Source: Termitidicoccus mucosus (GTDB lineage Bacteria > Verrucomicrobiota > Verrucomicrobiia > Opitutales > Opitutaceae). From it: a stretch of DNA of 64,000 nucleotides. This document shows, in pieces, positions 1 through 64,000 of this stretch. The stretch is from the NCBI RefSeq assembly GCF_038725785.1, contig NZ_CP109796.1, forward strand, positions 2,418,001-2,482,000. The letters are read 5' to 3'. Each line of letters starts with the position of its first letter. Positions within the stretch are counted from its first letter, which is position 1. A program made the position numbers and the translations under genes. The notes under the pieces are model-generated. The model made no database searches and was not told the DNA's origin. It was given only the letters and a program-made list of their open reading frames with translations.

Positions 1-214
1 CCATCGAGTAAATGTCCTTGATGCCGTAGGCGGTGGCCCGCCCCTGGCCGAGCGGGCAGTATTCCATGGCATGGCCTTCGATGCCTTCGTCGGTGCCGAT
101 GGTGACGAGCGGAAAGTCAAAATACGGATGGTCATCGGCGGGGACGGGACGGGGTGCGTGCCAAAGTTCGGCGCCGCGCCGGATGATGCGGATGGAGAGG
201 GAGGTGATTTTCAT
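1..214 (-). CDS. Enolase-superfamily (mandelate racemase/muconate lactonizing type) enzyme, N-terminal part only
   Basis: The window edge cuts this gene and only about 71 N-terminal codons are present. The ATG lies at 212-214. The peptide opens MKITSLSIRIIRRGAEL and continues through PYFDFPLVTIGTDEGIEGHA, the usual capping-domain start of mandelate racemase/muconate lactonizing enzymes: a first beta strand, then a turn containing T-D-E-G-I-E-G. Such enzymes abstract an alpha proton from a sugar acid using Mg2+. The catalytic barrel lies outside the window, so the substrate cannot be assigned. It is the last visible gene of a minus-strand set with a dehydrogenase and a sialidase-like protein, which suggests sugar-acid catabolism. 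A second superfamily member lies at 24830-26098. Confidence 0.75.
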   Translation of the reverse strand, partial: MKITSLSIRIIRRGAELWHAPRPVPADDHPYFDFPLVTIGTDEGIEGHAMEYCPLGQGRATAYGIKDIYSM

Positions 215-319
215 GAGGGAAATTTTTTGAACCGCAGATGGACGCGGTCGCTTCATTGATTGTCTTGTATCCGATTAATGATTACACGCAGCCTCCGGCA
301 TGTTTTCACAGCGCGCGCC

Positions 320-1282
320 TCATGCGAGTTGCGCGGGCGGGATTTGGTTTTTCAGGGCGCGGCCGTCGCGCAGGCGAAGGAGGTTTTCGCTGAAGAGCGC
401 GGCGAGGCGGTCGTTGAGTTTGGTGGACAGTCCCGCGCTGTGCGGCGAGACGATGACGTTTGGCAGGGTCCAGAGCGGGCTCTCGGCCGGAAGCGGCTCG
501 CGCTCGAACACGTCCACGCCCGCGCCGGCGACCCGACCGCCGGCAAGCGCGCGCACGAGCGCCGCCTCGTCGGTCACGCTGCCGCGGCTGGCGGTGTAGA
601 AACACGCGCCGCGCCTGGCGCGGGCGAAAATGGTTTCGCCAAAGACACGGCGGGTGGCGGCGCCGCCGGGAAGCAAAACGAAAATGTGGTCGGCGAGCGC
701 GACCGCGGAGGGAAGCCCGTCCATCGGGAGCAGTGCGTCGGTCACGCCGCCGTGGTTTGCGGGCGTGCGGCACACGCCGATGGTGCGCAGGCCGAGCGCG
801 CGGCAGCGCCAGGCGAGTTCAGTGCCGGAACCGCCGAGCCCGACGATGCACGCGGTCGATCCGGTCACTTCGCCCGCATGCCAGCGCCGCTCGTAGTGGC
901 GGCGGCGTTGCTGGTCGAGGATCGCGGGCAGCTGGCGCGCGAGCGCGAACATGAGCGCTAGGCAATGCTCGGCGATGACCGGCGCCATGATGGCGGCGGC
1001 ATTGGCGAGGCGGAAGCCGGGTTTGCGGTCGAGCCCGAGGCCGATGTAGGCGTCGTAGCCGGCGCTGCCGCACAGGTAGGCTTCGAGCGCGGAGCCGGGA
1101 AGAAGCGCGGGGGGCGTCCAGCCGGCGAGGATTTTTGCGCGGGCAAGCAAGGGGACGAGTTCGGCGTCCGGGAGGTCCTGCGGGATGCGCCGGAAATCGG
1201 CCCAACCGGAACAGGCGACGGCGATTTGTTGCGCGTGGGTTTCGCCGAGCTGGTCGGCGGAGAGGAGGACGAGGGGGCGCAT
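320..1282 (-). CDS. D-isomer-specific 2-hydroxyacid dehydrogenase family protein
   Basis: This 320-residue protein should be a cytoplasmic NAD(P)H-dependent oxidoreductase that interconverts a 2-keto acid and a D-2-hydroxy acid. The Rossmann motif GLGGSG is at residues 148-153. The family's catalytic residues are visible: Arg233 in TASRGSV, Glu260 in GVDVFEREPLP and His281 in SPHSAG. Length is normal for the family (about 310-330). The start follows the sialidase-like stop by 9 bases, so the two are probably co-transcribed, with the enolase-superfamily gene about 105 bases further on. The context points to sugar-acid metabolism. The exact substrate cannot be read from sequence. Confidence 0.88.
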   Translation of the reverse strand: MRPLVLLSADQLGETHAQQIAVACSGWADFRRIPQDLPDAELVPLLARAKILAGWTPPALLPGSALEAYLCGSAGYDAYIGLGLDRKPGFRLANAAAIMAPVIAEHCLALMFALARQLPAILDQQRRRHYERRWHAGEVTGSTACIVGLGGSGTELAWRCRALGLRTIGVCRTPANHGGVTDALLPMDGLPSAVALADHIFVLLPGGAATRRVFGETIFARARRGACFYTASRGSVTDEAALVRALAGGRVAGAGVDVFEREPLPAESPLWTLPNVIVSPHSAGLSTKLNDRLAALFSENLLRLRDGRALKNQIPPAQLA

Positions 1283-1291
1283 GGCGCGGGT

Positions 1292-2749
1292 TTAGTTGGC
1301 AACGGCGGCCTGGGCGCGGAGGTCGGCGGCGGTGGGGAGGGCGGCGAGCTTGGATTTGGGGAGGACGAGGTGAAGCGTCTGGCGCCAGGCGTAGGGGAGG
1401 AAGATGTGGAAGTCGCCGGTCTGCGGGTCGTCAATGATGTCGGCGTAGGAAATTTGGGCGCGGGAATCGTCGTGGATGCTTGCGGCGATGAAGCGCGGCT
1501 CGGACCATGTCGCGCCCTTGTCGGTCGAGACGGTGAACCAGAGCTGCTTGCGGACACCGGCGCCGAACTGCGGGCTGGAGGGGTCGTAGGTGTTGTGGTG
1601 GAGGACGAGGAGGGTTTTGCCGTCGGAGAGTTTGAAAAACATCGCGGGCGCGTCGGGGTGGTTGATGGGCGTCGGCGCGGGTTTGGTCCACGTGAGGCCG
1701 TCGTCCCGCGAGCGCAGTTGCCAGAGGTGACCTTCGGGCGTGCGGGCGAGGGCGAGGACCTCGGGGCCGTCGAGGGCGACGGGGACGATTTCGTCCATGC
1801 GATTGTATTCCTCAAGGAACCAGCCGCCGGGGCGCTTGCCGGGGAGGACGGTCCAGGTTTTGCCGTGGTCGGTGGAGCGGAGGAGGTATTCGCGGGTGGG
1901 GATGCGGGAGAATTTTTTGCCGGCCATGTTGCCGATGTTGTTGTCGCCGTGCCAGTGGGCCTCGTGAGCGCCGATGAGCCACGTGCCGGCGGCGGTCTCG
2001 GTCATTTGCATCGCGGACATGGCCTTGAAATCGGGGTCGTTGACGGGACGGATGACGGTGGGTTGCGACCAGGTGAAGCCGTCGTCGTCGGAGTGGCGGA
2101 AGGCGATGGGGGCGTTTTCGCGTCCCTCCCGCAAATCGGGGCGCGGCTCGGTGCCGAAGCAATAGATGCGGCCGGGGAACTTTTTTGAGATGAGCGGGAT
2201 GAAGGCGTGCAGCGAATAGGGCACGATGGGGGTGAGCGGCCCCTGTTTTTCCCAGGTTTTCCCGCGGTCGCGGGAGCGGTAGAAAATGATGTCGTTGTCC
2301 TTGCGATTGTAATTGATGTCAGGCGGCGCGTAGTGGCCGCGTCCGCCGGTGAGCCCTTCGCCGGCGATGACACCCGCGAGGTAGTCACCCTGCGGCGTGA
2401 TGATGGCGCGGACGCAATCGGCGCGGAAATTGGGCATGTAATGAAGAACGGATACGTTGACAAAGTCGCTCGTGAGCAGACCGTGCCGGAGGTCGCTCTT
2501 CAGTCCGCGCGGGGGCTTGCCGGTGGCGATGACGGCGCCGCCGTCGAGGAAGACCTTTGGCGCGACGATTTTGACGGGCCAGTGGTCGGCAGGGTCGGCG
2601 GCGGTGACAGGCTCGCCGGTGCCTTCGCCGGGCTTGTAGCGTTTGCTGTAAAAGAAGTCGGGGCCGGCGGCCGGCGCGGCGGTGGCGAGGGCCGTGGCCG
2701 CGAAGAGGGCGGGGATTGCGAGGGAGAGGAGGCGGCGTTTCAGCTTCAT
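1292..2749 (-). CDS. Secreted sialidase-like (BNR/Asp-box) protein
   Basis: This 485-residue protein begins with a signal peptide (MKLKRRLLSLAIPALFAATA, cleavage probably near TAAPAAG). It carries five Asp boxes of the form S-x-D-x-G-x-T-W: SRDRGKTW, SDDDGFTW, STDHGKTW, SRDDGLTW and STDKGATW. These mark a six-bladed beta-propeller of the sialidase/neuraminidase fold. It is probably a periplasmic or exported glycosidase acting on sialic or related acid-capped glycans, but Asp boxes alone do not prove catalysis. Its ATG overlaps the stop of the upstream frameshifted relic (ATGA), which implies a once-coupled operon. The enzymes downstream could handle released sugar acids. Confidence 0.82.
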   Translation of the reverse strand: MKLKRRLLSLAIPALFAATALATAAPAAGPDFFYSKRYKPGEGTGEPVTAADPADHWPVKIVAPKVFLDGGAVIATGKPPRGLKSDLRHGLLTSDFVNVSVLHYMPNFRADCVRAIITPQGDYLAGVIAGEGLTGGRGHYAPPDINYNRKDNDIIFYRSRDRGKTWEKQGPLTPIVPYSLHAFIPLISKKFPGRIYCFGTEPRPDLREGRENAPIAFRHSDDDGFTWSQPTVIRPVNDPDFKAMSAMQMTETAAGTWLIGAHEAHWHGDNNIGNMAGKKFSRIPTREYLLRSTDHGKTWTVLPGKRPGGWFLEEYNRMDEIVPVALDGPEVLALARTPEGHLWQLRSRDDGLTWTKPAPTPINHPDAPAMFFKLSDGKTLLVLHHNTYDPSSPQFGAGVRKQLWFTVSTDKGATWSEPRFIAASIHDDSRAQISYADIIDDPQTGDFHIFLPYAWRQTLHLVLPKSKLAALPTAADLRAQAAVAN

Positions 2750-3196
2750 GGTTTTTCGACCGGGATCGATTGCTGGAGTTGTTGTTTGGCGGGGAGGGCA
2801 CCGAGGGCGGATTCGGAAATCTGGAGATGGACGACGCGCCGCCAGCGGTGCGGAATGATGAGATGGATTTCACCGTCGCGCGCCGGCGAAGGCGAAACGC
2901 AGCAGGCTGCCGTCGCGAAACAGCGGGAAGACAAAGGCGTCGCCGCTTGCGGGCGGCGGCACGGGTTTCCCCGGCTGGGCCGTCCGGACTTTCGCCAGCA
3001 CCACCTCGTCGGTGACGGGGCCGAGGTCGGCGCAGGTTTTGAGCCCCAAGGGCCGGGCGACGGGGTCAATGACGGGAAATGCGCCGTCCGCCGCGCTCGC
3101 GACGGGGAGGCCGGCGATGGCGAAAAGGAAAAGGCGCGGGGAATGTCGCGGTTTCACGGATTTGCGGAAGGGATGCGGTTGCGGGGATTGCTGCAT
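2746..3196 (-). pseudogene. Frameshifted relic of a secreted sialidase-like paralogue
   Basis: Two minus-strand reading frames join into one plausible protein. The first, from ATG 3194-3196, has a signal-like N terminus (LFLFAIAGLPVASA) and stops at 2870-2872 just after FRDGSLLRFAFAGARR. The second frame continues with DGEIHLIIPHRW to a stop at 2746-2748. The switch lies in a GCGCG run near 2880 and needs one base removed or two added. The C terminus resembles that of the sialidase-like protein downstream (GDFHIFLPYAWRQTLHL versus GEIHLIIPHRWRRVVHL, then S-x-L-x-A-L-P). The joined product is only about 150 residues and lacks the propeller. I infer a decayed paralogue; a sequencing error is the alternative explanation for the frameshift. 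Confidence 0.55.
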
Positions 3197-3451
3197 GTCC
3201 GGCGGGAGCGACTGCTAGGACGATGCGCGCAACCTGCGGCGGCGCGGCGCGGTCCGCAACCGCCGCCAACTGGTCTGGTGGCCGAAGCAGTTGCGGAATA
3301 AAAGTGGCGCGGGCGTGCCACCCCGTGGGAAAAATCCCAAATCTCAAAGGGCAAATCCCAAACAATCACCGGCGCGGAAGCGCCTCAAAGGAGCGCGGCC
3401 TCTCCGCGTTTCGGGCTTTTCGTCGATGCTTTTTTGCCTAGTTTGCGCGGC

Positions 3452-3835
3452 ATGGCCGATCCGAAGCTTCTCGAAACCTTTCCCAATCCCGCGCCGGAGC
3501 GCGACTATGTCATCGAGCACACGCATCACGAATTCACCTCGCTTTGCCCGATGACGGGGCATCCCGATTTTGGCGACATCGTCGTGCGTTACGTGCCGGA
3601 CAAGACCTGCGTCGAGCTCAAGTCCCTCAAGCTCTACTTCCACGCCTACCGCAACGAGGGGGCGTTTTTCGAGGCCGTGACCAACCGCATCTGCGACGAC
3701 CTCGGCCGCGCGCTCCGGCCCCGCAGCCTCGCCGTCATCTCGCAATGGAAGGCCCGCGGCGGCTTCAGCTCCATCGTCACCGCCGAGTGGAAACCGCCGG
3801 CCAAAACGGCCTCGCGGGCAAAGAAAAAACGCTAG
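3452..3835 (+). CDS. queF: NADPH-dependent 7-cyano-7-deazaguanine reductase (preQ0 reductase)
   Basis: QueF reduces the nitrile of preQ0 to the amine of preQ1 with NADPH, in the pathway to queuosine in tRNA. The 127-residue protein matches the short, unimodular (type I) form. The catalytic block FTSLCPMTGHPDFGD places the nucleophilic Cys at residue 32 and the conserved Asp at 39, seven apart as in the family. The NADPH-binding motif appears as ELKSLKLYFHAYRNEGAF; the commoner form begins ESKSLK. I chose ATG 3452 (MADPKLLETF); the in-frame TTG at 3434 adds six residues without family support. It stands alone here, without other queuosine genes. A 255-base gap separates it from the divergent relic upstream. 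Confidence 0.93.
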   Translation: MADPKLLETFPNPAPERDYVIEHTHHEFTSLCPMTGHPDFGDIVVRYVPDKTCVELKSLKLYFHAYRNEGAFFEAVTNRICDDLGRALRPRSLAVISQWKARGGFSSIVTAEWKPPAKTASRAKKKR

Positions 3836-4051
3836 GCATCCGCGACCGCGAAGGTCACAGGATGCGCAAAGACACCGGTCCGTCCCCTCCCCTCGCCCTC
3901 CCTCCCCCGCGTTTTTCTGCGCGTTTGCCGCGCCGTTCGCGGGCGTGTGGCGCGCTTCCTGCGTCTGCCAAAAATCGTTTGCAGAAACCTCGACCTCGAA
4001 AGAATCCTCGCCACACTCTTCCCGCGTCCGCCCCTTCATCCCATTTCCTCC

Positions 4052-6286
4052 ATGATCATCACCAAAGCCGAACTCAAGTCGTTCATCGACGCGAAGAACA
4101 CCACCCCGCATACCTTCCTCGGCATGCACAAGGCAAAAAAGGGCCGCTCGCAGGGCCTCGTCGTGCGCGCCTTCGTGCGTGACGCCGCCGAGTGTTTCGT
4201 CGTCGATCTCGACGCCACCCCGAAAAAAGGCCCCGCCATCCGGCACGAGATGACCCGGCTCGCGCCCGAGGGATTTTTCGAGGTGTTCATCCCCCGGAAA
4301 ACCGACCTCTTCCGCTACCAGATCCGCGCCATCCTCCACAACGGCGAGACGCGCCAGTTCTACGACCCCTATTCGTTTCTCCCCACCGTCGGCGAACTCG
4401 ACCTCTACCTCTTCAACGAAGGCAACGACCACTTCATCTACAAAAAACTCGGCGCGCACCTCCGCGAAATCGGAGGCGTGCCCGGCGTGTCCTTCGCCGT
4501 CTGGGCGCCCGGCGCCGCGCGCGTCTCCGTCGTCGGCAACTTCAACCACTGGGACGGCCGCTACCACCCCATGCGCGCGCTCGGCGCGTCCGGCGTGTGG
4601 GAGATTTTCATTCCCGGCCTGCGCGAGGGCGATCTCTACAAATTCGAGATCCGCGACCAGCAGGGCGACATCCGCCTGAAGACCGACCCCTACGGCACCT
4701 ACTTCGAGGCCCCGCCCAACAACGCCTCCATCGTCTGCGACACCCGCCGCCACCAATGGGCCGACGACGCGTGGATGGAAAAACGCCGCGCCGCCGCCGG
4801 CCAGCTCGACCAGCCCCTGTCCATCTACGAAGTCCACCTCGGCTCCTGGAAGCGCAAGGTCGAGGACGCCAACCGCCCCTTCAGCTACCGCGAACTCGCG
4901 CCCATGCTCGCCGACTACGTGACCGAGATGGGCTTTACCCACATCGAGGTCATGCCCCTCGCCGAGCATCCCTTCGACGGCTCGTGGGGTTACCAGGTCA
5001 CCGGCTTCTACGCGCCCACGCAGCGCTTCGGCACGCCCCACGACTTCGCCTACTTCGTCGATTACCTGCACCAGCGCGACATCGGCATCATCCTCGACTG
5101 GGTGCCCGCGCACTTCCCCAGGGACAGTTTCGCGCTCGCCGAGTTTGACGGCACCCACCTCTACGAGCACGCCGACCCGCGCCAGGGCGCGCACATGGAC
5201 TGGGGCACCCTCATCTTCAACTACGGCCGCAACGAAGTCCGCTGCTTCCTCGCCGCCAACGCCCTCTCCTGGTTCGACCGCTACCACATCGACGGCCTGC
5301 GCGTGGACGCCGTCGCCTCCATGCTCTACCTCGACTACTCGCGCAAGGAAGGCGAATGGATCCCCAACAAATTCGGCGGACGCGAAAACCTGGAGGCCAT
5401 CGACTTCCTCCGCATGACCAACGACCTCGTGCACCAGTATTACCCCGGCGGGGTGATGATCGCCGAGGAATCGACCTCCTTCGCCGGCGTCAGCCGCCCC
5501 ACCAAGGACGGCGGGCTCGGCTTCGATTACAAATGGAACATGGGCTGGATGCACGACACCCTGCGCTTCTTCCAGAAGGAGCCCATCCACCGCAAATGGC
5601 ACCAGAACGACCTCACGTTCGGCATGCTCTACCAATACGCGGAAAACTTCATCACCGTGTTCTCGCACGACGAAGTCACGCACGGCAAAGCCTCGCTCCT
5701 CTTCAAGATGGGCGCGTGGCACATCGCGGACAAGGCCGCCAATCTCCGCGCCCTCTACGGCCACATGTGGGGCTGGCCCGGCAAGAAACTCCTCTTCATG
5801 GGCGGCGAGTTCGGCCAGTCCGGCGAGTGGAACCACGCCGCGAGCCTCGACTGGCACCTCCGCCAGTGGCTCGACCACGAGGGCATCCGCCTGCTCGTGC
5901 GCGACCTCAACAAACTCTACCGCGACGAACCCGTCCTCAGCCGCAACGACTTCAACAACCAGGGCTTCCGCTGGATCTCGTGCAACGACGCCGACGCGAG
6001 CGTGATCGCCTTCCAGCGCAACGACCCGTTCGGGCAGGACATTTTCCTCGTGGTCGGCCACTTCACGCCCGTGCCGCGCCCCGGTTACCGCATCGGCGTG
6101 CCGCGCGCCGGATTCTGGAAGGAAGTGCTCAACACCAACAGCCAGTATTACGGCGGCACCGGCGTGGGCAACAACGGCGGCCGCGCGACCGACCCGATCC
6201 CCGGTGACGGCCACTCCCAAAGCCTGCTCCTCACGCTCCCGCCGCAGACCACCAGCATCTTCAAGTGGTCGGCGAAGGTGGACTGA
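4052..6286 (+). CDS. glgB: 1,4-alpha-glucan branching enzyme (GH13)
   Basis: GlgB cuts alpha-1,4 glucan chains and reattaches them through alpha-1,6 bonds during glycogen synthesis. The protein is 744 residues, normal for the enzyme. An N-terminal extension is followed by a CBM48 module (SFAVWAPGAARVSVVGNFNHW) and the GH13 barrel. Catalytic residues are at the expected spacing: nucleophile Asp419 in GLRVDAVASM, acid/base Glu472 in MIAEEST and the transition-state Asp540 in VFSHDEVTHGK. These give intervals of 53 and 68 residues, matching D405/E458/D526 of the E. coli enzyme. The C terminus includes LLFMGGEFGQSGEWNH. ATG 4052 (MIITKAELKSF) is preferred over upstream in-frame starts that add non-homologous residues. 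No other glg gene is adjacent. Confidence 0.96.
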   Translation: MIITKAELKSFIDAKNTTPHTFLGMHKAKKGRSQGLVVRAFVRDAAECFVVDLDATPKKGPAIRHEMTRLAPEGFFEVFIPRKTDLFRYQIRAILHNGETRQFYDPYSFLPTVGELDLYLFNEGNDHFIYKKLGAHLREIGGVPGVSFAVWAPGAARVSVVGNFNHWDGRYHPMRALGASGVWEIFIPGLREGDLYKFEIRDQQGDIRLKTDPYGTYFEAPPNNASIVCDTRRHQWADDAWMEKRRAAAGQLDQPLSIYEVHLGSWKRKVEDANRPFSYRELAPMLADYVTEMGFTHIEVMPLAEHPFDGSWGYQVTGFYAPTQRFGTPHDFAYFVDYLHQRDIGIILDWVPAHFPRDSFALAEFDGTHLYEHADPRQGAHMDWGTLIFNYGRNEVRCFLAANALSWFDRYHIDGLRVDAVASMLYLDYSRKEGEWIPNKFGGRENLEAIDFLRMTNDLVHQYYPGGVMIAEESTSFAGVSRPTKDGGLGFDYKWNMGWMHDTLRFFQKEPIHRKWHQNDLTFGMLYQYAENFITVFSHDEVTHGKASLLFKMGAWHIADKAANLRALYGHMWGWPGKKLLFMGGEFGQSGEWNHAASLDWHLRQWLDHEGIRLLVRDLNKLYRDEPVLSRNDFNNQGFRWISCNDADASVIAFQRNDPFGQDIFLVVGHFTPVPRPGYRIGVPRAGFWKEVLNTNSQYYGGTGVGNNGGRATDPIPGDGHSQSLLLTLPPQTTSIFKWSAKVD

Positions 6287-6312
6287 GTGCCTGATTTGGA
6301 AAGAGAACCTCC

Positions 6313-6897
6313 GTGAGTGAAAAGGACAGAAAGGACAAAATAGACGGGATTACCGGCTTCATCCCGCCGCACGGTGGATATGAAAAATTGTTCTCTTTTC
6401 AGAAGGCGCGGATTGTTTATGACGGCACGGTGCGGTTTTGCGAACGGTTTGTGGACAAGCGCTCGCGCACGACCGACCAGATGATACAGGCGGCGCGCTC
6501 CGGAAAACAGAATATCATTGAGGGTAGCCAGGCATCCGCCGCCTCGAAGGAAACTGAAATCAAGCTGACCTGCGTTGCGCGCGCGAGTCTGGAGGAGTTG
6601 CTGGAGGATTACCGCGATTTTCTTCGTGTGCGCGGCATTGACGAATGGTCGCCCGGACACAGCCACACCAAGCGCCTCCGGGAATTGAACCGCGATCCCA
6701 CCGCAAATTATGAAACCCTCCGCAAAGGCATTGAGCATCCCGACCCGGCCATCGCCGCCAATGTGATGATTGGCCTCATTAAACTGACCAACTATCTGCT
6801 CGACCGCCAGATTCGCCAGTTGGAGCAGGCCTTTCTTCGTGAAGGTGGCCTGCGCGAGCGCATGTCCAAGGCTCGCCGCGAACAAAGAGGCTGGTGA
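6313..6897 (+). CDS. Four-helix-bundle suffix-domain protein (S23-like)
   Basis: The 194-residue protein is all-helical in appearance and resembles the S23/four-helix-bundle group whose members are often found inside 23S rRNA genes or as stand-alone genes. Recognisable segments are GGYEKLFSFQKARIVYDGTV, the basic RTTDQMIQAARSGKQNIIEGS (the conserved I-x-E-G-S turn), and LEELLEDYRDFLRVRG. A second helical part contains LIKLTNYLLDRQIRQLEQAF near the C terminus. The molecular function of the family is unknown to me. Translation probably starts at GTG 6313, 26 bases after the glgB stop; no ATG is better placed. It marks the end of the GC-rich block before the AT-richer island. Confidence 0.75.
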   Translation: MSEKDRKDKIDGITGFIPPHGGYEKLFSFQKARIVYDGTVRFCERFVDKRSRTTDQMIQAARSGKQNIIEGSQASAASKETEIKLTCVARASLEELLEDYRDFLRVRGIDEWSPGHSHTKRLRELNRDPTANYETLRKGIEHPDPAIAANVMIGLIKLTNYLLDRQIRQLEQAFLREGGLRERMSKARREQRGW

Positions 6898-7036
6898 CGG
6901 TGAAAAAAACCTTCGGATACCGCCACTCCACCGCATGATTTTGTGTCATTTGCGTCCTTTATGTCCCTTCCCCAATCCAGTTGGGCAAAAAAAGGACAGG
7001 TGAAAACGACACCCCGACTAAAGAATCACATTACCC

Positions 7037-7420
7037 ATGAATCGAAAATCGGAGCTGCTGGCCAAGAGAATCGAAAAGGCTGGAATTCGTGCCTCAATAA
7101 AGGAAGGGCGCGTGCTCACTGAGCCTGAACTGCGAAATATCAAGGTTCAAATTCTCCCGAATCCGCTGCGTGTTATTTTTTGTGTCCTTGGGGTGATTTC
7201 CGCCATTGTGAGCTATTGTTGCTTCATGCATGATTTGGATGGCTGCGGCGTCACCTCGGCCCTCATATCGATTTTAATGCTCCTTTTTGGGATTTTTGGC
7301 GTGCGTAGAACATTATCAAGAATACTGGACTCAATGGATGCGATTGATGCCGCACAAATCCTGGTACATGCGATTGAAGGCATTTCATCGGCTATCGGAT
7401 CGCTATTCGATGGCGTATAA
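7037..7420 (+). CDS. Hypothetical two-helix membrane protein
   Basis: I do not recognise this 127-residue protein. It has a basic N-terminal region with several Lys and Arg residues (about 1-40), two hydrophobic segments (NPLRVIFCVLGVISAIVSYC and TSALISILMLLFGIFG) separated by a short acidic loop, and a C-terminal amphipathic stretch (SMDAIDAAQILVHAIEGISS). This fits a small inner-membrane protein with both ends in the cytoplasm. It is preceded by about 140 bases without a gene and followed by an inverted-repeat element. It points toward the convergent DoxX-like gene. Base composition is lower in GC than queF-glgB, so it may belong to the accessory island. Confidence 0.6.
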   Translation: MNRKSELLAKRIEKAGIRASIKEGRVLTEPELRNIKVQILPNPLRVIFCVLGVISAIVSYCCFMHDLDGCGVTSALISILMLLFGIFGVRRTLSRILDSMDAIDAAQILVHAIEGISSAIGSLFDGV

Positions 7421-7566
7421 TTCAACGCAAGCCGAACAAGCGGATGCAGGCAGTGTAGCTGCCACGAGGATAAATAAGGGACCGGTCCCTGCCCCGGGTT
7501 TGCGCAGGCGCAATCTCGCCGCAACCACATAGTGGGCTTGCCCCGAATCGACGGCCTCCGGAGCAG

Positions 7567-7673
7567 TTTTCGTTTATTCTGTCGCCTGTAGGGCGCGACC
7601 TTGCGTCGCGCCGCGAGCACCCAACCGGCCTGACTACGGGGGCATGGTTTATTTGCGACAGAATAAACGAAAA
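7567..7673. repeat. Element with perfect 19-base terminal inverted repeats
   Basis: The left arm ttttcgtttattctgtcgc at 7567-7585 is exactly complementary to the right arm at 7655-7673. The 69-base interior is GC-rich and carries a smaller palindrome (gggcgcgac / gtcgcgcc). The element sits between the stops of two convergent genes. The architecture fits a nonautonomous mobile element (MITE-like) or a bidirectional terminator; no coding potential is visible. Confidence 0.75.
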
Positions 7674-7678
7674 ATGCC

Positions 7679-8122
7679 CTATTTGGGACTTTTCAAGACC
7701 TCCCGTCTCCGATCTGCATGAGTTGCAATGATAAAGAGCGTCGCAAGCAACAACAACCAATTGCGTGAAAAAGAAATCCACATGGAAGACAGGGATGCGT
7801 CCTCTTCCAGGAAACAGCCGCAGTTCATCGGTTCTCCCCTCCACAAGGCATAAGATAGGGCGCCGAGAAAAGATACCAGCAACAAACAAATCACCCATCC
7901 CATAATCCTCGGCTTGATTCCGAAAAACAAACAAATGCCCGCCCCTAATTCCGTCATCGGAATGCCAAGCGCCAGCGCATTCACCATGCCCTCGGGCGCC
8001 ATGTGATAGTTTTTTATAGCCATCGCGAACGCTTCGGGGTCCAAAACTTTCCCGAAACCCGCAACAATGAACACGATGCCAACCATGGCCCTCAGACTGA
8101 TCTTAATAATACGTGATTTCAT
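7679..8122 (-). CDS. DoxX/MauE-family redox-associated membrane protein
   Basis: A 147-residue integral membrane protein with four hydrophobic segments. It shows the family pattern: VGIVFIVAGFGKVLDPEAFA, then IKNYHMAPEGMVN, then GIPMTELGAGICLFFG, and a Cys pair at residues 101 and 103 in MNCGCFLEED. MauE-type members have been linked to periplasmic disulfide formation or electron transfer, but this is a broad family and the partner here is unknown. It is the last gene of a tight minus-strand run: its start follows the rhodanese stop by about 20 bases. Its position next to a membrane rhodanese and close to a DUF1573 protein suggests a thiol or sulfur function in the envelope, which is inference. 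Confidence 0.82.
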   Translation of the reverse strand: MKSRIIKISLRAMVGIVFIVAGFGKVLDPEAFAMAIKNYHMAPEGMVNALALGIPMTELGAGICLFFGIKPRIMGWVICLLLVSFLGALSYALWRGEPMNCGCFLEEDASLSSMWISFSRNWLLLLATLFIIATHADRRREVLKSPK

Positions 8123-8142
8123 GACTTATCATGCGCTTTTTG

Positions 8143-8673
8143 TTATTTTTCGACAGGTCTTCCGGTTTCCGTCCATTCCGACCAGCCTCCGGAAAATATA
8201 TAAATATTGCCATATCCATGGCGCGAAACCTGACCTGCGACCGTCTCGGCATTCTCGCATTGCGCATCGGCGCAATATATCACGATCGTCCGGTTCCCTG
8301 GCACACCGGAAAGGACTTTGCCGGTCTCCCTGCCCAATTCATTGGTTTGCGCCGGCAATGATATTGCCCCGGGAATATGACCATATTTGTAGAACAGGCC
8401 CGGCCTGGCATCTATTATGAGAAGATCCCCCGTTGCCTTGAAGGAGTCCATGTCGCTCAGATTGCAATATTTCCAATTTTCCGGCATTCCTTCGTTTTTT
8501 CCATGATCTTTATCAACATGGGTTTTGCCGCCCAAAACACTCATGGGGGCGCCTCTGAACTGATTGACGCCCAATGAAACCGCAAAGAAGAATGCGAAGG
8601 TCATCGCCACCCATGATATTTCTTTAGGCTGCGGTTTCAATTTCGAAAATAATCTGACAGTGTTTGCTTTCAT
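8143..8673 (-). CDS. Membrane-anchored rhodanese-domain protein
   Basis: The 176-residue protein has one N-terminal membrane helix (about residues 20-38, SWVAMTFAFFFAVSLG) and a rhodanese domain from about 70 to 175, placed in the periplasm. Domain marks are LLIIDARPGLFYKYGHIPGA (86-103) and the active loop YCADAQCE with the catalytic Cys at 134, followed by IYIFSGGWSEW. Rhodaneses carry sulfur as a cysteine persulfide. ATG 8673 (MKANTVRLF) is chosen because it begins 5 bases after the stop of the preceding gene and puts the membrane helix at the right distance. A longer ORF would overlap that gene. Probably co-transcribed with the DoxX-like gene downstream. Confidence 0.85.
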   Translation of the reverse strand: MKANTVRLFSKLKPQPKEISWVAMTFAFFFAVSLGVNQFRGAPMSVLGGKTHVDKDHGKNEGMPENWKYCNLSDMDSFKATGDLLIIDARPGLFYKYGHIPGAISLPAQTNELGRETGKVLSGVPGNRTIVIYCADAQCENAETVAGQVSRHGYGNIYIFSGGWSEWTETGRPVEK

Positions 8674-8678
8674 AAAAA

Positions 8679-9611
8679 TTAGAATGGCCTTGCCCTGATC
8701 CTGCCGGTGACGGGGAGATAATCCCACCCTTTGCCAGACCCTCCCTCCTTTGGACTCCACCTGACTTTGATTAAATTGCCATCGTATGTCACTTCGTACT
8801 CATTTGCGCCATCAGAGCTCACTATTGGCGGCAGGGGAAGACGCGGGCGCTGATGCTTTATTTGGGCATCGCCCCATTTCCAGCCAAGCGTCTTCCCGTC
8901 GCAAGACGCACCTGTCAGGAGTCCATCCGCGTATGTGAAAGCCATGTCAACTCCATGCGCGCCCTTGATGCCTGCCAGCATTCCATCGTCATTTCTGGAA
9001 ATTTTTACGGAATTGCCCAAAGTGCCGCCCATGGCATCCACCAAGCCTTGCGGGTTGTAATTAAATTCCAGGTATGATTGTTTGCCGGGCCGGACCGTGG
9101 TAATGCGCTTTAACCGCCCGTCCTTGTAATAAAATTTCCTTTGCAAGCCGTTGTGGCGGGCTTCCGATAATTTCCCGTCACTGTAAACATACCGCTCGTC
9201 ATTGCCAACACCGGTTATTAGAATTGTATTTTCACCAATCGCTTCCAAGCGCCAGGCGCCTTCCTTGGAAACCGGATTGTTTTGCAGCAAAAACATCCGG
9301 CCATCCATATCCCTCCATTCATACAGGTTGGCATCCCGCTGTAAGACATATGAATCCATGATCGGGATATATAATTCACTGTAATACCGTTCGCCATCAA
9401 ATACCAGCCTGTGCGCCAGCCTTATGGCGTCATTTTTGTCATCCATCCGGATTTCAAACGGCCCCAGGCGCGGCGTTCCATCGGGCCATGCGCTTAATGA
9501 TTCGAAGGGAATGGATTCGCGCAAGCCCAGGAAAGGCGCGCACCAAGTGCCTGCCACCGATAAAAGGGCGGCTGCCCCAAGAAATAATAATATTAAGTTT
9601 TTCCCCGGCAT
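8679..9611 (-). CDS. Secreted YD-repeat-like hypothetical protein
   Basis: The 310-residue protein starts with a hydrophobic signal segment (NLILLFLGAAALLSVAGTWC). The Cys at its end could act as a lipobox residue, though the motif is imperfect. The body repeats a short beta-hairpin pattern of the YD/RHS type: RYVYSDGKLSEA, KFYYKDGRLKRI, FNYNPQGLVDAM, MAFTYADGLLTG. I cannot name a function; RHS/YD repeats usually form beta shells in surface proteins, but this is far shorter than a typical RHS protein. Its ATG overlaps the stop of the O-antigen-ligase-like gene (TAATG), implying translational coupling, and the rhodanese gene follows at 5 bases. Confidence 0.65.
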   Translation of the reverse strand: MPGKNLILLFLGAAALLSVAGTWCAPFLGLRESIPFESLSAWPDGTPRLGPFEIRMDDKNDAIRLAHRLVFDGERYYSELYIPIMDSYVLQRDANLYEWRDMDGRMFLLQNNPVSKEGAWRLEAIGENTILITGVGNDERYVYSDGKLSEARHNGLQRKFYYKDGRLKRITTVRPGKQSYLEFNYNPQGLVDAMGGTLGNSVKISRNDDGMLAGIKGAHGVDMAFTYADGLLTGASCDGKTLGWKWGDAQIKHQRPRLPLPPIVSSDGANEYEVTYDGNLIKVRWSPKEGGSGKGWDYLPVTGRIRARPF

Positions 9612-11074
9612 TATGAATCAATGCAATAATCAATAACTTTCTGAAAACCGGCTTCGTCCAGAATTCCATCCCCTTCAAGAAATACAACCGGACACTTGTT
9701 TTGTCGCGCCCAGCTTCTCCAAGCCTCCGCCACATGCCATCTGTCTGCCTGAGGCAGAAATAGCAGTTGGATTTTCATTGGCGCCGAAGGTGGAGCCACC
9801 GGGCAAACCAGAATGACACCTTGGTTATCCTTTGGCGGGCGCGTGCCCCAGCTTCCGACTCGCGCCCCAAGCACAACAACCCTCCCGCCATCGCAATTAT
9901 TCAGTTCCGCACCCGGTTCAACAACCTGTATCGCGTGGAGATAATCCATGTTCTCGCAAAACAGTTTCCGAATACGCCGGCCATGGCACGGGCCAAGGAT
10001 CTTGTAGTCAGGAACGATGGTCAAATCGGGTGCTTTTTGGGGCGCTCCCGGCTTGCATAACCAAATAGTGCCCGCAGCCGCATGGCTGATACGAACAGGG
10101 TCCTTCCCAATGGAAGCCAGGCCGAAAAGATACAGGGACAGGACGCAAAAAAGACTGATGGAAAAAGACAAAAGCATGGGACCTGGCAATGCGATATGCC
10201 TTTTCCTGCCGCCGTAAAATCCCGCGATAATCAAAACGCCTGCGGCAAGCAAGGCGAGGGGCAGGCTGTTATATATGGTCGAGTAGCATGCGTTGACCAT
10301 TGTAAAAAATACCATCATGGCTCCCGCCCCGGCCAGCAATCCCCTGCCCGACGGTGACACCAGGCCGGCCAGCCGATGACATAACAATATGCCCGCCAGC
10401 AGGAAAAATAGAATGAGGCCAAGCGCGGGCAGCCCCCATTCGACCGCAATGTTAAGATAGGAGTTCACCATGCTGCCGTGCATGGTTTGGGATGACAAAT
10501 CCTGATACCAGTTGTCATAATTCAGTCCGGCGCTTCCATTGCCCCATCCCAAAACCGGCTTGTCCGCGACCATCTTCGCTCCTCCCGCCCATAGCGTTAA
10601 TCGATTTGTGACAGATTTATCCCCCTGAACCGCGAGGGAAAAGCGTCCCCAGGCATTGGTGGCAATGAGTGCGACAAGTATGACGAAGATTCGCAGGCCA
10701 GTGTTCTTCATGCTCTTCATTTGAAGCCATATTGCGATGCAACGCTGACGCATGGCAGGCAGAAATGCTTGATGGTTGACGGGCCGGAATACCCGTTCTG
10801 CCAACGGTTTTTCTGCGATAAGTCCAAAAATAATAATCGAACACAGACTTGAAAATATCGCCCAACGGGAACAGGTGCCGACCAATAATGCCAGCGCGGC
10901 GCACTCGACAACCCAAATCATATTCTGGACATAGCCTGCCAATTTTTCTTTTTCGAAATACCATGAAAATATCCAAATAAATGGCAGGCACATGCCGATT
11001 GCCACGGCGGCATCATTTGGATTCGACCACCAATAGCACAACCGCGGAAGATCATTGTAATAGTATAAACTCAC
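9611..11074 (-). CDS. O-antigen-ligase/polymerase-like membrane protein, N-terminally short, with soluble C-terminal extension
   Basis: The 487-residue protein is a polytopic membrane protein. It has the periplasmic-loop signature of the Wzy_C/O-antigen ligase family: NRLTLWAGGAKMVADKPVLG, then W-G-N-G and HGSMVNSYLNIAVEWGLPAL (roughly residues 168-232). It opens at GTG 11074 directly in the SNPNDAAVAIGMCLPF segment. In relatives that N-P-N motif normally lies well inside the protein, and here a TAA lies 9 bases upstream. I therefore suspect loss of about 100-150 N-terminal residues. After the last helix (about residue 330) there is a soluble tail of about 150 residues (VVVLGARVGSWGTRPP, PVVFLEGDGILDEAGFQ) that I do not recognise. 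The gene may be a fragment or a divergent family member. Confidence 0.65.
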   Translation of the reverse strand: MSLYYYNDLPRLCYWWSNPNDAAVAIGMCLPFIWIFSWYFEKEKLAGYVQNMIWVVECAALALLVGTCSRWAIFSSLCSIIIFGLIAEKPLAERVFRPVNHQAFLPAMRQRCIAIWLQMKSMKNTGLRIFVILVALIATNAWGRFSLAVQGDKSVTNRLTLWAGGAKMVADKPVLGWGNGSAGLNYDNWYQDLSSQTMHGSMVNSYLNIAVEWGLPALGLILFFLLAGILLCHRLAGLVSPSGRGLLAGAGAMMVFFTMVNACYSTIYNSLPLALLAAGVLIIAGFYGGRKRHIALPGPMLLSFSISLFCVLSLYLFGLASIGKDPVRISHAAAGTIWLCKPGAPQKAPDLTIVPDYKILGPCHGRRIRKLFCENMDYLHAIQVVEPGAELNNCDGGRVVVLGARVGSWGTRPPKDNQGVILVCPVAPPSAPMKIQLLFLPQADRWHVAEAWRSWARQNKCPVVFLEGDGILDEAGFQKVIDYCIDS

Positions 11075-11200
11075 GATGCTTTAGAAAAATGAATATTATT
11101 GCCGAAACGGTTCCGCCTCATGATGGTTTTATTTTTCCCATTCGGTTGGTTTTTTATAAAGCTCTAAGAGCGTCTATCAAAAAGAAAAGTTGAAGGTGAT

Positions 11201-11320
11201 CTGTTTTGATCACAGAGGACACAGAGCGCGACCCACAGAGGGCACGGAGACCAAGCCTGAAAAGCGCTTTTCTCTCTGTGCTCTCCGTGTCGGAGCTCTG
11301 TGTTCTCTGTGTCAAAACAG
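11201..11320. repeat. Imperfect long inverted repeat in the gap upstream of the O-antigen-ligase-like gene
   Basis: The left arm at 11201-11227 (beginning ctgttttgatcacagag) pairs with the right arm at 11295-11320, with one base unpaired and one substitution. The interior holds further self-complementary CACAGAG/CTCTGTG blocks. Outside it, aaagctctaagagcg near 11158 and cgctctaaagctttt near 11366 form a second, outer imperfect pair, so the full unit may span about 11155-11385. The DUF1573 stop codon (11370-11372) lies inside the right outer arm. Confidence 0.65.
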
Positions 11321-11369
11321 ACTTCATTTGCCTTTTCGCGTCTTTGCGTTGGTTATTTTGTTAGGCGCT

Positions 11370-12068
11370 CTAAAGCTTTTTACGATTTTCGCCAATATAT
11401 GCAATGATTTCGATATTTTCGTAATAATTTTCTGGATTTGGCGACACTGTGATAATATCCGCGCATTTCATGCCGCTTTTGGGACGGACATGGACGTAAA
11501 AACGGTTGCTGTCCTGAGTGGGTTCAATACGGACAGCGAAATGCCCGTCTCTCACAAAAAGATTTTCGGCATTAAACTTAATATCCCCCGTATTGCCTTT
11601 GTCGGGAGCATCAAAAGTCACTTGAAGGCGTTGTTCGCTCATTTCTCCGTCCGCCTGCCACCTGAGCATGAGCGGAGTCACGGTTACATGGGTCGGTATT
11701 GTGACATGACCGCGAAGCATGTATTCACCTTCTTTTTCATCGGTTTCAATGGCAACCACAACATATCCTTGATCCCCCTTGTCGATTGTGTCCATTTTAA
11801 TATTTATTACCCCAGTCTCACCAGGCTCAAAGATTGTCTTGGCCAGCTCATAACTGGAGCACCCGCAGCTCAGCTCGACTTTGTTGATTTTAATGACATC
11901 AGGCCCTTTGTTTGTAAACTTGTAGGAAAAGCTTGCATACCGCTCCCCCCGCGGCAAAGTGAGTTTTTTCCCTGTTTCTTGAAAAACCAGCGACTGCGAA
12001 AAAAGCGGACCGGTTAATAAATGCGAAGCAATCATGCAAATTGCTAATTTTGTAATTTTAAACAACAT
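11370..12068 (-). CDS. Secreted DUF1573-domain protein
   Basis: The 232-residue protein has a signal peptide (LAICMIASHLLTGPLFSQS) followed by the immunoglobulin-like DUF1573 fold. The diagnostic segment is YKFTNKGPDVIKINKVELSC, then GCS and F-E-P-G-E-T-G, about residues 50-90, with the conserved Cys-Gly-Cys. The domain's role is unknown, though it is common in secreted proteins of Bacteroidota, Planctomycetota and Verrucomicrobiota. ATG 12068 (MLFKITKL) is preferred because the signal peptide then starts properly; an upstream in-frame start would run into the preceding gene. The start lies about 25 bases after the stop of the preceding secreted protein, so the two are probably one operon. 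Confidence 0.82.
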   Translation of the reverse strand: MLFKITKLAICMIASHLLTGPLFSQSLVFQETGKKLTLPRGERYASFSYKFTNKGPDVIKINKVELSCGCSSYELAKTIFEPGETGVINIKMDTIDKGDQGYVVVAIETDEKEGEYMLRGHVTIPTHVTVTPLMLRWQADGEMSEQRLQVTFDAPDKGNTGDIKFNAENLFVRDGHFAVRIEPTQDSNRFYVHVRPKSGMKCADIITVSPNPENYYENIEIIAYIGENRKKL

Positions 12069-12093
12069 AATATTTGATTTCGAGGTTGCGGTG

Positions 12094-12942
12094 CTAGAAG
12101 ACCATGTTGCAATAGCGCGCCACAGTATTATATTCAAAGCAGAACCACGGAATCCATCTTCCGAGGTTCTCGCTCCAATATACACGAATGCATATGGGAT
12201 AGGCGATATGCTCCATATTGGTTTTAATCATATATCTAATATCTGCAATCAATAATTTCCCCTGGTTTTTGAACTCGGTATGCGGTGTGGAGCCGCCCCA
12301 TGAGAATGCCGTGGATTGTGTCATGCAGCCGCAGCAGTTTCTATCAGCAGGGAATGGATCCGGGGTGGCGTCAAGTTCACCGGAATCTAGAATTTCCTTC
12401 AATCGATAGAAAGACTCCCCCGGAACAAAACCCGTGAAATGGGTGTTCATATGGCCAATCTTCGAGGTAAACATCCAATAAGCCTCGGCAAGACCGTAGT
12501 CGGTCAGCAACTCCGGACGGCGAATGGCCTTGCCCTGCCTCAAAGAGTGTCGCATTTTCATATAACCGGTCTGCTTGATTGACAGTTCTCCGTTCGAAAC
12601 TTTTTTGATTGACTCATAATACTCATCAAAATTTCTGGCACAGAATGCACGGACATTCCTGTTGATTTCATCATGCAATGCCAGATCCTGCTTCATCGAT
12701 AATGTCACCTCTGCCTGTCCGTCATTATGTTCTTCAATATTTAAATCAATCAATCCGCCATTACCGTCTTTTAGGGACGCTGATGGTTTTTCATGCCAAT
12801 TTTTGAAGCGTTCCCGGCCTGGTGCTAATTTTTCCGCTGGACTTAAGTCATCTGCAACTGCAAGCGAATTTGCGGGGAATATGGCTATAGAGGTTATCAA
12901 AATTATTAATAAAGCTTGAATTGTTATTTTAAAGTAAAGCAT
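12094..12942 (-). CDS. Secreted Cys-rich hypothetical protein
   Basis: I do not recognise this 282-residue protein. It has a clear signal peptide (ALLIILITSIAIFPANSLAV). The mature part is mixed alpha/beta with many Tyr and Trp residues and a Cys-dense region late in the chain (RNCCGCMTQS, then YPICIRVYW, WFCFEY and RYCNMVF at the end). That suggests disulfides after export. A good ribosome-binding sequence (ggaga) lies just before the ATG at 12940-12942, which is uncommon in this window. It sits between a 49-residue secreted peptide upstream and the DUF1573 gene downstream, all on the minus strand. Function is unknown. Confidence 0.65.
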   Translation of the reverse strand: MLYFKITIQALLIILITSIAIFPANSLAVADDLSPAEKLAPGRERFKNWHEKPSASLKDGNGGLIDLNIEEHNDGQAEVTLSMKQDLALHDEINRNVRAFCARNFDEYYESIKKVSNGELSIKQTGYMKMRHSLRQGKAIRRPELLTDYGLAEAYWMFTSKIGHMNTHFTGFVPGESFYRLKEILDSGELDATPDPFPADRNCCGCMTQSTAFSWGGSTPHTEFKNQGKLLIADIRYMIKTNMEHIAYPICIRVYWSENLGRWIPWFCFEYNTVARYCNMVF

Positions 12943-13011
12943 AATATTTCTCCGCTGAACGCGTTCCGATTCCTTATGGTTTGCACATATTTATCCTATC
13001 TTTTCTGTTTA

Positions 13012-13043
13012 GATATCCCCGCCCCAAAGAGCGGGGACATCTA
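13012..13043. terminator. GC-rich hairpin, possible terminator or attenuator
   Basis: The sequence gatatccccgcccc, a short aaag loop and agcggggacatct forms a stable hairpin in the 127-base gap between the 49-residue peptide gene and the secreted Cys-rich gene. Neither side has a strong T run on the minus strand, so a partial terminator, attenuator or mRNA-stabilising stem is possible. Confidence 0.4.
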
Positions 13044-13069
13044 TTTAGTTGTTTAAGCCTTCTACTACT

Positions 13070-13219
13070 TTACTCACAGACCATTGTGTTGCTTTGGCTA
13101 GACAACTTGACGCAAGCCCCGGGGCCCGCTGGACAGGAACCCGTCGAACCACATGCATACAATCTAATGCAGGTGGCCATAGTCATTGACATTAATATTG
13201 CTAATATTAGCTTTTTCAT
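13070..13219 (-). CDS. 49-residue secreted Cys-rich peptide
   Basis: A short open frame from ATG 13217-13219 to TAA 13070-13072. It starts MKKLILAILMSMTMATC, a compact signal peptide ending at Cys17, so processing as a small lipoprotein or secreted peptide is possible. Four more Cys follow (YACGSTGSCPAGPGACVKL and a final VCE). It lies in the same direction and spacing as its neighbours in the island. A similar small peptide start (MIKKIILSVLVLGGLTFG) occurs at 17651. I cannot assign a function. Support comes from the signal-like start, the Cys content and the lack of any overlapping gene. Confidence 0.5.
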   Translation of the reverse strand: MKKLILAILMSMTMATCIRLYACGSTGSCPAGPGACVKLSSQSNTMVCE

Positions 13220-13362
13220 GATGTTATTTTGTTTATTGTTATTTTGTCATTCATAATACGCTCTCCAAAATGAAGGTTGGTAATATTATGACAAAAGGTA
13301 AAATTCATTGATGCGCATTGCGAAATTTATCGATAACATAATCTGAATTGTATTTTTTTGTT

Positions 13363-14274
13363 TTATTGGGCGGACGTCGTTAAGCTTATATATATATCGT
13401 CGATATCAACCTCGCTCAATTCTTTAGCATTACCACCGTATTTAATATAATTTCTAATCTGGCTGGAACTAGTCGGAGCTTCCCTGGTTTCTTTTTCATA
13501 ATCACTAATTGCATCACTTACTGCTTTCCCCGCCCACCAATTAATCGGGGAAGTCGTCATAGCACCTTTATCGCTCACCCACAGTTCGGTATCCCAAATA
13601 GGATCCACTGGTTGAATATCTTTTATTATCCATCGGTATTTCGAATCGGAGGCGGTGGCTCCAGACGACATGTCTGCATATCCTGTGAAATTAAAGTCCG
13701 AAGGAAGATACTGTTTAATATCTTCATAGTTTTTCGGTGCATCACCATTATGCGCCTTGGAGAAATCAGAAACTGCTTGGCATAATACTTTAGATGCAAG
13801 CCCCTTGGCAAACCAACGAAGCCAAGCCATGGCTTGTCTATAATCAGCCACGGTTTCCATTGGTCCCGCGGTTGCATAAAGCCATTCTTTATCAGTCAGG
13901 TATTTGAATTCTGATATGGCATACTTAGGATTATTATTAACGAATTTGCTTAATTTTTCAATTTTGCCCAGTCAACTATCGAGTGCGTCTTCAATCTGTT
14001 CCATGTTATCCTCAACCACGGCGGTGCCCTGGTTTAATTTGTTCAAGTTATCCTCAATGCTTTGTAACAGTAGCTTGGATTGCCTCAAGTTCTTTTGTAG
14101 CTTAAATCCCTCATTTCTACTTAATTTCAAATCTCTCAATGCCTGATCCCTGGCGCCTATCAAACCGGGCATTGCTGTTTTGATACTATTAATGTCGAAA
14201 ATGAGTTTGGCTAAAACCCCAATCAAAATTATCAAGCCAAGCGAAATAAGCATTATATTCCTATGATTTTTCAT
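13363..14274 (-). pseudogene. Membrane coiled-coil paralogue A, interrupted by TGA at the conserved hinge Trp
   Basis: This is the first of five related genes. The frame runs from ATG 14272-14274 (signal anchor NIMLISLGLIILIGVLAKLI), through a coiled-coil region, to TGA at 13972-13974. It then continues open in the same frame to 13363. The continuation L-G-K-I-E-K-L-S-K-F-V, PKYAISEFKYLTDKEWL aligns with the paralogues' ELDRWLGNIIQLRNFI and EYAIPEFKYLTTKDWL, so the stop falls exactly at the hinge Trp codon (TGG in the others). The C-terminal part keeps both N-G-x-x-P-type repeats (FSKAHNGDAPKNYEDIKQYL and the weaker EKETREAPTSSSQIRNYI). It is otherwise undamaged, so the mutation looks recent. 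Function is unknown. Confidence 0.75.
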
Positions 14275-14414
14275 TGTTGCAATATAGATTCACCCACAGA
14301 GGGCACGGAGAAGTACTGAGTATAAAATTATTTTCTGTCTTTATCAGAGTCTCTTCGTGGTTGATTTGATTATCTTTGACCATGTTCATTGTTGGCCTGG
14401 GCAGGCAGTTTACA

Positions 14415-15380
14415 TTAATATTCTTTTTTCATCAAGCTTAGAAATATTTCGTCGATTTTATTCCTATTTTTATCAGCCCATTTGTTAGTTTTGGTATCGA
14501 TATATTTGTTGATTTGATCAAAACTGGTTGGCTCAGAGCCATTAGTTTTTACATAGTCTGAAATTGCACTTTGCACAGAATCAACCGTCCACGCCCCATT
14601 TTTGACACCCATGCCGACCCCCTTGTAGTGCACTTCTCCGGTATTGCTCACCCAGACTTGACTGTTCCATATATTATCAATCGGCGGCCCTGCTTCTGTG
14701 ATTATCCATTGTCCATCCTTCCATACTTCTCTATCAGTATTCCCTGATTCATTGGTTTCATATCTTTCGAGAATATCGGGATCAAAATCCGGAGGAAGAT
14801 ACTTGGTAATATCTCCCAGTTTTGTTGGAAGGTTACCATTATTGGCATTGGTAAAATCCTTGACGGCCTGGCCAAATATACTGCTTGCCGCTAATGTGGC
14901 AGTTTGCCTAAGCTCGGCCAGTGCAGCCCTGCAATTTGCCTCGCTCTGCATTGAGCCACTTTCAGTTACCGCAAGCCAGTCCTTCGCGGTTAAATATTTA
15001 AATTCCGGTATAGCGTATTGAGGGTGATATGTGATAAAATTTTTTAATTTGCGAATGGCAACAAACCAGCGATCCAGCTCGCGTCCCTCACCCTGCATGT
15101 TCTCTTCATCCGCAGCAATGCGCAACTTCGACTCTTGCTCCAGTTTGCTTAAGACTTCCCTAAGATCTTTTATCTTTTCATTGTATTCGCTTATTGCCTT
15201 TTGAAGCCTAATGTTTTCATTTTCACGAGATACCAGATCTTCCAATGCCTTGACTGTCGTGCTCCTATAGCCAGCCATTGCTTTTTCCCCGTCAATGATA
15301 TTAAGAAACAACGCAATGTTTACTCCAATCAAAAGAAGGAGCGTGGAGACAACCGCTATCTTAATTAAATGTTTTTTCAT
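14415..15380 (-). CDS. Membrane coiled-coil paralogue B
   Basis: I do not recognise this family by name. The 321-residue protein has a signal anchor at about 7-28 (KIAVVSTLLLLIGVNIALFL), a charged coiled-coil region at about 40-92, and the hinge ELDRW at 101-105. A conserved segment PQYAIPEFKYLTAKDWL follows at 120-136. A motif then occurs twice: FTNANNGNLPTKLGDITKYL (176-195) and YVKTNGSEPTSFDQINKYI (276-294), each a helix, an N-G turn, a Pro and another helix. Between them, QWIITEAGPPIDNIWNSQVW is conserved among paralogues. Topology suggests a single inner-membrane anchor with a periplasmic rod and globular end. It is the most divergent intact member of the array. Confidence 0.8.
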   Translation of the reverse strand: MKKHLIKIAVVSTLLLLIGVNIALFLNIIDGEKAMAGYRSTTVKALEDLVSRENENIRLQKAISEYNEKIKDLREVLSKLEQESKLRIAADEENMQGEGRELDRWFVAIRKLKNFITYHPQYAIPEFKYLTAKDWLAVTESGSMQSEANCRAALAELRQTATLAASSIFGQAVKDFTNANNGNLPTKLGDITKYLPPDFDPDILERYETNESGNTDREVWKDGQWIITEAGPPIDNIWNSQVWVSNTGEVHYKGVGMGVKNGAWTVDSVQSAISDYVKTNGSEPTSFDQINKYIDTKTNKWADKNRNKIDEIFLSLMKKEY

Positions 15381-15452
15381 GATCGCGATGGTTTAAAATG
15401 ACCTGCAAGCCGGTCCTACAGTGTTTTCATTGAACAGTGGCGCGGCAGCGCC

Positions 15453-15507
15453 GGTAGGGCGAAGCCTCCGGCTGAGCCGCGGCTCGGCAGGGACGCCTCG
15501 CCCTACC
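15453..15507. repeat. GC-rich hairpin of the dispersed five-copy family (copy a)
   Basis: A near-palindromic hairpin opens with ggtagggcgaagcctccggc and closes with gacgcctcgccctacc. It shares its core with copies near 23.7, 26.3, 37.3 and 62.2 kb. It lies in the gap between the Fn3-like lipoprotein and paralogue B and has none of the longer flanks seen in two other copies, so it may be truncated. Confidence 0.8.
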
Positions 15508-15617
15508 TTTGGGACAAGGGTAATAAAAAATATCATAAAAGGAGATATGAGACATAGCGCATTGTTTTTTCATTTTCCGCGCGTTTCGGCTGCCAATGAA
15601 TCTTTGCATGTTCGTGT

Positions 15618-16340
15618 TCATTCCGGTTTCTTGAAATCAGCCCCGAGCGGCCCCTGCCTGATGACAGGTTCGCCGGAAACCTTGATCTCGATTCGATACC
15701 AGTAGTCGGAATCCGGGTCAGGAAAGGTATCCACTATATTATCCTTCCATTCCATGGTTGAATAAACCTCCACCCCTCTGTTGTGAAAACCCAAGGGATC
15801 GGGGCTGCCGGCCCTTATTATTTTTATGTAGTCGTATTTGGCCTCGGGAAAATCCCACGAAATCGTCGCGGTCTTCTCGTCGCGAAACACGCTCCAGGAA
15901 TATCGCCGGGCAATCTCCGGGTAATTGCCAGCGCCCTTCTCATCGGGTTTCGCCCTTATCGGGCCAATGTAGTCCTCCGGCCCGTCAGGTGGCGTGACCT
16001 TCAGCCAATAGTAATAGGCCCGGGCTTCGATCAGCGTGTCCTTGTAGTGCTTGTCGCCCGGTTTCAAAGTTGCCAGCCGATCCCTGGCATCCGCCTGCCC
16101 CGTGGCATTTCTGTAAAGTTCGGTGGATTTGTAAACGGACAAATCATACGTCCACTCCAAATGGACAACCGCCCCGTTTCTGGTTGCGGAAAATGACTCC
16201 TGGGTCTGCCTTTTTGCAGCCGCCTGTGCCTGATTTTCCGGCTCCTTGTGTTTTGAACACGATGTGCATGCCAAAACAGCGAGCAATCCCGCCAGGCTTG
16301 CCATGTGGAATATGTTTTTTGTTTTCATTAGGTTGCGCAT
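15618..16340 (-). CDS. Fn3-like lipoprotein 1
   Basis: The product is a probable lipoprotein of about 236-240 residues. The N terminus has a lipobox (LLAVLACTSCSKHKE) after a hydrophobic signal; translation may start at ATG 16340 (MRNLM) or, more typically, at ATG 16328 (MKTKNIF). The mature part has two repeats that read as fibronectin-III-like beta domains. The first is around LEWTYDLSVYKSTELYRNAT, ending in YYYWLKVTPPDG. The second is around ISWDFPEAKYDYIKIIRAGS, ending in SDYWYRIEIKVSG. It is about 80 percent identical by eye to the gene at 18867-19583 and more distantly related to 24105-24812. It follows paralogue C in transcription order, with a hairpin between. Function is unknown. Confidence 0.8.
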   Translation of the reverse strand: MRNLMKTKNIFHMASLAGLLAVLACTSCSKHKEPENQAQAAAKRQTQESFSATRNGAVVHLEWTYDLSVYKSTELYRNATGQADARDRLATLKPGDKHYKDTLIEARAYYYWLKVTPPDGPEDYIGPIRAKPDEKGAGNYPEIARRYSWSVFRDEKTATISWDFPEAKYDYIKIIRAGSPDPLGFHNRGVEVYSTMEWKDNIVDTFPDPDSDYWYRIEIKVSGEPVIRQGPLGADFKKPE

Positions 16341-16398
16341 TGGCTTGTTCAGTGATGACTCTAGAATATCAAATTCTATTGGCCGGAATAAAAAGGCC

Positions 16399-16460
16399 AG
16401 GACAGAATGGCGCTAAGATAAGGACGATTGTCGTCATTTATCTTAGCGCCATTCCGTCCT
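16399..16460. repeat. 23-base inverted repeat hairpin, duplicated element (copy 1)
   Basis: The arms at 16399-16421 and 16438-16460 are complementary at 22 of 23 positions (aggacagaatggcgctaag on the left). The 16-base loop is itself partly palindromic (gacgattgtcgtc). It sits between paralogue C and lipoprotein 1. The same element occurs at 19642-19703 in the equivalent position. It could be a terminator with read-through or a mobile palindrome. Confidence 0.8.
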
Positions 16461-16499
16461 GACACCTTACGGATTCCACTGTATTTAAAATTGCTCACG

Positions 16500-17414
16500 T
16501 TAATTAGATTTGCTTGTTAGAGATTTATATATCTTGTTTATTTTATCTTTACCTATTTTATTATCAATGTATTGAATGATTTGCTCAGTATCTGTCGGCT
16601 CGATGCCAAATTGATTCTCGTAGGTTTTAATTGCAGTTTGCACAATCTTCTCCTCAGAATAGTCAATGCCCCTCACCATCATTCCACCAGTGGTGCTCAA
16701 ATAGAATCTACTGTCCCAAATATCATCTACTTGCGATATTTCCTTTATTATCCACTGATTTGAGGCTCCTATTACTATAACACCGTCCATCTGCCCATGG
16801 GGATTATTTTCATATCGAGCAAGAATATCAGGATCAAAATCCTTTGGCAGGTAGCTTACAATATCCTCCAAACCTCGTGGCAGGTTACCATCATTTGCTT
16901 TGGAAAAAGCCTGAATGCCTTGGCAAAGTTCTACACACACTGGCCTCTTTGCTCGTTCCCTCAACAATGCCAGGGCTTTTCTGTAATCCGCTTCACTTGC
17001 CATTTGGCCGCCTTCGGCTGCAGCAAGCCAGTCTTTGGTGGTCAGATACCTAAATTCTGGTATGGCGTATTCGGAGTGATGCTTAATAAAATTTCTTAAT
17101 TGAATAATGTTGCCAAGCCAGCGATCAAGTTCGTTCTCTTGGTCAACGATATCGTCTTGTCCAGCATTCTCAGCAAGAATTTCCTGGGTTTCTTTGAAAT
17201 TAATTAGCTCTTTCGTGGCCTTTTTCAGGGCGTCTTTGGTCTCCTTATTTTCACTCTCGCGAATTGCCAGAGACTTCCTTGCTTGATCTCGTTCGCGCTT
17301 GTACCCGGATATTATCTTTTCATATTCAATAATATCAGAATGCAGTTTGACGATTATTCCAATCAACCCTAAAAATACCAAGGCGGCCAATGTTATAGTT
17401 AAATGCTTTTTCAC
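16500..17414 (-). CDS. Membrane coiled-coil paralogue C
   Basis: The 304-residue protein has the family plan: signal anchor (LTITLAALVFLGLIGIIVKL), a coiled coil of charged residues to about residue 90, the hinge ENELDRWLGNIIQLRNFI, and EYAIPEFRYLTTKDWL. The first repeat is FSKANDGNLPRGLEDIVSYL and the second YENQFGIEPTDTEQIIQYI. Between them lies QWIIKEISQVDDIWDSRFYL. From the hinge to the stop it is nearly identical in DNA and protein to paralogue E (19743-20666), while its anchor and coiled coil are different. It starts 12 bases after the small ORF at 17427-17651 and is followed by the hairpin and lipoprotein 1. Function is unknown. Confidence 0.82.
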   Translation of the reverse strand: MKKHLTITLAALVFLGLIGIIVKLHSDIIEYEKIISGYKRERDQARKSLAIRESENKETKDALKKATKELINFKETQEILAENAGQDDIVDQENELDRWLGNIIQLRNFIKHHSEYAIPEFRYLTTKDWLAAAEGGQMASEADYRKALALLRERAKRPVCVELCQGIQAFSKANDGNLPRGLEDIVSYLPKDFDPDILARYENNPHGQMDGVIVIGASNQWIIKEISQVDDIWDSRFYLSTTGGMMVRGIDYSEEKIVQTAIKTYENQFGIEPTDTEQIIQYIDNKIGKDKINKIYKSLTSKSN

Positions 17415-17426
17415 TTTTCGATAAAT

Positions 17427-17651
17427 TTAAGATCCACAGGATATGCATGGTAAAATGGCGAGCACCCCGCCAGGCTTTCCACGTTGGATATAGTTTTTAT
17501 TTTCATGTGGTTGCGTATTGGTCTGTTCTGTGGTGATGAGGCTGCCTGCGACAACAGTGCCCGGGTCAACGCAGCCGCCATAATTGGTCATTGTGAGACC
17601 GAATGTTAATCCACCAAGGACTAGCACGGATAATATGATTTTTTTTATCAT
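17427..17651 (-). CDS. Small secreted peptide ORF whose 3' part is a decayed lipoprotein 5' end
   Basis: The 74-residue frame opens with a signal-like start (MIKKIILSVLVLGGLTFGLT) resembling the 49-residue peptide at 13219. Its 3' half (about 17427-17540) is recognisably homologous in DNA to the first ~110 bases of the lipoprotein genes at 16340 and 19583. This includes the ...gttgcg-attgg-ttgttc... leader and the lipobox codons. A one-base deletion shifts the frame, so the ORF ends GGVLAILPCISCGS where the lipoproteins read AGLLAVLACTSCSK. It is therefore a chimera. Whether it is translated is unknown. It starts upstream of paralogue C in the same direction. Confidence 0.45.
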   Translation of the reverse strand: MIKKIILSVLVLGGLTFGLTMTNYGGCVDPGTVVAGSLITTEQTNTQPHENKNYIQRGKPGGVLAILPCISCGS

Positions 17652-17778
17652 AGTTGGATTTTGTTTATTTTACCACTAAACGCGCTCCCCGACATGAAGA
17701 GTTGGCACCCAGTGGCAAAGGCACGAAGTGGTTGACGGTTTGTTGGCATGAACCAAATAAGGTCATCAAATTTTAAAT

Positions 17779-18705
17779 CTATTGGAGGGGTGTCGTAATG
17801 CTTGTGTATATTGCGTCAATTTCCGTCTTGCTCATTTTCCTGGCATTGTAAGTATATTTAATATATTCTGCGATTTGACTGGAGCTTGCGGGTAGGCCGC
17901 CATTTTTATTTTTATATTCCTCAATCGCGGCGCGAACCACACGCTCTTGGTTAAAATTAATTGGAACGTTTATTGAAGCCCCTTCGGCGCTGACCAACAA
18001 CCCGCTGTCCCAAATGCCATCCACTGCGCCGACATCCTTTATTATCCACTGTTGTGAACTTAGTACTGGATTACTGGAGGATATTTTCCCGGAAGGATTG
18101 TCTGTGTATCGCGTATAGTCAAATCCATCAGGAAGGTAATCAATGATATCTTCATATTTTTTTGGCGACTTACCATTATTTGCCTTTGTGAAATCAATCA
18201 CTGCTTGCCGGAGCATGTCACCTGTTTTTATATAAGACCTCATTCTAAGCAGGGCCAAGGCCCTTCTGCAATCAGCCTCGGTTTCCATTTGCTTCTCAGT
18301 TACAGCAAGCCAGTCTTGGTTTTCCAAATACTTAAATTCCGGAATGGCGTATTCTGGGTGCCGCGCAATGAAGCCTTTTAGTTGGAGAATGGTGCCGAGC
18401 CAACGATCAAGTTCGTTCTCCTGGTCAACGACATTATTCGTTAGCACATATGCGTCGAGAGTTTTAGCCGTGTTTTTGTAATTGGAGAATGCGTTTTCCG
18501 TTTTTCTTAGTGTTTGCCTAATTTCTTCGTTCTCATTGGCCGCTTTTAGCAAGGACTTTCTTGTTTGGTCTTTTTCTCGCTTGAGGCTGTCAATTTCCGA
18601 TTCTTTGCTAGCCAGGGCGAATTGCTGCAGGACGACCATGCCGACAAGGAATAACAATGCCAATCCGATCGATATTATACTTAAAATCCTTTTCACTTTT
18701 TTCAT
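17779..18705 (-). CDS. Membrane coiled-coil paralogue D
   Basis: The 308-residue protein follows the family plan. It has an anchor (ILSIISIGLALLFLVGMVVL), a Lys/Glu/Asn-rich coiled coil (SEIDSLKREKDQTRKSLLKA), the hinge ENELDRWLGTILQLKGFI, then PEYAIPEFKYLENQDWL. The first repeat is FTKANNGKSPKKYEDIIDYL and the second YKNKNGGLPASSSQIAEYI, with QWIIKDVGAVDGIWDSGLLV between. Its first ~100 residues and about 120 bases of upstream DNA are almost identical to paralogue E, while its C-terminal two thirds are distinct and closer to paralogue A. It lies directly downstream of lipoprotein 2 in transcription order. Function is unknown. Confidence 0.82.
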   Translation of the reverse strand: MKKVKRILSIISIGLALLFLVGMVVLQQFALASKESEIDSLKREKDQTRKSLLKAANENEEIRQTLRKTENAFSNYKNTAKTLDAYVLTNNVVDQENELDRWLGTILQLKGFIARHPEYAIPEFKYLENQDWLAVTEKQMETEADCRRALALLRMRSYIKTGDMLRQAVIDFTKANNGKSPKKYEDIIDYLPDGFDYTRYTDNPSGKISSSNPVLSSQQWIIKDVGAVDGIWDSGLLVSAEGASINVPINFNQERVVRAAIEEYKNKNGGLPASSSQIAEYIKYTYNARKMSKTEIDAIYTSITTPLQ

Positions 18706-18866
18706 ATGTTTGGGATGCTTTTTGGTTTAACTATTGAGAACACGAATGGTTCATGGGAAAAACGCAGGCAGATTTTTTTTCATTGGAATTGACTCGATTG
18801 GTTTTAGCAGTGTTCACGACCGTTACTTGACGTTTGAAATGATTGAATTGCATTATTATCATTTTA

Positions 18867-19583
18867 TTATGGATTAACATCTGGCGCGATGGGCCCCTGC
18901 CTAATGACAGGCCCGTCGGAAATCTTGATCTCGATACGATACCAGTAGTCTGAATCCGGGTCCGGAAAGGTATCCACTATGCTTTCCTTCCATTCCATGG
19001 TTGAATATACTTCCACCCCTCTGTTTCGATAGCCCAAGGGATCGGGGCTGGGGGACCTTATAACTTTTATGTAATCGTACCTGGCCTCAGGAAAGGCCCA
19101 TGAAATCGTCGCAGTCTTGTAGTTTCGAAATACACTCCAAGGGTACTGCCGGGTAATATGCGGGTAATTGCCGATACCCTTCTCATCAGGTTTCACCCTT
19201 ATTGGACCGATGTTTTCATCCGAGCCGTCAGGTAGCGTAACCTTCAGCCAATAGTAATATGCTCGGGGTTCTATCAGCGTATCCTTGTAGTGTTTTTCGC
19301 CGGACTTTAATACCGACACCCGATCTCTATCGTTTGACTGACCTGTGGCATTCTTGTAAAGTTCGGCGGATTTGTAAACGGACAAATCATACGTCCATTC
19401 CAAATCGACAATCGCCCCGGTTCTGGTTGCGGAAAAAGACTCCTGGGTCTGCCTTTTTGCCGCCGCCTGTGCCTGATTTTCCGGCTCCTTGTGTTTTGAG
19501 CACGATGTGCATGCCAAAACAGCGAGCAATCCTGCCAGGCTTGCCATGTGGAATATGTTTTTTGTTTTCATTAGGTTGCGCAT
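18867..19583 (-). CDS. Fn3-like lipoprotein 2
   Basis: A 238-residue close paralogue of lipoprotein 1, with the same signal and lipobox (LLAVLACTSCSKHKE) and the same two Fn3-like domains. The first contains LEWTYDLSVYKSAELYKNAT and YYYWLKVTLPDG; the second contains ISWAFPEARYDYIKVIRSPS and SDYWYRIEIKISDG. Differences concentrate in loops (for example NDRDRVSVLKSGEKHYKD), as expected for a duplicated surface protein under diversification. Start choices are ATG 19583 (MRNLM) or ATG 19571 (MKTKNIF). It follows paralogue E after a copy of the duplicated hairpin, exactly as lipoprotein 1 follows paralogue C. Function is unknown; an outer-membrane or periplasmic binding role is plausible. Confidence 0.8.
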   Translation of the reverse strand: MRNLMKTKNIFHMASLAGLLAVLACTSCSKHKEPENQAQAAAKRQTQESFSATRTGAIVDLEWTYDLSVYKSAELYKNATGQSNDRDRVSVLKSGEKHYKDTLIEPRAYYYWLKVTLPDGSDENIGPIRVKPDEKGIGNYPHITRQYPWSVFRNYKTATISWAFPEARYDYIKVIRSPSPDPLGYRNRGVEVYSTMEWKESIVDTFPDPDSDYWYRIEIKISDGPVIRQGPIAPDVNP

Positions 19584-19641
19584 TGGCTTGTTCAGTGGTG
19601 ACTCTAAAATATCAAATTCTATTGGCCGGAATAAAAAGGTC

Positions 19642-19703
19642 AGGACAGAATGGCCCTAAGATAAGGACGATTGTCGTCATTTATCTTAGCGCCATTCCTT
19701 CCT
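19642..19703. repeat. 23-base inverted repeat hairpin, duplicated element (copy 2)
   Basis: Arms at 19642-19664 and 19681-19703 pair with a few mismatches, and the loop is identical to copy 1. The whole interval 19584-19742 is nearly identical to 16341-16499, so the hairpin was copied together with the surrounding genes. Confidence 0.8.
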
Positions 19704-19742
19704 GACCCCTTACGGATTCAACTGTATTTAAAATTGTTCACG

Positions 19743-20666
19743 TTAATTAGATTTGCTTGTTAGAGATTTATATATCTTATTTATTTTATCTTTACCTATT
19801 TTATTATCGATGTATTGAATGATTTGCTCAGTATCTGTCGGCTCGATGCCAAATTGATTCTCGTAGGTTTTAATTGCGGTTTGCACAATCTTCTCCTCAG
19901 AATAGTCAATGCCCCACACCATTATTCCACCAGTGGTACTCAAATAGAATCTACTGTCCCAAATATCATCTACTTGCGGCATTTCTTTTATTATCCACTG
20001 CGTTGAGGCTCCTATTACCCTAACACCGTCCATCTGCCCATGGGGATTATTTTCATATCGAGCAAGAATATCAGGATCAAAATCCTTTGGCAGGTAGCTT
20101 ACAATATCCTCCAAACCTCGTGGCAGGTTACCATCATTTGCTTTGGAAAAAGCCTGAATGCCTTGGCAAAGTTCTACACACACTGGCCTCTTTGCTCGTT
20201 CCCTCAACAATGCCAGGGCTTTTCTGTAATCCGCTTCACTTACCATTTGGCCGCCTTCGACTGCAGCAAGCCAGTCTTTGGTGGTCAGATACTTAAATTC
20301 TGGTATGGCGTATTCGGAGTGATGCTTAATAAAATTTCTTAATTGAATAATGTTGCCAAGCCAGCGATCAAGTTCGTTCTCCTGGTCAACGACATTATTC
20401 GCTAGCACATATGCGTCGAGAGTTTTGGCCGTGTTTTTGTAATTGGAGAATGCGTTTTCCGTTTTTCTTAGTGTTTGCCTAATTTCTTCGTTCTCATTGG
20501 CCGCTTTTAGCAAGGACTTTCTTGTTTGGTCTTTTCCTCGCTTGAGGCTGTCAATTTCCGATTCTTTGCCAGACAGGGCGAATTGCTGCAGGACGACCAT
20601 GCCGACAAGGAATAACAATGCCAATCCGATCGATATTATACTTAAAATCCTTTTCACTTTTTTCAT
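19743..20666 (-). CDS. Membrane coiled-coil paralogue E, a mosaic of D and C
   Basis: The 307-residue protein has the same plan as its paralogues. Residues 1 to about 104 (anchor ILSIISIGLALLFLVGMVVL, coiled coil, NNVVDQENELDRWLG) are almost identical to paralogue D. From the hinge to the C terminus (NIIQLRNFIKHHSEYAIPEF, both N-G-P repeats, YENQFGIEPTDTEQIIQYI) it is almost identical to paralogue C. The switch falls within about 20355-20395, in the stretch where C, D and E share DNA (gatcaagttcgttctc). Upstream DNA matches that of D; downstream DNA, including the hairpin, matches that of C. Function is unknown. Confidence 0.85.
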   Translation of the reverse strand: MKKVKRILSIISIGLALLFLVGMVVLQQFALSGKESEIDSLKRGKDQTRKSLLKAANENEEIRQTLRKTENAFSNYKNTAKTLDAYVLANNVVDQENELDRWLGNIIQLRNFIKHHSEYAIPEFKYLTTKDWLAAVEGGQMVSEADYRKALALLRERAKRPVCVELCQGIQAFSKANDGNLPRGLEDIVSYLPKDFDPDILARYENNPHGQMDGVRVIGASTQWIIKEMPQVDDIWDSRFYLSTTGGIMVWGIDYSEEKIVQTAIKTYENQFGIEPTDTEQIIQYIDNKIGKDKINKIYKSLTSKSN

Positions 20667-20766
20667 ATGTTCGGGATGCTTTTGGGTTTAACTATTGAGA
20701 ACACGAATGGTCCATTGAAAAAACGCAGGCGGATTTTTTCCATTGGAATTGACTCGATTGGTTTTA

Positions 20767-20940
20767 TCAGTGCTCACGATCGTTTGCGGAAAATGGCTCC
20801 TGGGTCTGCTTTTTTGCCGCCGCCTGTGCCTGATTTCCCGGCTCCTTGTGTTTTGAACACGATGTGCATGCCAAAACAGCGAGCAACCACGCCAGGCTTG
20901 CCTTGTGGGATATGTTTTTTGTTTTCATTAGGTTGCGCAT
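20767..20940 (-). pseudogene. Truncated third copy of the Fn3-like lipoprotein gene
   Basis: DNA from about 20784 to 20970 matches the 5' end and leader of lipoproteins 1 and 2. The frame from ATG 20938-20940 gives MRNLMKTKNIS, the lipobox LLAVLACTSCSKHKEP and a Gln/Ala-rich spacer. Homology then breaks at the codons for S-A, and the frame ends four residues later at 20767-20769. Both Fn3-like domains are missing. The break point abuts DNA that also flanks paralogue D's upstream region, so it looks like a recombination junction. Its 57 residues could still be made as a tiny lipoprotein. Confidence 0.7.
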
Positions 20941-20975
20941 TGGCTTGTTCAGTGATGACTCTAGAATATTAAATT

Positions 20976-23465
20976 TTATTCGAGCATCGGTTTCAGCTTA
21001 TCCAGTTTTATTTCACGAATTGCATCAGCCCTGCCAGCCTCGTAAACACAGCCGTCAACCCATGTCCTGCAAGGATCGCTGTTGCTTGCGAACGACAGAT
21101 TTTTCAAGTCCGCGGCTCCAATCAGCAGCAGATAATTTTGCCGGTTTTCCGGATTCTTGAATATGGTCATGAACGCGGACTTCCGGGAAAATGAATATCC
21201 GTCTATCGACAGGCCGCGCGCGGCAGCCTTTACCGGCAGTTGCGACGCCAGTGTTTTCCAGATACCGTTGCTTTCAGAATTTCCTATCAGGATCAACGAC
21301 TTGGTTTTCAGCTCGTCCTCGGTGATTTCAGTGTCCTTTTTGACAACAAAGCTGGCGCCATAAAATTGGCGGCCATACTTTTCGGAAAGCAAGTGTGTCG
21401 CGGCTTCAATGCAATTCTCCCCATCTTGGTCGGCCTGGGTCCCCTTTACCACGATAAAGGGGTGCGCGAATAGCTCCGATATCGGGCCGGAGTAGCCATG
21501 CTCCCGCGCGATGTCGGCCGCGGTTTTCCCGGGATTGTTGTTTTTGCAGTGCGCCAGCCAGCCAAAAATCAAATCCCAAAGCTCAACGCCGGCCGGCCGT
21601 CTCCCGATGTGACTTTTGATGTCATTTCTTTTCCCCTGGGCCTCCCGAAGAAAATCCTCAGTCAACTGCATTTCCCCATGCCCCGCGGGCCGTGAGCCAT
21701 CGTGCAGGACCAATATATTAACGGATGAATTGGCGATGATGCGCCCGGAGGGATTGATTGCGGAAAACCAGTCTTTTAAGAAATGGTCACTCCCCGCAAA
21801 ATTTTTGGAAACCGACTGGTCCCTGTCGAAAATGGCCCGGTCATATACGATGGCCGCAAACCGGTTGGGATAGTCCGTGAGAAGACGCCCGCCAAGGAAG
21901 CCGCCGCTGCAAACACCGTAAATGCTTATCCTGGATTTATCGATGTTGTAATCCCTTTCGACCGCCTCCAGCGCCTCCTCATCGTGGGCGGATTCGTAAG
22001 TCCAGCCTTCGGGGGCATTCCTGTATCCGGGCCACAAAAGGGCAAACCCATGTTTCTCCGCGAATCGCGAAATCTGCACCGCGTCGCGATGAGCCGCCAT
22101 AAACGGGCTGGCAATAAACGGCCGATTTCTGGCGGATATGGTCGTGGGCATGATGAGCAACAGCGGAACGCCCTTCTCACGACTGTAACTTGGCGGAATA
22201 TATAACCTGTAGAATTGCCTCGACCCGTCTATTTGGGAGACAAACCCCCGGATGTGCAATCCGGGGACGTCCTTGGAAAACTCCGTCGCGCCTTTTTTTC
22301 GCAATTCCAGAAAATCGGCCAGGGTGCCAAGCGTATAGACCACTTTGTCCTGCCACTCGCGGCTGGCTGTGTCGTAGTTTGTCTTCTCCAGCAGGATTTC
22401 TCCCCTCCTGAGCTGCGCCTCGAGGTTAAGGCGGGGGCCATCGTCCCAGGAATAGCCGGAAAGCGAGTTCTTTACCTCTTCAAATACGGTTCTGGGCGAG
22501 CCGATCAGAAAATATTCATGGACTTCCTCTGCGCCCGATCTGTAAGTGATCCTGTAAAAACCCTCTGCAAGATAGTCCACCCCGTCCCGAATGATGCTCC
22601 CGTGTCTCATGTTTTCTTTCACAAACACGGGGTTGCCGGTTTTCATGTCGTCAACCTCGACCGCAAGACTCAGCCGATCCAGCAGGCTGTCCCACCATAG
22701 TATCGGAGGGTCCTGCTTGCCACCCCTGTTGAATACCTGCTTGTTTAAAAAGCTTAACGACGCGCTCCATGCGGCCTGAAAATCCCTGGATTGGTCGCAT
22801 ATCATCGACAGGCGCATATGCGGAGGCTTGTCAGTGGACAGGATTTTTATGGCGATTATGTTTTCACCTTCGTTGACCGGCACCGGAACCAGCAGATTGG
22901 TTCCAAGCTCTATGTTTTTTGCCGGCGCAATCTTTTTTACATGATTGAAGTTGGAATAGATCACCAATTCATTGTCGGTATCAATTTCAAGGATGACGGT
23001 TTGCTGTGAAGAGGAAATCGCCCGAAACACAATGGCGGACACCTGATTATTTCCCCACGCATAATGCCGAAAGTAATCGTCCTCCCCATCCGGGGTAAAA
23101 AATGCCGGCACGACGCCGTTGGGCGCGGGTTTTTGCATGGATGAGCTTGTGACTACCCGACCATTATCGAGGCTCAGGTGGACCGTGTCCTCCCAAGGGA
23201 TTTTGCCGTTAATTTCGAAAATTGCCCTCCATGGGCCGAGGTATTTGCAGGCCGAAACTTCGAGCCTCGCCCCATTCAGCCTAATCGCGGGTATATCTCC
23301 GGCCTCAATCCACGCGAGTGTCTCTTTGGTTTCCTGCGCGCATATCATGGCAGCTCCAAGAACGAGCAGGCATGCGTTGGCAATGGAAACGCGCAAAAGA
23401 CATACTTCCAAGGGATGGACGAGGGAGCGCGCGAAGATGAGCACAATGTCTTTTGAGACTCCCAT
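20976..23465 (-). CDS. Large secreted esterase-like alpha/beta-hydrolase protein
   Basis: The 829-residue protein starts at ATG 23465 (MGVSKDIVLIF) with a late signal segment (IANACLLVLGAAMICAQE). A beta-rich N-terminal half of about 400 residues is followed by an esterase/prolyl-oligopeptidase-like alpha/beta hydrolase domain (FYRLYIPPSYSREKGVPLLL, about 425 onward). The nucleophile elbow reads ISIYGVCSGGFLGG. Cys519 occupies the position expected for the serine nucleophile, giving G-x-C-x-G-G, with a Ser immediately after. A candidate acid/His region follows (ILVLHDGSRPAGHGEM), then a C-terminal beta domain with LLIGAADLKNL. It could be an exported esterase or an inactive relative. It is the first gene of the island's minus-strand array. 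Confidence 0.68.
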   Translation of the reverse strand: MGVSKDIVLIFARSLVHPLEVCLLRVSIANACLLVLGAAMICAQETKETLAWIEAGDIPAIRLNGARLEVSACKYLGPWRAIFEINGKIPWEDTVHLSLDNGRVVTSSSMQKPAPNGVVPAFFTPDGEDDYFRHYAWGNNQVSAIVFRAISSSQQTVILEIDTDNELVIYSNFNHVKKIAPAKNIELGTNLLVPVPVNEGENIIAIKILSTDKPPHMRLSMICDQSRDFQAAWSASLSFLNKQVFNRGGKQDPPILWWDSLLDRLSLAVEVDDMKTGNPVFVKENMRHGSIIRDGVDYLAEGFYRITYRSGAEEVHEYFLIGSPRTVFEEVKNSLSGYSWDDGPRLNLEAQLRRGEILLEKTNYDTASREWQDKVVYTLGTLADFLELRKKGATEFSKDVPGLHIRGFVSQIDGSRQFYRLYIPPSYSREKGVPLLLIMPTTISARNRPFIASPFMAAHRDAVQISRFAEKHGFALLWPGYRNAPEGWTYESAHDEEALEAVERDYNIDKSRISIYGVCSGGFLGGRLLTDYPNRFAAIVYDRAIFDRDQSVSKNFAGSDHFLKDWFSAINPSGRIIANSSVNILVLHDGSRPAGHGEMQLTEDFLREAQGKRNDIKSHIGRRPAGVELWDLIFGWLAHCKNNNPGKTAADIAREHGYSGPISELFAHPFIVVKGTQADQDGENCIEAATHLLSEKYGRQFYGASFVVKKDTEITEDELKTKSLILIGNSESNGIWKTLASQLPVKAAARGLSIDGYSFSRKSAFMTIFKNPENRQNYLLLIGAADLKNLSFASNSDPCRTWVDGCVYEAGRADAIREIKLDKLKPMLE

Positions 23466-23637
23466 GGAAAACAACGAGGTTTTGAAAGAAAAACCACTAG
23501 GCCGGCTTACAGTATTTTTAAAAACATACCTTGTCGGACAGTCAGGGATTCCGAACGCCCCCAATAGTGACCACCCCGGAGGCGGCCCCCGGGCAAACCG
23601 GAAAAGTAACAAGGGGGCGGCGATGGCCGAAAGTCCG

Positions 23638-23770
23638 GTTTTTACAAATTATACCATTTCCCAGTCATCTATAGACTTATCAAGGTAGGACGAAGCCTCC
23701 GGCCGAGCCGCGGCTCGGCGGGGACGCCTCGCCCTGCCGAAAATATAAATTTCGTTCGGGAATGGCATTG
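23638..23770. repeat. Dispersed repeat, long form with flanks (copy b)
   Basis: A GC-rich hairpin core at 23684-23738 is flanked by a left segment (ttttacaaattataccattt ... tatagacttatcaagg) and a right segment (aaatataaatttcgttcggg aatggcat). Both flanks recur around the copy at 62.2 kb. The outer ends are imperfect inverted repeats (ataccatttccc against gggaatggcat), as in a nonautonomous mobile element. Confidence 0.8.
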
Positions 23771-24104
23771 CAAGCCTATGGTTACGATCAATTAGCGAGT
23801 TATTGCTTGAGAGGGGCATAGGCGGCGAGCCTGTCAAAAAAGCAATGCCGAAGAGTCAAACGCGGTTCGACGCGCCTGGTTCAGGCCATCCGGCGGTGCG
23901 AAGCACTACAGCGTATCGCGGGTGATTGGATGGCGGGGAGAGGGGCGAGTTGGAGGATACGTTATCTGACGATCCGATTACGATGCCAGATTTTGCGCTT
24001 GAATGCAGGCACGGCGCAGATACGACTCCAAAATTGTTATTCTTCCAAATTGATTCCCATTCAGATCATAATAGGATTCCGATTTCCAGCCAATCCATAA
24101 ACTC
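23771..24104. other. Gene-free gap before lipoprotein 3
   Basis: Both strands were read and no convincing coding frame, RNA gene or palindrome was found. The stretch is mixed in composition and likely contains the promoter of the plus-strand lipoprotein gene; no clear -35/-10 pair could be fixed. Confidence 0.4.
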
Positions 24105-24812
24105 ATGAATAAATCATTTGGCACTTATTTGGCTATCTTAATGCACGCGGCCTGCCTATTGGCAGTCTGCTCATGCAAAAAAAAGGATGCGGCCATACAT
24201 TCACCACAGCCAGATGTTGCCGGACAAAGTCCCCGGCTGCTCACCAGTTCAAATGACGGGATTACGGTTACGAGAAAAGGAAGTTTTGCAAGGTTCGAGT
24301 GGGAGCTGGATTTTGGCGGCTGTAAAACCATCGAAGTCTATCGGAACACGACAGGCATGGCAGAAAACAGGGAAAGAACCGGACGCCTTCACCCGGCAAA
24401 AAAGGAATTCAATGACAGGCTGCCCAACCCTGGCGTCTTTTATTATTGGTTAAAGGTAAAACCTGTATACGGGGAGGCGCAGAATTTCGGCCCGGTTGTC
24501 GTGCCCGCCGATCCGGACAAAGGCAATACCTATCAAGACATCACCGAAGCATTTCGTATTTCCATCTCGCGGACAACCACAGCGGCGACAATCGCATTGA
24601 ATTTCCCGGATGAGGAATACACGCATATAAAGATAATAAAAAACACAAATCCGGACATGACTTCCGGTCTCACCATTCATAAAACAACAAGCAAGAATGA
24701 AACCATACGGGATCCGTTGCCTGATGCGAATAGCGAATACTGGTACCGGGCCGAAGTTTTGCTTGAGAGCGGCAATGAATTCAGAGTAGGCCCAATCAAG
24801 GCGGAGTATTAA
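24105..24812 (+). CDS. Fn3-like lipoprotein 3
   Basis: A 235-residue divergent relative of the lipoproteins at 15618 and 18867, on the opposite strand. It has a signal peptide with a lipobox (ACLLAVCSCKKKD) and two Fn3-like domains. The first holds FEWELDFGGCKTIEVYRNTT and YYWLKVKPVYGEAQ; the second holds IALNFPDEEYTHIKIIKNTN and SEYWYRAEVLLESG. Spacing of these blocks is the same as in the paralogues, but identity is low outside them, so this is an older duplication. The ATG at 24105 has no obvious Shine-Dalgarno sequence. It closes the AT-richer island: the next gene, 18 bases on, is GC-rich. Function is unknown. Confidence 0.75.
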   Translation: MNKSFGTYLAILMHAACLLAVCSCKKKDAAIHSPQPDVAGQSPRLLTSSNDGITVTRKGSFARFEWELDFGGCKTIEVYRNTTGMAENRERTGRLHPAKKEFNDRLPNPGVFYYWLKVKPVYGEAQNFGPVVVPADPDKGNTYQDITEAFRISISRTTTAATIALNFPDEEYTHIKIIKNTNPDMTSGLTIHKTTSKNETIRDPLPDANSEYWYRAEVLLESGNEFRVGPIKAEY

Positions 24813-24829
24813 CTGATGTCACCATCCCC

Positions 24830-26098
24830 ATGAAATTCACCCGACGCAACTGGATCACACTCGCGGGCGGCGCCGCCATCGCCGCCGCCTTGCCACGCCC
24901 GCTCCGCGCCGCCGCGGGCGACGACGGCCAGCCGCTCATCCGCGACTTTGAGGAGCCCATGTTCGACATCCCCCGGCAAATCGCGGCGCCCGCGCGCATT
25001 GCCTCGCTCGAACTCCTCCGCGGCGGCACGGGCTATTTCGTGCGCGCGCGCTCCACCGACGGCGCCGAGGGCCTGGTCGCGACCAAGCAGATGGCGGAGT
25101 TTGTCCCGATTTTTGAAAAACTCGTCGCGCCGCACTTCATCGGCAAGGATGCGCGCGATATCGAGGCGCTCGTCGATTCCGTTTACCGCGACCACTACAA
25201 AAACGCCGGCCTGCCCTTCTGGTGCCCCGTCGCCTACGTCGAGCAAAGCATCCTCGACATGCTCGGCAAAATCGCCCGCAAGCCCGTCTGCGAGCTTCTC
25301 GGCGGCGCGTGGCGCGACGAAATCCCCGTGTATCTGTCCGGCTCCGCGCGCACGCTCCCCGCCGAAGAGGAAGTCGCCATCTACGAACGCGGCGTCGCCG
25401 AGACCGGCGCCAGGGCGGTGAAGTTCAAGATCGGCGGACGCATGAGCCGCAATCTCGACGCCGCGCCCGGCCGCACCGAGAAAGTCCTGCGCCTCGCCCG
25501 CGAAAAGCTCGGCCCCGGCGTCACCCTCATGGCCGACGCCAACGGCTCCTACGATCCCGAAAAGGCGATTGAAATCGGCCGGCTCATGGAGTCGCTCGAC
25601 TACGCGTTTTTCGAGGAGCCGTGCCCGTGGGAAAACCTTTCCGAGACGCAACAAGTCGCCCGCGCGCTCAAAATCCCCGTCGCATGCGGCGAGCAGGACT
25701 CGAGCCTGTGGCGTTTCCGCTGGATGCTCGAAAACGGCGTCATGGACATCGTGCAACCCGACATCAACTACAACGGCGGCCTCATCCGCGCCAAGCGGGT
25801 CGCGCGCATCGCGGAAAAACTCGGCCACACCATCGTGCCGCACAACACGCAAACCGGCCCCGCCTCGGTCAACATCCTGCACTTTGCCGCGTGCACCAAA
25901 AACGCGACCCCGCGCATGGAATACCCATGGCGCGCCCCGAAAAAAGCGGCCTCGTGGTATAAGCCCGATTTCAAAATAACCGACGGCAAAATCCGCGTCC
26001 CGAGAACCCCCGGCCTGGGGATCGAGTTCGACGCGGATTTCGTCGCAAAGGCCAAAATCGTCGCGACGATCACGCACAAAGGCAAAGCCTCGTGGTGA
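24830..26098 (+). CDS. Exported enolase-superfamily enzyme (mandelate racemase type)
   Basis: The 422-residue protein begins with a twin-arginine-like signal (TRRNWITLAGGAAIAAALP), unusual for this normally cytoplasmic superfamily and suggesting folded export. The barrel shows the expected landmarks: K-F-K-I-G-G (general base strand), metal ligands in LMADANGSYD, FFEEPCPWEN and VACGEQDSS, then QPDINYNGGL, and a His in TIVPHNTQTGP. These match mandelate racemase-like acid-sugar dehydratases or racemases. The substrate is not determinable from sequence. It begins 18 bases after lipoprotein 3 but is GC-rich and on the other side of the island boundary, so co-transcription need not mean shared function. 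Confidence 0.85.
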   Translation: MKFTRRNWITLAGGAAIAAALPRPLRAAAGDDGQPLIRDFEEPMFDIPRQIAAPARIASLELLRGGTGYFVRARSTDGAEGLVATKQMAEFVPIFEKLVAPHFIGKDARDIEALVDSVYRDHYKNAGLPFWCPVAYVEQSILDMLGKIARKPVCELLGGAWRDEIPVYLSGSARTLPAEEEVAIYERGVAETGARAVKFKIGGRMSRNLDAAPGRTEKVLRLAREKLGPGVTLMADANGSYDPEKAIEIGRLMESLDYAFFEEPCPWENLSETQQVARALKIPVACGEQDSSLWRFRWMLENGVMDIVQPDINYNGGLIRAKRVARIAEKLGHTIVPHNTQTGPASVNILHFAACTKNATPRMEYPWRAPKKAASWYKPDFKITDGKIRVPRTPGLGIEFDADFVAKAKIVATITHKGKASW

Positions 26099-26190
26099 CA
26101 CCCTCCGGCCGAGCCTTCGCAAAATTTTCCCTCCGCGGAGATGATATTCCGGAGCCAGCGCATTTCAAAAAAATGCGAGGCTGCATTTAT

Positions 26191-26226
26191 AAATGGAGGG
26201 ACGGCCTCCGTGCCGTCCCTCCATTT
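26191..26226. repeat. Perfect 15-base inverted repeat hairpin
   Basis: The arms aaatggagggacggc (26191-26205) and its exact complement (26212-26226) flank a 6-base loop. The same tggagggacggc arm bounds the larger element at 49158-49346. It may serve as a terminator for the enolase-superfamily gene, but lacks a T run. Confidence 0.7.
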
Positions 26227-26281
26227 CAAGCATCGGCCACAGTTTAATTTATAGTAGTTTATATCGATATTTATACATAAT

Positions 26282-26348
26282 GGTAGGGCGAGGCGTCCCC
26301 GCCGAGCCGTTGCTGGCCCGCGGCTCGGCGGGGACGCCTCGCCCTACC
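26282..26348. repeat. Dispersed GC-rich hairpin (copy c)
   Basis: A long stem with arms beginning ggtagggcgaggcgtccccg and ending cgcctcgccctacc encloses a short loop (ttgctggc). The right flank ttttaattggg also occurs beside the 37.3 kb copy, which defines a subfamily distinct from the 23.7/62.2 kb pair. It lies 84 bases from the end of the convergent aldo/keto reductase gene. Confidence 0.8.
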
Positions 26349-26431
26349 CAAAAGTAATTTTAATTGGGGATGATATTATCAGGGCCGGCACAATATTACA
26401 AAGACCGCCCGGTCCCCCTGCCCCGCCGCCC

Positions 26432-27409
26432 TCACGGCACTTCGCCGCGGGCGGCTTCGAGCATGGCATACCATTCGCCACGGGTCAGCGCGAGACGCTC
26501 CGCCTCGGCGGCGGCGGCGATGCGCTCCGGGTTGACCGTGCCGAGGACGGGGCGGATGCCGGCGGGATGCCGCAGGAGCCACGCCAGAAGGAGCGCGTCC
26601 ATGTTGGTGCTTTTTTCGGACGCCATGTTTTTTAAGAAATCAACGAGGTGGCGGTGCGGGTCATCCGCGGGCAGGCCGGGCTTGTGCAGGCGTCCGCCGC
26701 CCACGGGGCTCCATGCCTGGATGGTGATGTCGTGCAGGCGGCAGTAGTCGAGCATCCCCGTGGCGAGTTGCGAGGGCACGCCGCGCTGGTTGGCCAGAAT
26801 GCCCTCGGAAATCAGGGGATGATGGGCGAGGCTCAACTCCAGTTGGTTGGCGACGATGGGCTGGCGGACATGACGGCGGAGGAGGTCGATCTGGAGCCCC
26901 GTGTGGTTGCTGACACCAAAGGCGCGGACTTTGCCGGAGGCGTGCAGGGCGTCGAAGGCGCTGGCGACCTCCTCGGGCTCGACGAGGCAATCGGGCCGGT
27001 GGAGCAGGAGGATGTCGAGTTGCCCGATGCCGAGCCGTTCGAGGATGCCGTCCACGGAGCGGAGGATGTGCTCGCGGCTGAAATCAAAGCGGTGGGGGTC
27101 GCCGGAGCCGGACTCGTCGGCGAAACGGATGCCGCATTTGGACTGGAGGGTGAGGCGCCGGCGGAGCCCGGGATGGGCGCGCAGGTATTCGCCGAAGACG
27201 AGTTCGGATTTGCCGTGGCAGTAGATGTCGGCGTGGTCGAAAAAAGTCATGCCGGCGGCAAGCGCCGCGTCGATGGCCGCAAAGGCGGCGTGGCGCTGCC
27301 CGTCGGTCAGCGGCGAGGAGTCCCACCGGGCGCCGAGGCGCATGCAGCCGTAGATGAGACGCGAGGAGGGCGTGTTTTGCGGAGCGGTGGCATCGGCGGT
27401 GGCACTCAT
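26432..27409 (-). CDS. Aldo/keto reductase family protein
   Basis: The 325-residue cytoplasmic NAD(P)H-dependent oxidoreductase shows the AKR tetrad: Asp and Tyr in FFDHADIYCHGKSE, Lys in LQSKCG and His in ILLLHRPD. Other family blocks are VRAFGVSNHTGLQIDLL, IQAWSPVGGG and the C-terminal cofactor loop VLGTVNPERIAAAAEA. The layout resembles the YdhF-type (bacterial oxidoreductase) subgroup. ATG 27409 (MSATADATAP) is preferred to an upstream in-frame start with no family similarity. It is single on the minus strand, with a divergent gene upstream. The substrate is unknown. Confidence 0.9.
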   Translation of the reverse strand: MSATADATAPQNTPSSRLIYGCMRLGARWDSSPLTDGQRHAAFAAIDAALAAGMTFFDHADIYCHGKSELVFGEYLRAHPGLRRRLTLQSKCGIRFADESGSGDPHRFDFSREHILRSVDGILERLGIGQLDILLLHRPDCLVEPEEVASAFDALHASGKVRAFGVSNHTGLQIDLLRRHVRQPIVANQLELSLAHHPLISEGILANQRGVPSQLATGMLDYCRLHDITIQAWSPVGGGRLHKPGLPADDPHRHLVDFLKNMASEKSTNMDALLLAWLLRHPAGIRPVLGTVNPERIAAAAEAERLALTRGEWYAMLEAARGEVP

Positions 27410-27542
27410 AAGGCATCGTGAATGTGACGGGCCCCGGGATTTTGGCAAGGCTGCCGGCGGCAGGTCGATGCCTGTCATTTCAGGAAGGCGGGGCCATCCC
27501 GAGGATTGCCTCGACGATGAACCGCCCTCACCATGCCAGACA

Positions 27543-27564
27543 CCCCGCGCCTTTGCGCGCGGGG
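27543..27564. other. Short GC hairpin in a divergent promoter region
   Basis: The arms ccccgcgc and gcgcgggg with a 6-base loop are followed on the plus strand by agctttattgat. The site lies between the divergent aldo/keto reductase and PPC genes, so it may act in a 5' leader rather than as a terminator. Confidence 0.35.
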
Positions 27565-27627
27565 AGCTTTATTGATATGAGAACCATCAGACAATAATCC
27601 GCCATAAAATATTCCGAAATCAGCATC

Positions 27628-28149
27628 ATGAACCAGACAAAGATAAAAAAGTTAATCGTATTGATCGCCCTATCCAGCCTCGCTTTGTGCGTTGCGAATG
27701 CGCAAACCTTCAAGGGCAGCCGCTGGACCGCCAGAAAAGCCGGGGACGCCTACATCGTCAGCATACAGGACAAATCAAGCATTGTGGAGGCATTGACCGA
27801 CTTCGTCACCTCCCGGAAAATCCAGGCCGGGCAAATCACCGGCATTGGCGCCACCAACGAGGCGACCTTGCGTTTCTTTGACCCCGCGACCAAGAAATAT
27901 GCCGACAAGGTTTTTAAGGAGCAGATGGAGATCTCCAATCTGTCCGGCAACATTTCCGAGGTGGAGGGCAAGCCCGTGCTGCATTTGCATATTACACTTG
28001 GGAGAAGGGACTACACCGCCCTGGCCGGTCACTTGCTGGATGCAAAAATCCGCGGGGCCGGTGAATGCTTCGTTTATCCGATGGATGCCAAAATCATCAA
28101 AGTGAAAAACGAGGAGGTCGGACTTAATTTCTATGATTTCGAACCATAA
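27628..28149 (+). CDS. Secreted PPC-domain (DUF296) protein
   Basis: The 173-residue protein is the PPC/PCC domain, a trimeric fold found fused to AT-hooks in plants but usually alone in bacteria. Family marks are GQITGIGATNEATLRFFDP (about 70-88) and VLHLHITLGRRDYTALAGHL with the conserved His pair, then GECFVYP. Unusually it starts with a clean signal peptide (LIVLIALSSLALCVANAQTF), so the mature protein should be periplasmic and cannot bind DNA there. Small-molecule or metal binding is more likely. It precedes a HAD-type protein by 57 bases on the same strand, probably an operon. The ATG at 27628 puts the signal peptide in place. Confidence 0.82.
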   Translation: MNQTKIKKLIVLIALSSLALCVANAQTFKGSRWTARKAGDAYIVSIQDKSSIVEALTDFVTSRKIQAGQITGIGATNEATLRFFDPATKKYADKVFKEQMEISNLSGNISEVEGKPVLHLHITLGRRDYTALAGHLLDAKIRGAGECFVYPMDAKIIKVKNEEVGLNFYDFEP

Positions 28150-28206
28150 ACAGCCGCGGGCAAACGCGCTTGTCCGCGGGCGGCCCGTCGTTAACATATC
28201 GAAAAC

Positions 28207-28677
28207 ATGATATCTTTATCCATTCCCGACTATGGCGATATTGAGCTAAAGCATGTCGTCAGCGACTACAACGGGACCCTTGCCGTGGACGGAATCCTTA
28301 TCGAAGGCGTCGCAGATGCCCTGCGCACGCTCTCGGAACATATCGAAATCCATGTCGTCACGGCCGACACTTTCGGCCTGGCGAAAGCCCAGCTTGCCGG
28401 TCTCCCCGTCACCTTGGTCATCGCACCGCCGGAAAACCAGGCCGACACCAAGCTCGATTATATTCGAAAGCTGGGGGCGGCGAATGTCGTGGCTATTGGA
28501 AATGGGAGAAATGACAGGAAGATGCTGGAGCATGCCGCCCTTGGCATTGCCTTGATCCAGAAGGAAGGGGCGGCGGCGGAGACTTTGCGCAGTGCCGATG
28601 TGGTCAGCACAAGCATTCTCGAGGCGCTCGATCTGCTGAGTAACACCAAAAGACTGAAGGCCACATTGAGATCATGA
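28207..28677 (+). CDS. HAD-superfamily protein, soluble P-type-ATPase-like
   Basis: The 156-residue HAD domain has no cap insert of note. Motif I reads VSDYNGTLAVDG, with Asn where many HAD phosphatases have the second Asp. As I recall, this variant is typical of the small group annotated as soluble P-type ATPase. Motif II is HVVTADT, the Lys lies in the ENQADTKLDYI region, and motif III/IV is AIGNGRNDRKML. The protein should be cytoplasmic and Mg2+-dependent, with unknown substrate. It follows the secreted PPC protein and ends 80 bases before the convergent efflux operon. Confidence 0.8.
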   Translation: MISLSIPDYGDIELKHVVSDYNGTLAVDGILIEGVADALRTLSEHIEIHVVTADTFGLAKAQLAGLPVTLVIAPPENQADTKLDYIRKLGAANVVAIGNGRNDRKMLEHAALGIALIQKEGAAAETLRSADVVSTSILEALDLLSNTKRLKATLRS

Positions 28678-28757
28678 AACGGACGAACCCGGCGATGCTG
28701 CGAGGGCGCGACGCCGGATTTTTCCACCCTATGGAGGCCATGCGTTATGGGATGGCT

Positions 28758-29816
28758 TCACCTCACCGCGGCCTTGGCCGGCCTGGCCGTGTCCACGCTG
28801 ACCACCACCGACATGCCGGGGACGAGGTCGGCGGCGAGCGGCTGGTCCTCGTCGATGGCGATGCGCACGGGCAGGCGCTGCGCGATCTTGGTGAAGTTGC
28901 CCGTGGCATTGTCGGCCTTCAACACGCTGAACTCGGAGCCGGTCGCCGGCGAAAACTCCTCGATGCGGCCGGTCAGCCGCGCGTGGCGGAATGCGTCCAC
29001 GGTGAACGTCACCGGCTGGCCGGCCCTCATGCCGGAGAGCTGGTTCTCCTTAAAATTCGCGCTCACCCATTTTTTCCCGGGCACGAGCGCGGCAAGCTGG
29101 GTGCCGGGCGAAACATACTGGCCGAGACGCGCCCCGATCTCCCCCAGCTTGCCGTCCTGCGGCGCGACGATGCGCGTGTTTTCCAGGTCTATCTCCGCGA
29201 GCGCGAGGGCGGCCTCCGCGTTTTTCACCGCCGCCTCCAGCCCGTCGCGCCCGACAATGATCGATTGCAGGTCCTGCCGCGCCACCTCCAGCGCCGCCCC
29301 GGCCTGCTGCAAGGCGGTGCGCGCGCGGTCGAGTTCAAGCCTTGCCTGATCGTCCGACGAGCGCGACGCCGCCCCCGATTGCAACAACGATTCCACCCGC
29401 CCCGCGTTCAACTCCGCCGTCCTGAGCGCCGCCTGCGCGCCGGTGATCTGCGCCTCGCACGAGCGGATGCGGGCCTCGGCGGCATGCCCCGCCTGCTCCG
29501 CGCCGGCGAGGTTCGCCTTGTGCCCGGCGAGGGAGGCCCGCGCCTGCTCCAGTTTCTGCCGGAAAATCCGGTCGTCGATTTGTATGATCAGGTCGCCCTC
29601 CCTCACCTTTTGATAATCCCGCACCGCGACCTCCTTTATATAACCGGCGAGCTGCGGGCTGATGAGGGTGACCTGTCCGCGCACATAGGCGTTGTCGGTG
29701 GTCTCGACCGCGCTGGCGAACGGCGGCAGGCGCCAGGCGTGCAGCACCAGCAGCGCGCCGGCGACGGCGGTGAACACTATGATATAAGTGGCGGGCGAAC
29801 GAAACGCTTTCAGCAT
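28758..29816 (-). CDS. HlyD/EmrA-type membrane-fusion protein of an efflux pump
   Basis: The 352-residue periplasmic adaptor has an N-terminal membrane anchor (ATYIIVFTAVAGALLVLHAW) and a lipoyl-like half (DNAYVRGQVTLISPQLAGYI and KVREGDLIIQIDDRIF). A long alpha-hairpin with Ala-rich coiled coil covers about 80-210. The second lipoyl half is TRIVAPQDGKLGEIGARLGQ, followed by a beta barrel (WVSANFKENQLSGMRAGQPV). It links the inner-membrane transporter to an outer-membrane channel. Its ATG overlaps the stop of the transporter gene by a few bases, so they are translationally coupled. No TolC-like gene is present in the window. Confidence 0.92.
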   Translation of the reverse strand: MLKAFRSPATYIIVFTAVAGALLVLHAWRLPPFASAVETTDNAYVRGQVTLISPQLAGYIKEVAVRDYQKVREGDLIIQIDDRIFRQKLEQARASLAGHKANLAGAEQAGHAAEARIRSCEAQITGAQAALRTAELNAGRVESLLQSGAASRSSDDQARLELDRARTALQQAGAALEVARQDLQSIIVGRDGLEAAVKNAEAALALAEIDLENTRIVAPQDGKLGEIGARLGQYVSPGTQLAALVPGKKWVSANFKENQLSGMRAGQPVTFTVDAFRHARLTGRIEEFSPATGSEFSVLKADNATGNFTKIAQRLPVRIAIDEDQPLAADLVPGMSVVVSVDTARPAKAAVR

Positions 29817-31459
29817 GACACGGGCTCCCCGGTTTTATTGGTTGGAAGGAAAAATTTCATTTTCAGTTGAATATAAGCCGAGCGCAGCAGCAGCACGGCC
29901 AGCGCCGCGCCCGCGATGACGGAAATCGCCAGGAACACGTCGTTGTAAGCCAATATATAGGCCTCGCGCGTCGTCTGCTGGGAAAGCAGCGCGAGCCCCT
30001 CGGCCTTGAGCAACACGCCGTCGGTCAGCACCCGGCCATAGGCGGCGGAGAGCTGGCTCACCCGCCCGGCGACCAGGGGATCCGCCATCACGATGCGCTC
30101 GACGAGGAGGCTGGAGTGGAATTTCTCGCGGATGGTCACGAAGGTGTTGAGGAAGGACGAACCCATGAGCCCGCCCAGATTCTGCGTGAACAGGAAGACG
30201 ACGATATAACTGGTGATGTAAGTAGGCCCGCGTTTCAGCGCCGCCGCGATGCCGGCAGTCATCACCGACGGGAGGAACAGGACGCTGCCAAAGGCGATCA
30301 GCGCCTGGCTCATATACATGTTTTCGGGCCGCGTGAGACTGGTCGCTTGGCCGTCCATGCAGGCGCCCGCACAGATGCACAACAGCGAGAGCATGTGTAT
30401 TCGCCGGATGCGCTCGGGTTTCAGGATCGCGCCCGACACGAGCCCGCCGGCGGCCATGCCCGCCAGGATCACGAGGTATAATCCCCTGCTCTGCTCGTTG
30501 AGCAGCCCGATGCTCTGGAACAGGCCGGCGGCTCCCGTGGTTTGCTCCGAAAGCACGATGCGGAAGACCAGGGCGACCAGCGCGAAGCGCAGCATTTCGC
30601 CGCTCAGTAGCCAGCGCACATTGACCAGCGGCGTGTCGCGGTGGACTTCGATCACCGCCGCGGCGCCGATCGCGACCAGGGCCGCCGCCGCGCACCACCC
30701 GAGCCACGGGGACTCCAGCCACCAGTAATCGGGCTGCCGCCCCATCGTGAACACGACGGCGAGCAGCCCGAAGCCGATTGCAATCAGGGGGAACGTGATG
30801 GCGTCCTTCCAATGCAGCACCTTGGCGCGCTGGATCGTTGTCAGCGGCAGACGGTAGATGGCGGCCAGCGCGAGCAGCGCCAGCCCCACGTCCATCGCAT
30901 ACAAGGCCTGCCACCCGCCGATATCCAGCAGCGGCGGCGATATCAGCCGGGCGACCATCGGCATCGAAAGCGAGCAGGTCAGCGCCATGCTGAACCCCCA
31001 GGTCCGTTTCAGCGCCGGCGGAAACGCCTCCAGCATGTATAAAAACCCGAGCGAGGAAATGGCCGGGCCAACCATGCCCGCTAGGAAGCGCACGGCCATG
31101 CCCGAATATATATTGTGCGGGATGAGATGCAGGAGCGACGCCACGACAAACACCACGATGCTCGGCTCCGCAAACCGCCGCAGCCCGAACTGCGTGCGCA
31201 CCTTTATCAGGATCAGCGTCATGCTGGCAAAGGGCGCCATGTAGGCCGCGACGAACCAGTTCATTTCCGTCGTGGTCGCGCCAAAGGCGCCCGCGAGCTG
31301 GGGAAGGTTGACCGGAACGAAGTTCATGCCCAGCCCCTGGGTGAAAATCAGCAGCACCGAGGTGGCCGCATAGATCACCGGACGCAGGCGCGGATTGATG
31401 ACGGCGGCCTGTTCCGCGATTTCTGATGGATTGGATGGGTTTTCTGACATTCGATTCAT
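29810..31459 (-). CDS. EmrB-type (DHA2) major facilitator efflux transporter
   Basis: The 549-residue multi-spanning protein fits the 14-helix DHA2 drug:H+ antiporter family. Recognisable are FTQGLGMNFVPVNLPQLAGA (helix 1), the short helix with EMNWFVAAYMAPFASMTLIL, and RFLAGMVGPAISSLGFLYML. The late segment YITSYIVVFLFTQNLGGLMG is also typical. ATG 31459 (MNRMSENPSN) or 31450 (MSENPSNP) is more plausible than the farther upstream start. The gene lies between the MarR regulator and the adaptor, all on one strand, the usual layout of an EmrAB-like resistance operon. The substrate is unknown. Confidence 0.92.
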   Translation of the reverse strand: MNRMSENPSNPSEIAEQAAVINPRLRPVIYAATSVLLIFTQGLGMNFVPVNLPQLAGAFGATTTEMNWFVAAYMAPFASMTLILIKVRTQFGLRRFAEPSIVVFVVASLLHLIPHNIYSGMAVRFLAGMVGPAISSLGFLYMLEAFPPALKRTWGFSMALTCSLSMPMVARLISPPLLDIGGWQALYAMDVGLALLALAAIYRLPLTTIQRAKVLHWKDAITFPLIAIGFGLLAVVFTMGRQPDYWWLESPWLGWCAAAALVAIGAAAVIEVHRDTPLVNVRWLLSGEMLRFALVALVFRIVLSEQTTGAAGLFQSIGLLNEQSRGLYLVILAGMAAGGLVSGAILKPERIRRIHMLSLLCICAGACMDGQATSLTRPENMYMSQALIAFGSVLFLPSVMTAGIAAALKRGPTYITSYIVVFLFTQNLGGLMGSSFLNTFVTIREKFHSSLLVERIVMADPLVAGRVSQLSAAYGRVLTDGVLLKAEGLALLSQQTTREAYILAYNDVFLAISVIAGAALAVLLLRSAYIQLKMKFFLPTNKTGEPVSC

Positions 31460-31535
31460 GCGAGGCCGGATGCCGCGCCGCTTGCGCAAACACGCTCCAG
31501 CATCCTAGAGTCCCGGGCGCATCGCCCGCCTGCGC

Positions 31536-31979
31536 CTAGGCCGGGGTTTCGAGGTTGCCGATGACCACTTCCAGCACGCGGACCGCCGCGCCCAGGTCGC
31601 GCGACGCGACGCCTTTCAGCATGTCGCGCCCCAGGGCGTTGGAAATCTCCTCCAGCTCCGCGACCTGGCGCCTGGCGGCCGGGGTCAGCACGATCTGCTT
31701 GGCCCTCCGGTCGCCGGCGATGGCGCACCGCCGGATAAGCCCCTGTTTTTCCATGCCGTCGAGCAGCCGGACCACGCTCGGGTTTTCGATTTCCAGAAAG
31801 CGCGCCAGCCCGGTTTGGTTGATCCCCGGGGTGTCCGAGATGCGGAGCAGCGCGCGCGCCCGCGAGAGCGTCAGCCCCCGCTTGCTCACGATGCCGTCAT
31901 AAGCGGTCCGCATCCGCCGGGCCGCGATGGACAGCGCGGTCATGAAACGTCGTTCCATGGGCAGGCCGGATTTATTCAT
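31536..31979 (-). CDS. MarR-family transcriptional regulator of the efflux operon
   Basis: The 147-residue winged-helix protein shows the MarR layout. An N-terminal dimerisation helix is followed by LTLSRARALLRISDTPGINQ, the recognition part GLARFLEIENPSVVRLLDGM and the wing EKQGLIRRCAIAGDRRAKQI, then a C-terminal dimer helix. Members of the family repress efflux genes and release DNA on ligand binding. It is first in the operon, 77 bases upstream of the transporter. A large palindrome lies just before its ATG (31993-32023) and is the likely autoregulatory operator. Upstream is a 353-base gap to the divergent glycosyltransferase gene. Confidence 0.9.
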   Translation of the reverse strand: MNKSGLPMERRFMTALSIAARRMRTAYDGIVSKRGLTLSRARALLRISDTPGINQTGLARFLEIENPSVVRLLDGMEKQGLIRRCAIAGDRRAKQIVLTPAARRQVAELEEISNALGRDMLKGVASRDLGAAVRVLEVVIGNLETPA

Positions 31980-31992
31980 AGGTTCCTAAAAG

Positions 31993-32023
31993 ATGCATGG
32001 CTAACTATTAGTCAAGCATGCAT
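31993..32023. promoter_or_regulatory. Candidate MarR operator overlapping the efflux-operon promoter
   Basis: A 31-base near-palindrome starts and ends with atgcat and has a centre around ctaactattagtc. It lies 14 bases upstream of the marR-like ATG. On the minus strand it contains TTGACT, a possible -35 box, so bound repressor would block the promoter. This fits MarR binding sites in size and position. Confidence 0.6.
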
Positions 32024-32332
32024 TATGGCGGACGAAAGCGGGGGCGGGCGCGCCCCGGGGTCCTTCCAGTTTCACATGAGGCTTACGAAAAAGGGCTTGG
32101 CTTGGGCGGGTATGGCCCCAAAATTGCACCGTTCGGCGATGCGAATGACCGGGTGGCGCAGCCGCCTGCCGCGCGTCATTTGGGTCGTTGCGTGGCGTCC
32201 TGCCCCGGCAGGGCGTCGCAATCGGGGCGCCGCCTCCCGGGGCGGTTGTCATCGCGCCCCCGCGCGTGTTTTGCGCGCGGACGGCATCCTCCGATATGCG
32301 CCCGCGGGCGTGTGTCATCACACCATCCCTCC

Positions 32333-33715
32333 ATGCAAGACCAGGATATCTCCCTTCTTCCCACCCTCCCCGACCCGTCGGGCCTGCCGCGCATCGGCAT
32401 GGTCTCGACCCACGGCTACGTCGCCGCCGCCCCGCCGCTCGGTGCGGCCGACACCGGCGGACAGGTCGTTTACGTGCTGGAACTCTCCAAGAAACTCGCC
32501 CAACTCGGCTTCGAGGTGGACATCTGGACACGCCGTTTCGAGGACCAGCCCGCCATCGACATCATCAACGACCGCGTGCGCGTAATCCGCGCGCCCTGCG
32601 GCGGGCGCGAGTTCATCGGCAAGGAATACCTCTACCGCCACCTCGGCGAGTGGGTCGAGAACGCCCGCGCGCTCATCGCCCGCCACGGCCTGGCCTATCG
32701 CTTCCTCAACAGCCACTATTGGGATGCCGGCTTCGCCACGCAGAAGCTCGCCGCCGCGCTGGGCGCGCCGCACATCCACACGCCGCACTCGCTCGGCCTC
32801 TGGAAAAAACAGCTCATGGAGCGCGATTTCCCCGAGGACGCGGCCAACTTCGAGCAGAAATACAATTTCACCGGGCGCATCCGCCACGAGACGGAGATTT
32901 TCCGCGCCAGCTCCGCCGTCATCGCCACCACGCCGCCGCAGGTGGACCTCATCGCCGAGGGCTATGGCGTGCCCGCCGCGCGCGTGCACATGGTGCCGCC
33001 CGGCTACGACGACAACCGCTTTTACGCGGTCAGCGCGCCGACCCGCGACACCATCCGCCAGCGGCTGGGCTTCGAGGGCAAGGTCGTCCTCGCGCTCGGC
33101 CGCCTCGCCCGCAACAAGGGCTACGACCTGCTCATCGACGCGTTTGCCCTCGTCGCGAAACGCGTCCCCGACGCCGTGCTTCACCTCGCGGCCGGCGGCG
33201 CGCAGGAAAACACCGAGGGCGAGCAGGCGATCCTCGACGAACTCGCCGCGCAGGCCGCCGCGCTCGGCCTGTCCGGCCGCGTGCGTTTTGGCGACAGCTA
33301 CATCTCCGAGGCCGATCTCGCGGACTACTACCGCGCCGCGGATGTGTTTGTGTTGAGCAGCCGCTACGAACCCTTCGGCATGACCGCCGTCGAGGCGATG
33401 GCCTGCGGCACGCCCGCGGTCGTCACCACGCAAGGCGGCCTTTACCGCGCGCTTACCTACGGGCGCCACGCGCTCTACGCCGACTCCTTCGACCGCGAGG
33501 ACCTGGGCATCACCATCACGAAAGTCCTCCGAGACGAGCGCCTCGCCGCCCGCCTCTCGCAGATGGGCGCGCATAAAGCCCGCAGCCTCTTCACGTGGAC
33601 GGGCATCGCGCAGCAACTCCTCAACCTCACCGAGGCCCCGGCCGGCGCGTCAGGCGACACGGCGGACAAGCCCCTCACCGGCACCAACGATCCATGGGCG
33701 GACGACGACGATTGA
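32333..33715 (+). CDS. GT4 glycosyltransferase resembling sucrose-phosphate synthase
   Basis: The 460-residue cytoplasmic GT-B enzyme matches the sucrose-phosphate synthase/sucrose synthase branch of GT4. It has GAADTGGQVVYVLELSKKLA near the N terminus, SHYWDAGFATQKLA, APHIHTPHSLGLWKK, and then VIATTPPQVDLIAEGYGVPA. The C-terminal nucleotide-sugar site includes LALGRLARNKGYDLLIDAFA and the E-x7-E motif in SRYEPFGMTAVEAMACGTPA. ATG 32333 (MQDQDISLLP) is chosen over a longer frame with no homology. The next gene, 121 bases on, starts with a sucrose-phosphatase-like domain, which supports sugar-phosphate synthesis, probably sucrose-6-phosphate. A related disaccharide-phosphate remains possible. 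Confidence 0.85.
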   Translation: MQDQDISLLPTLPDPSGLPRIGMVSTHGYVAAAPPLGAADTGGQVVYVLELSKKLAQLGFEVDIWTRRFEDQPAIDIINDRVRVIRAPCGGREFIGKEYLYRHLGEWVENARALIARHGLAYRFLNSHYWDAGFATQKLAAALGAPHIHTPHSLGLWKKQLMERDFPEDAANFEQKYNFTGRIRHETEIFRASSAVIATTPPQVDLIAEGYGVPAARVHMVPPGYDDNRFYAVSAPTRDTIRQRLGFEGKVVLALGRLARNKGYDLLIDAFALVAKRVPDAVLHLAAGGAQENTEGEQAILDELAAQAAALGLSGRVRFGDSYISEADLADYYRAADVFVLSSRYEPFGMTAVEAMACGTPAVVTTQGGLYRALTYGRHALYADSFDREDLGITITKVLRDERLAARLSQMGAHKARSLFTWTGIAQQLLNLTEAPAGASGDTADKPLTGTNDPWADDDD

Positions 33716-33836
33716 AAAGGCCAACCCCCGGAGAACTTGCGCGCTCCGCAATCCATGAACAAAACCGGGCCGGGCGCGCCTCCCTTTGTATCTTTTTTAT
33801 GAATACCGATATCCCCGGCCTCGAATTTATTGCCTC

Positions 33837-35933
33837 ATGAAACTTTTCAGCACCGACCTCGACGGCACGCTCCTCGGCAATCCCGAGGCCACCAACCGCT
33901 TCAACACCGCCTGGCGCGGCATCCCCGCGGCCAAACGCCCGCTGCTCGTTTACAACAGCGGACGCCTCATCGCCGACATGCGCGCGCTCGTCGCCGCCGG
34001 CACGCTCGCCGAGCCCGACTACCTCATCGGCGGCGTCGGCACGCAAATCCACGATTTCCGCGCCGGACGCGACCTCGACGACTTCGCCGCCACCCTGGCC
34101 GAGGGCTGGAACCGCGACCGCATCGAGGCCATTGTCGCCGCGTTTCCCGGCGTGCGCCCGCAGGCGGACGAATTCCAGCACGCCTACAAATCGAGCTGGC
34201 ATCTCGACCATGCCACCCCCGAGCAACTCGACGAACTCCAGCGCCGGCTCGGCGCAACCGGGCTGCCCGTCGCGCTCGTCTATTCCAGCCAGCGCGATCT
34301 CGACATCCTCCCGCGCGGCGCCAGCAAAGGCGACGCCCTCCGCTGGCTTTGCGAACGCCTCGGCATCCCGCTCGACGAAGTGCTCGTTGCCGGCGACACC
34401 GGCAACGACGCCAGCATGTTCCGCCTCCCCGGCGTGCGCGGCATCATCGTCGAGAACGCCAACCCCGAGCTTTTCAGCGCCACCGTCGACATCCCCTGCT
34501 ACACCTCGCGCCACATCCTTGCCGACGGTGTGCTCGACGGCCTCGCCCACCACGGCGTCATCCGCCGCGCGCCTTCCGCCGACGACACCGGCATCCCGCG
34601 CGAGCGGATGCAGCCCGAGTTCCGCCTCCTCTTCACCGGCACCAAGCTCGGCTCGCTCAACGACGACGAGAAAAACCTCATCACCACCGCCTACGAGCAC
34701 GCGCTCATCGCCGTGCGCAAAAACATCACCCCGCTCGGCTTTTCCGCCTGCTCGCTCGACGACAACGCCGTCACCGGCACCGACGCCAACTACCGCTCCG
34801 TCTGGGCCCGCGACGGCGCCATCACCATTCTCAACACCCTCGACCTTGACGACGCCGACATCCGCGCCGCCCAGCGCGCCACGCTCGAAACGCTCCTCCG
34901 CGCCACCTCGCCCGCCGGCCAGATCCCGGCCAATGTCCGCATCGACGACCACCGCCCCGACTACGGCGGAGTGGGCAACATCTGCTCCATCGACAGCGGC
35001 CTCTGGGTCATCATTGCCTGCTACAACCACCACCTGCGCACCGGCGACCTCGACTTCCTGCGCTCGCAGGCCGACCGCCTCCAGGTCGCGATGAACTGGC
35101 TCAGCGCGCACGACAGCAACAACGACGGCCTGCTCGAAATCCCCGAGGCCGGCGACTGGACCGACCTCTTCGGCCGCTCCTACAACGTCCTCTACGACGA
35201 AATCCTCTGGTATCGCGCCAACGTGTGCTACGGCCGCATCCTCGAATTTCTGGGCGACACGGCGCGCGCCGCCGATTACCTCGGCTGGTCGCAGCGCATC
35301 CGCAGCCGGATTCTGGATGCGTTCTGGCCCACCACGCGCATGGCCGAGCCCGCCGCCATGCCGACCGCGCCCTCCAACCGTTTCGCCGACCGCCAGTTCG
35401 GCCTCGGCGACACCCAATACCTGCTCGCCGAGATCACACCCTTCGCCTTCAACTGGCGCTGCGACGTGCTCGGCAACATCCTCGCCAGCCTCATGCACCT
35501 GCTCGACATCGAGCGCGCCCGCACCGCGTTTCGTTTCATGTGGGGCGTCGGCGTCAACCAGCCCTGGCCCGTCGCCAACCTCTATCCCGTCGTGCAGGCC
35601 GGCGACCCCGACTGGCGCGCCTACTACACGGTCAACCTCCTCAACCTTCCCCACCATTACCACAACGGCGGCATCTGGCCCTTCATCGGCGGCATGTGGG
35701 TGCGTTTCATCCACCGCCTTGGTTTCCACGAGGTCGCCTGCCGCGAACTCGTGCAACTGGCGAAGCTCAACCGCCTCGGACGCGACCGCGAGTGGGAGTT
35801 CAACGAATGGGTGCACGGCGTGACCGGGCGGCCGATGGGCAAGGCCTACCAGGCGTGGTCCGCCGCCTCCTTCATCCGCGCCTGCCACGAACTCGAAGCC
35901 GCGCCCGGCATCGGCGCAGGCCAGCGGGATTGA
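33837..35933 (+). CDS. Fusion of sucrose-phosphatase-like HAD domain with a GH100-like (alpha/alpha)6 glycosidase domain
   Basis: The protein has 698 residues. Residues 1-245 form a HAD-IIB domain close to sucrose-6-phosphate phosphatase: nucleophile Asp7 and Asp9 in STDLDGT, YNSGR, GGVGTQIHDF, Lys164 in PRGASKGDALRW and VAGDTGNDASMF (184-195). Residues from about 260 to the end form a helical-barrel domain like neutral invertase (GH100) or amylo-alpha-1,6-glucosidase. It has YRSVWARDGAI (319-329), DYGGVGNICSIDSGLWVIIA (375-394) and DWTDLFGRSYNVLYDEILWY (440-459), later HHYHNGGIWPFIGG. It follows the SPS-like gene on the same strand. One polypeptide would thus dephosphorylate a disaccharide phosphate and contain a fold that hydrolyses the product or another glycan. 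Substrates are inferred. Confidence 0.82.
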   Translation: MKLFSTDLDGTLLGNPEATNRFNTAWRGIPAAKRPLLVYNSGRLIADMRALVAAGTLAEPDYLIGGVGTQIHDFRAGRDLDDFAATLAEGWNRDRIEAIVAAFPGVRPQADEFQHAYKSSWHLDHATPEQLDELQRRLGATGLPVALVYSSQRDLDILPRGASKGDALRWLCERLGIPLDEVLVAGDTGNDASMFRLPGVRGIIVENANPELFSATVDIPCYTSRHILADGVLDGLAHHGVIRRAPSADDTGIPRERMQPEFRLLFTGTKLGSLNDDEKNLITTAYEHALIAVRKNITPLGFSACSLDDNAVTGTDANYRSVWARDGAITILNTLDLDDADIRAAQRATLETLLRATSPAGQIPANVRIDDHRPDYGGVGNICSIDSGLWVIIACYNHHLRTGDLDFLRSQADRLQVAMNWLSAHDSNNDGLLEIPEAGDWTDLFGRSYNVLYDEILWYRANVCYGRILEFLGDTARAADYLGWSQRIRSRILDAFWPTTRMAEPAAMPTAPSNRFADRQFGLGDTQYLLAEITPFAFNWRCDVLGNILASLMHLLDIERARTAFRFMWGVGVNQPWPVANLYPVVQAGDPDWRAYYTVNLLNLPHHYHNGGIWPFIGGMWVRFIHRLGFHEVACRELVQLAKLNRLGRDREWEFNEWVHGVTGRPMGKAYQAWSAASFIRACHELEAAPGIGAGQRD

Positions 35934-36007
35934 GCCTGAAAAGAGGTTTTAACCGCGAAGGACACGAAATGCGCGAAGCATGTCCGGAAACCTTCGCGCG
36001 GCAGCGC

Positions 36008-36142
36008 GCCGTAGCGCAGGCATCCTGCCTGCCGTCGTTATTTTATCGCGCGAAGCGCGGTATTCTTTTGGGAAGGAGAGAAAAAGTCAGCGGCGCTTCG
36101 CGCCTTCGGTATCGACGGCAGGCAGGATGCCTGCGCTACGGC
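36008..36142. repeat. Element with perfect 30-base terminal inverted repeats
   Basis: The left arm at 36008-36037 (gccgtagcgcaggcatcctg...) is exactly complementary to the right arm at 36113-36142. The 75-base interior holds a smaller GC palindrome (gcgcgaagcgcgg, gcgcttcgcgcc). It lies between the ends of convergent genes and codes for nothing visible. It could be a MITE-like element or a strong bidirectional terminator. Confidence 0.85.
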
Positions 36143-36158
36143 ACGAGGCGTGAAAGCC

Positions 36159-37082
36159 TCACTTTGCAAAGGCGACGCGGATGGCGTGGTTGATGGCGGG
36201 GATTTGCGCGGAGCCGTGGTTGTCGTCCTCGAAAACGTAGAGGGTGTTTTCCAAGCCGACATCGGCGAGCGAGGCGGAAAGCTCGCGGGCATTGTCCACC
36301 TGGCGGCGGGCGATGACCCGTTCGGCGCGGTGGGCGGGTTGCCGGCTTGGGCGGGGCGTCTGTTCCAGCGAACCGACCGTGATGACGAGGCGCGGTGATG
36401 TATTTTTTTGTTGGATACTGGAAGACCGGGCCTTCAGGAACGCGTCGCGCTCGGCGAGGATGCGGCGGTGATTCCACCAGATGGACGGGCTGGACGCGAC
36501 GTAGCGCTGGAACGCCCCGGGGCGGGTGAAGAGCGCGTGCAGGGTGAAAAGCCCGCCGTAGGAATGGCCGAAGAGCGTCTGGCGCGACGGGTCGAGCCTG
36601 AACCCGGCGGCGAGAAGCGGCTTGAGTTCGTTTTCGATGAAGTCGAGGAAACGGTCGGCCCCGCCCTGCTTGCTGCCGGAAAAATCGCCGGTGTCGGACA
36701 GGTCGGGCGCGGGCGGGGTGTAGTCCTCGGCGCGCGCGACGAGGTCGAGGTCGCCGGAGACAGGATAGCCGATGCCGACGACGATGCCGGGATGGATGCC
36801 GAGCGCGGCGCCGCGCTCGCGCCACGACCGGCTGATGAGCGCGGCGAACGGGAACGTGCCGTTGCCATCGAGGACATAGAGGACCGGAAACCCTTCGGCG
36901 GGCGGAGGCGTGTCGGGAACGGAGATGAAAATGCGATAATCCCGCCCGGTCGCGGACGAGTGAATGTCGCGCTGGCGGCCTTGCACGAAGGCGGGGCAAT
37001 CCCGCCATTCCGCGGATGAGGCGGCGGATAGCGGAAGGGCGCAAAACAACGCGGCGGCGATGAGGAGCGGGAGTGATTTCAT
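36159..37082 (-). CDS. Secreted siderophore esterase-like alpha/beta hydrolase (esterase D/IroE type)
   Basis: The 307-residue protein has a signal peptide (SLPLLIAAALFCALPLSAA) and an esterase-D-like hydrolase domain. The catalytic Ser lies in RQTLFGHSYGGLFTLHAL and the His near the C terminus in VFEDDNHGSA. YRIFISVPDTPPPAEGFPVL and YVLDGNGTFPFAALI are typical of the IroE/Fes-like group, which cleaves trilactone siderophores in the periplasm. The neighbouring TonB siderophore receptor and AraC regulator make that role likely. ATG 37082 (MKSLPLLIAA) gives the proper signal peptide. A 385-base gap full of palindromes separates it from the receptor gene. Confidence 0.83.
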   Translation of the reverse strand: MKSLPLLIAAALFCALPLSAASSAEWRDCPAFVQGRQRDIHSSATGRDYRIFISVPDTPPPAEGFPVLYVLDGNGTFPFAALISRSWRERGAALGIHPGIVVGIGYPVSGDLDLVARAEDYTPPAPDLSDTGDFSGSKQGGADRFLDFIENELKPLLAAGFRLDPSRQTLFGHSYGGLFTLHALFTRPGAFQRYVASSPSIWWNHRRILAERDAFLKARSSSIQQKNTSPRLVITVGSLEQTPRPSRQPAHRAERVIARRQVDNARELSASLADVGLENTLYVFEDDNHGSAQIPAINHAIRVAFAK

Positions 37083-37139
37083 GAAGGAACAAGGCCAGTT
37101 GCGAATGAGATTGGCGCCTTGGAGGGCGCAGTCGGAGGG

Positions 37140-37250
37140 CGGCGGGTTGCGTGGATTGCGTGGCATGGGCGTCCCCGCCCATGTTTTTCCGGGGATGGCG
37201 GCGCGGAGCGCCGCCGCACGGGCGAGTCGCCCGTGCCACTCGACCCGGCG
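37140..37250. repeat. Cluster of short GC palindromes
   Basis: Successive hairpins (catgggcg/cgcccatg, ggcggcgc/gcgccgcc, cacgggcg/cgcccgtg) lie in the esterase-receptor gap. Similar blocks occur in the element at 49158-49346, so this may be a decayed relative. Confidence 0.55.
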
Positions 37251-37290
37251 GGGCGGCGCAAAAAGTGCCATTTCAGTTCGCATATGGTGT

Positions 37291-37422
37291 AATACCATTT
37301 CCGAACCATTTTCACACTTATCAGGGTAGGGCGAGGCGTCCCCGCCGAGCCGCAGGCCGGCAACGGCTCGGCGGGGACGCCTCGCCCTACCCAAAGGGGT
37401 GATTTTAATTGGGAATTGGTAC
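37291..37422. repeat. Dispersed repeat, long form (copy d)
   Basis: The hairpin core at 37324-37392 has arms gggtagggcgaggcgtcccc / cgcctcgccctaccc. It is bounded by an imperfect outer inverted repeat (taccatttcc near 37293, gggaattggta near 37411). The right flank matches the 26.3 kb copy. It sits just downstream of the TonB receptor stop. Confidence 0.78.
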
Positions 37423-37467
37423 AAGGGCATCGCTTGGGAAACGCATGCGGGGCCGGGAGCGCGCAGG

Positions 37468-39696
37468 TCACCAGTTGTAGCGGACGCTGAGCGAGACGTT
37501 GCGGCCGGAGCCATACCAGGCGGCGCTCGGCGCGGTGGAGGTGGCGACGTAGCGCTTGTCCGCGAGATTGGTCGCGCTCAGGCGGAGGGCGGCGCCCTTG
37601 AGCGCGGGGAACTTTTTGCCGAGGTCGTAACTGATGGCCGCATCGACGAGCGTATAGCCGGGCACCTTGATGGTGTTGGCGTCGTTGCCGTAGCTTTCGC
37701 CGACGTAGCGCACGCCCGCGCCGGCGGTCAGGCCGTCGAGCGGGCCGGAGGAAAAGACGTAGGAGAGCCAGAGGGAGGCCATGTCCTCGGGCACGGCGGA
37801 GGGCGCGTTGCCCTTGGGCGGCGCGGAGGGAGAGGCGGAGTTTTTGGTGATTTCAGGGTCGAGGCGGGTCCACGTCGCGATGGCGTCGAGATTTTTGACC
37901 AGCGAGATTTTGCCCTCAAACTCGATGCCGCGGATGCGCACCTCGCCGACCTGCACGGAGCCGACGCCGCCCGGATCGGCCATCACGCGGTTGGTCTCGG
38001 TGAGCTGGAAAAGCGAGAGCGTGAGCAGCGCGTCGAAGGCGGCGGGTTTGTATTTGAGGCCGGCCTCGTATTGCCCGCCCTCGGTGGGTTCGCGCAGCGG
38101 CTGGCCGGAGGCGTCGGTGCTGGAATAAGGGGCGGAGTCAAACGAGGTGGCGTAGCTGGCGTAGGGCGCAAGGCCGTTGTCGAACAGGTAGAGAAGCCCG
38201 GCGCGCCACGTGACGGAGTCGGGCTTGATGTCCACTTTGCGCACGGTGCCGTTGCGGTAGGAGATCGTCTGGTTGACATCATATTCGTCGCGGCGGAGGC
38301 CGAGCGTGGCGCGGAAGCCGCCGAACGAGGCCTGCTCCTGAAGGTAGAAACCGATCTGCCGCTCGATCGTGTCCTGAAGGAAGGACTGGGCGGGATTCGC
38401 GCTGAAGCTGATGCCGGAGTAAACGGGATTGTAGATGTTGATGGACGGCGCGGTGCCGATGAGCCGGGTGTGCTCCCAATCGCTGTAGAGAAAATCGAAG
38501 CCGGTGAGGACGGTGTGCTTCACGCCGCCGGTCGCGAATTTGGACTGGAGATGAGTGTCCACCGCGATGCCGTCGGTCTCGCCGTAGCCCCAGGCGGAAC
38601 GGCGCGTGTAGTCGCCGGCGGGCGTGGCGTCGCCGGTGCCGCCGACGATGCCCTTGTAGTCGGTCTTCACGTGCGAGTAGCGGAAATTCTGGCGGAGCGT
38701 GAAGGTGTCGTTGAAGACGTAGTCAAACGCATAGCCGGCCGCGTGCTGGTCGCGGTCAAAGTTGTTCCAGGTGGGTTCGCCGAGGAAGGTGGAGGGGTCG
38801 ATGTAGCCGTGGTCGCCGGGCTTGAGCGTGCCGGTTTGCGGGAGGAACTGATAGGTCGAGCCGCCGTTGTCCTTTTGGTATTGGGTGAGGAACGTGAGCG
38901 AGGCTTTGTCGGTGATTTTCCAGGTGAGGCTGGGCGCGACAAAGATGCGCTGCAACTCGGTGTGATCGACCTCGGCGTCGCCGTCGCGAAACAGACCGGC
39001 GACACGGTAGAGGAGCCGATTGGACGAGGTCAGCGCGCCAGAGACGTCGAGGGTGGCCTGGATGGTGTCGTAACTGCCCACCTGCAACTCCACGGAATCC
39101 TTCACGGCCACGCCGGGACGCTTGCTGACGAGATTGACCAGGCCGCCGGGCGCGACCTGCCCGTAGAGCACGGCGGAGGGGCCTTTCAACACCTCGACGC
39201 GCTCGAGGCCAAACAGGTCAAACTGGGCGCGCGTCCATTGCCCGCCGCTCGGCGCGCGCAGGTTGTCGAGGTAGGTGTTGCTGGCGAAGCCGCCCGCCTC
39301 GAAGCCGCGAACCTTGAGCGTGTCCACGCGGCTGTCGATGCCCTGAAACTCGGCTTGCACGCCGGCCACGTAGCTGACGGCGTCGGTGAGACGCTGCACG
39401 CCGCGCGCATCCATTTCGTTGCGGCCGATGACGGTCAGCGACTGCGAGGTCTCGACCAGCGGCGTGCTGGTCTTGGTGCCGGCAAGACTGCGGTCGGCGA
39501 CAAACAACTCCGAAAAGAGGCGGTCGCCCTTGACGGTGAGCCGGTCGAGGGCGACGACCTCGGCATCATGCGAAGCGGACCCGCCGGAGCCCGATGCGGC
39601 GGTCGATTGGGCCGCGGCCGGCAGGCCCGAGGTGAGCAGCGCGGCGAGCAGGATTCCAAGTTGAGAAACGGGGCGGATGCGGATGACGGATTTCAT
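37468..39696 (-). CDS. TonB-dependent siderophore receptor (FhuA/FoxA type)
   Basis: The 742-residue outer-membrane protein has a signal peptide (SQLGILLAALLTSGLPAAAQ). A plug domain follows, with TPLVETSQSLTVIGRNEMDA, the family block YVAGVQAEFQGIDSRVDTLK and VEVLKGPSAVLYGQVAPGG. The rest is a 22-strand barrel ending in an aromatic residue (SLSVRYNW), the usual assembly signal. Sequence features match the ferric-hydroxamate/ferrioxamine-type receptors (TIGR01783-like). No STN signalling domain is seen. ATG 39696 (MKSVIRIRPV) fits the signal peptide. It is followed on the same strand by a siderophore esterase and preceded by an AraC-type regulator, forming a ferric-siderophore uptake locus. 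Confidence 0.93.
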   Translation of the reverse strand: MKSVIRIRPVSQLGILLAALLTSGLPAAAQSTAASGSGGSASHDAEVVALDRLTVKGDRLFSELFVADRSLAGTKTSTPLVETSQSLTVIGRNEMDARGVQRLTDAVSYVAGVQAEFQGIDSRVDTLKVRGFEAGGFASNTYLDNLRAPSGGQWTRAQFDLFGLERVEVLKGPSAVLYGQVAPGGLVNLVSKRPGVAVKDSVELQVGSYDTIQATLDVSGALTSSNRLLYRVAGLFRDGDAEVDHTELQRIFVAPSLTWKITDKASLTFLTQYQKDNGGSTYQFLPQTGTLKPGDHGYIDPSTFLGEPTWNNFDRDQHAAGYAFDYVFNDTFTLRQNFRYSHVKTDYKGIVGGTGDATPAGDYTRRSAWGYGETDGIAVDTHLQSKFATGGVKHTVLTGFDFLYSDWEHTRLIGTAPSINIYNPVYSGISFSANPAQSFLQDTIERQIGFYLQEQASFGGFRATLGLRRDEYDVNQTISYRNGTVRKVDIKPDSVTWRAGLLYLFDNGLAPYASYATSFDSAPYSSTDASGQPLREPTEGGQYEAGLKYKPAAFDALLTLSLFQLTETNRVMADPGGVGSVQVGEVRIRGIEFEGKISLVKNLDAIATWTRLDPEITKNSASPSAPPKGNAPSAVPEDMASLWLSYVFSSGPLDGLTAGAGVRYVGESYGNDANTIKVPGYTLVDAAISYDLGKKFPALKGAALRLSATNLADKRYVATSTAPSAAWYGSGRNVSLSVRYNW

Positions 39697-39792
39697 GCGG
39701 AAGGGAATTATCCCAATTCGCAGGCGGCAAAATCCACCTGTTGCGGGCATATTTTTACCTGCCGGCGGCCAGGGCGGGCGGCGGCGGACGCG

Positions 39793-40812
39793 TCACGTCG
39801 CGTCGGCCAGTTGGAAGCGTTTCGGATTCTGCCCGAACTGGCGGCGGAAGGCCGCGGCGAAGTTGCTCGGGTTGTTGTATCCAACCAGGGATGACACCTC
39901 GATCACCGAGGCGCGCCCGGCGCTCAGCAAGGCCCGCGCATGTTCCATGCGGAGGGCGCGCAGGAAACCAAAAACCGTCGTGCCGTGCGCGGCGCGAAAG
40001 GCGCGCTTGAGCGTGGTCTCGCTCAGCCCGACCGACCGCGCCAGCTCGGCGAGCGACGGCGGCGCGTCCATCCGGCGCAACAACAGGTCCGTGGCGAGCC
40101 GCACGCCCTCAACCGGCTTCACCGCGCGATCCGCGGATGCCTCCAGCCAGGTTTCGAGCCCGGAGAGGAAGGCGACGAGCATGTCGTTGCAGCGCGCCTC
40201 GATCATGAGCGAGCGGCAGGCGCCGGAAAACGGGCAGCGGCGGAGCGATTCGACCGCGAGCCGCGCCGACGGCGGCAGCACGAGCGGCGGCAGAGCGCCG
40301 GGCGGGAGTTCGCCGGTCGCGATTTTCAGCAGGAACGCGGCGCCGCGCGAATCGTCGCCGGCCAGGGTTTCCCGCAGGGAGCGGCCGGAAATGGAAATGC
40401 AAACATGAAAGGCGGGCTCCGCCGCCTCGCGCTCCAAAGCGGCGGCGGCCGCATGCCCGCGCGTGGTTTCGACAAACATGCGTTCAAGGGACGCGGAGGC
40501 CGCCCCGGCTTTTTTGTCCGCCAGCACAAACACGAGCCGGATCAACGGTGGCGGGGCGGATATTCCCCGGGCCGGCGAGAGATTCGGGAGCCGGGCGGCA
40601 TTGTCCCGGAAGGCGTCGGGCGCGCGGCGCGGCGGCCATTCGCCCCAATGCAAACACACGCCGGACCTCACCACATGGCGCCGCGGCGCGGCGACAGCGG
40701 CGGCGGGCGCGGCGGGAGGCCGTCCGTCCGGCGCTTGCGGCGCGGGCGCGGCGATGGCGGGAGCGTGGACGCCACCGCTGGAAAAACCTTGCGTGTCGAT
40801 GAACCAGGTCAT
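39793..40812 (-). CDS. AraC-family regulator of siderophore uptake (PchR-like)
   Basis: The 339-residue protein has a variable N-terminal ligand domain rich in Ala and Pro and a C-terminal AraC double helix-turn-helix. The first is PSLAELARSVGLSETTLKRA, the second VIEVSSLVGYNNPSNFAAAF, followed by RRQFGQNPKRF. The middle portion (CPFSGACRSLMIEARCNDML) resembles PchR-type regulators, which activate siderophore receptors when bound to the ferric siderophore. The gene ends 97 bases before the receptor start on the same strand. ATG 40812 (MTWFIDTQGF) is chosen because the upstream in-frame extension overlaps the DUF4198 gene. Confidence 0.85.
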   Translation of the reverse strand: MTWFIDTQGFSSGGVHAPAIAAPAPQAPDGRPPAAPAAAVAAPRRHVVRSGVCLHWGEWPPRRAPDAFRDNAARLPNLSPARGISAPPPLIRLVFVLADKKAGAASASLERMFVETTRGHAAAAALEREAAEPAFHVCISISGRSLRETLAGDDSRGAAFLLKIATGELPPGALPPLVLPPSARLAVESLRRCPFSGACRSLMIEARCNDMLVAFLSGLETWLEASADRAVKPVEGVRLATDLLLRRMDAPPSLAELARSVGLSETTLKRAFRAAHGTTVFGFLRALRMEHARALLSAGRASVIEVSSLVGYNNPSNFAAAFRRQFGQNPKRFQLADAT

Positions 40813-40864
40813 GCGTTGCGTCGGGCCGCGCGAGGGGCGCGCGCGACGGCTTCGGAGATCGCGT

Positions 40865-41560
40865 TCAGGGCTGGCGCCACGAAAGCGAGGCATTGTGCCC
40901 GAGACCGGCGTAGGCCCTGCCTCCGTCGAATCCGGCAAGCTCCTCGCGGTGGCTGACGGTGAGCAGGTTGACACCGGGAAGCGCCGGGATTTTCACGCGC
41001 CCGGCCTCGTCGGCGGTGAAGGTTTCCTCCTTTTCGCCCAAGCCGTGCCGGACGACCTTGGCGCCGGCGAGCGGTTTGCCGCGAAACCAGACGATGTAGT
41101 CGCCGGGCGAACCGGCGGCCGGAAGCAGGTCAAGCGTGAGCGCGGGCGCGGGCGGCACAGGCGCGCCGGGCGGCTGCCAGCGCAGGTAAAACAGCGGCTT
41201 GACGCCCGGCTGCCCCGGGCGTCCGCGCACGGGAAACGCGGTTTCGGCCAGCAACGGCTGGGCGGCGGCGGCGGACTTGAAGAGAAAGTGGTCGGCGTTT
41301 TTCGCGACCTCGAAGGACGACGGCTTGCCTTCGGCATCAAACACCCACGCAGACGGCAGCGCGAGATAGTCGAGGTAGCCGGGAGATTTCTCGACCGGCC
41401 CGCCGAGATCGCCGAAACGGGCGACGAGCGCGCTCCCGGCCATGTCCTCGATCCACACGGAATGCGCGAGCGCGGCGACCGGCGCGGCGGCAAACAGGAT
41501 GGCGGCAAGCGCGAGTTTGAAGTGACGTGGACGGACGGATGCTTGGGCGTGGTGTTTCAT
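40865..41560 (-). CDS. Secreted DUF4198-type protein of the siderophore locus
   Basis: The 231-residue protein has a signal peptide (FKLALAAILFAAAPVAALA) directly followed by HSVWIEDMAGSALVARFGD, the start typical of DUF4198 proteins, which are often found with TonB receptors and metal transport. The mature part is beta-rich, with PLFYLRWQPPGAPVPPAPAL and a C-terminal Ig-like stretch (GDYIVWFRGKPLAGAKVVRH). It is probably periplasmic. The gene precedes the AraC regulator by about 50 bases on the same strand, so the four genes from 41560 to 36159 may form one iron-regulated unit. Function is inferred from context only. Confidence 0.75.
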   Translation of the reverse strand: MKHHAQASVRPRHFKLALAAILFAAAPVAALAHSVWIEDMAGSALVARFGDLGGPVEKSPGYLDYLALPSAWVFDAEGKPSSFEVAKNADHFLFKSAAAAQPLLAETAFPVRGRPGQPGVKPLFYLRWQPPGAPVPPAPALTLDLLPAAGSPGDYIVWFRGKPLAGAKVVRHGLGEKEETFTADEAGRVKIPALPGVNLLTVSHREELAGFDGGRAYAGLGHNASLSWRQP

Positions 41561-41605
41561 GGTTAAGAAGAAAGGGCGAAAAAATTGCGCAATGCTCAGC
41601 GGCGG

Positions 41606-41974
41606 TCAGGCGATGCGCCGTTCAAAGGAATCGAGGCCATCGGGTTGCGCGAAACCCGTTTCCGAATGCACGAGCACGCTCACCCGGACATCCGGGCAGA
41701 AGCATGCCAGCCGGCAGGCGAGGCACCAGAGGCGGTGCTCGTTGATTGCCAACGCCGCCGACACATGCAGCGTGATCAGCGATTGCCTCGGGGCCTGTCG
41801 CAAGGACGGCGCCTTTTCCATCACGACCGGGAGCTGGAGATCGCGCGCACAGGATATCGCAATATTTTCTATATCAGCATCATGATAACCTTCGGAAGAT
41901 TGGATTTCACACGTGATGGAGGCCACAGAGAACATGAGAGAGAAATGATTTTTGATACAAAATCTCATTATCAT
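41606..41974 (-). CDS. Doubtful ORF upstream of the DUF4198 gene
   Basis: An open frame of 122 codons, perhaps starting at an internal Met (MEKAPSLRQAPRQS). The C-terminal part is Cys-rich (HRLWCLACRLACFCPDVR). It resembles nothing I know, and its first third lies in AT-richer, noncoding-looking DNA. It is kept because it is colinear with and 45 bases before the DUF4198 gene, but it may be spurious. The rest of the 691-base gap up to 42251 shows no other candidate. Confidence 0.25.
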   Translation of the reverse strand: MIMRFCIKNHFSLMFSVASITCEIQSSEGYHDADIENIAISCARDLQLPVVMEKAPSLRQAPRQSLITLHVSAALAINEHRLWCLACRLACFCPDVRVSVLVHSETGFAQPDGLDSFERRIA

Positions 41975-42251
41975 GTAATGTCAAATACTCCCTCCTTTTC
42001 ACCCGTGATCATAAGATATGGTGATACGTCATCTTATTGATCAACAAGATATCCAAGCTAATGTCCCGCCCGATGTTGGACCGGAACGCCACGGGACCGT
42101 TACGGCAAAAAGCGGCATTTTCCCGCGAGAGAAGCCCGGCCTCCTGCGGTCCAGCCTGTTTTAAGCATCGTTGGAGGTTGCGCTCGGCAGCGCGTTGTGG
42201 CGCAGGCGCATCCCTTCCGGCGATTTCCATCATCGCGCGGTGGCCATCCGG

Positions 42252-43490
42252 TTATTCCAAGCCCAGCAGCCTGCGCACTTCGGATTCGAGTTTCGGGCCC
42301 CGCGCGCTGGTGGAGACAATCGTGCCATCCGGTGCGATCAGCACCATCGCGGGAATCGCCTGGATGCCAAATTGCACGGCAAAGTCGTTGCCGAAGCCCT
42401 TGCCGTCGTAATGCTGCGGCCAGGGCATTTTTTTGTCGGCGGCGAATTTCAGCATTTTCGCTTTTGCCGCGGCGAGGCGCTTTTCTTTCTGCGCCTCTTC
42501 CATCGTGGCGGTTACGCCGGTATTTTCGAGCGTGATGCCCACGACCTCGAAACCCTTGTCGTGATACTTGTCGTAAACGGCCACGACATTCGGAATCTCG
42601 GCAATGCACGGGCCGCACCACGTCGCCCAGAAGTCAATCAGCACCACCTTGCCCCGCATCGCGCCGACATCGACCTCGCGTCCGTCCGCTGCGGTGAACT
42701 TGATTTTGCCTGCCCCGGCAAGCCGCGCCAAGGCGCGCGCCTCCTTGTCCGCCACCTCGCGCAGGGATGCGTGGCGGCTCCGCCGCAGCGTCTCCTCATA
42801 CTCGGCGGCGGCGGACGCGTCCTGCTCGCGCAGGAGATCGAGGAAGGATTCAGCCACGGACCCGGCGATCTCGGCCGCATTGAGCTCGGGCTCGAATTTT
42901 GCCATGAAATCCTTGACCGCGACCCTCAGCCGTTCCCGGGTTTCCCCGGATGGATTTTGCACGGCCTCGCGCTTGACTGCATCGAACAGCCATCCGGCGG
43001 CGCCGATCCGCTGGTGAAGCGTGGTGTCGGAGGCCAGCTCCAGTTCGCGCAGAAGCGCGGTCTGTCCGGCCCGGAACTCTGCCAGCGCGGCCTCGTCCGC
43101 GATCAATCCGCCCCATGACGGATTTTCGTCAAATCCCGGCTTGAAGCCCGTGATGAACGACGGCGACGTGTAGCCGCGCTGGACAATGCCCTCCCAGCGG
43201 CGCGGGTCGGAGGGGTGGTTTTTATAAAACGCAAGGGTGCCGACGGCGTAGCGTTTATATTTTTCCTCGCGCCACAGCCAGCCTTCACGTCCGCGAGGGT
43301 CGATACCTTCGGGAGGAGCGGCCTTGAGCAGGTTTTCCAGTTCGGCGTAGTCGCGGTCGGCGGCGGTGGAACTGGAGACCGCCGGCTCGCCGGCGGTCCC
43401 GGGCGGCGTTTCCGCGCGGGAGATGGACATACTGGAAAGCACCGCCAGGCATGCGCCGGCCCAGACAGGGAAAAGTTGTTTCGTTTTCAT
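42252..43490 (-). CDS. TlpA-like thioredoxin-fold protein, exported
   Basis: The 412-residue protein has a signal peptide (FPVWAGACLAVLSSMSISRA) and a helical N-terminal domain of about 230 residues without a recognised family. A C-terminal TlpA/ResA-type thioredoxin domain follows. The active site is VVLIDFWATWCGPCIAEIPN with W291-C295, and the cis-Pro loop is GIQAIPAMVLIAPDG. It should reduce or isomerise periplasmic disulfides. Its ATG is 4 bases after the stop of the TonB receptor gene, so the two are one operon. TlpA-like proteins next to TonB receptors are common in polymer-using bacteria; the role is inferred. Confidence 0.88.
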   Translation of the reverse strand: MKTKQLFPVWAGACLAVLSSMSISRAETPPGTAGEPAVSSSTAADRDYAELENLLKAAPPEGIDPRGREGWLWREEKYKRYAVGTLAFYKNHPSDPRRWEGIVQRGYTSPSFITGFKPGFDENPSWGGLIADEAALAEFRAGQTALLRELELASDTTLHQRIGAAGWLFDAVKREAVQNPSGETRERLRVAVKDFMAKFEPELNAAEIAGSVAESFLDLLREQDASAAAEYEETLRRSRHASLREVADKEARALARLAGAGKIKFTAADGREVDVGAMRGKVVLIDFWATWCGPCIAEIPNVVAVYDKYHDKGFEVVGITLENTGVTATMEEAQKEKRLAAAKAKMLKFAADKKMPWPQHYDGKGFGNDFAVQFGIQAIPAMVLIAPDGTIVSTSARGPKLESEVRRLLGLE

Positions 43491-43494
43491 GGGA

Positions 43495-46260
43495 TTAAAA
43501 TGCCTTGGTCAGGGTGATGACATAACGCCTGAGGCGCGGGTCGCCGACAAAACTGGAATTGACCACGTCGGAATAGGAAGGCTCTTCCTTGAGCGCGTTT
43601 ATGATGGTGAGACTGACTCTGGTTTTATCCAGCAGACGCCTCCAGCCGGACGCATCCTTGAACGCCGGATCGCGGCCGAAATCATACGCGATCTGCGGAT
43701 TCAGTTCGGTGTAGGATGAATATTCCAACGTGGTATAGGCGCTCTTCGGATAAGCGGACTGATAGTTGGCCGAGGCGCCCGCGTTCCACGGGCCGCGCGA
43801 CCAGAAGAGCGCGGCGCTGGCGCGGTCGGGATTCTTCGTGACAACATTGGCGGAAGAGGGCGTGGCCTTGGTGGTGCGCTTGCCCACGTCGGAATAAGCG
43901 AACGAGAAGAAGATTTCCCCGAGCGGGAACACGCGTTGGAAGGTGACGCGGTAATCCACGCCCTTCAGCTTTTCCTTGGCCATGTTGATGGAGCTGGTGT
44001 CGAGGCCGGTGATTTTGCCGGGCAGTCCGTCGCCTTCGGGAGCGGCGCGGGTGACGCGCTCCGGGAAGTAATCCATGATCACCTGGTAGCCCGGGCCCCC
44101 CACCTTGTCGGTGTAATCGATATCCCAGAAGTCCACCGAGAACGACAGGCCCTTAATCACCGGCACGTCGAGCACCACGCCGGCGTTGCGCGTGACGGAT
44201 TTTTCCGGCTTCAGGTGCGGCTGGCCGCCGCTGACGAGATGGTAGTTATAGTTGGGATCGAGCGCCTCGTTATTGCGCAGGCGGTCAATATAATTGGCGG
44301 CGTTGTAGATTGTCTGGTCCGTCTCATAGACCGGGGCCAGCAGTTCATACAGTTTTGGCGCCTTGAAGCCCTCGGTGCGCGAGGCGCGCAGGCTCAGCCA
44401 TTTTTTGGGTTGGAAAAGCAGGCTGAGCGCCGGCGTGGTGTGGTCGCCGATGTCGGACCAATCCTCGTAGCGGACGGCGCCGCTCACGGAGAGTTTGTGG
44501 ACGAGGGGGATGCCTTGCGCATCGGAGAGCAGCGGGACGGACAGTTCGGCGTAGGCGGCGTTGGTCTGGCGGTTGAAGGGCTCGCTCAACAGGTAGCTGA
44601 CCACCGGCTCGTAATGGAACTTGACCTTTTCCCGCTGGATTTCGCCGCCGAGGGCGAGCTTGATGCCGCCCGCCCAGCCGTCCCAGATCGTGCCGTCGGC
44701 CTGAAGGGCGTATTCGTAAACATCGGAGACATCCTTGTGGTCAATCCCGTTGAGCAGGCTGGTCAGGACGCCGTCGCCGTTGGGGTCGGCACCGGGGGTG
44801 GAACTGTCGTAGGCGAGGACGAGGCCGGAGGCGAGGGCGGCGGCGAGCGCCGTGGAATTGAAACCGTCGTTTTCCGAGCGGTCGCGGGTGGTGTTGCGCG
44901 CCCAGGAAAAATTGGCGTTGTAGCGCCAGTCGTTGAGGGACAGGTCGCCGCGGACGCCGAGGACGATGCCGCTGTTGAGCTGCGTGGATTTTATGGCGGG
45001 GCGCGGCAGGTCCCAGAAGACTTTCGAGAGATAGACCGGCGAGGAGAACGGGTTTCCGCCGACGCCGGCGGCGAGCTGGCGATTGATGGTGATAGGCGCG
45101 CCGGTGTAGCTGTTCGCGAAACGGCTCCAGCGGAGCTGCCCGTAGGGGCTGAACCACGGGGCGAGGTCGTAATCGAGCTTGGCGATGACACTCTGGCTGC
45201 GCGAGGCGTCTATCTCCATGAGGTAGCGGGCGGCATCGTAATGCCCGCCGAGCGAGGCGCCGTCGGCATCGGTGGGTATGACGGTGCCGTCCGAGCCGGC
45301 GGGAATGAGAACGGTGCCGACGGCAAGTCCGGGAAGGGCGGCGGGATAGCTGCCGTGGCCCGGACCGTAGGGTGATTGCGGGTCAGGGTAGAGCCCGGTG
45401 GACAGCGTGCCGGGGCCGGCGTAGGACGCGCTGAGCAGGCTGTTGGCGCCGCCCCAAGGCGAGAGATCGTAGCTGGCGGTCCACCAGCGGTCGGCGCGGG
45501 CGAGGCCGGCCTGATTGGCGGCGTTGAGGGTCACGAAGGCGGATAACTTTCCCGCCCGGACGCCGCCGCTGAAACTGACTTCCTTCCGGGCGACATCGCT
45601 GTCGAAAGTGTTGTCGTAAACGAATTGGATTTCGCCGCCGGTGTAGTTCTTCTTGAGGATCACATTGATCACCCCTGCGATGGCATCGGCGCCATAAATG
45701 GCCCCGGCGCCTTGCGGCAGCACCTCGATGCGCTCAATGGCCGAGGCGGGGATGCCGTCGATGTTGAAATCCTCGCGCCCGCCCGCGCCGCCCGGCGCGC
45801 TCTGGCCGGTGTGCGGCACGCGCTTCCCGTCGATGAGGATGAGCGTGGTGTTGCCCCCGAAACCGCGCAGGGCAAAGGTGGAGCTGATGGTTTGCGCGCG
45901 CGAGGTGCCGCTGTTCTTGTAGTTGTCGTTGTATCCCATGCTCGGGCTCATTTGCGGAATGGCCCAGCGGAGGTCGGCCAGGCGGGTGATGCCGCGTTGC
46001 TGGAGCTCAAACTGCGGCACGGTAAAAACAGGAAGCGCCGTCTGCTCGCCCACGAGCGTGCGAATGCGGGAGCCGGTTACTTCGACGGGCTCCAAGTGAA
46101 CCGCCTCGTCGCCGTTTTCCGCCGAAGGTGCTCTTTCCCCCGGCGCCGGGCTGGCTGGCTGGGCATCGAGCAGGTGGAAGGGTGACAGGACGGACAGGGT
46201 TATTCCAAAAGCCAGCAGGCCTGGCCTGCCGACGGTAACATTGCTTTTTAGTGTGGTCAT
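43495..46260 (-). CDS. TonB-dependent outer-membrane receptor
   Basis: The 921-residue receptor has a signal peptide (LAFGITLSVLSPFHLLDAQP), a TonB-box-like region before the plug (VHLEPVEVTGSRI) and plug motifs LADLRWAIPQMSPSM, FALRGFGGNTTLILIDGKRV and IERIEVLPQGAGAIYGADAI. A long barrel ends in aromatic Phe (VITLTKAF). The GSRI plus LRGFGGNTTLILIDGKR pattern is that of receptors for complex carbohydrates, peptides or cobalamin-like ligands rather than siderophores. It is first in an operon with the TlpA-like gene. The LuxR-type regulator lies divergently upstream across 316 bases and is the likely controller. The ligand is unknown. Confidence 0.93.
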   Translation of the reverse strand: MTTLKSNVTVGRPGLLAFGITLSVLSPFHLLDAQPASPAPGERAPSAENGDEAVHLEPVEVTGSRIRTLVGEQTALPVFTVPQFELQQRGITRLADLRWAIPQMSPSMGYNDNYKNSGTSRAQTISSTFALRGFGGNTTLILIDGKRVPHTGQSAPGGAGGREDFNIDGIPASAIERIEVLPQGAGAIYGADAIAGVINVILKKNYTGGEIQFVYDNTFDSDVARKEVSFSGGVRAGKLSAFVTLNAANQAGLARADRWWTASYDLSPWGGANSLLSASYAGPGTLSTGLYPDPQSPYGPGHGSYPAALPGLAVGTVLIPAGSDGTVIPTDADGASLGGHYDAARYLMEIDASRSQSVIAKLDYDLAPWFSPYGQLRWSRFANSYTGAPITINRQLAAGVGGNPFSSPVYLSKVFWDLPRPAIKSTQLNSGIVLGVRGDLSLNDWRYNANFSWARNTTRDRSENDGFNSTALAAALASGLVLAYDSSTPGADPNGDGVLTSLLNGIDHKDVSDVYEYALQADGTIWDGWAGGIKLALGGEIQREKVKFHYEPVVSYLLSEPFNRQTNAAYAELSVPLLSDAQGIPLVHKLSVSGAVRYEDWSDIGDHTTPALSLLFQPKKWLSLRASRTEGFKAPKLYELLAPVYETDQTIYNAANYIDRLRNNEALDPNYNYHLVSGGQPHLKPEKSVTRNAGVVLDVPVIKGLSFSVDFWDIDYTDKVGGPGYQVIMDYFPERVTRAAPEGDGLPGKITGLDTSSINMAKEKLKGVDYRVTFQRVFPLGEIFFSFAYSDVGKRTTKATPSSANVVTKNPDRASAALFWSRGPWNAGASANYQSAYPKSAYTTLEYSSYTELNPQIAYDFGRDPAFKDASGWRRLLDKTRVSLTIINALKEEPSYSDVVNSSFVGDPRLRRYVITLTKAF

Positions 46261-46576
46261 TGGATATTAGGTTACTGACTATGACTTGATTTGGCCAATC
46301 TAAACTCTATTTATTTAGTGTGGATTAAGGACCTGATTCAGGCCATGTGGCTTTGGGATTCTCTCTTTTGCGGATTTACCGTCTATGCCGGTGGAAAAAG
46401 GAATTAATTTTTACTCAAAATCTTACAAAACATAGGGCATGCATTCACATGCCATCCGCAATCAAAACGACATGCGGCTGCCGGGAAAATTGATGGATGG
46501 AGTGAATCATTCGTCCGGAGAATAAGCTTATTTCGTGTCAACACAATGTTGCTAAAGTTAACAAACAGGTCTTTGG
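46261..46576. other. Divergent control region between the TonB receptor and the LuxR-type gene
   Basis: This AT-richer stretch has no gene or strong palindrome that I can see. It should hold the promoters of both divergent genes; exact boxes could not be fixed. Confidence 0.4.
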
Positions 46577-47938
46577 GTGACAAAAGGCGGTTTCCGCTTT
46601 TGCCGTGGAACAGAAGCGAGCGCCGCCTTGGCAAATGCGCGAAGGTTTCAGCATTGGTATTTCCATCATTTCCCGCTAACTCGTTTTTCCAACTTGCCGC
46701 CCACTCCCGACACATCGTCCGTCCTGCATGACCCGAAGTTGCAGCGTGCCTTGCTGGACTTGCACGGGGCGCTGGAATTTCACGACTTGTGGGGTTCGCT
46801 CCAGCATCTTTTCGAGGTCGCCGTGCCCCATGACACCCTCGTCATGTCGGCCAACTATCTGGACTGGCGGCGGGAATCGAGCACCCGGCGGCGGGCGTCG
46901 CGGCGGTCGCGCATCGCCGACCCCGAATTCAACGGGCGGGCGGTGGTGGAGCATGGCGCGCCTTTCTTTCAGCCGTTCCTCGATGCGCACAAGGGCATCC
47001 CGTGCTACAGCCACAGCGATATCATCGCGGATGCCCGGCGGATCACGCGCCTGCCCTATTACCGGAAATACATGCAGCCGGCCGGCTGGCGCTATTCCGC
47101 GCACCTGCTGTTTTGGCGTGACGGCGCGGTGGACACCTCGTTTGCGCTGCGCCGCCGCCCCGATCAAGGAGACTTTCTGCCCGGGGAGATGGATCTGTTG
47201 CGTGCGGTGCATCCGCATATCGAGGTCGCCTTCGAACGCATGCGGAAATTTGAGCACGAACGGCAGCGGCGCCGGTTGCTGGAGACCTTTTACCGGGCGA
47301 CGCCGGAGGCGCTGCTCTTTCTCGACTGGAATCTCAAGTGCGTGTATTCGAGCCGGGACGCGCTTTCGCTTTGCGCGCATTGGAATCTCGGTCCCGGGCC
47401 GGCGAAAAAGTTTTCCCCGCAGGCCATCTTTGACATCCCGCCCGCGATCGCCGCGGCCTGCGAGGAGATCCGGGCGGAATGGTTGCAAGCGGCTCCCGCG
47501 CATCCGTCCTCCCCTGCCCCGGCCTCATCGCGCCGGGCCGGCGCGGCGCCTTCGGAGCCGGCGGGCGATCCCCCGCTGCGGCACCTGGTCGATGCGCGAT
47601 CAGGGTGCGAGGCGCTGGTTTCATTGCGCAAGGACACCGCGAATGCCCTCACCAAGCCGGTCTTTATCATCCGGCTGCGCCCGCCGGGCGGCGCCGCCGG
47701 GGTCGACGGCAGCGAGACGGCCGCGCCGGCCGCCGGCTCCCCCGCGCGGCTGCTGCACGCGCTCTCGCCGACCGAACGCGAGTTGGTGATGCTGGTTTGC
47801 GCCGGTTGCAGCAACAAGGAAATCGCCATGCGCACCGCGAAGACCGAGGGCAGCGTGAAAGTGCTGCTCAGCCGGATTTTCAAAAAACTGCACGTGACCA
47901 GCCGCACGCGCCTGATCATCGCGCTGCAACAAACATGA
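46577..47938 (+). CDS. LuxR-type HTH transcriptional regulator
   Basis: The protein has up to 453 residues. The C-terminal ~60 residues form a GerE/LuxR helix-turn-helix: LSPTERELVMLVCAGCSNKE, then IAMRTAKTEGSVKVLLSRIF and KKLHVTSRTRLIIAL. The N-terminal part is a sensor region without a named domain, with a Pro/Ala-rich linker near 300-340. The start is uncertain: GTG 46577 is the longest, while TTG 46694 (before PPTPDTSSVL) or another late start is possible because the first ~40 residues look unconserved. It lies divergent to the TonB-TlpA operon, which it probably controls. Confidence 0.8.
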   Translation: MTKGGFRFCRGTEASAALANARRFQHWYFHHFPLTRFSNLPPTPDTSSVLHDPKLQRALLDLHGALEFHDLWGSLQHLFEVAVPHDTLVMSANYLDWRRESSTRRRASRRSRIADPEFNGRAVVEHGAPFFQPFLDAHKGIPCYSHSDIIADARRITRLPYYRKYMQPAGWRYSAHLLFWRDGAVDTSFALRRRPDQGDFLPGEMDLLRAVHPHIEVAFERMRKFEHERQRRRLLETFYRATPEALLFLDWNLKCVYSSRDALSLCAHWNLGPGPAKKFSPQAIFDIPPAIAAACEEIRAEWLQAAPAHPSSPAPASSRRAGAAPSEPAGDPPLRHLVDARSGCEALVSLRKDTANALTKPVFIIRLRPPGGAAGVDGSETAAPAAGSPARLLHALSPTERELVMLVCAGCSNKEIAMRTAKTEGSVKVLLSRIFKKLHVTSRTRLIIALQQT

Positions 47939-47974
47939 GCCGGGAGTCGGTGAGGCGCGTCCGCGCGCTTCCCG

Positions 47975-49081
47975 CTACCACATTTCCACCGGTCCCTTGG
48001 GCACGGGAATGGAATCATGCGGGCCGCCGTCATCCGGCGCGCGCATGAAGGAGGCGACGAGCGGCGGCGGCTGGAAGCGGGGCAGCAAGTCCCCGTTCGC
48101 ATCGCAATACGGCGCGCGCCAGCGGCGGTAACTTGCGAGCAGCGCATGGAATTCCGCGCGCGTGGTGACGGCGATGACGCGCTGCTTGAAGTCCTTCGCC
48201 GGCCCGAAACGCTTCGCATACCAGGGCGCGATCTTGCGGAACAGGCGGCAGCCGTGCTCCTCGCCAAACACGTCGATCATGTGGTCGAGATGGCGGCACA
48301 TCACGCGCACGCGTTCGTCGAAGGACGGCTCAGGCGGGATCTCGCCGGTGCGCAACAGATGCGCGGTGCGGCGGAAAATCCAGGGATCGTAAAACGCGCC
48401 CCGACCGATGCTCACCCCGGCGCAGCCGGTCTCGTCGATCATCTTTTTCGCGGACTCGGGCGTGATGACGTCGCCGTTGCCGATGACGGGGATGGCGCGG
48501 GCCGCCTGCACGACGGAGCGGATGCCGTCGAGGCTGACCGTGCCGCCGAATCCCTGCGCCCGCGTGCGCCCGTGGATGAACACCGCGGCGATGCCCGCGT
48601 CCTCCAGCACGCGCACGAGGTCGGGCGCGGTGATGTTGTCGTCGTCCCAGCCGAGGCGCATCTTGGCGGTGACGGGAATCCGCACCGCCTCGATCATGCC
48701 CCGCACGAGGGCGGCGGTTTTTTCGAGCTCGGTCATCATGGCGGAACCGCCGCCCACGCGGACGACCTTTTTCACCGGGCAGCCCATGTTGATGTCCACG
48801 GACGCCGCGCCGAGCTGTTCGCAGATGACGGCGGCATCGCGCATCTCGGATGCGACCGAGCCGAAGAGCTGGATGGCGAACGGCCGGTCGGCGGGCGAGG
48901 TCTCGGCGAGCTTGAGCGCGCGCGGATTGCGCTCGACGAGCGAACGGGCGTTGATGAGGTCGGTGGTCGCCCAGCCGAGCCCGCCGAGTTCGCGCAGCGT
49001 GAGGCGCATGGGCAGGTTCGTGTATCCGGCGAGCGGAGACAGAAAAAGCGGCGAGGAGAGTTCGACAGGCCCGATGCGCAT
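47975..49081 (-). CDS. dusB: tRNA-dihydrouridine synthase, DusB-like
   Basis: This FMN enzyme reduces uridines in the tRNA D-loop with NADPH. The 368-residue protein has the TIM-barrel motifs SPLFLSPLAGYTNLPMRL, FAIQLFGSVASEM and SVDINMGCPVKKVVR (catalytic Cys in N-M-G-C-P). It also has VTAKMRLGWDDDN, FIHGRTRAQGF, VIGNGDVITPESA and VSIGRGAFYDPWIF, plus a C-terminal helical tRNA-binding domain. Length is slightly above that of typical DusB because of a C-terminal tail with Pro-rich ends. ATG 49081 (MRIGPVELSSP) is well supported. It is single, convergent with the LuxR-type gene and 36 bases from it. Confidence 0.93.
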   Translation of the reverse strand: MRIGPVELSSPLFLSPLAGYTNLPMRLTLRELGGLGWATTDLINARSLVERNPRALKLAETSPADRPFAIQLFGSVASEMRDAAVICEQLGAASVDINMGCPVKKVVRVGGGSAMMTELEKTAALVRGMIEAVRIPVTAKMRLGWDDDNITAPDLVRVLEDAGIAAVFIHGRTRAQGFGGTVSLDGIRSVVQAARAIPVIGNGDVITPESAKKMIDETGCAGVSIGRGAFYDPWIFRRTAHLLRTGEIPPEPSFDERVRVMCRHLDHMIDVFGEEHGCRLFRKIAPWYAKRFGPAKDFKQRVIAVTTRAEFHALLASYRRWRAPYCDANGDLLPRFQPPPLVASFMRAPDDGGPHDSIPVPKGPVEMW

Positions 49082-49157
49082 GAGTGATGCGGACAGTGAA
49101 GGCGGCGGCGCGAAAAAGGGAAACCGATTTCATCCCATTTCCAAACGAGATTTATCC

Positions 49158-49346
49158 TTTTGGAGGGACGGCCCCCCGTGCCGTTCGGGTCGGGTGGCAT
49201 GGGCGTCCCGCCCATGCGACGGCGCTCCGCGCCGCGAGGTCGCGATCAACACGGGCGGGGTCGCCCATGCCACCCAATCCCACGGGCGAGACGCCCGTGC
49301 CACGCAAACCACGTGGAAGGACGGCACGGAGGCCGTCCCTCCAAAA
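49158..49346. repeat. 189-base element with 16-base terminal inverted repeats and nested palindromes
   Basis: Ends ttttggagggacggcc (49158-49173) and its exact complement (49331-49346) enclose nested hairpins such as gggtggcatgggcg / cgcccatgccaccc and cacgggcg / cgcccgtg. The end sequence also forms the hairpin at 26191-26226. No coding potential is visible, so it is probably a nonautonomous mobile element or a composite of them. Confidence 0.78.
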
Positions 49347-49358
49347 AAACGAGGCCGA

Positions 49359-50132
49359 TCAGAACCCGATGCTCGCGCCGCCATCGACGGGCAGCGTCAC
49401 CCCGGTGACAAAGGATGCCGCCGGTGAGGCCAGGTAAACCGCCGCCCAGCCGATGTCGGCGGGCGCGCCGAACTTCGCCATCGGCGTGCGCCCGATGATC
49501 TTTTGCCTGCGGGCCGGGTCGCCTTCCATCGCCTTGCGCGACATCGCCGTCTCTATCCAGCCGGGTGCGATCGCGTTGACGCGGACACCGTGCGGCGAAA
49601 GCTCCGTCGAATAACATTTCACCATGCCGACATAGGCGGACTTGGCCGCAGTGTAGGCGATGACGCCGGGAATGCCAAAAAGCGAGGCCATCGACGCGAT
49701 GAAGAGCACGCTGCCGGACTTGCGCTCGATCATGCCCGGCGCCACGGCGCGGGTGAGCGCGTGCGACCCGAGCACGTGGGTGCGCAGCATGGCCTCGAAC
49801 TCCGGCGAAGTCGTCTCGACGGCGGGCTTCTTCATGTTGATGCCGGCGTTGTTGACCAGGCAGGTGACCGGGCCGGTCTCGCGGGTGATGCGCGCGACCA
49901 GCGCGGGCGCAGCGTCGAGTTCCGTGACGTCGTGCACGGCGATGCTGGCGCGTTCGCCCAATTCGGCGGCGGCGGCGGCGAGTTCGGCCTCGCGGCGTCC
50001 GGCCAGCACGACATGCGCGCCCGCCGCGTGCATGGCCCCGGCGATGGCCCGGCCGATGCCGGTGCCGCCCCCGGTGATGAGCGCGACCTGGCCGCGCAGG
50101 GAAAAGATGCCTGGGAAGGATGGGTTGTTCAT
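49359..50132 (-). CDS. Short-chain dehydrogenase/reductase, probable hexuronate-pathway oxidoreductase
   Basis: The 257-residue classical SDR has the NAD(P) site GQVALITGGGTGIGRAIAGA (residues 14-33), NNAGINM, the catalytic Ser region LFIASMASLF, and Tyr-Lys in IAYTAAKSAYVGMVK. It ends in PVDGGASIGF. By sequence it could be FabG-like, but it lies directly downstream (same strand) of the mannonate dehydratase, separated only by the large palindrome. That makes a fructuronate/mannonate oxidoreductase role plausible. The cofactor preference cannot be settled from sequence. Confidence 0.86.
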   Translation of the reverse strand: MNNPSFPGIFSLRGQVALITGGGTGIGRAIAGAMHAAGAHVVLAGRREAELAAAAAELGERASIAVHDVTELDAAPALVARITRETGPVTCLVNNAGINMKKPAVETTSPEFEAMLRTHVLGSHALTRAVAPGMIERKSGSVLFIASMASLFGIPGVIAYTAAKSAYVGMVKCYSTELSPHGVRVNAIAPGWIETAMSRKAMEGDPARRQKIIGRTPMAKFGAPADIGWAAVYLASPAASFVTGVTLPVDGGASIGF

Positions 50133-50173
50133 CGGAAAAAATGCGCGGAGGGATATTTGCGGCCCGTGCCGGT

Positions 50174-50297
50174 CCCTCCATCTTTCTCTTTATTCTTTAT
50201 CTTTCCTCTTTCTCCCATCCTGTTCGGCATTGTGCCTCCATGAAATCAAGGCGCGGGAGAAAGAAGAAAGATAAAGAATAAAGAGAAAGATGGAGGG
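50174..50297. repeat. Very long inverted repeat with 43-base arms
   Basis: The arms at 50174-50216 and 50255-50297 are complementary at 42 of 43 positions (start ccctccatctttctctttat) with a 38-base loop. The purine/pyrimidine bias is extreme: one arm is almost all pyrimidine. It lies between the mannonate dehydratase stop and the SDR start, inside a likely operon. It could be a nonautonomous mobile element; as RNA it would form a long stem. Confidence 0.9.
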
Positions 50298-50327
50298 GGA
50301 TGGCACGGAGACCGCCCCTCCATTTTA

Positions 50328-51401
50328 TCAGTCGATGCCGAGGGTTTTCATCGCGGCCTTCATGTAGCCCATGGCGTAGGCCATGCCGGCGTGCCAGGGC
50401 GCCGGGCACGCGACCTGGGGCGTGTGGTCGGGGATCAGCACGCCGTCGAACCTGTTTTGTATCAAAATTTTCAATACGCGCATCATGTCCACGTCGCCGT
50501 CGTCGATGAAGGTCTCCTTGTAATCCGGCACCTTGCCGCGGATGTTGCGGAAGTGGACATAGCCGAGACGCCGCTGGCGGCTGTAATGATCGACCACCTC
50601 GTAGATGTCGCCCTCGGTCATCTCGGCGAGCGAGCCGATGCAGAACTCCAGCGCATTGGACGGGCTGGGATTGAGATCGATGAGTTTCTGGTAGAGCGCA
50701 GGCTGATGCACAAGCCGGGGCTGGCCGCGCACGGTGGGCAGCGGCGGGTCGTCGGGATGCGCGGCGAGCTTCACGCCCGCCTCCTCGGCCACGGGCAGGA
50801 TTTCGTCGAGAAAGGCTTCCAGCCGGCGCCAGAGTTCCTCGTGCGTGATGGGCGGGAGCGTGCCGGCGGGGGCGTCGGCGTCGTAGATCATGTTCCAGAC
50901 CATGCCGAGCGGGATGGGATCGTCCACCGGGCCTTCCATGCCAACGGAGGGCGCGCCGCCGCGCGCATAGGGACCGGTGGTGCGGCCGGCCACACCGGCG
51001 ATGCTGAAGTTGTAGCCCATGACAGGGATGCCGGCCCGGCCCAGGCGGCGGATGATGGTTTTTATGTTCTCGATGTGGAGCGCGCGTTTCGGACCGTCGA
51101 GCAGGATGTCGTGCCAGTGCGCGGGGTCGAAGTTCTCGATGGCTTCGAGCTTCAGGCCGGCGGCCTCGATCTCGCGGCGCAGGGCGGTGAGTTCGTCGAG
51201 CGTCCAGAGCGCGTCGGGATCGCCGGCGTAGCCCCAGCCGTCCTTGACGCCGCCGGTGGGCTGGTTGTCGCGCGCGTTGTGCGGATTGCCGCGAAAGTAA
51301 TCCACGAGGTGGATCACCAGATGGGTCGCGCCGATCTGGCGCGCAAAATTGAAGTGCCCGCGGTCGAGCTGGTGTTTATAAAGGCCAAGGCCGAGTTTCA
51401 T
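50328..51401 (-). CDS. uxuA: D-mannonate dehydratase (UxuA-type)
   Basis: The enzyme removes water from D-mannonate to give 2-keto-3-deoxygluconate in hexuronate catabolism. The 357-residue protein has the xylose-isomerase-like barrel. Segments include WTLDELTALRREIEAAGLKL, IENFDPAHWHDILLDGP, IKTIIRRLGRAGIPVMGYNF, VKLAAHPDDPPLP with its conserved H-P-D-D, YVHFRNIRGKVPDYKETFID and the DGDVDMM region. ATG 51401 (MKLGLGLYKHQ) is preferred over a longer frame. A XylR-like regulator is transcribed divergently from 51697, and the SDR follows downstream, so these form a hexuronate-use module. Confidence 0.9.
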   Translation of the reverse strand: MKLGLGLYKHQLDRGHFNFARQIGATHLVIHLVDYFRGNPHNARDNQPTGGVKDGWGYAGDPDALWTLDELTALRREIEAAGLKLEAIENFDPAHWHDILLDGPKRALHIENIKTIIRRLGRAGIPVMGYNFSIAGVAGRTTGPYARGGAPSVGMEGPVDDPIPLGMVWNMIYDADAPAGTLPPITHEELWRRLEAFLDEILPVAEEAGVKLAAHPDDPPLPTVRGQPRLVHQPALYQKLIDLNPSPSNALEFCIGSLAEMTEGDIYEVVDHYSRQRRLGYVHFRNIRGKVPDYKETFIDDGDVDMMRVLKILIQNRFDGVLIPDHTPQVACPAPWHAGMAYAMGYMKAAMKTLGID

Positions 51402-51543
51402 AGATGAAATAGGGAGGCATGCAGGAAAGCGTGCAGGAAAATTTTGCCAGATGCTACCCATGAAACGGCCATGGGAAATGGGCTTTTTTGCGTTGAAAAG
51501 AGGCGTTTTGCGCAATGGATTCGAAAATAGTTTTATTTTTTTT

Positions 51544-51621
51544 AATCGCGGAAGCACGGAAGGATGGAAGCACGGAAAAGGAAAATGGGGTTGTTTTCCG
51601 CCCTTCCGCGCTTCCGCGATT
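51544..51621. repeat. Inverted repeat with 20-base arms in the uxuA regulator gap
   Basis: Arms 51544-51563 (aatcgcggaagcacggaagg) and 51602-51621 pair with one mismatch. The site lies between the divergent mannonate dehydratase and XylR-like regulator. It may be an operator-sized element or another palindromic repeat; its central loop is about 38 bases. Confidence 0.7.
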
Positions 51622-51696
51622 CGATTGTTTTAATGGTTCGTTTTTTTCTCTAAAAAATCCCCGCTTCCCATTGGGAACCAGGAATATCCCTCCATC

Positions 51697-52953
51697 ATGA
51701 CCGAAAAGAGTCATTCGGCTTCAAGGCAAACACCACAAAAACGTCGTCCGGTCATCGGCCTGGCGCTTTTGCAGGGGCTTTCGTTTCTCGAAAAAGTGCG
51801 CCATGGCATCGTGGATTATGCGCAGGCGCGCGGGGGCTGGACGTTTTTGTTCATGCCGGAAAGCCTCGCGCCATCCGTGGACTGGCTGCGGCATACGCGC
51901 ATGGACGGCGCGTTTGCGCTGGTGACAACTCCCCGGGACATGCGCATTGCGCGCTCGCTGCCGTTCCCGGTGGTCAACCTGGCCGGACACATCAACCCCG
52001 AAAAGATACCCTCGGTGATGGTTGACCACCGGCAGATCGGACAGATGGCGGCGGAACACTTGCTGGGGCTCGGTTTCAAGCGGCTCGGTTATTACGGGAC
52101 GAGCAACATGTGGTACAGTTGCGAGCGTTACTCCGGGTTTTCCGATGCCGCGCGGCGCGCGGGTGCCAAATGCCATTCGCTCATCGTTCACCCCAACAAG
52201 CGCGCCCCCACGCGCTGGCGCGACCAGCACCAGCAACTCGCACGCTGGCTGCGCGGTTTGCAAAAGCCGGTCGGCATCCTGGCCAGCATCGATTTGCGCG
52301 CGGCGATGATCGTGGATGTGTGCCTGCAAACCGGCCTGCGTGTGCCGGACGATGTGGCGGTGCTCGGCGTGGACAACGACCAGGCGGTCTGCCAGCTGGG
52401 GCCGGTGGCGCTCACGAGCATCGCCCGCAACGACTGGAAGGTCGGCTGGGAGGCCGCCGCGATGCTTGACCGGGCGATGGCTGGCATCGCCAATCCTCAA
52501 AACCTGATCCTGGTCGAACCGGAACAGGTGGTGATGCGCAAATCAACCGAGACGGTGGCGGTGAACGATCCGCTCGTGGCGGATTTGATCGCAGAGGCGC
52601 GCAAGCATCTGGACAAACCCTTCGGGGTGGAGTGGCTGGTGCAGCGCGCCGGGCATTCGCGCCGCTGGCTGGAACTGCGTTTTCGCGAGGCGCTGGGACA
52701 ACCGCCGCTGACGGTGATCAACCGCCTGCGCGTGGCCAAGGCGCGCGAAATGCTCTCCGCCGCCGGACGCGCGCACATGACGCTCACGGATGTCGCCGCG
52801 CAATGCGGTTTCGCGGACTTGCGGCGCTTCCGGCTCGTGTTCACAAAGCACGCGGGGGTGCCGCCGAAAACGTTCCGGCGCGCGGCGCAAAATGCGGAGG
52901 CGTTTCCCCGGCTTGACCCGCGGAAAACACCGGGGAACCAGGCTTCACAATAA
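51697..52953 (+). CDS. XylR-type transcriptional regulator (sugar-binding domain plus AraC HTH)
   Basis: The 418-residue protein has a LacI-like periplasmic-binding domain (about 17-290) with RRPVIGLALLQGLSFLEKVR, VVNLAGHINPEKIPSVMVDH, LGFKRLGYYGTSNMWYSCER and VAVLGVDNDQAVCQLGPVAL. A C-terminal AraC helix-turn-helix follows (FGVEWLVQRAGHSRRWLELR, TLTDVAAQCGFADLRRFRLV, HAGVPPKTFRR). This domain order is the XylR type, which senses a sugar. The position divergent from the mannonate dehydratase suggests a hexuronate-derived inducer. Its last 9 bases overlap the end of the convergent PhoH gene. Confidence 0.9.
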   Translation: MTEKSHSASRQTPQKRRPVIGLALLQGLSFLEKVRHGIVDYAQARGGWTFLFMPESLAPSVDWLRHTRMDGAFALVTTPRDMRIARSLPFPVVNLAGHINPEKIPSVMVDHRQIGQMAAEHLLGLGFKRLGYYGTSNMWYSCERYSGFSDAARRAGAKCHSLIVHPNKRAPTRWRDQHQQLARWLRGLQKPVGILASIDLRAAMIVDVCLQTGLRVPDDVAVLGVDNDQAVCQLGPVALTSIARNDWKVGWEAAAMLDRAMAGIANPQNLILVEPEQVVMRKSTETVAVNDPLVADLIAEARKHLDKPFGVEWLVQRAGHSRRWLELRFREALGQPPLTVINRLRVAKAREMLSAAGRAHMTLTDVAAQCGFADLRRFRLVFTKHAGVPPKTFRRAAQNAEAFPRLDPRKTPGNQASQ

Positions 52954-54489
52954 ATCCGCGGCGAGCTCGGCCAGTCGCGAGCGCTCGCCCTTGGTCAGCG
53001 TGATGTGCGCCGCCATCGGCTGGCCGCGCATCCGGTTGCAGCAATACACCAGGCCGTTGCTGCGCGAGTCCACGTAGGGATTGTCGATCTGCGCCGGGTC
53101 GCCGATGAGCACGATCTTCGAGCCCTCGGCAATGCGGGTGATGACCGTCTTCACCTCGTGCGGCGTGAGCTGCTGCGCCTCGTCGAGGATGAAAAAGCGC
53201 CGCGCGATGGAGCGCCCGCGGATGAAGCAGAGCGCCTCCACTTCGACCAACCCGCTGCGGATGAGCCGTTCATAGGGCTTGAGGGGCGGCGCGCCGGGCG
53301 CGCGCTGGCCGTTGTTCGAGCCCTGCATCGGCTGCGGATCGGCGAAGAGGTTTGCCACGTCGCCGTTGCGTCCGCGATTTTTCTTGGCGACTTTTTTCGA
53401 GGCGAACTGCGCCTCCTTCGGCGGCTTCGACGGCACCAGCACTTCGAGCGCGTCGAAATAGGGTTGCAGCCAGGGTTTCATTTTCTCGTCGAGCGTGCCG
53501 GGGAGGAACCCGATGTCCTTGCCGAGCGCGATGACGGGCCGGGAGATGGACACGCCGTCGTAGCGCGAGGCGTCGTCATGCGTCTGCTGGAGCGCGCAGG
53601 CGATGGAGAGGAGCGTCTTGCCCGTGCCGGCCTTGCCGAAGCAGGTGACCATCGAGATCGAGTCGTCCAGCAGCGCGTCCACGAAAAACTGCTGTTCGAG
53701 GTTGCGCGGGCGGATGGGAATGCCGCCGGGCGCCTTCACGAAATCGGGGATGCGCAGGCGGTGGATCATCCCGCCGCCGTGATAGCGCGCGGGCATGGTT
53801 TTTCCTTCGTCGGAACGAAGCAGGACGTATTCGTTGACCACGAGTCCGGCCGACGCCTCCGCGCCGAGGTCGAAGCCCCCTTCGGAGCAGAAGCGCTGCA
53901 GCTCGTAAATGGTCACGGGAACCTCGCGGTAGGCGCGCTCCTCCGCGGCCTCGGGGACTTTGTCGTTGAGATAATCCTCCGACTCGAGGCCGACGGCGCG
54001 GGCCTTGAGCTGCACGTTCACGTCCTTGGTGACGAGGATGGTGGGCGGCGGAAACTGCTCCTGCACAAAGAGCGCGCAGGCGATGATGCGGTTGTCCTTC
54101 TTGGACAGGTCGGGCAGCACGGCGCGCAGGCGGAGCATCGCGGGGGAGTTGAGGTTCGCGTCGGTCAGGTAGCGGTTGATGATGACGGAAAGCGTGCCGC
54201 CGCCGGGGAGCTTCACCCCTTCGAGCATGGAGCGCGAATCGGGCAGGAGCTCCTGCAGGATGCGGTGGACGCGGCGGGCGTTGCGGCCTCGTTCGGTGGA
54301 CTGCTCGGTTTTTATGGCGTCAAGTTCCTCAAGCACCTCGACCGGGATTACGAGGTTGTTGTCCTCAAACTTATGAATCGACTGGGGGTCGTGAAGGAGG
54401 ACGTTGGTGTCCAGGACAAAGGTTTTAACCTTCGCGGAGACCTTGAGCTTGGCGTGTTGTGGCTCGGTGGAGCGGCTCAGACTTCCCAT
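52945..54489 (-). CDS. PIN-domain/PhoH-type ATPase (PhoH2-like)
   Basis: The 514-residue protein has an N-terminal PIN nuclease domain (TFVLDTNVLLHDPQSIHKFE with metal-binding Asp27, VLEELDAIKTEQ, KKDNRIIACALF) of about 160 residues. It is followed by a PhoH ATPase/helicase-like domain with P-loop TCFGKAGTGKTLLSIACALQ, Walker B RRFFILDEAQQLTPHEVKTV and LIGDPAQIDNPYVD. Such PhoH2 proteins unwind and cut RNA in the organisms studied. A Lys/Arg-rich insert lies between the motifs (KKVAKKNRGRNGDV). The gene is single, with the autotransporter about 100 bases downstream of its promoter side. Confidence 0.92.
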   Translation of the reverse strand: MGSLSRSTEPQHAKLKVSAKVKTFVLDTNVLLHDPQSIHKFEDNNLVIPVEVLEELDAIKTEQSTERGRNARRVHRILQELLPDSRSMLEGVKLPGGGTLSVIINRYLTDANLNSPAMLRLRAVLPDLSKKDNRIIACALFVQEQFPPPTILVTKDVNVQLKARAVGLESEDYLNDKVPEAAEERAYREVPVTIYELQRFCSEGGFDLGAEASAGLVVNEYVLLRSDEGKTMPARYHGGGMIHRLRIPDFVKAPGGIPIRPRNLEQQFFVDALLDDSISMVTCFGKAGTGKTLLSIACALQQTHDDASRYDGVSISRPVIALGKDIGFLPGTLDEKMKPWLQPYFDALEVLVPSKPPKEAQFASKKVAKKNRGRNGDVANLFADPQPMQGSNNGQRAPGAPPLKPYERLIRSGLVEVEALCFIRGRSIARRFFILDEAQQLTPHEVKTVITRIAEGSKIVLIGDPAQIDNPYVDSRSNGLVYCCNRMRGQPMAAHITLTKGERSRLAELAADLL

Positions 54490-54595
54490 CGTGGTTGTGG
54501 ATAAACTGTGAATAAGTCAGCACAACTCAGGCCAGTTGTCGAACAGGAATCTGAAATAAATTTGCCAAAGCCCGGGCCGGACGTTCCGGTCCCGT

Positions 54596-57500
54596 TCACC
54601 AGGCATAACGGCACCCAAGGCTGGCGCTGTAACCGCCCAGCTTGGCGCCGTAAAACCATGCGCCGCTCCCATCGATGCTGAAGCCATGGCCGAGCTGCAT
54701 GGACACGCCGGCGTCCAGCATGAACCCGCCGCCGGACAGGCTGTTCTCAAAAGGTTCGCCTCCGACGGTCATCCTGCCTTCGCCCTTGAACTCGTATTCA
54801 TAACCGCCCCGCAGCCAAGGCACGATGCCCAGCCCCTTCTTCCATTCGCGCTGCGTCCACAGGCGCACACCGGCGCGGCCGTTGAGGGATTCCGTGGAGT
54901 CGGTGTGATAAATGCGCCCCCACATGTCGGTCGCGTCCTCGATGCGGTGGCTTTGATAAGTCAGCTGCACCTCGGGATCGGCGTTCCAGCCGAGATCGCC
55001 CTCGATCACATAACCGATCGCCACCGACCCCGCCCAACTATCCCCGTCCATGCCAAACGAGGGCGTGCCGGGGACGGACACCTCATATGCCTCCCGGCTT
55101 CCCCGCATGATGCCGTCAATATAAAATGCCCCGTGCTTATACATTGCATAGAGTCCGCCCCCGTTTGATTCGGTGCGCGCGGAGGCAATGTTGCGGAGCT
55201 GGTGCATGTCCGATTTCGCGTAATCATAAAACACACCGAAAACGAGGCTGCGCGAATCCTCGCCGAAAAACGTATCCACGCCAACCTGCGCTCCTTGTAT
55301 ATTGGATTTCGTGCCATCGTAGGTGGTCGATGTTATTTTGTCATGCCGGTGCATGCCCGCCATCCAAAGGTCATACCTGTGCGCCGCCTGGTTGTTCATG
55401 CGCAACGCCAGCAGACGTCCGTCCAGCGAATCGACAGCTGCCTTTCCGATCAGAAACCCGGCGGCATCCGCCCCCGTGATCGCCGCGGCCTCGGGGGAAA
55501 AAGTCGAGGCGATGCGCAAATCGCCATCCGCCGCATACTCCAATATCGCATCCTTGCCGTTTGGCAGCACATAGCGTTCGGCTAATACAAAGGTGCCTTC
55601 GCCGTTGCTAAACCCGCCATCGGCATGCACCAAGGTTGCATTGTCCGAAGGCAAACCGCTCGTCCCCGAAATCGCCAGGACGAGGCTGGTGGAGCCCGAC
55701 GCGCTTCCTGTTATATATAATTGGTCCGCCGCCGCCGCGCCATCGCCCTGCCAGGCGACATCCAGCATCACCGCGCCGCCATTGCCCGTATAATTGCCCT
55801 CGATGGTCAGCCTCCCGTGCTCGCCGCCCGCGCCTTCCGCCGCCTTGCGGCCCTTGATGATGCCGCTGTTGCTGAGGAGCGGCGTGCGCAGTATGCCGGT
55901 GCCCGTCAACCCGCCGCCGGCATTCACGGAAAAGCCGGTTGTGGCCGCCAAGGTCGTATCGCCGATCGCAATCATCCCTTCGTCAACCCGGAAACTCGAT
56001 GCGGTCACCGACCCGCTCACCAAAAGCGCGCCCGCCCCCTTTTTGATAATCGTGCCGGCGCCGGTGATCTCTCCGGAAAACTCCCCTGCCCCGCCTTGGT
56101 CAAACAATAAAGTCGCCTCATTTTGTATTCTGGAGCCAAGGTTTTGGGCCGCGCCCTGCAACGTTCCCTGTTGGATGATTTTCACTCCGGTGTGGGCATT
56201 GCCTCCCGCCAGCACAAGGGTGCCTGCACCTGTCTTTACCAGATTTCCCTCCCCGGCGAGCGATCCCGAGACCGTGACCTTGTTGTTTTGGGTGTCCAGC
56301 GTCGCACTATTGCCCGCGCCGATTGTCACCGCGTTTGGCAAACTCAAGCCGTCGCCGGCCGCCCGCAGTGTTCCGGAGCCGGTGAAGCTGATGCCGTTGC
56401 CGCCGTCCCCGAGTTGCTCCGCCCGGTTGAACACGACCGCGCCTCCTTGGATTTCAATGCCGCCACGGAATGTATTGCTCCCGCTATTTTCAAACCGCAG
56501 GACGCCATCCCCCTCCTTGATGAGTTTTCCCCGGGCGTCGTCAATATTGGTGCTGCCCGTGATTTTGACCGCATAGTCCGCGCTTGCCGTGATTCCGCCA
56601 TCCCCGGAAAAAGCATACGTTCCGCCGCCACGCACAATCATATCCGACACCCTTACCCCGCTCCCCCCGAGCGAGATTTCCCTCCGGTCGGTGTGCGCAG
56701 AATCATGCGCCCCGTCAAACACCACACGATCACCGCCCGCAAATTCATTGACGGAGGCATCATCCGTCCAGTTCTGCTGCGCTGTGCTCCACGTGGCGCT
56801 CGTGCCGCCGGTCCAATATAATATGCGGGAAATATCAGCCGAGGCGATGATCTGGAGGTTCACTCCGTCGCTCCCCGCTTCCGCGCGCTGGCGCGCCCCG
56901 GCGGATTGCAGTTCTCCACCAATCAATACCAAAGTGTCCGGTCCGTAAAAGTCCTTTACATTTCCTATATTATAGGTGCCGCTGCCCGCCAGCGACAAGA
57001 TATCGATTGTTTTCGACCCGCTGACAATGGCGTTGCCCTTCACCATCAACTTGTCGGCATCGTTATCATGCAATGAAACGGTGAGCTTCGCATCGGTCAG
57101 TGTGAGATCGCCGTCAATGGTCAGGGTCTCCGCCGTCCCGCCGCCCCCGGCGCGCACCTCCGCGGCATCGAAAGCGCCGACACCCGCGACGGAAATCGTG
57201 CCCGAGCCTGCAAGGATGAGCCCGCCGCCCACGGTCGGCGCAACACCGCTTTCAATCAAAAGCCGCCCTCCGTCACTCACGCCCAGCGAGGCGCCCGCCC
57301 CGATGCTCACGGTTTGGGCAAGCACCTTCCCGTTTCCATAAAGCCCCGCCCCCGCCGCCAGCGCAAACGCGCCGCCGTCTGTTCCGCTCCCATAAATCGC
57401 GCCATTCTGCAATATCATGCCGCCGGCCGAAACCGTGGTTGTCACCACGGCATCCAGATTATGGGCGAAAGACACATTGCCCCCGCCTGATTTGTTGACC

Positions 57501-59101
57501 ACAAGCGCCAGTCCCGCCGTGCCGCTGATCGCGTCGGAAAAACGCACCGTGTATCCCGCCTCCGCATGGATGTTCATCGTATTGGCCGCGGCGGCGAAAT
57601 AGATGGCGTTCGAGCTTCCTGCATTCGCAATCATCATCTTTTTGGTGCTGGCGAAATCGGCATGATTGAGCGTCGCGCTCTGGGTATTGTTCTGGAAGAC
57701 AATATCACCGGACGTGGCGCTCAGCGTCAGCGAAACCGCATTGGCCGCATAAATCGCGCCGCCCAGCCCGCCGGCGACGTTGCCGTCGAACGCGGCGGCT
57801 CCGGAAATGTCGAGCGCGTCGCCGGCAATATAAAGCGCGCCGCCGTTTGTCAGCGCCTTGTTGTTTGCGAACGAACCGGAGCCGGCAAAAAACGCGGTTC
57901 CGCCCACGTAGGCCGCGCCACCGGCGCCGGTGATTTCGTTGCCGGAAAAATTATAATTCCCCGAAACATCCAGCGCCTTCACCGTGCGCACGCCGCCGCC
58001 TTGCGCGCCGGTGCCGGCGGCGCCTGCGGCGTTGTTTGTAATGTTAAAAGTGCCGCCGCTGAAGACAACGGATTGCGCGCGAATTCCGCCGCCCGTGGGC
58101 GCGACGGTGGCGCTGACGATGATGCTGTTATTGTCAAATGTCGCCACCCTTCCGGCGCCGGTGAACAGCACGTCAATCAAATCGCCGGCGTAAATGCCGC
58201 CGCCGTGAATCACGGCTGAGTTGGTGCCGGAGTTTGAGTCAAACAAAACATCACCCGCAAATGTTATTGTTCCCGGAAACCCCGCCGCGCTGGGCGCGTA
58301 AATTCCGCCACCGGACGAGCCGGCCTTGTTGCCTTTGAAGGTGGCGGTGTCCTTGAAAACCAGCAAATGCCCGCGATGCACATACATGCCTCCGCCCGCC
58401 GCCGTGGCTCCGCTTGCGTTGTTGATGAACACCGCGGTTTTCTCGAATGCGATCGTGGCCGCGCCGGCGGACGCCATGTTGCCCGTCGTGGTGAAACCGC
58501 CTCCGTAACCGGCGGCGGCGTTTACCGTGTTTGAGTCAAAGGTCACATCCCCGGCAAATGTGACCGAACCCAACGCCGCCATGCCGCCGCCGTTGCGCCC
58601 GGTATTGTTATAAAACACCACATCGCCTTTCAGGAGGAACAGGTCGGAGCCGGCAGAGACCAGGATTCCACCACCGTTGTTCGCCCCGCCCGAGGAGCCG
58701 TTGGCGATTACCACTTTGTTTAGTTCCAGCACCGTCGTGCCGGAGGCGGTGGGAGCGATTGTAATCAACCGCACATTCCCGGAGCCGCGTTGGAGCACCG
58801 CCCACTGGTCGGACGCGCCGGATGCAGGCTTGAATACAATGCCGGACTTTGTTCCCAGATCAAACGAGTCCGTCTGCGCGGCCCAGTTGCTGACATCCAG
58901 GCTCCGCGAGTCCGACAGGACGAGCATTCCCGCCGAGCCGGAAATGGCCACCGTGTCACCGCCGGCCAGCAGGCCCGACAGTCCCGCGGCCGAGCTGCCG
59001 GTGGAAAAAGTATATTCGTCCGCCGTGACGGGTGCCGGCTGCATCGCGGGCAGCAAGGCAGCGATGAAAATCCATGCACGACGGGGATTCGGTATGTTCA
59101 T
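54596..59101 (-). CDS. Autotransporter with large beta-helical passenger
   Basis: The 1501-residue protein has a signal peptide (AWIFIAALLPAMQPAPVTAD). Its long passenger contains many Gly-rich repeats (GGGIYA, NNGGGI, GGGMYVHRG) typical of beta-helix surface proteins (about residues 100-480). Strand repeats of the autotransporter-associated type follow (LVKTGAGTLVLAGGNAHTGV, FSGEITGAGTIIKKGAGALL), mainly 900-1010. The C-terminal autotransporter barrel spans about 1220-1501 (RYDLWMAGMHRHDKITSTTY, FGVFYDYAKSDMHQ, GWNADPEVQLTYQSHRIEDA) and ends in Trp. It should be a surface-exposed adhesin or enzyme scaffold. ATG 59101 (MNIPNPRRAW) or 59113 may be used. The regulator at 59321 is divergent. Confidence 0.9.
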   Translation of the reverse strand: MNIPNPRRAWIFIAALLPAMQPAPVTADEYTFSTGSSAAGLSGLLAGGDTVAISGSAGMLVLSDSRSLDVSNWAAQTDSFDLGTKSGIVFKPASGASDQWAVLQRGSGNVRLITIAPTASGTTVLELNKVVIANGSSGGANNGGGILVSAGSDLFLLKGDVVFYNNTGRNGGGMAALGSVTFAGDVTFDSNTVNAAAGYGGGFTTTGNMASAGAATIAFEKTAVFINNASGATAAGGGMYVHRGHLLVFKDTATFKGNKAGSSGGGIYAPSAAGFPGTITFAGDVLFDSNSGTNSAVIHGGGIYAGDLIDVLFTGAGRVATFDNNSIIVSATVAPTGGGIRAQSVVFSGGTFNITNNAAGAAGTGAQGGGVRTVKALDVSGNYNFSGNEITGAGGAAYVGGTAFFAGSGSFANNKALTNGGALYIAGDALDISGAAAFDGNVAGGLGGAIYAANAVSLTLSATSGDIVFQNNTQSATLNHADFASTKKMMIANAGSSNAIYFAAAANTMNIHAEAGYTVRFSDAISGTAGLALVVNKSGGGNVSFAHNLDAVVTTTVSAGGMILQNGAIYGSGTDGGAFALAAGAGLYGNGKVLAQTVSIGAGASLGVSDGGRLLIESGVAPTVGGGLILAGSGTISVAGVGAFDAAEVRAGGGGTAETLTIDGDLTLTDAKLTVSLHDNDADKLMVKGNAIVSGSKTIDILSLAGSGTYNIGNVKDFYGPDTLVLIGGELQSAGARQRAEAGSDGVNLQIIASADISRILYWTGGTSATWSTAQQNWTDDASVNEFAGGDRVVFDGAHDSAHTDRREISLGGSGVRVSDMIVRGGGTYAFSGDGGITASADYAVKITGSTNIDDARGKLIKEGDGVLRFENSGSNTFRGGIEIQGGAVVFNRAEQLGDGGNGISFTGSGTLRAAGDGLSLPNAVTIGAGNSATLDTQNNKVTVSGSLAGEGNLVKTGAGTLVLAGGNAHTGVKIIQQGTLQGAAQNLGSRIQNEATLLFDQGGAGEFSGEITGAGTIIKKGAGALLVSGSVTASSFRVDEGMIAIGDTTLAATTGFSVNAGGGLTGTGILRTPLLSNSGIIKGRKAAEGAGGEHGRLTIEGNYTGNGGAVMLDVAWQGDGAAAADQLYITGSASGSTSLVLAISGTSGLPSDNATLVHADGGFSNGEGTFVLAERYVLPNGKDAILEYAADGDLRIASTFSPEAAAITGADAAGFLIGKAAVDSLDGRLLALRMNNQAAHRYDLWMAGMHRHDKITSTTYDGTKSNIQGAQVGVDTFFGEDSRSLVFGVFYDYAKSDMHQLRNIASARTESNGGGLYAMYKHGAFYIDGIMRGSREAYEVSVPGTPSFGMDGDSWAGSVAIGYVIEGDLGWNADPEVQLTYQSHRIEDATDMWGRIYHTDSTESLNGRAGVRLWTQREWKKGLGIVPWLRGGYEYEFKGEGRMTVGGEPFENSLSGGGFMLDAGVSMQLGHGFSIDGSGAWFYGAKLGGYSASLGCRYAW

Positions 59102-59320
59102 TTTGGAGCACATTGTATTGGTATCGCGTTTTGAATATGATACAAACTGGCAAAGCCCGCGAGGCTGGCTGGTCGAAGGGGAACAATTTCAATAAAACAA
59201 AACTCCCGGGATGAAACAACGCTGGCATTATGGATTCCTCAGGAAACCACTTTCGCGGACTTGGCATCCCGCCCTTCCGGGTGCATGTTGCATGGTCGTC
59301 GGTCGGTTCCCTTCATCCCC

Positions 59321-60409
59321 ATGCCTTCATCTTTTCACTCCATCAGCACCCAAGTCGCCAACACGCTCCGCGAGGAACTGGAGGCGGGAATCTGGAAGGG
59401 CAAACTGCCCGGCGAACGCCGCCTCGCCACAAGGCTCAACGTGAGCAGGAAAACCGTGCGGCGCGCCCTTGCCATGCTGCGCGCCGACGGCATGATCCAG
59501 ACAAAACGCAACCGCGCGAGCCTGCTGGTGAGGAAAACGGGCGTCGCGGCCAAAAAACAAAGCGGCCCAATCACGCGCGTCGCCTTGTTGCTGCCGGAGC
59601 CGGTCGAGACGGCGCGGCCGTTCACCATCTTGTGGATCAACCATCTCATGTCATCGCTGCACAACGCGGGAATGGAACTGGAAATTTTTTCCGGATGGAA
59701 ATATTTCGGCCAAAACGCCCCGCGTTCGCTCTCCCAACTCGTGCGCTCCCATCCGGGCCGGTGCTGGATAATCGCCCGCTCCAACCATTCGATCCAGCAC
59801 TGGTTCGCCTCGCGAAGCGAACCGGCCGTGGTCGCGGGTTCCACCTTCGATGACATCGAGCTGCCCAGCGTTGACATCGACCAGTCCGCGCTATGCCGCC
59901 ACGCGGCGCTCGCATTCATACGGCAAGGCCATCGCCGCCTCGTGTTTTTCCACGAGGAAAAGGCGGTGCATGGCGCCGACGCTGCCAGCGAGCAGGCGTT
60001 CCTCAACGCCGTCCTCGAGCACAAAGGCTATCCCGAGCCGCTCATCATCCGCCCGCCGCGCGGCATGGCCGCCGTCGTCCGCGAGTTTCAGCGCATACAA
60101 GGCATGCCGGTCCGCCCCACGGGCTTCCTGTGCAGCAATCCCCTGCTCTATCTCACGCTTTTCGGCTTTCTCGCGCATCACGGTCTCCGCGTCCCCCGTG
60201 ATGTCTCCCTTATCTCGCGGGAAGTGTCCCCGCTTCTCTCGCAAGTGCATCCCGCCCCCACGCGCTACTCCATAGTGCCGTCAAAATTCGCGCTGGCCCT
60301 GTATCACGCCATCAAACGGATGCTCGAGCAAGGCGCGCCCCGGCGCTTCGATATGCGCATCATTCCTGATTTCATAAAAGGCAATACCCTCGGCCCGGCG
60401 CCGGAATGA
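59321..60409 (+). CDS. GntR-type regulator with LacI-like ligand domain
   Basis: The 362-residue protein has an N-terminal GntR winged helix (STQVANTLREELEAGIWKGK, LPGERRLATRLNVSRKTVRR, ALAMLRADGMIQTKRNRASL). A C-terminal periplasmic-binding-type sensor domain follows (RVALLLPEPVETARPFTILW, HAALAFIRQGHRRLVFFHEE, RVPRDVSLISREVSPLLSQV). This arrangement is the AraR type, used for sugar control. ATG 59321 (MPSSFHSIST) fits the domain start. It lies divergent to the autotransporter and upstream of a secreted beta-propeller protein; either may be its target. Confidence 0.82.
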   Translation: MPSSFHSISTQVANTLREELEAGIWKGKLPGERRLATRLNVSRKTVRRALAMLRADGMIQTKRNRASLLVRKTGVAAKKQSGPITRVALLLPEPVETARPFTILWINHLMSSLHNAGMELEIFSGWKYFGQNAPRSLSQLVRSHPGRCWIIARSNHSIQHWFASRSEPAVVAGSTFDDIELPSVDIDQSALCRHAALAFIRQGHRRLVFFHEEKAVHGADAASEQAFLNAVLEHKGYPEPLIIRPPRGMAAVVREFQRIQGMPVRPTGFLCSNPLLYLTLFGFLAHHGLRVPRDVSLISREVSPLLSQVHPAPTRYSIVPSKFALALYHAIKRMLEQGAPRRFDMRIIPDFIKGNTLGPAPE

Positions 60410-60555
60410 TGCGTTATCCACCGCTGAAAAAATCTGGTATTCCCGGGGCTCCATATTGGATGCGTTGCCCGCGGCTCCACAACGCGCATGATAGGGTGGA
60501 TTTCGTTCAATCAGCGGAACTCATCATTTAAATACAATCCGGCTTTCCTCTGAAA

Positions 60556-62013
60556 ATGACTCACACCTGCAAACCAATGAAACCCTGCCTCACAACCTGC
60601 CTGCTGGCCTTTGCCTTTGCACTTTGTTCCGCCGCCCCGGCTTCCAGTTATCAAACCAGAGGCGACGCCGAACTGTTCATCGATGACACGATCATCGCGG
60701 CGAGCGCCAATCTCGAACGCGTTTTCCACCAGGCGGCCAAGCTCGACGCCCCCGTGCTCCGCGCCGAGAAGCCATGGGAGGAGGGTCGCGTATATCTTTA
60801 TGGAGGAGTGCACCGGAATGAAAAAACCGGACTCTTTCGCATGTGGTATAATGCCGGAGGGAAAATCTGCTACGCCGAGTCGCAAGACGGGGTCACGTGG
60901 ATGCGCCCCGAGGTCGGACTGCATGAATACGATGGCTCCAGAAAAAACAACATTCTTCTGACCGATGTCATAAACACCACTGTTTTTATCGACGAGCACT
61001 GCCCGGATCCGCTGCAAAAATACAAGGCGTTGATCGGCAGCAGCCGCCACTTCCGGGGTGCGTATTCAGCAGACGGGATCAACTGGAAAATGTATAATGA
61101 CGGTGGAAAACTCATGGCCTTTGGCAGTGAAATGGCGACTGTATCCAAGGACGAAAAAACCGGGGAATACCTGGCCTTCATCCGCCCGCACCCGCCAAAG
61201 TTAAGCCCTAAAAGCATGAAGGAAAAGCGCACCTGCGCGCTCACCACCAGCAAGGACTTCATTAATTGGTCCCCATTGGAAATGGTGTTTACGCCCGATG
61301 AAATAGATGATCAATGGCTGTTCAGCAAAGGCCAGCGCACCGAATTCTATGGCTGGAGCGGATTTGAATACGGATCCCAATGGCTCGGTTTTATCACGGT
61401 CTTTCGCCTCACCGGGACTTTGACTGAAAAGCAAAAACTCCAGGCCGCCTTTGATGGTCCTATCGATGTGCAGCTCATCCATAGCCGGGATGGGCGCAAG
61501 TGGAGACGCACCCTGCCTCGCACGCCCGTCATTCCCAACGGCCCGCGCAGCTACGATGCCGGCACGATCTTGCACATTGCCAACAACCCCCTCATCGTCG
61601 GCGACGAGATCTGGCTTTATTATACGGCAATCAATACCACGCATGGCGGCCCGATTCCGCCCAAGGACATCACAATCGCCTTGGCCAAATGGCGGCTCGA
61701 CGGCTTTGCCTCGCTGCGCGCGCGCTGGGCGCCGGGAGTCGTTCAAACCGTCCCGATGATCACCGACGGAGGCGAGCTTCTCGTCAATGCCGATATGTCC
61801 CGCGGTCAGTTGACGGTCGCGCTGCTTGATTCCGAAAGCCGGGCGATCCCCGGTTTCGCGGAGGCTGATTGCGAAAGAATCAGCAGTGATTCGATTCGCC
61901 ATCGCATCAGATGGAAGGGCGGCGACCGGGTGCCCGCCGGCAAACCGTTCGCGTTGCGTTTCCATCTGACAAATGGCGATCTTTATAGTTTCCGGATTGC
62001 CGCGGCAGAATAA
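60556..62013 (+). CDS. Secreted beta-propeller protein of glycoside-hydrolase-like type
   Basis: The 485-residue protein (or 478 from ATG 60577, MKPCLTTCLLA) has a signal peptide (TTCLLAFAFALCSAAPASS) and a five-bladed propeller-like body, as in GH32/GH43/GH130-type enzymes. It has ELFIDDTIIAASANLERVFH, YLYGGVHRNEKTGLFRMWYN, CYAESQDGVTWMRPEVGLHE and VQLIHSRDGRKWRRTLPRTP. A C-terminal Ig-like stretch ends RFHLTNGDLYSFRIAAAE. I cannot assign a family with confidence or place catalytic acids. A related C terminus is found at 63857-64000, so this is one of a local pair. It is probably periplasmic and carbohydrate-active. Confidence 0.7.
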   Translation: MTHTCKPMKPCLTTCLLAFAFALCSAAPASSYQTRGDAELFIDDTIIAASANLERVFHQAAKLDAPVLRAEKPWEEGRVYLYGGVHRNEKTGLFRMWYNAGGKICYAESQDGVTWMRPEVGLHEYDGSRKNNILLTDVINTTVFIDEHCPDPLQKYKALIGSSRHFRGAYSADGINWKMYNDGGKLMAFGSEMATVSKDEKTGEYLAFIRPHPPKLSPKSMKEKRTCALTTSKDFINWSPLEMVFTPDEIDDQWLFSKGQRTEFYGWSGFEYGSQWLGFITVFRLTGTLTEKQKLQAAFDGPIDVQLIHSRDGRKWRRTLPRTPVIPNGPRSYDAGTILHIANNPLIVGDEIWLYYTAINTTHGGPIPPKDITIALAKWRLDGFASLRARWAPGVVQTVPMITDGGELLVNADMSRGQLTVALLDSESRAIPGFAEADCERISSDSIRHRIRWKGGDRVPAGKPFALRFHLTNGDLYSFRIAAAE

Positions 62014-62109
62014 CAAACGCACCGCCTGCGCCCAGTGCCTGTCATGGCGCGCGATTGCACAAAGCGAAGCGGCGGCACCGCTCTTTTTTGAATACAAATG
62101 CGGGTATAG

Positions 62110-62240
62110 ATTTTACAAATCATACGATTTCCGAATCGTTTATAGACTTATCAAGGTAGGGCGAAGCCTCCGGCTGAGCCGCGGCTCGGCGGGGACGCCT
62201 CGTCCTACCTAAAATATAAATTTCGTTCGGATATGGCATC
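62110..62240. repeat. Dispersed repeat, long form (copy e)
   Basis: The hairpin core at 62155-62209 has a left flank (ttttacaaatcatacgattt ... tatagacttatcaagg) and a right flank (aaatataaatttcgttcgga tatggcatc) matching the 23.7 kb copy. The outer ends form imperfect inverted repeats. It lies between the ends of convergent genes. Confidence 0.82.
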
Positions 62241-62292
62241 ACTCAAAACGGCGTCGCCGGGCTTCGCCCTCTGCCGCCGCGCTCCATGAATT

Positions 62293-63831
62293 TTACCTGC
62301 GAACTTCGAAAGGCGAGGCCGGCAGACCCTGTTTATTATACAACGAGGCCCGGGGATTATCCGCCCAAAGATAACGCACCTTGTCGGGCTTGCGCACGTG
62401 CTTGCTTGAAACCACCACTGCGTCGGCAGACATCATGGCCTCCGCGTTGAAAAACTTTCCGTCAGAACCGGCGAGCGCGAATCCCGCCAGCGCGCCGTGC
62501 GAGACGAGCCCGCCTTCTGCATTGTCAAACGAAACAGTCACCTCAGAAGCCGCCCATTTCACATCCCGCACCGAGGGGCCGCTGGCGACGACATCATGCC
62601 CGTAGGCCAGACGCTCCGCCGCCAGCGCGAGTCGTTTGCCGACATCCGGCTTGTTTGCCGGGTGAATATTGCCCGCCTCGCCCAAATCAATCGCGACCAC
62701 CAGCGCCGTGTTCGGTGTTGCCAACGCGGTCAGACGCTGCACCTCCCGGATTTCCGCCCACGGGCTGCGCAGGTTCGGGTCGTCCTTCCGCTCCAGATAA
62801 TTCGCGATCTGCACAATCAGGAACGGGTAGTCGGTGCCGAAACGCGGGTCGTCCTGCCCCCAGGCGCTCCGCCACGACTTTATCAACTCGGGGAGATGGA
62901 TTCCATATTGCGCGGGGCTGGTGCGGTTCGACTCGCCCTGATACCACGCGACGCCGCGCATGGCATACGGAATGAGCGGGTGGATCATTCCGTTGTATAA
63001 ATGCGCCGGCGCGGCCTTCGACGCCGCGTCGTGAAACACGGGAGCCGGCCCGGCGGTCGCGGGATTTTTCTCCCGCCGCTTCGCCCACGCCGCGCGGTCG
63101 CGCTCGTATTTATTTTTCGTCTCCGGGAGCTTTTCCAGCCGCTCCTGCTCGCGCTCCATCATCACGTCAAAGCGCGGGTCGGCGCGCAGAGCCTCCAGCG
63201 GCATCCACGACTTCGCCACCGTCCCGCCCCAGCTTGAGTGAATAAGCCCCACCGGACAGCCGAGCGCCTTTTGGAGTTGCGCGCCGAAATAATACGCGAC
63301 TGCTGAAAAGTCCGTCGCTGTCGCCGGCTCGCATCGTTTCCATGCCCCGGCCACGTCGCACGCCGGCTGCCGGCTGGGAACAAGCGGCACGTCGAACAGC
63401 CGCAGTTGCGGATTGCCCGCCGCCGCCGCGGCCTCGCGCCCGCCCGCCGCCTTCGACAGAGGGAACCGCATGTTCGACTGCCCGGAACACAACCACACCT
63501 CGCCGGCCAGCACGTCACTGATTGCCACCGTGTTGTCCGGCCCGGTGATTTTCATCACGTGCGGCCCTGGCGCGGAGACCGGCCCGAGGCGGACAAGCCA
63601 GCGCCCGGCGGCATCGGCACGGGTCTCCTGCGCCTGCCCGGCAAACTCCACCCGCACCGCATCCCGCGGATTGGCCCGCCCCCACACCGGCAGCGGCATG
63701 TCTCGCTGCAAGACTGCGTGATCGGTGAACAATGCGGCCGGCACCACCTCTGCCAGGCATGGCCATGCGAAGGCAAACGCCACGCCCGCGCCAAAGAACA
63801 ACCGGCCATAATAGATGCCGCGCTTAATCAT
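62293..63831 (-). CDS. Sialate O-acetylesterase-like secreted esterase (SASA domain)
   Basis: The 512-residue protein has a signal peptide (LFFGAGVAFAFAWPCLAEVV) and the SGNH-like sialate-O-acetylesterase fold. The Ser block is GEVWLCSGQSNMRFPLSKAA, Asn/Gly positions occur in PVGLIHSSWGGTVAKSWMPL and GVAWYQGESNRTSPAQYGIH, and the Asp/His block is NIHPANKPDVGKRLALAAER. Such enzymes deacetylate sialic acid or hemicellulose sugars outside the cytoplasm. It begins 25 bases after the stop of the propeller-type gene at the window edge. Together with the sialidase-like gene at the other end of the window it suggests use of acetylated host or plant glycans. Confidence 0.9.
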   Translation of the reverse strand: MIKRGIYYGRLFFGAGVAFAFAWPCLAEVVPAALFTDHAVLQRDMPLPVWGRANPRDAVRVEFAGQAQETRADAAGRWLVRLGPVSAPGPHVMKITGPDNTVAISDVLAGEVWLCSGQSNMRFPLSKAAGGREAAAAAGNPQLRLFDVPLVPSRQPACDVAGAWKRCEPATATDFSAVAYYFGAQLQKALGCPVGLIHSSWGGTVAKSWMPLEALRADPRFDVMMEREQERLEKLPETKNKYERDRAAWAKRREKNPATAGPAPVFHDAASKAAPAHLYNGMIHPLIPYAMRGVAWYQGESNRTSPAQYGIHLPELIKSWRSAWGQDDPRFGTDYPFLIVQIANYLERKDDPNLRSPWAEIREVQRLTALATPNTALVVAIDLGEAGNIHPANKPDVGKRLALAAERLAYGHDVVASGPSVRDVKWAASEVTVSFDNAEGGLVSHGALAGFALAGSDGKFFNAEAMMSADAVVVSSKHVRKPDKVRYLWADNPRASLYNKQGLPASPFEVRR

Positions 63832-63856
63832 ATAATATTAGGACCTACTCGCCCTC

Positions 63857-64000
63857 TCACTGCGCCGGTTTTATGGTGTAGCTATAAAGCGCGGCGTTTG
63901 TGAGGCGGAAACGAAGCATGCACCCGATGTCGGCGGGCAGCGAATCGTTTGCGGCCCACCCGACTTGGTGCCTCACTCCATCGCTTGCAATCACCTTCGC
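63857..64000 (-). CDS. C-terminal end of a secreted beta-propeller paralogue
   Basis: Only the last 47 codons and stop are in the window. They read ...VGWAANDSLPADIGCMLRFR then LTNAALYSYTIKPAQ. This resembles the end of the protein at 60556-62013 (GGDRVPAGKPFALRFHLTNG, then DLYSFRIAAAE), so the two are probably paralogues. It is directly upstream of the acetylesterase on the same strand, 25 bases apart, implying an operon. The rest of the gene lies beyond the window edge. Confidence 0.7.
   Translation of the reverse strand, partial: AKVIASDGVRHQVGWAANDSLPADIGCMLRFRLTNAALYSYTIKPAQ

Follow-up and report, generated by a model that had tools for sequence, protein, structure and literature searches.

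A duplicated array in Termitidicoccus mucosus of sigma-less paralogues related to the outer half of membrane-tethered ECF sigma factors

In the window, the whole 64,000-nucleotide stretch of DNA analysed, a gene array encodes proteins that match the extracytoplasmic half of Opitutaceae ECF sigma factors tethered to the membrane; the match extends over anchor, coiled coil and head. These sequence comparisons argue firmly that the array proteins are homologous to the outer half of the sigma factors, head included. We put a probability of about 0.6 on the array being a set of orphaned sensor or partner paralogues from a module of sigma factor and sigma-less twin, grown by duplication and recombination.

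Results

The array genes and their remains lie on one strand:

13363..14274, minus strand, fifth copy, broken by a TGA at 13972-13974, the ELDRW position
14415..15380, minus strand, intact sigma-less outer-half protein, 321 aa
16500..17414, minus strand, intact sigma-less outer-half protein, 304 aa, GTG start
17779..18705, minus strand, intact sigma-less outer-half protein, 308 aa
19743..20666, minus strand, intact sigma-less outer-half protein, 307 aa, chimera

The sequence-only reading had described five genes sharing a signal anchor, an ELDRW hinge, a YAIPEF(K/R)YL block and two N-G-x-x-P motifs. The repeat is real and the anchor, coiled coil and head are common to genes 14415, 16500, 17779 and 19743, but the fifth copy is interrupted by its in-frame TGA. 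At the hinge this copy reads ALDS-stop, with TGA replacing W, and it has YAISEF instead of YAIPEF; a restart ORF at 13363-13860 (165 aa) would lack the anchor. Both N-G-x-x-P motifs are found only in 14415 and 17779, being replaced by D-G-x-x-P and F-G-x-x-P in 16500 and 19743, while 13363 retains only the first. Proteins 16500, 17779 and 19743 are 35-42% identical to 14415; the 16500 and 19743 proteins are 77% identical to each other, and most other array pairs fall at ~40-60%. Gene 19743 is chimeric, resembling 17779 over codons 1-100 and 16500 over codons 104-307.

Two further copies, which the sequence-only reading had overlooked, lie 3.6 Mb from the window at 6.04 Mb, bringing the family to seven in this genome. 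One of the two has a broken N-terminus, and gene 14415 is 59% identical to a distant copy at G000:C1:6040446-6041306. In a tree from which frames with <170 model positions were left out, all seven copies formed a single clade (support 100/99); together with the chimera analysis, this agrees with the earlier description of the array as multiplied and diversified. The position of the window copies relative to other members is not firmly placed by these sequences: p-AU was 0.086 when they were held with seven twins, 0.177 with the twins plus three orphans, and 0.037 with seven sigma-fused forms plus orphans, for groups that were named only after the tree had been viewed.

The array proteins fit no named family in Pfam, NCBIfam, PHROGs or PADLOC, as the sequence-only reading had supposed. 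No anti-sigma family appeared among their Pfam matches up to E 1, no PHROGs match was obtained at E 0.01, the single PADLOC match (E 0.005) fell on the coiled coil, and PDB sequence matches were coiled coils only (best E 0.0023). In the predicted model the protein is an anchored rod bearing a head, in line with the inner-membrane rod proposed earlier. We claim no known fold for it (Foldseek best E 0.63; VIA-align best Z 4.3), and likeness to a pilin or pseudopilin head was too weak to build on, with VIA-align Z scores in the chance range (3.8 for PilV 5v23 and 3.6 for PilA 9laa, 81 residues each). A phage or plasmid origin was set aside, 14415 having no match in 50,697 phage and 72,556 plasmid records. 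In the four intact window proteins, the 19-residue stretch of highest hydrophobicity is preceded by only 3-7 residues, too few for the N-terminal cytoplasmic domain of a canonical membrane anti-sigma factor.

A search with one array protein matched 8 other genomes (9 of 95 including this one; best E 7.7e-21). Among the 18 matches in those 8 genomes, 10 lay in frames of >500 codons and 8 in frames of 302-392 codons, and all five long relatives scanned (L019, L024, L027, L028 and L031) contained sigma-70 regions 2 and 4 above Pfam cut-offs. Full-length alignment and a head-only profile placed the helix, coiled coil and outer head of the tethered-sigma family in the array proteins, which have neither sigma-70 regions 2 and 4 nor any other sigma match. 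A profile built from 16 relatives in other genomes, originally found using a window protein and aligned jointly with it, matched the four intact window copies and the post-stop piece of the fifth at E 2e-32 to 4e-59, and the head-only profile from other genomes matched window copies at E 8e-31 to 2e-46. None of 650 reversed frames matched in the control at E<=1.

In a wider profile search, 29 of 250 family genomes matched at E<=1e-30 by hand count; 9 candidates were scored per genome, compared with 6 in another search. This threshold gave 41 places outside this genome, of which 40 were analysed, all except G219:C470. Places with E above 1e-30 were dropped, many of them covering only profile positions ~1-100, which we took as shared anchor and coil. 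The 40 loci held 34 sigma-fused genes, and 22 of the 34 were followed directly downstream on the same strand by a sigma-less frame, leaving 12 with no adjacent twin. At L103 the downstream sigma-less frame is the remainder of a broken sigma gene, and the twin lies behind it. Seven loci had no sigma-fused frame (L094, L101, L115, L116, L117, L121 and L106); among these, L101 begins at a contig end, L121 consists of fragments and L106 of broken pieces of both genes.

In the twin, a short tip and a single membrane helix are combined with a coiled coil and the head found in the sigma factor's outer half. On a rough guess of start sites, 8 sigma/twin gene pairs overlap by ~4 bases. Across 21 pairs the sigma outer half and the twin diverged in parallel (r=0.87; 0 of 5000 permutations as high), a correlation expected even without contact because operon partners are inherited together. 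Among the papers listed by the literature searches, judged by title and abstract start, none describes a sigma/sigma-less-twin module. The window proteins share the anchor-coil-head plan of the twin without sigma, and no sigma-fused gene lies directly upstream of them. The relatives point to sigma-factor signalling instead of the envelope rod-lipoprotein system that had been proposed.

No sigma-fused family member was found in this genome (0 of 7 copies), in a profile search that scored 9 of 60 first-look candidates and that a very divergent sigma form could escape. Neither the window nor the 17 kb retrieved at 6.04 Mb contained a sigma frame, and two same-genus genomes (68 and 72% complete) gave no match. 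The intact copies could instead act in trans on an unlinked, very divergent membrane-tethered sigma factor. Other sigma factors are present here (11 sigma-type hits), and weak matches of anchor and coil only in relatives, in frames of ~480-590 codons, suggest tethered proteins with other heads. However, the six sigma candidates read out had no array-family domain and no long tail visible by eye after the sigma part, and the remaining five hits, in frames of 198-266 codons, are too short to include one. We consider such a trans partnership improbable.

Further elements lie among or beside the array genes:

15618..16340, minus strand, second lipoprotein copy, 81% identical to 18867..19583
16395..16475, minus strand, hairpin behind gene 16500, sharing 95% identity with 19638..19718
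17466..17536, minus strand, decayed fragment derived from a lipoprotein, sharing 80% identity with the start of 15618-16340, within the short ORF 17427-17651
18867..19583, minus strand, lipoprotein with two Fn3-like domains, one of 12 family matches in the genome
19638..19718, minus strand, hairpin behind gene 19743
20779..20940, minus strand, lipoprotein copy cut short after its first 54 residues, immediately downstream of the hydrolase gene
20976..23612, minus strand, hydrolase-like protein of 878 aa that matches Peptidase_S9 and PHA-depolymerase below the cut-offs

Genes 19743 and 16500 each precede a hairpin and a lipoprotein in the same direction, as had been reported, and the two copies of this arrangement lie 3,243 bases apart. 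One hairpin has a 26-pair stem, the other 25 pairs interrupted by three mismatches; the z values are -9.7 and -10.6. The lipoprotein remnants at 20779-20940 and 17466-17536 had been missed. By eye, lipoproteins 15618 and 18867 have a Cys after the hydrophobic stretch, a putative lipoprotein signal. In Foldseek the lipoprotein matched pairs of tandem Fn3 domains, with a best E of 2.3e-6 and 184 rows at E<=0.001; the model used was of copy 15618 only, built from three sequences, with a mean pLDDT of 61 and 43-66 in the second domain. Its one NCBIfam match, PelI (E 3e-6), reached 26.5 of 620 bits, far under the cut-off.

This alternation had led to the proposal that inner-membrane coiled-coil rods pair with outer-membrane Fn3 lipoproteins, and the neighbourhoods of homologues had been suggested as a check. 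The lipoprotein was absent from all 40 loci of relatives (4.9-9 kb each), an outcome that the sequence-only reading had itself named as counting against the pairing, and from the 17 kb around the 6.04 Mb copies. Moreover, 9 of the 12 lipoprotein matches found in this genome are located away from the array, and two-domain lipoproteins adjoin the five closest copies of the ~800-aa hydrolase, making the hydrolase gene the steady neighbour. On these grounds we rejected the lipoprotein as the array's partner and regard the rod-lipoprotein pairing as very improbable; most likely, the lipoprotein belongs with the neighbouring hydrolase gene.

We also considered whether the array is a decaying relic, that is, functionless sensor-only copies left after sigma loss and amplified by neutral recombination. 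Frames are broken in one of the five window copies and one of the two distant ones, remnants of duplicated lipoproteins are present, the array lies in an AT-rich island, and the sigma form went undetected in this genome, all consistent with decay. Against this, full frames persist in four window copies and one of the distant copies despite their protein divergence, and pairwise dN/dS is 0.23-0.51 (six array pairs, estimated by simple pairwise counting, with dS reaching 1.8), although values below 1 may reflect selection that predates sigma loss. Taken together, these data make a functionless relic unlikely.

Discussion

Our preferred reading is that the array genes represent the sigma-less form of a protein whose other form is the outer half of a membrane-tethered ECF sigma factor. 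The sigma part would have been lost, or never acquired, in this genome, and the remaining proteins kept as anchored, self-pairing head proteins. Copies would have multiplied by tandem duplication and exchanged parts at the ELDRW joint, and one or more would now be decaying. The function of the array proteins is inferred. The array appears to occupy a locus of hydrolase and lipoprotein genes, and duplication of the lipoprotein gene along with the array would account for their alternation.

In relatives, the twin might use the coiled coil to pair with the outer half of the sigma factor and determine whether sigma is retained at the membrane or set free, probably through regulated proteolysis as in IutY; we give this mechanism slightly less than even odds. 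More speculatively, Opitutaceae could use a signalling design absent from the papers cited here, in which a sigma factor with its own outside sensor has a translationally coupled, sigma-less sensor copy as partner; the freed sensor in this genome would then be a recombining repertoire, its coil and head swapped at the ELDRW joint for new specificities. We think this extension doubtful.

An anonymous membrane array has thus become a lead on a signalling module, a tethered sigma factor with an outside sensor and, in many cases, a sigma-less twin. The outer part of these sigma factors is covered by no model in the protein libraries searched. The array would also provide an example of a sensor orphaned, duplicated and recombined inside one genome, and it cautions that alternating genes may be two unrelated, co-duplicated modules.

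Several known systems resemble parts of what is described here. The tandem Fn3 pair of integrin beta-4 (1qg3) is matched by the lipoprotein 15618 model in Foldseek at E 3e-6, although that model is of low confidence (pLDDT 61), has TM-scores of 0.2-0.4 and comes without a sequence family. Membrane-anchored anti-sigma factors are likewise membrane proteins encoded next to a sigma gene, according to the portion of PMC8103513 consulted, but the window proteins cannot accommodate their cytoplasmic domain, and the twin has an outer part that duplicates that of the sigma factor. ECF48, ECF52 and ECF53 of Actinobacteria join sigma to a C-terminal extension with transmembrane helices; they differ in their zinc-finger anti-sigma-like part and their phylum, and the consulted part of their description (PMC8999054) does not mention a twin gene. 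IutY of Pseudomonas putida is an ECF sigma factor fused to a periplasmic anti-sigma domain (PMC5411451). In the part of that account considered here, IutY is called unique and an outer membrane receptor is named, while a sigma-less twin is not mentioned. The array proteins differ from IutY in lacking the sigma part, but compared by description their sigma-fused relatives have a similar plan of sigma, one membrane helix and an outer regulatory part.

Composition and anatomy of the array

The window covers bases 2,418,001-2,482,000 of contig 1 in a genome of 7.9 Mb. Its G+C content is 41-49% at 12-22 kb, whereas the parts at 1-6 kb and past 24 kb have 57-68%. The sequence-only reading had described five paralogues alternating with Fn3-like lipoproteins; a repeat of paralogues is indeed present, but only four of the genes are intact, while the fifth is interrupted by an in-frame stop codon:

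19743, 17779, 16500 and 14415 (named by start), minus strand: intact array genes, 304-321 codons
13363-14274, minus strand: fifth array gene, with TGA at 13972-13974 in the place of the W in ELDRW, the hinge between coil and head
18867-19583 and 15618-16340: Fn3-like lipoprotein genes, between array genes

Two more copies of the array family are found at 6.04 Mb, one of them with a broken N-terminus. The AT-rich stretch 8000-24000 also contains an O-antigen-ligase-like gene (9611-11074, Wzy_C) and encodes a DUF1573 protein (11370-12185). A palindromic G+C-rich repeat upstream of gene 14415 (15453-15507) occurs again near the hydrolase gene (23684-23738), and a piece upstream of the 6.04 Mb pair (~7240-7280 of that locus, L009) resembles it by eye. 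Partial matches to the hairpin at 16395-16475 and 19638-19718 occur at four further genomic places, including the end of the 6.04 Mb pair; the hairpin looks like a dispersed palindromic element.

In each of the four intact array proteins, a few residues precede a single hydrophobic helix, after which come a coiled coil and then a head. The structure predicted for 14415 from seven sequences (mean pLDDT 76.7, pTM 0.59) has a single helix up to residue 118 and a mixed head after it, and comparison of this model with solved structures gave no convincing match. The sequence-only reading had recognised no named family for these proteins, and no model in Pfam, NCBIfam, PHROGs or PADLOC fitted them above noise; their matches among PDB sequences were coiled coils.

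Kinship with membrane-tethered ECF sigma factors

When 14415 alone was used as the query against 95 genomes, nine had matches, its own genome included. Across the remaining eight genomes there were 18 matches, 10 of them in frames of >500 codons and 8 in frames of 302-392 codons. Sigma-70 regions 2 and 4 scored above Pfam cut-offs in all five long frames scanned, and the long frames that were read out encode a sigma factor part first; the membrane helix, coiled coil and head behind it can be aligned along the length of the window proteins. Two such sigma-fused proteins occur in records from uncultured members of Opitutae and Opitutaceae, one each, which are judged to be the contigs of L019 and L029, from genomes listed in the window's family. 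A 22-row profile had matches at E<=1e-3 in 56 of 250 family genomes, many of them on anchor and coil only, and at E<=1e-30 in 29 of 250 (the latter counted by hand). In a phylum sample of 387 genomes, five matched at E<=1e-10, every one from the window's family, which is taken to be Opitutaceae.

As a control for circularity and coil artefacts, a head-only profile of 16 rows from other genomes was run against 650 frames of the window and the 6.04 Mb locus, plus reversed frames. The seven known copies were recovered at E 3e-28 to 2e-46, with no further match at E<=1 among the 650 frames or the reversed ones. This control for circularity is only partial because a window protein had served as the query that found the 16 rows and was included when they were aligned.

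Sigma-fused genes and their sigma-less twins

Forty loci were fetched out of 41 places outside the window's own genome at E<=1e-30, and they contain 34 sigma-fused genes. Directly downstream of 22 of these, on the same strand, is a sigma-less frame of the family, hereafter the twin; the remaining 12 have no twin beside them. At L103 the downstream frame is the remainder of a broken sigma gene, and the twin stands behind it. Eight sigma/twin pairs overlap by ~4 bases, with start positions roughly guessed. Across 21 pairs, head distances on the sigma side correlated with those of the twins (r=0.87; 0 of 5000 permutations as high), and in the tree seven sigma genes and seven twin genes form subtrees that are mostly mirror images of each other. 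Linked inheritance explains part of this parallel divergence; the stability of the sigma-twin order over deep divergence argues for a joint function.

A tethered ECF sigma factor with a sigma-less twin and parallel divergence was seen at L085, L087, L091, L098, L109, L110, L111 and others. At L091, L103, L106 and L113, in several genomes, stops or frameshifts disrupt a sigma or twin gene, through either real decay or assembly errors. A recurring neighbour family is close by in 10 of the 40 relatives' loci; its one scanned member (L086:2923-3513) is a peptide methionine sulfoxide reductase, which is no more than a hint.

Descent and recombination of the window copies

No sigma-fused family member was found in the window's own genome: of its 11 sigma-type hits, the six read out carry no such outer domain, and the other five are frames of 198-266 codons. 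All seven copies in this genome group in a single clade (support 100/99), and nearest to it, with weak support, are sigma-less orphans of two other genomes (L094, L115). Grouping the window copies with seven twins gave a p-AU of 0.086, with the twins plus three orphan rows 0.177, and with seven sigma-fused forms plus orphans 0.037. The groups compared in this way were named only after the tree had been inspected.

Gene 19743 is a recombinant joined at ELDRW, with DNA identity (in 20-codon steps) of 97-100% to 17779 over the first 100 codons and of 93-100% to 16500 over the remaining codons. Pairwise dN/dS for six array pairs was 0.23-0.51 and therefore indicates selection over much of the array's divergence, perhaps before sigma loss. 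The window proteins are most likely kept, sigma-less anchored heads without their switch, some of them decaying.

The lipoproteins as a probable part of a hydrolase locus

The proposal that the lipoproteins are partners of the array proteins in an envelope system did not hold, in that none of the 40 relatives' loci (4.9-9 kb each) encodes one and nine of the 12 lipoprotein matches in the window's own genome are outside the array. A hydrolase-like gene of ~800-1000 codons instead adjoins two-domain lipoprotein copies in all five neighbourhoods:

20976-23612 with 24147-24809: window hydrolase and divergent lipoprotein copy
L123, L124, L125, L126: other loci of this genome with hydrolase and lipoprotein

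These five hydrolases are the top five of the hydrolase search (each E<=1.3e-172), and weaker matches are not at lipoprotein places. The hydrolase-like protein matches Peptidase_S9 and PHA-depolymerase models, in every case below the cut-off. Directly behind the window hydrolase is a truncated lipoprotein, with the divergent copy on its other side, and within the array a co-duplicated unit has a spacing of 3,243 bases. Given the hydrolase adjacency and the relatives' loci, the alternation is best read as array genes inside a hydrolase-lipoprotein locus plus the co-duplicated unit. A different family genome, G004, has three matches to the lipoprotein (L036, L038, L039), all of them interrupted by stops.

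Comparison with known systems

A limited literature search, with the main ECF classification outside it, yielded no description of a sigma-less sensor twin encoded behind a sigma gene, and any claim that the arrangement is absent from earlier literature is limited by this partial coverage. Sigma factors with membrane-spanning extensions are already known in kind. Two papers (PMC5411451; PMC8999054) describe IutY of Pseudomonas putida as a cytosolic ECF sigma factor fused with a periplasmic anti-sigma part, whose release depends on Prc and RseP. On this precedent, the sigma factors of the relatives are probably kept at the membrane until an outside signal frees them, and the twin would pair with the outer part of the sigma factor.
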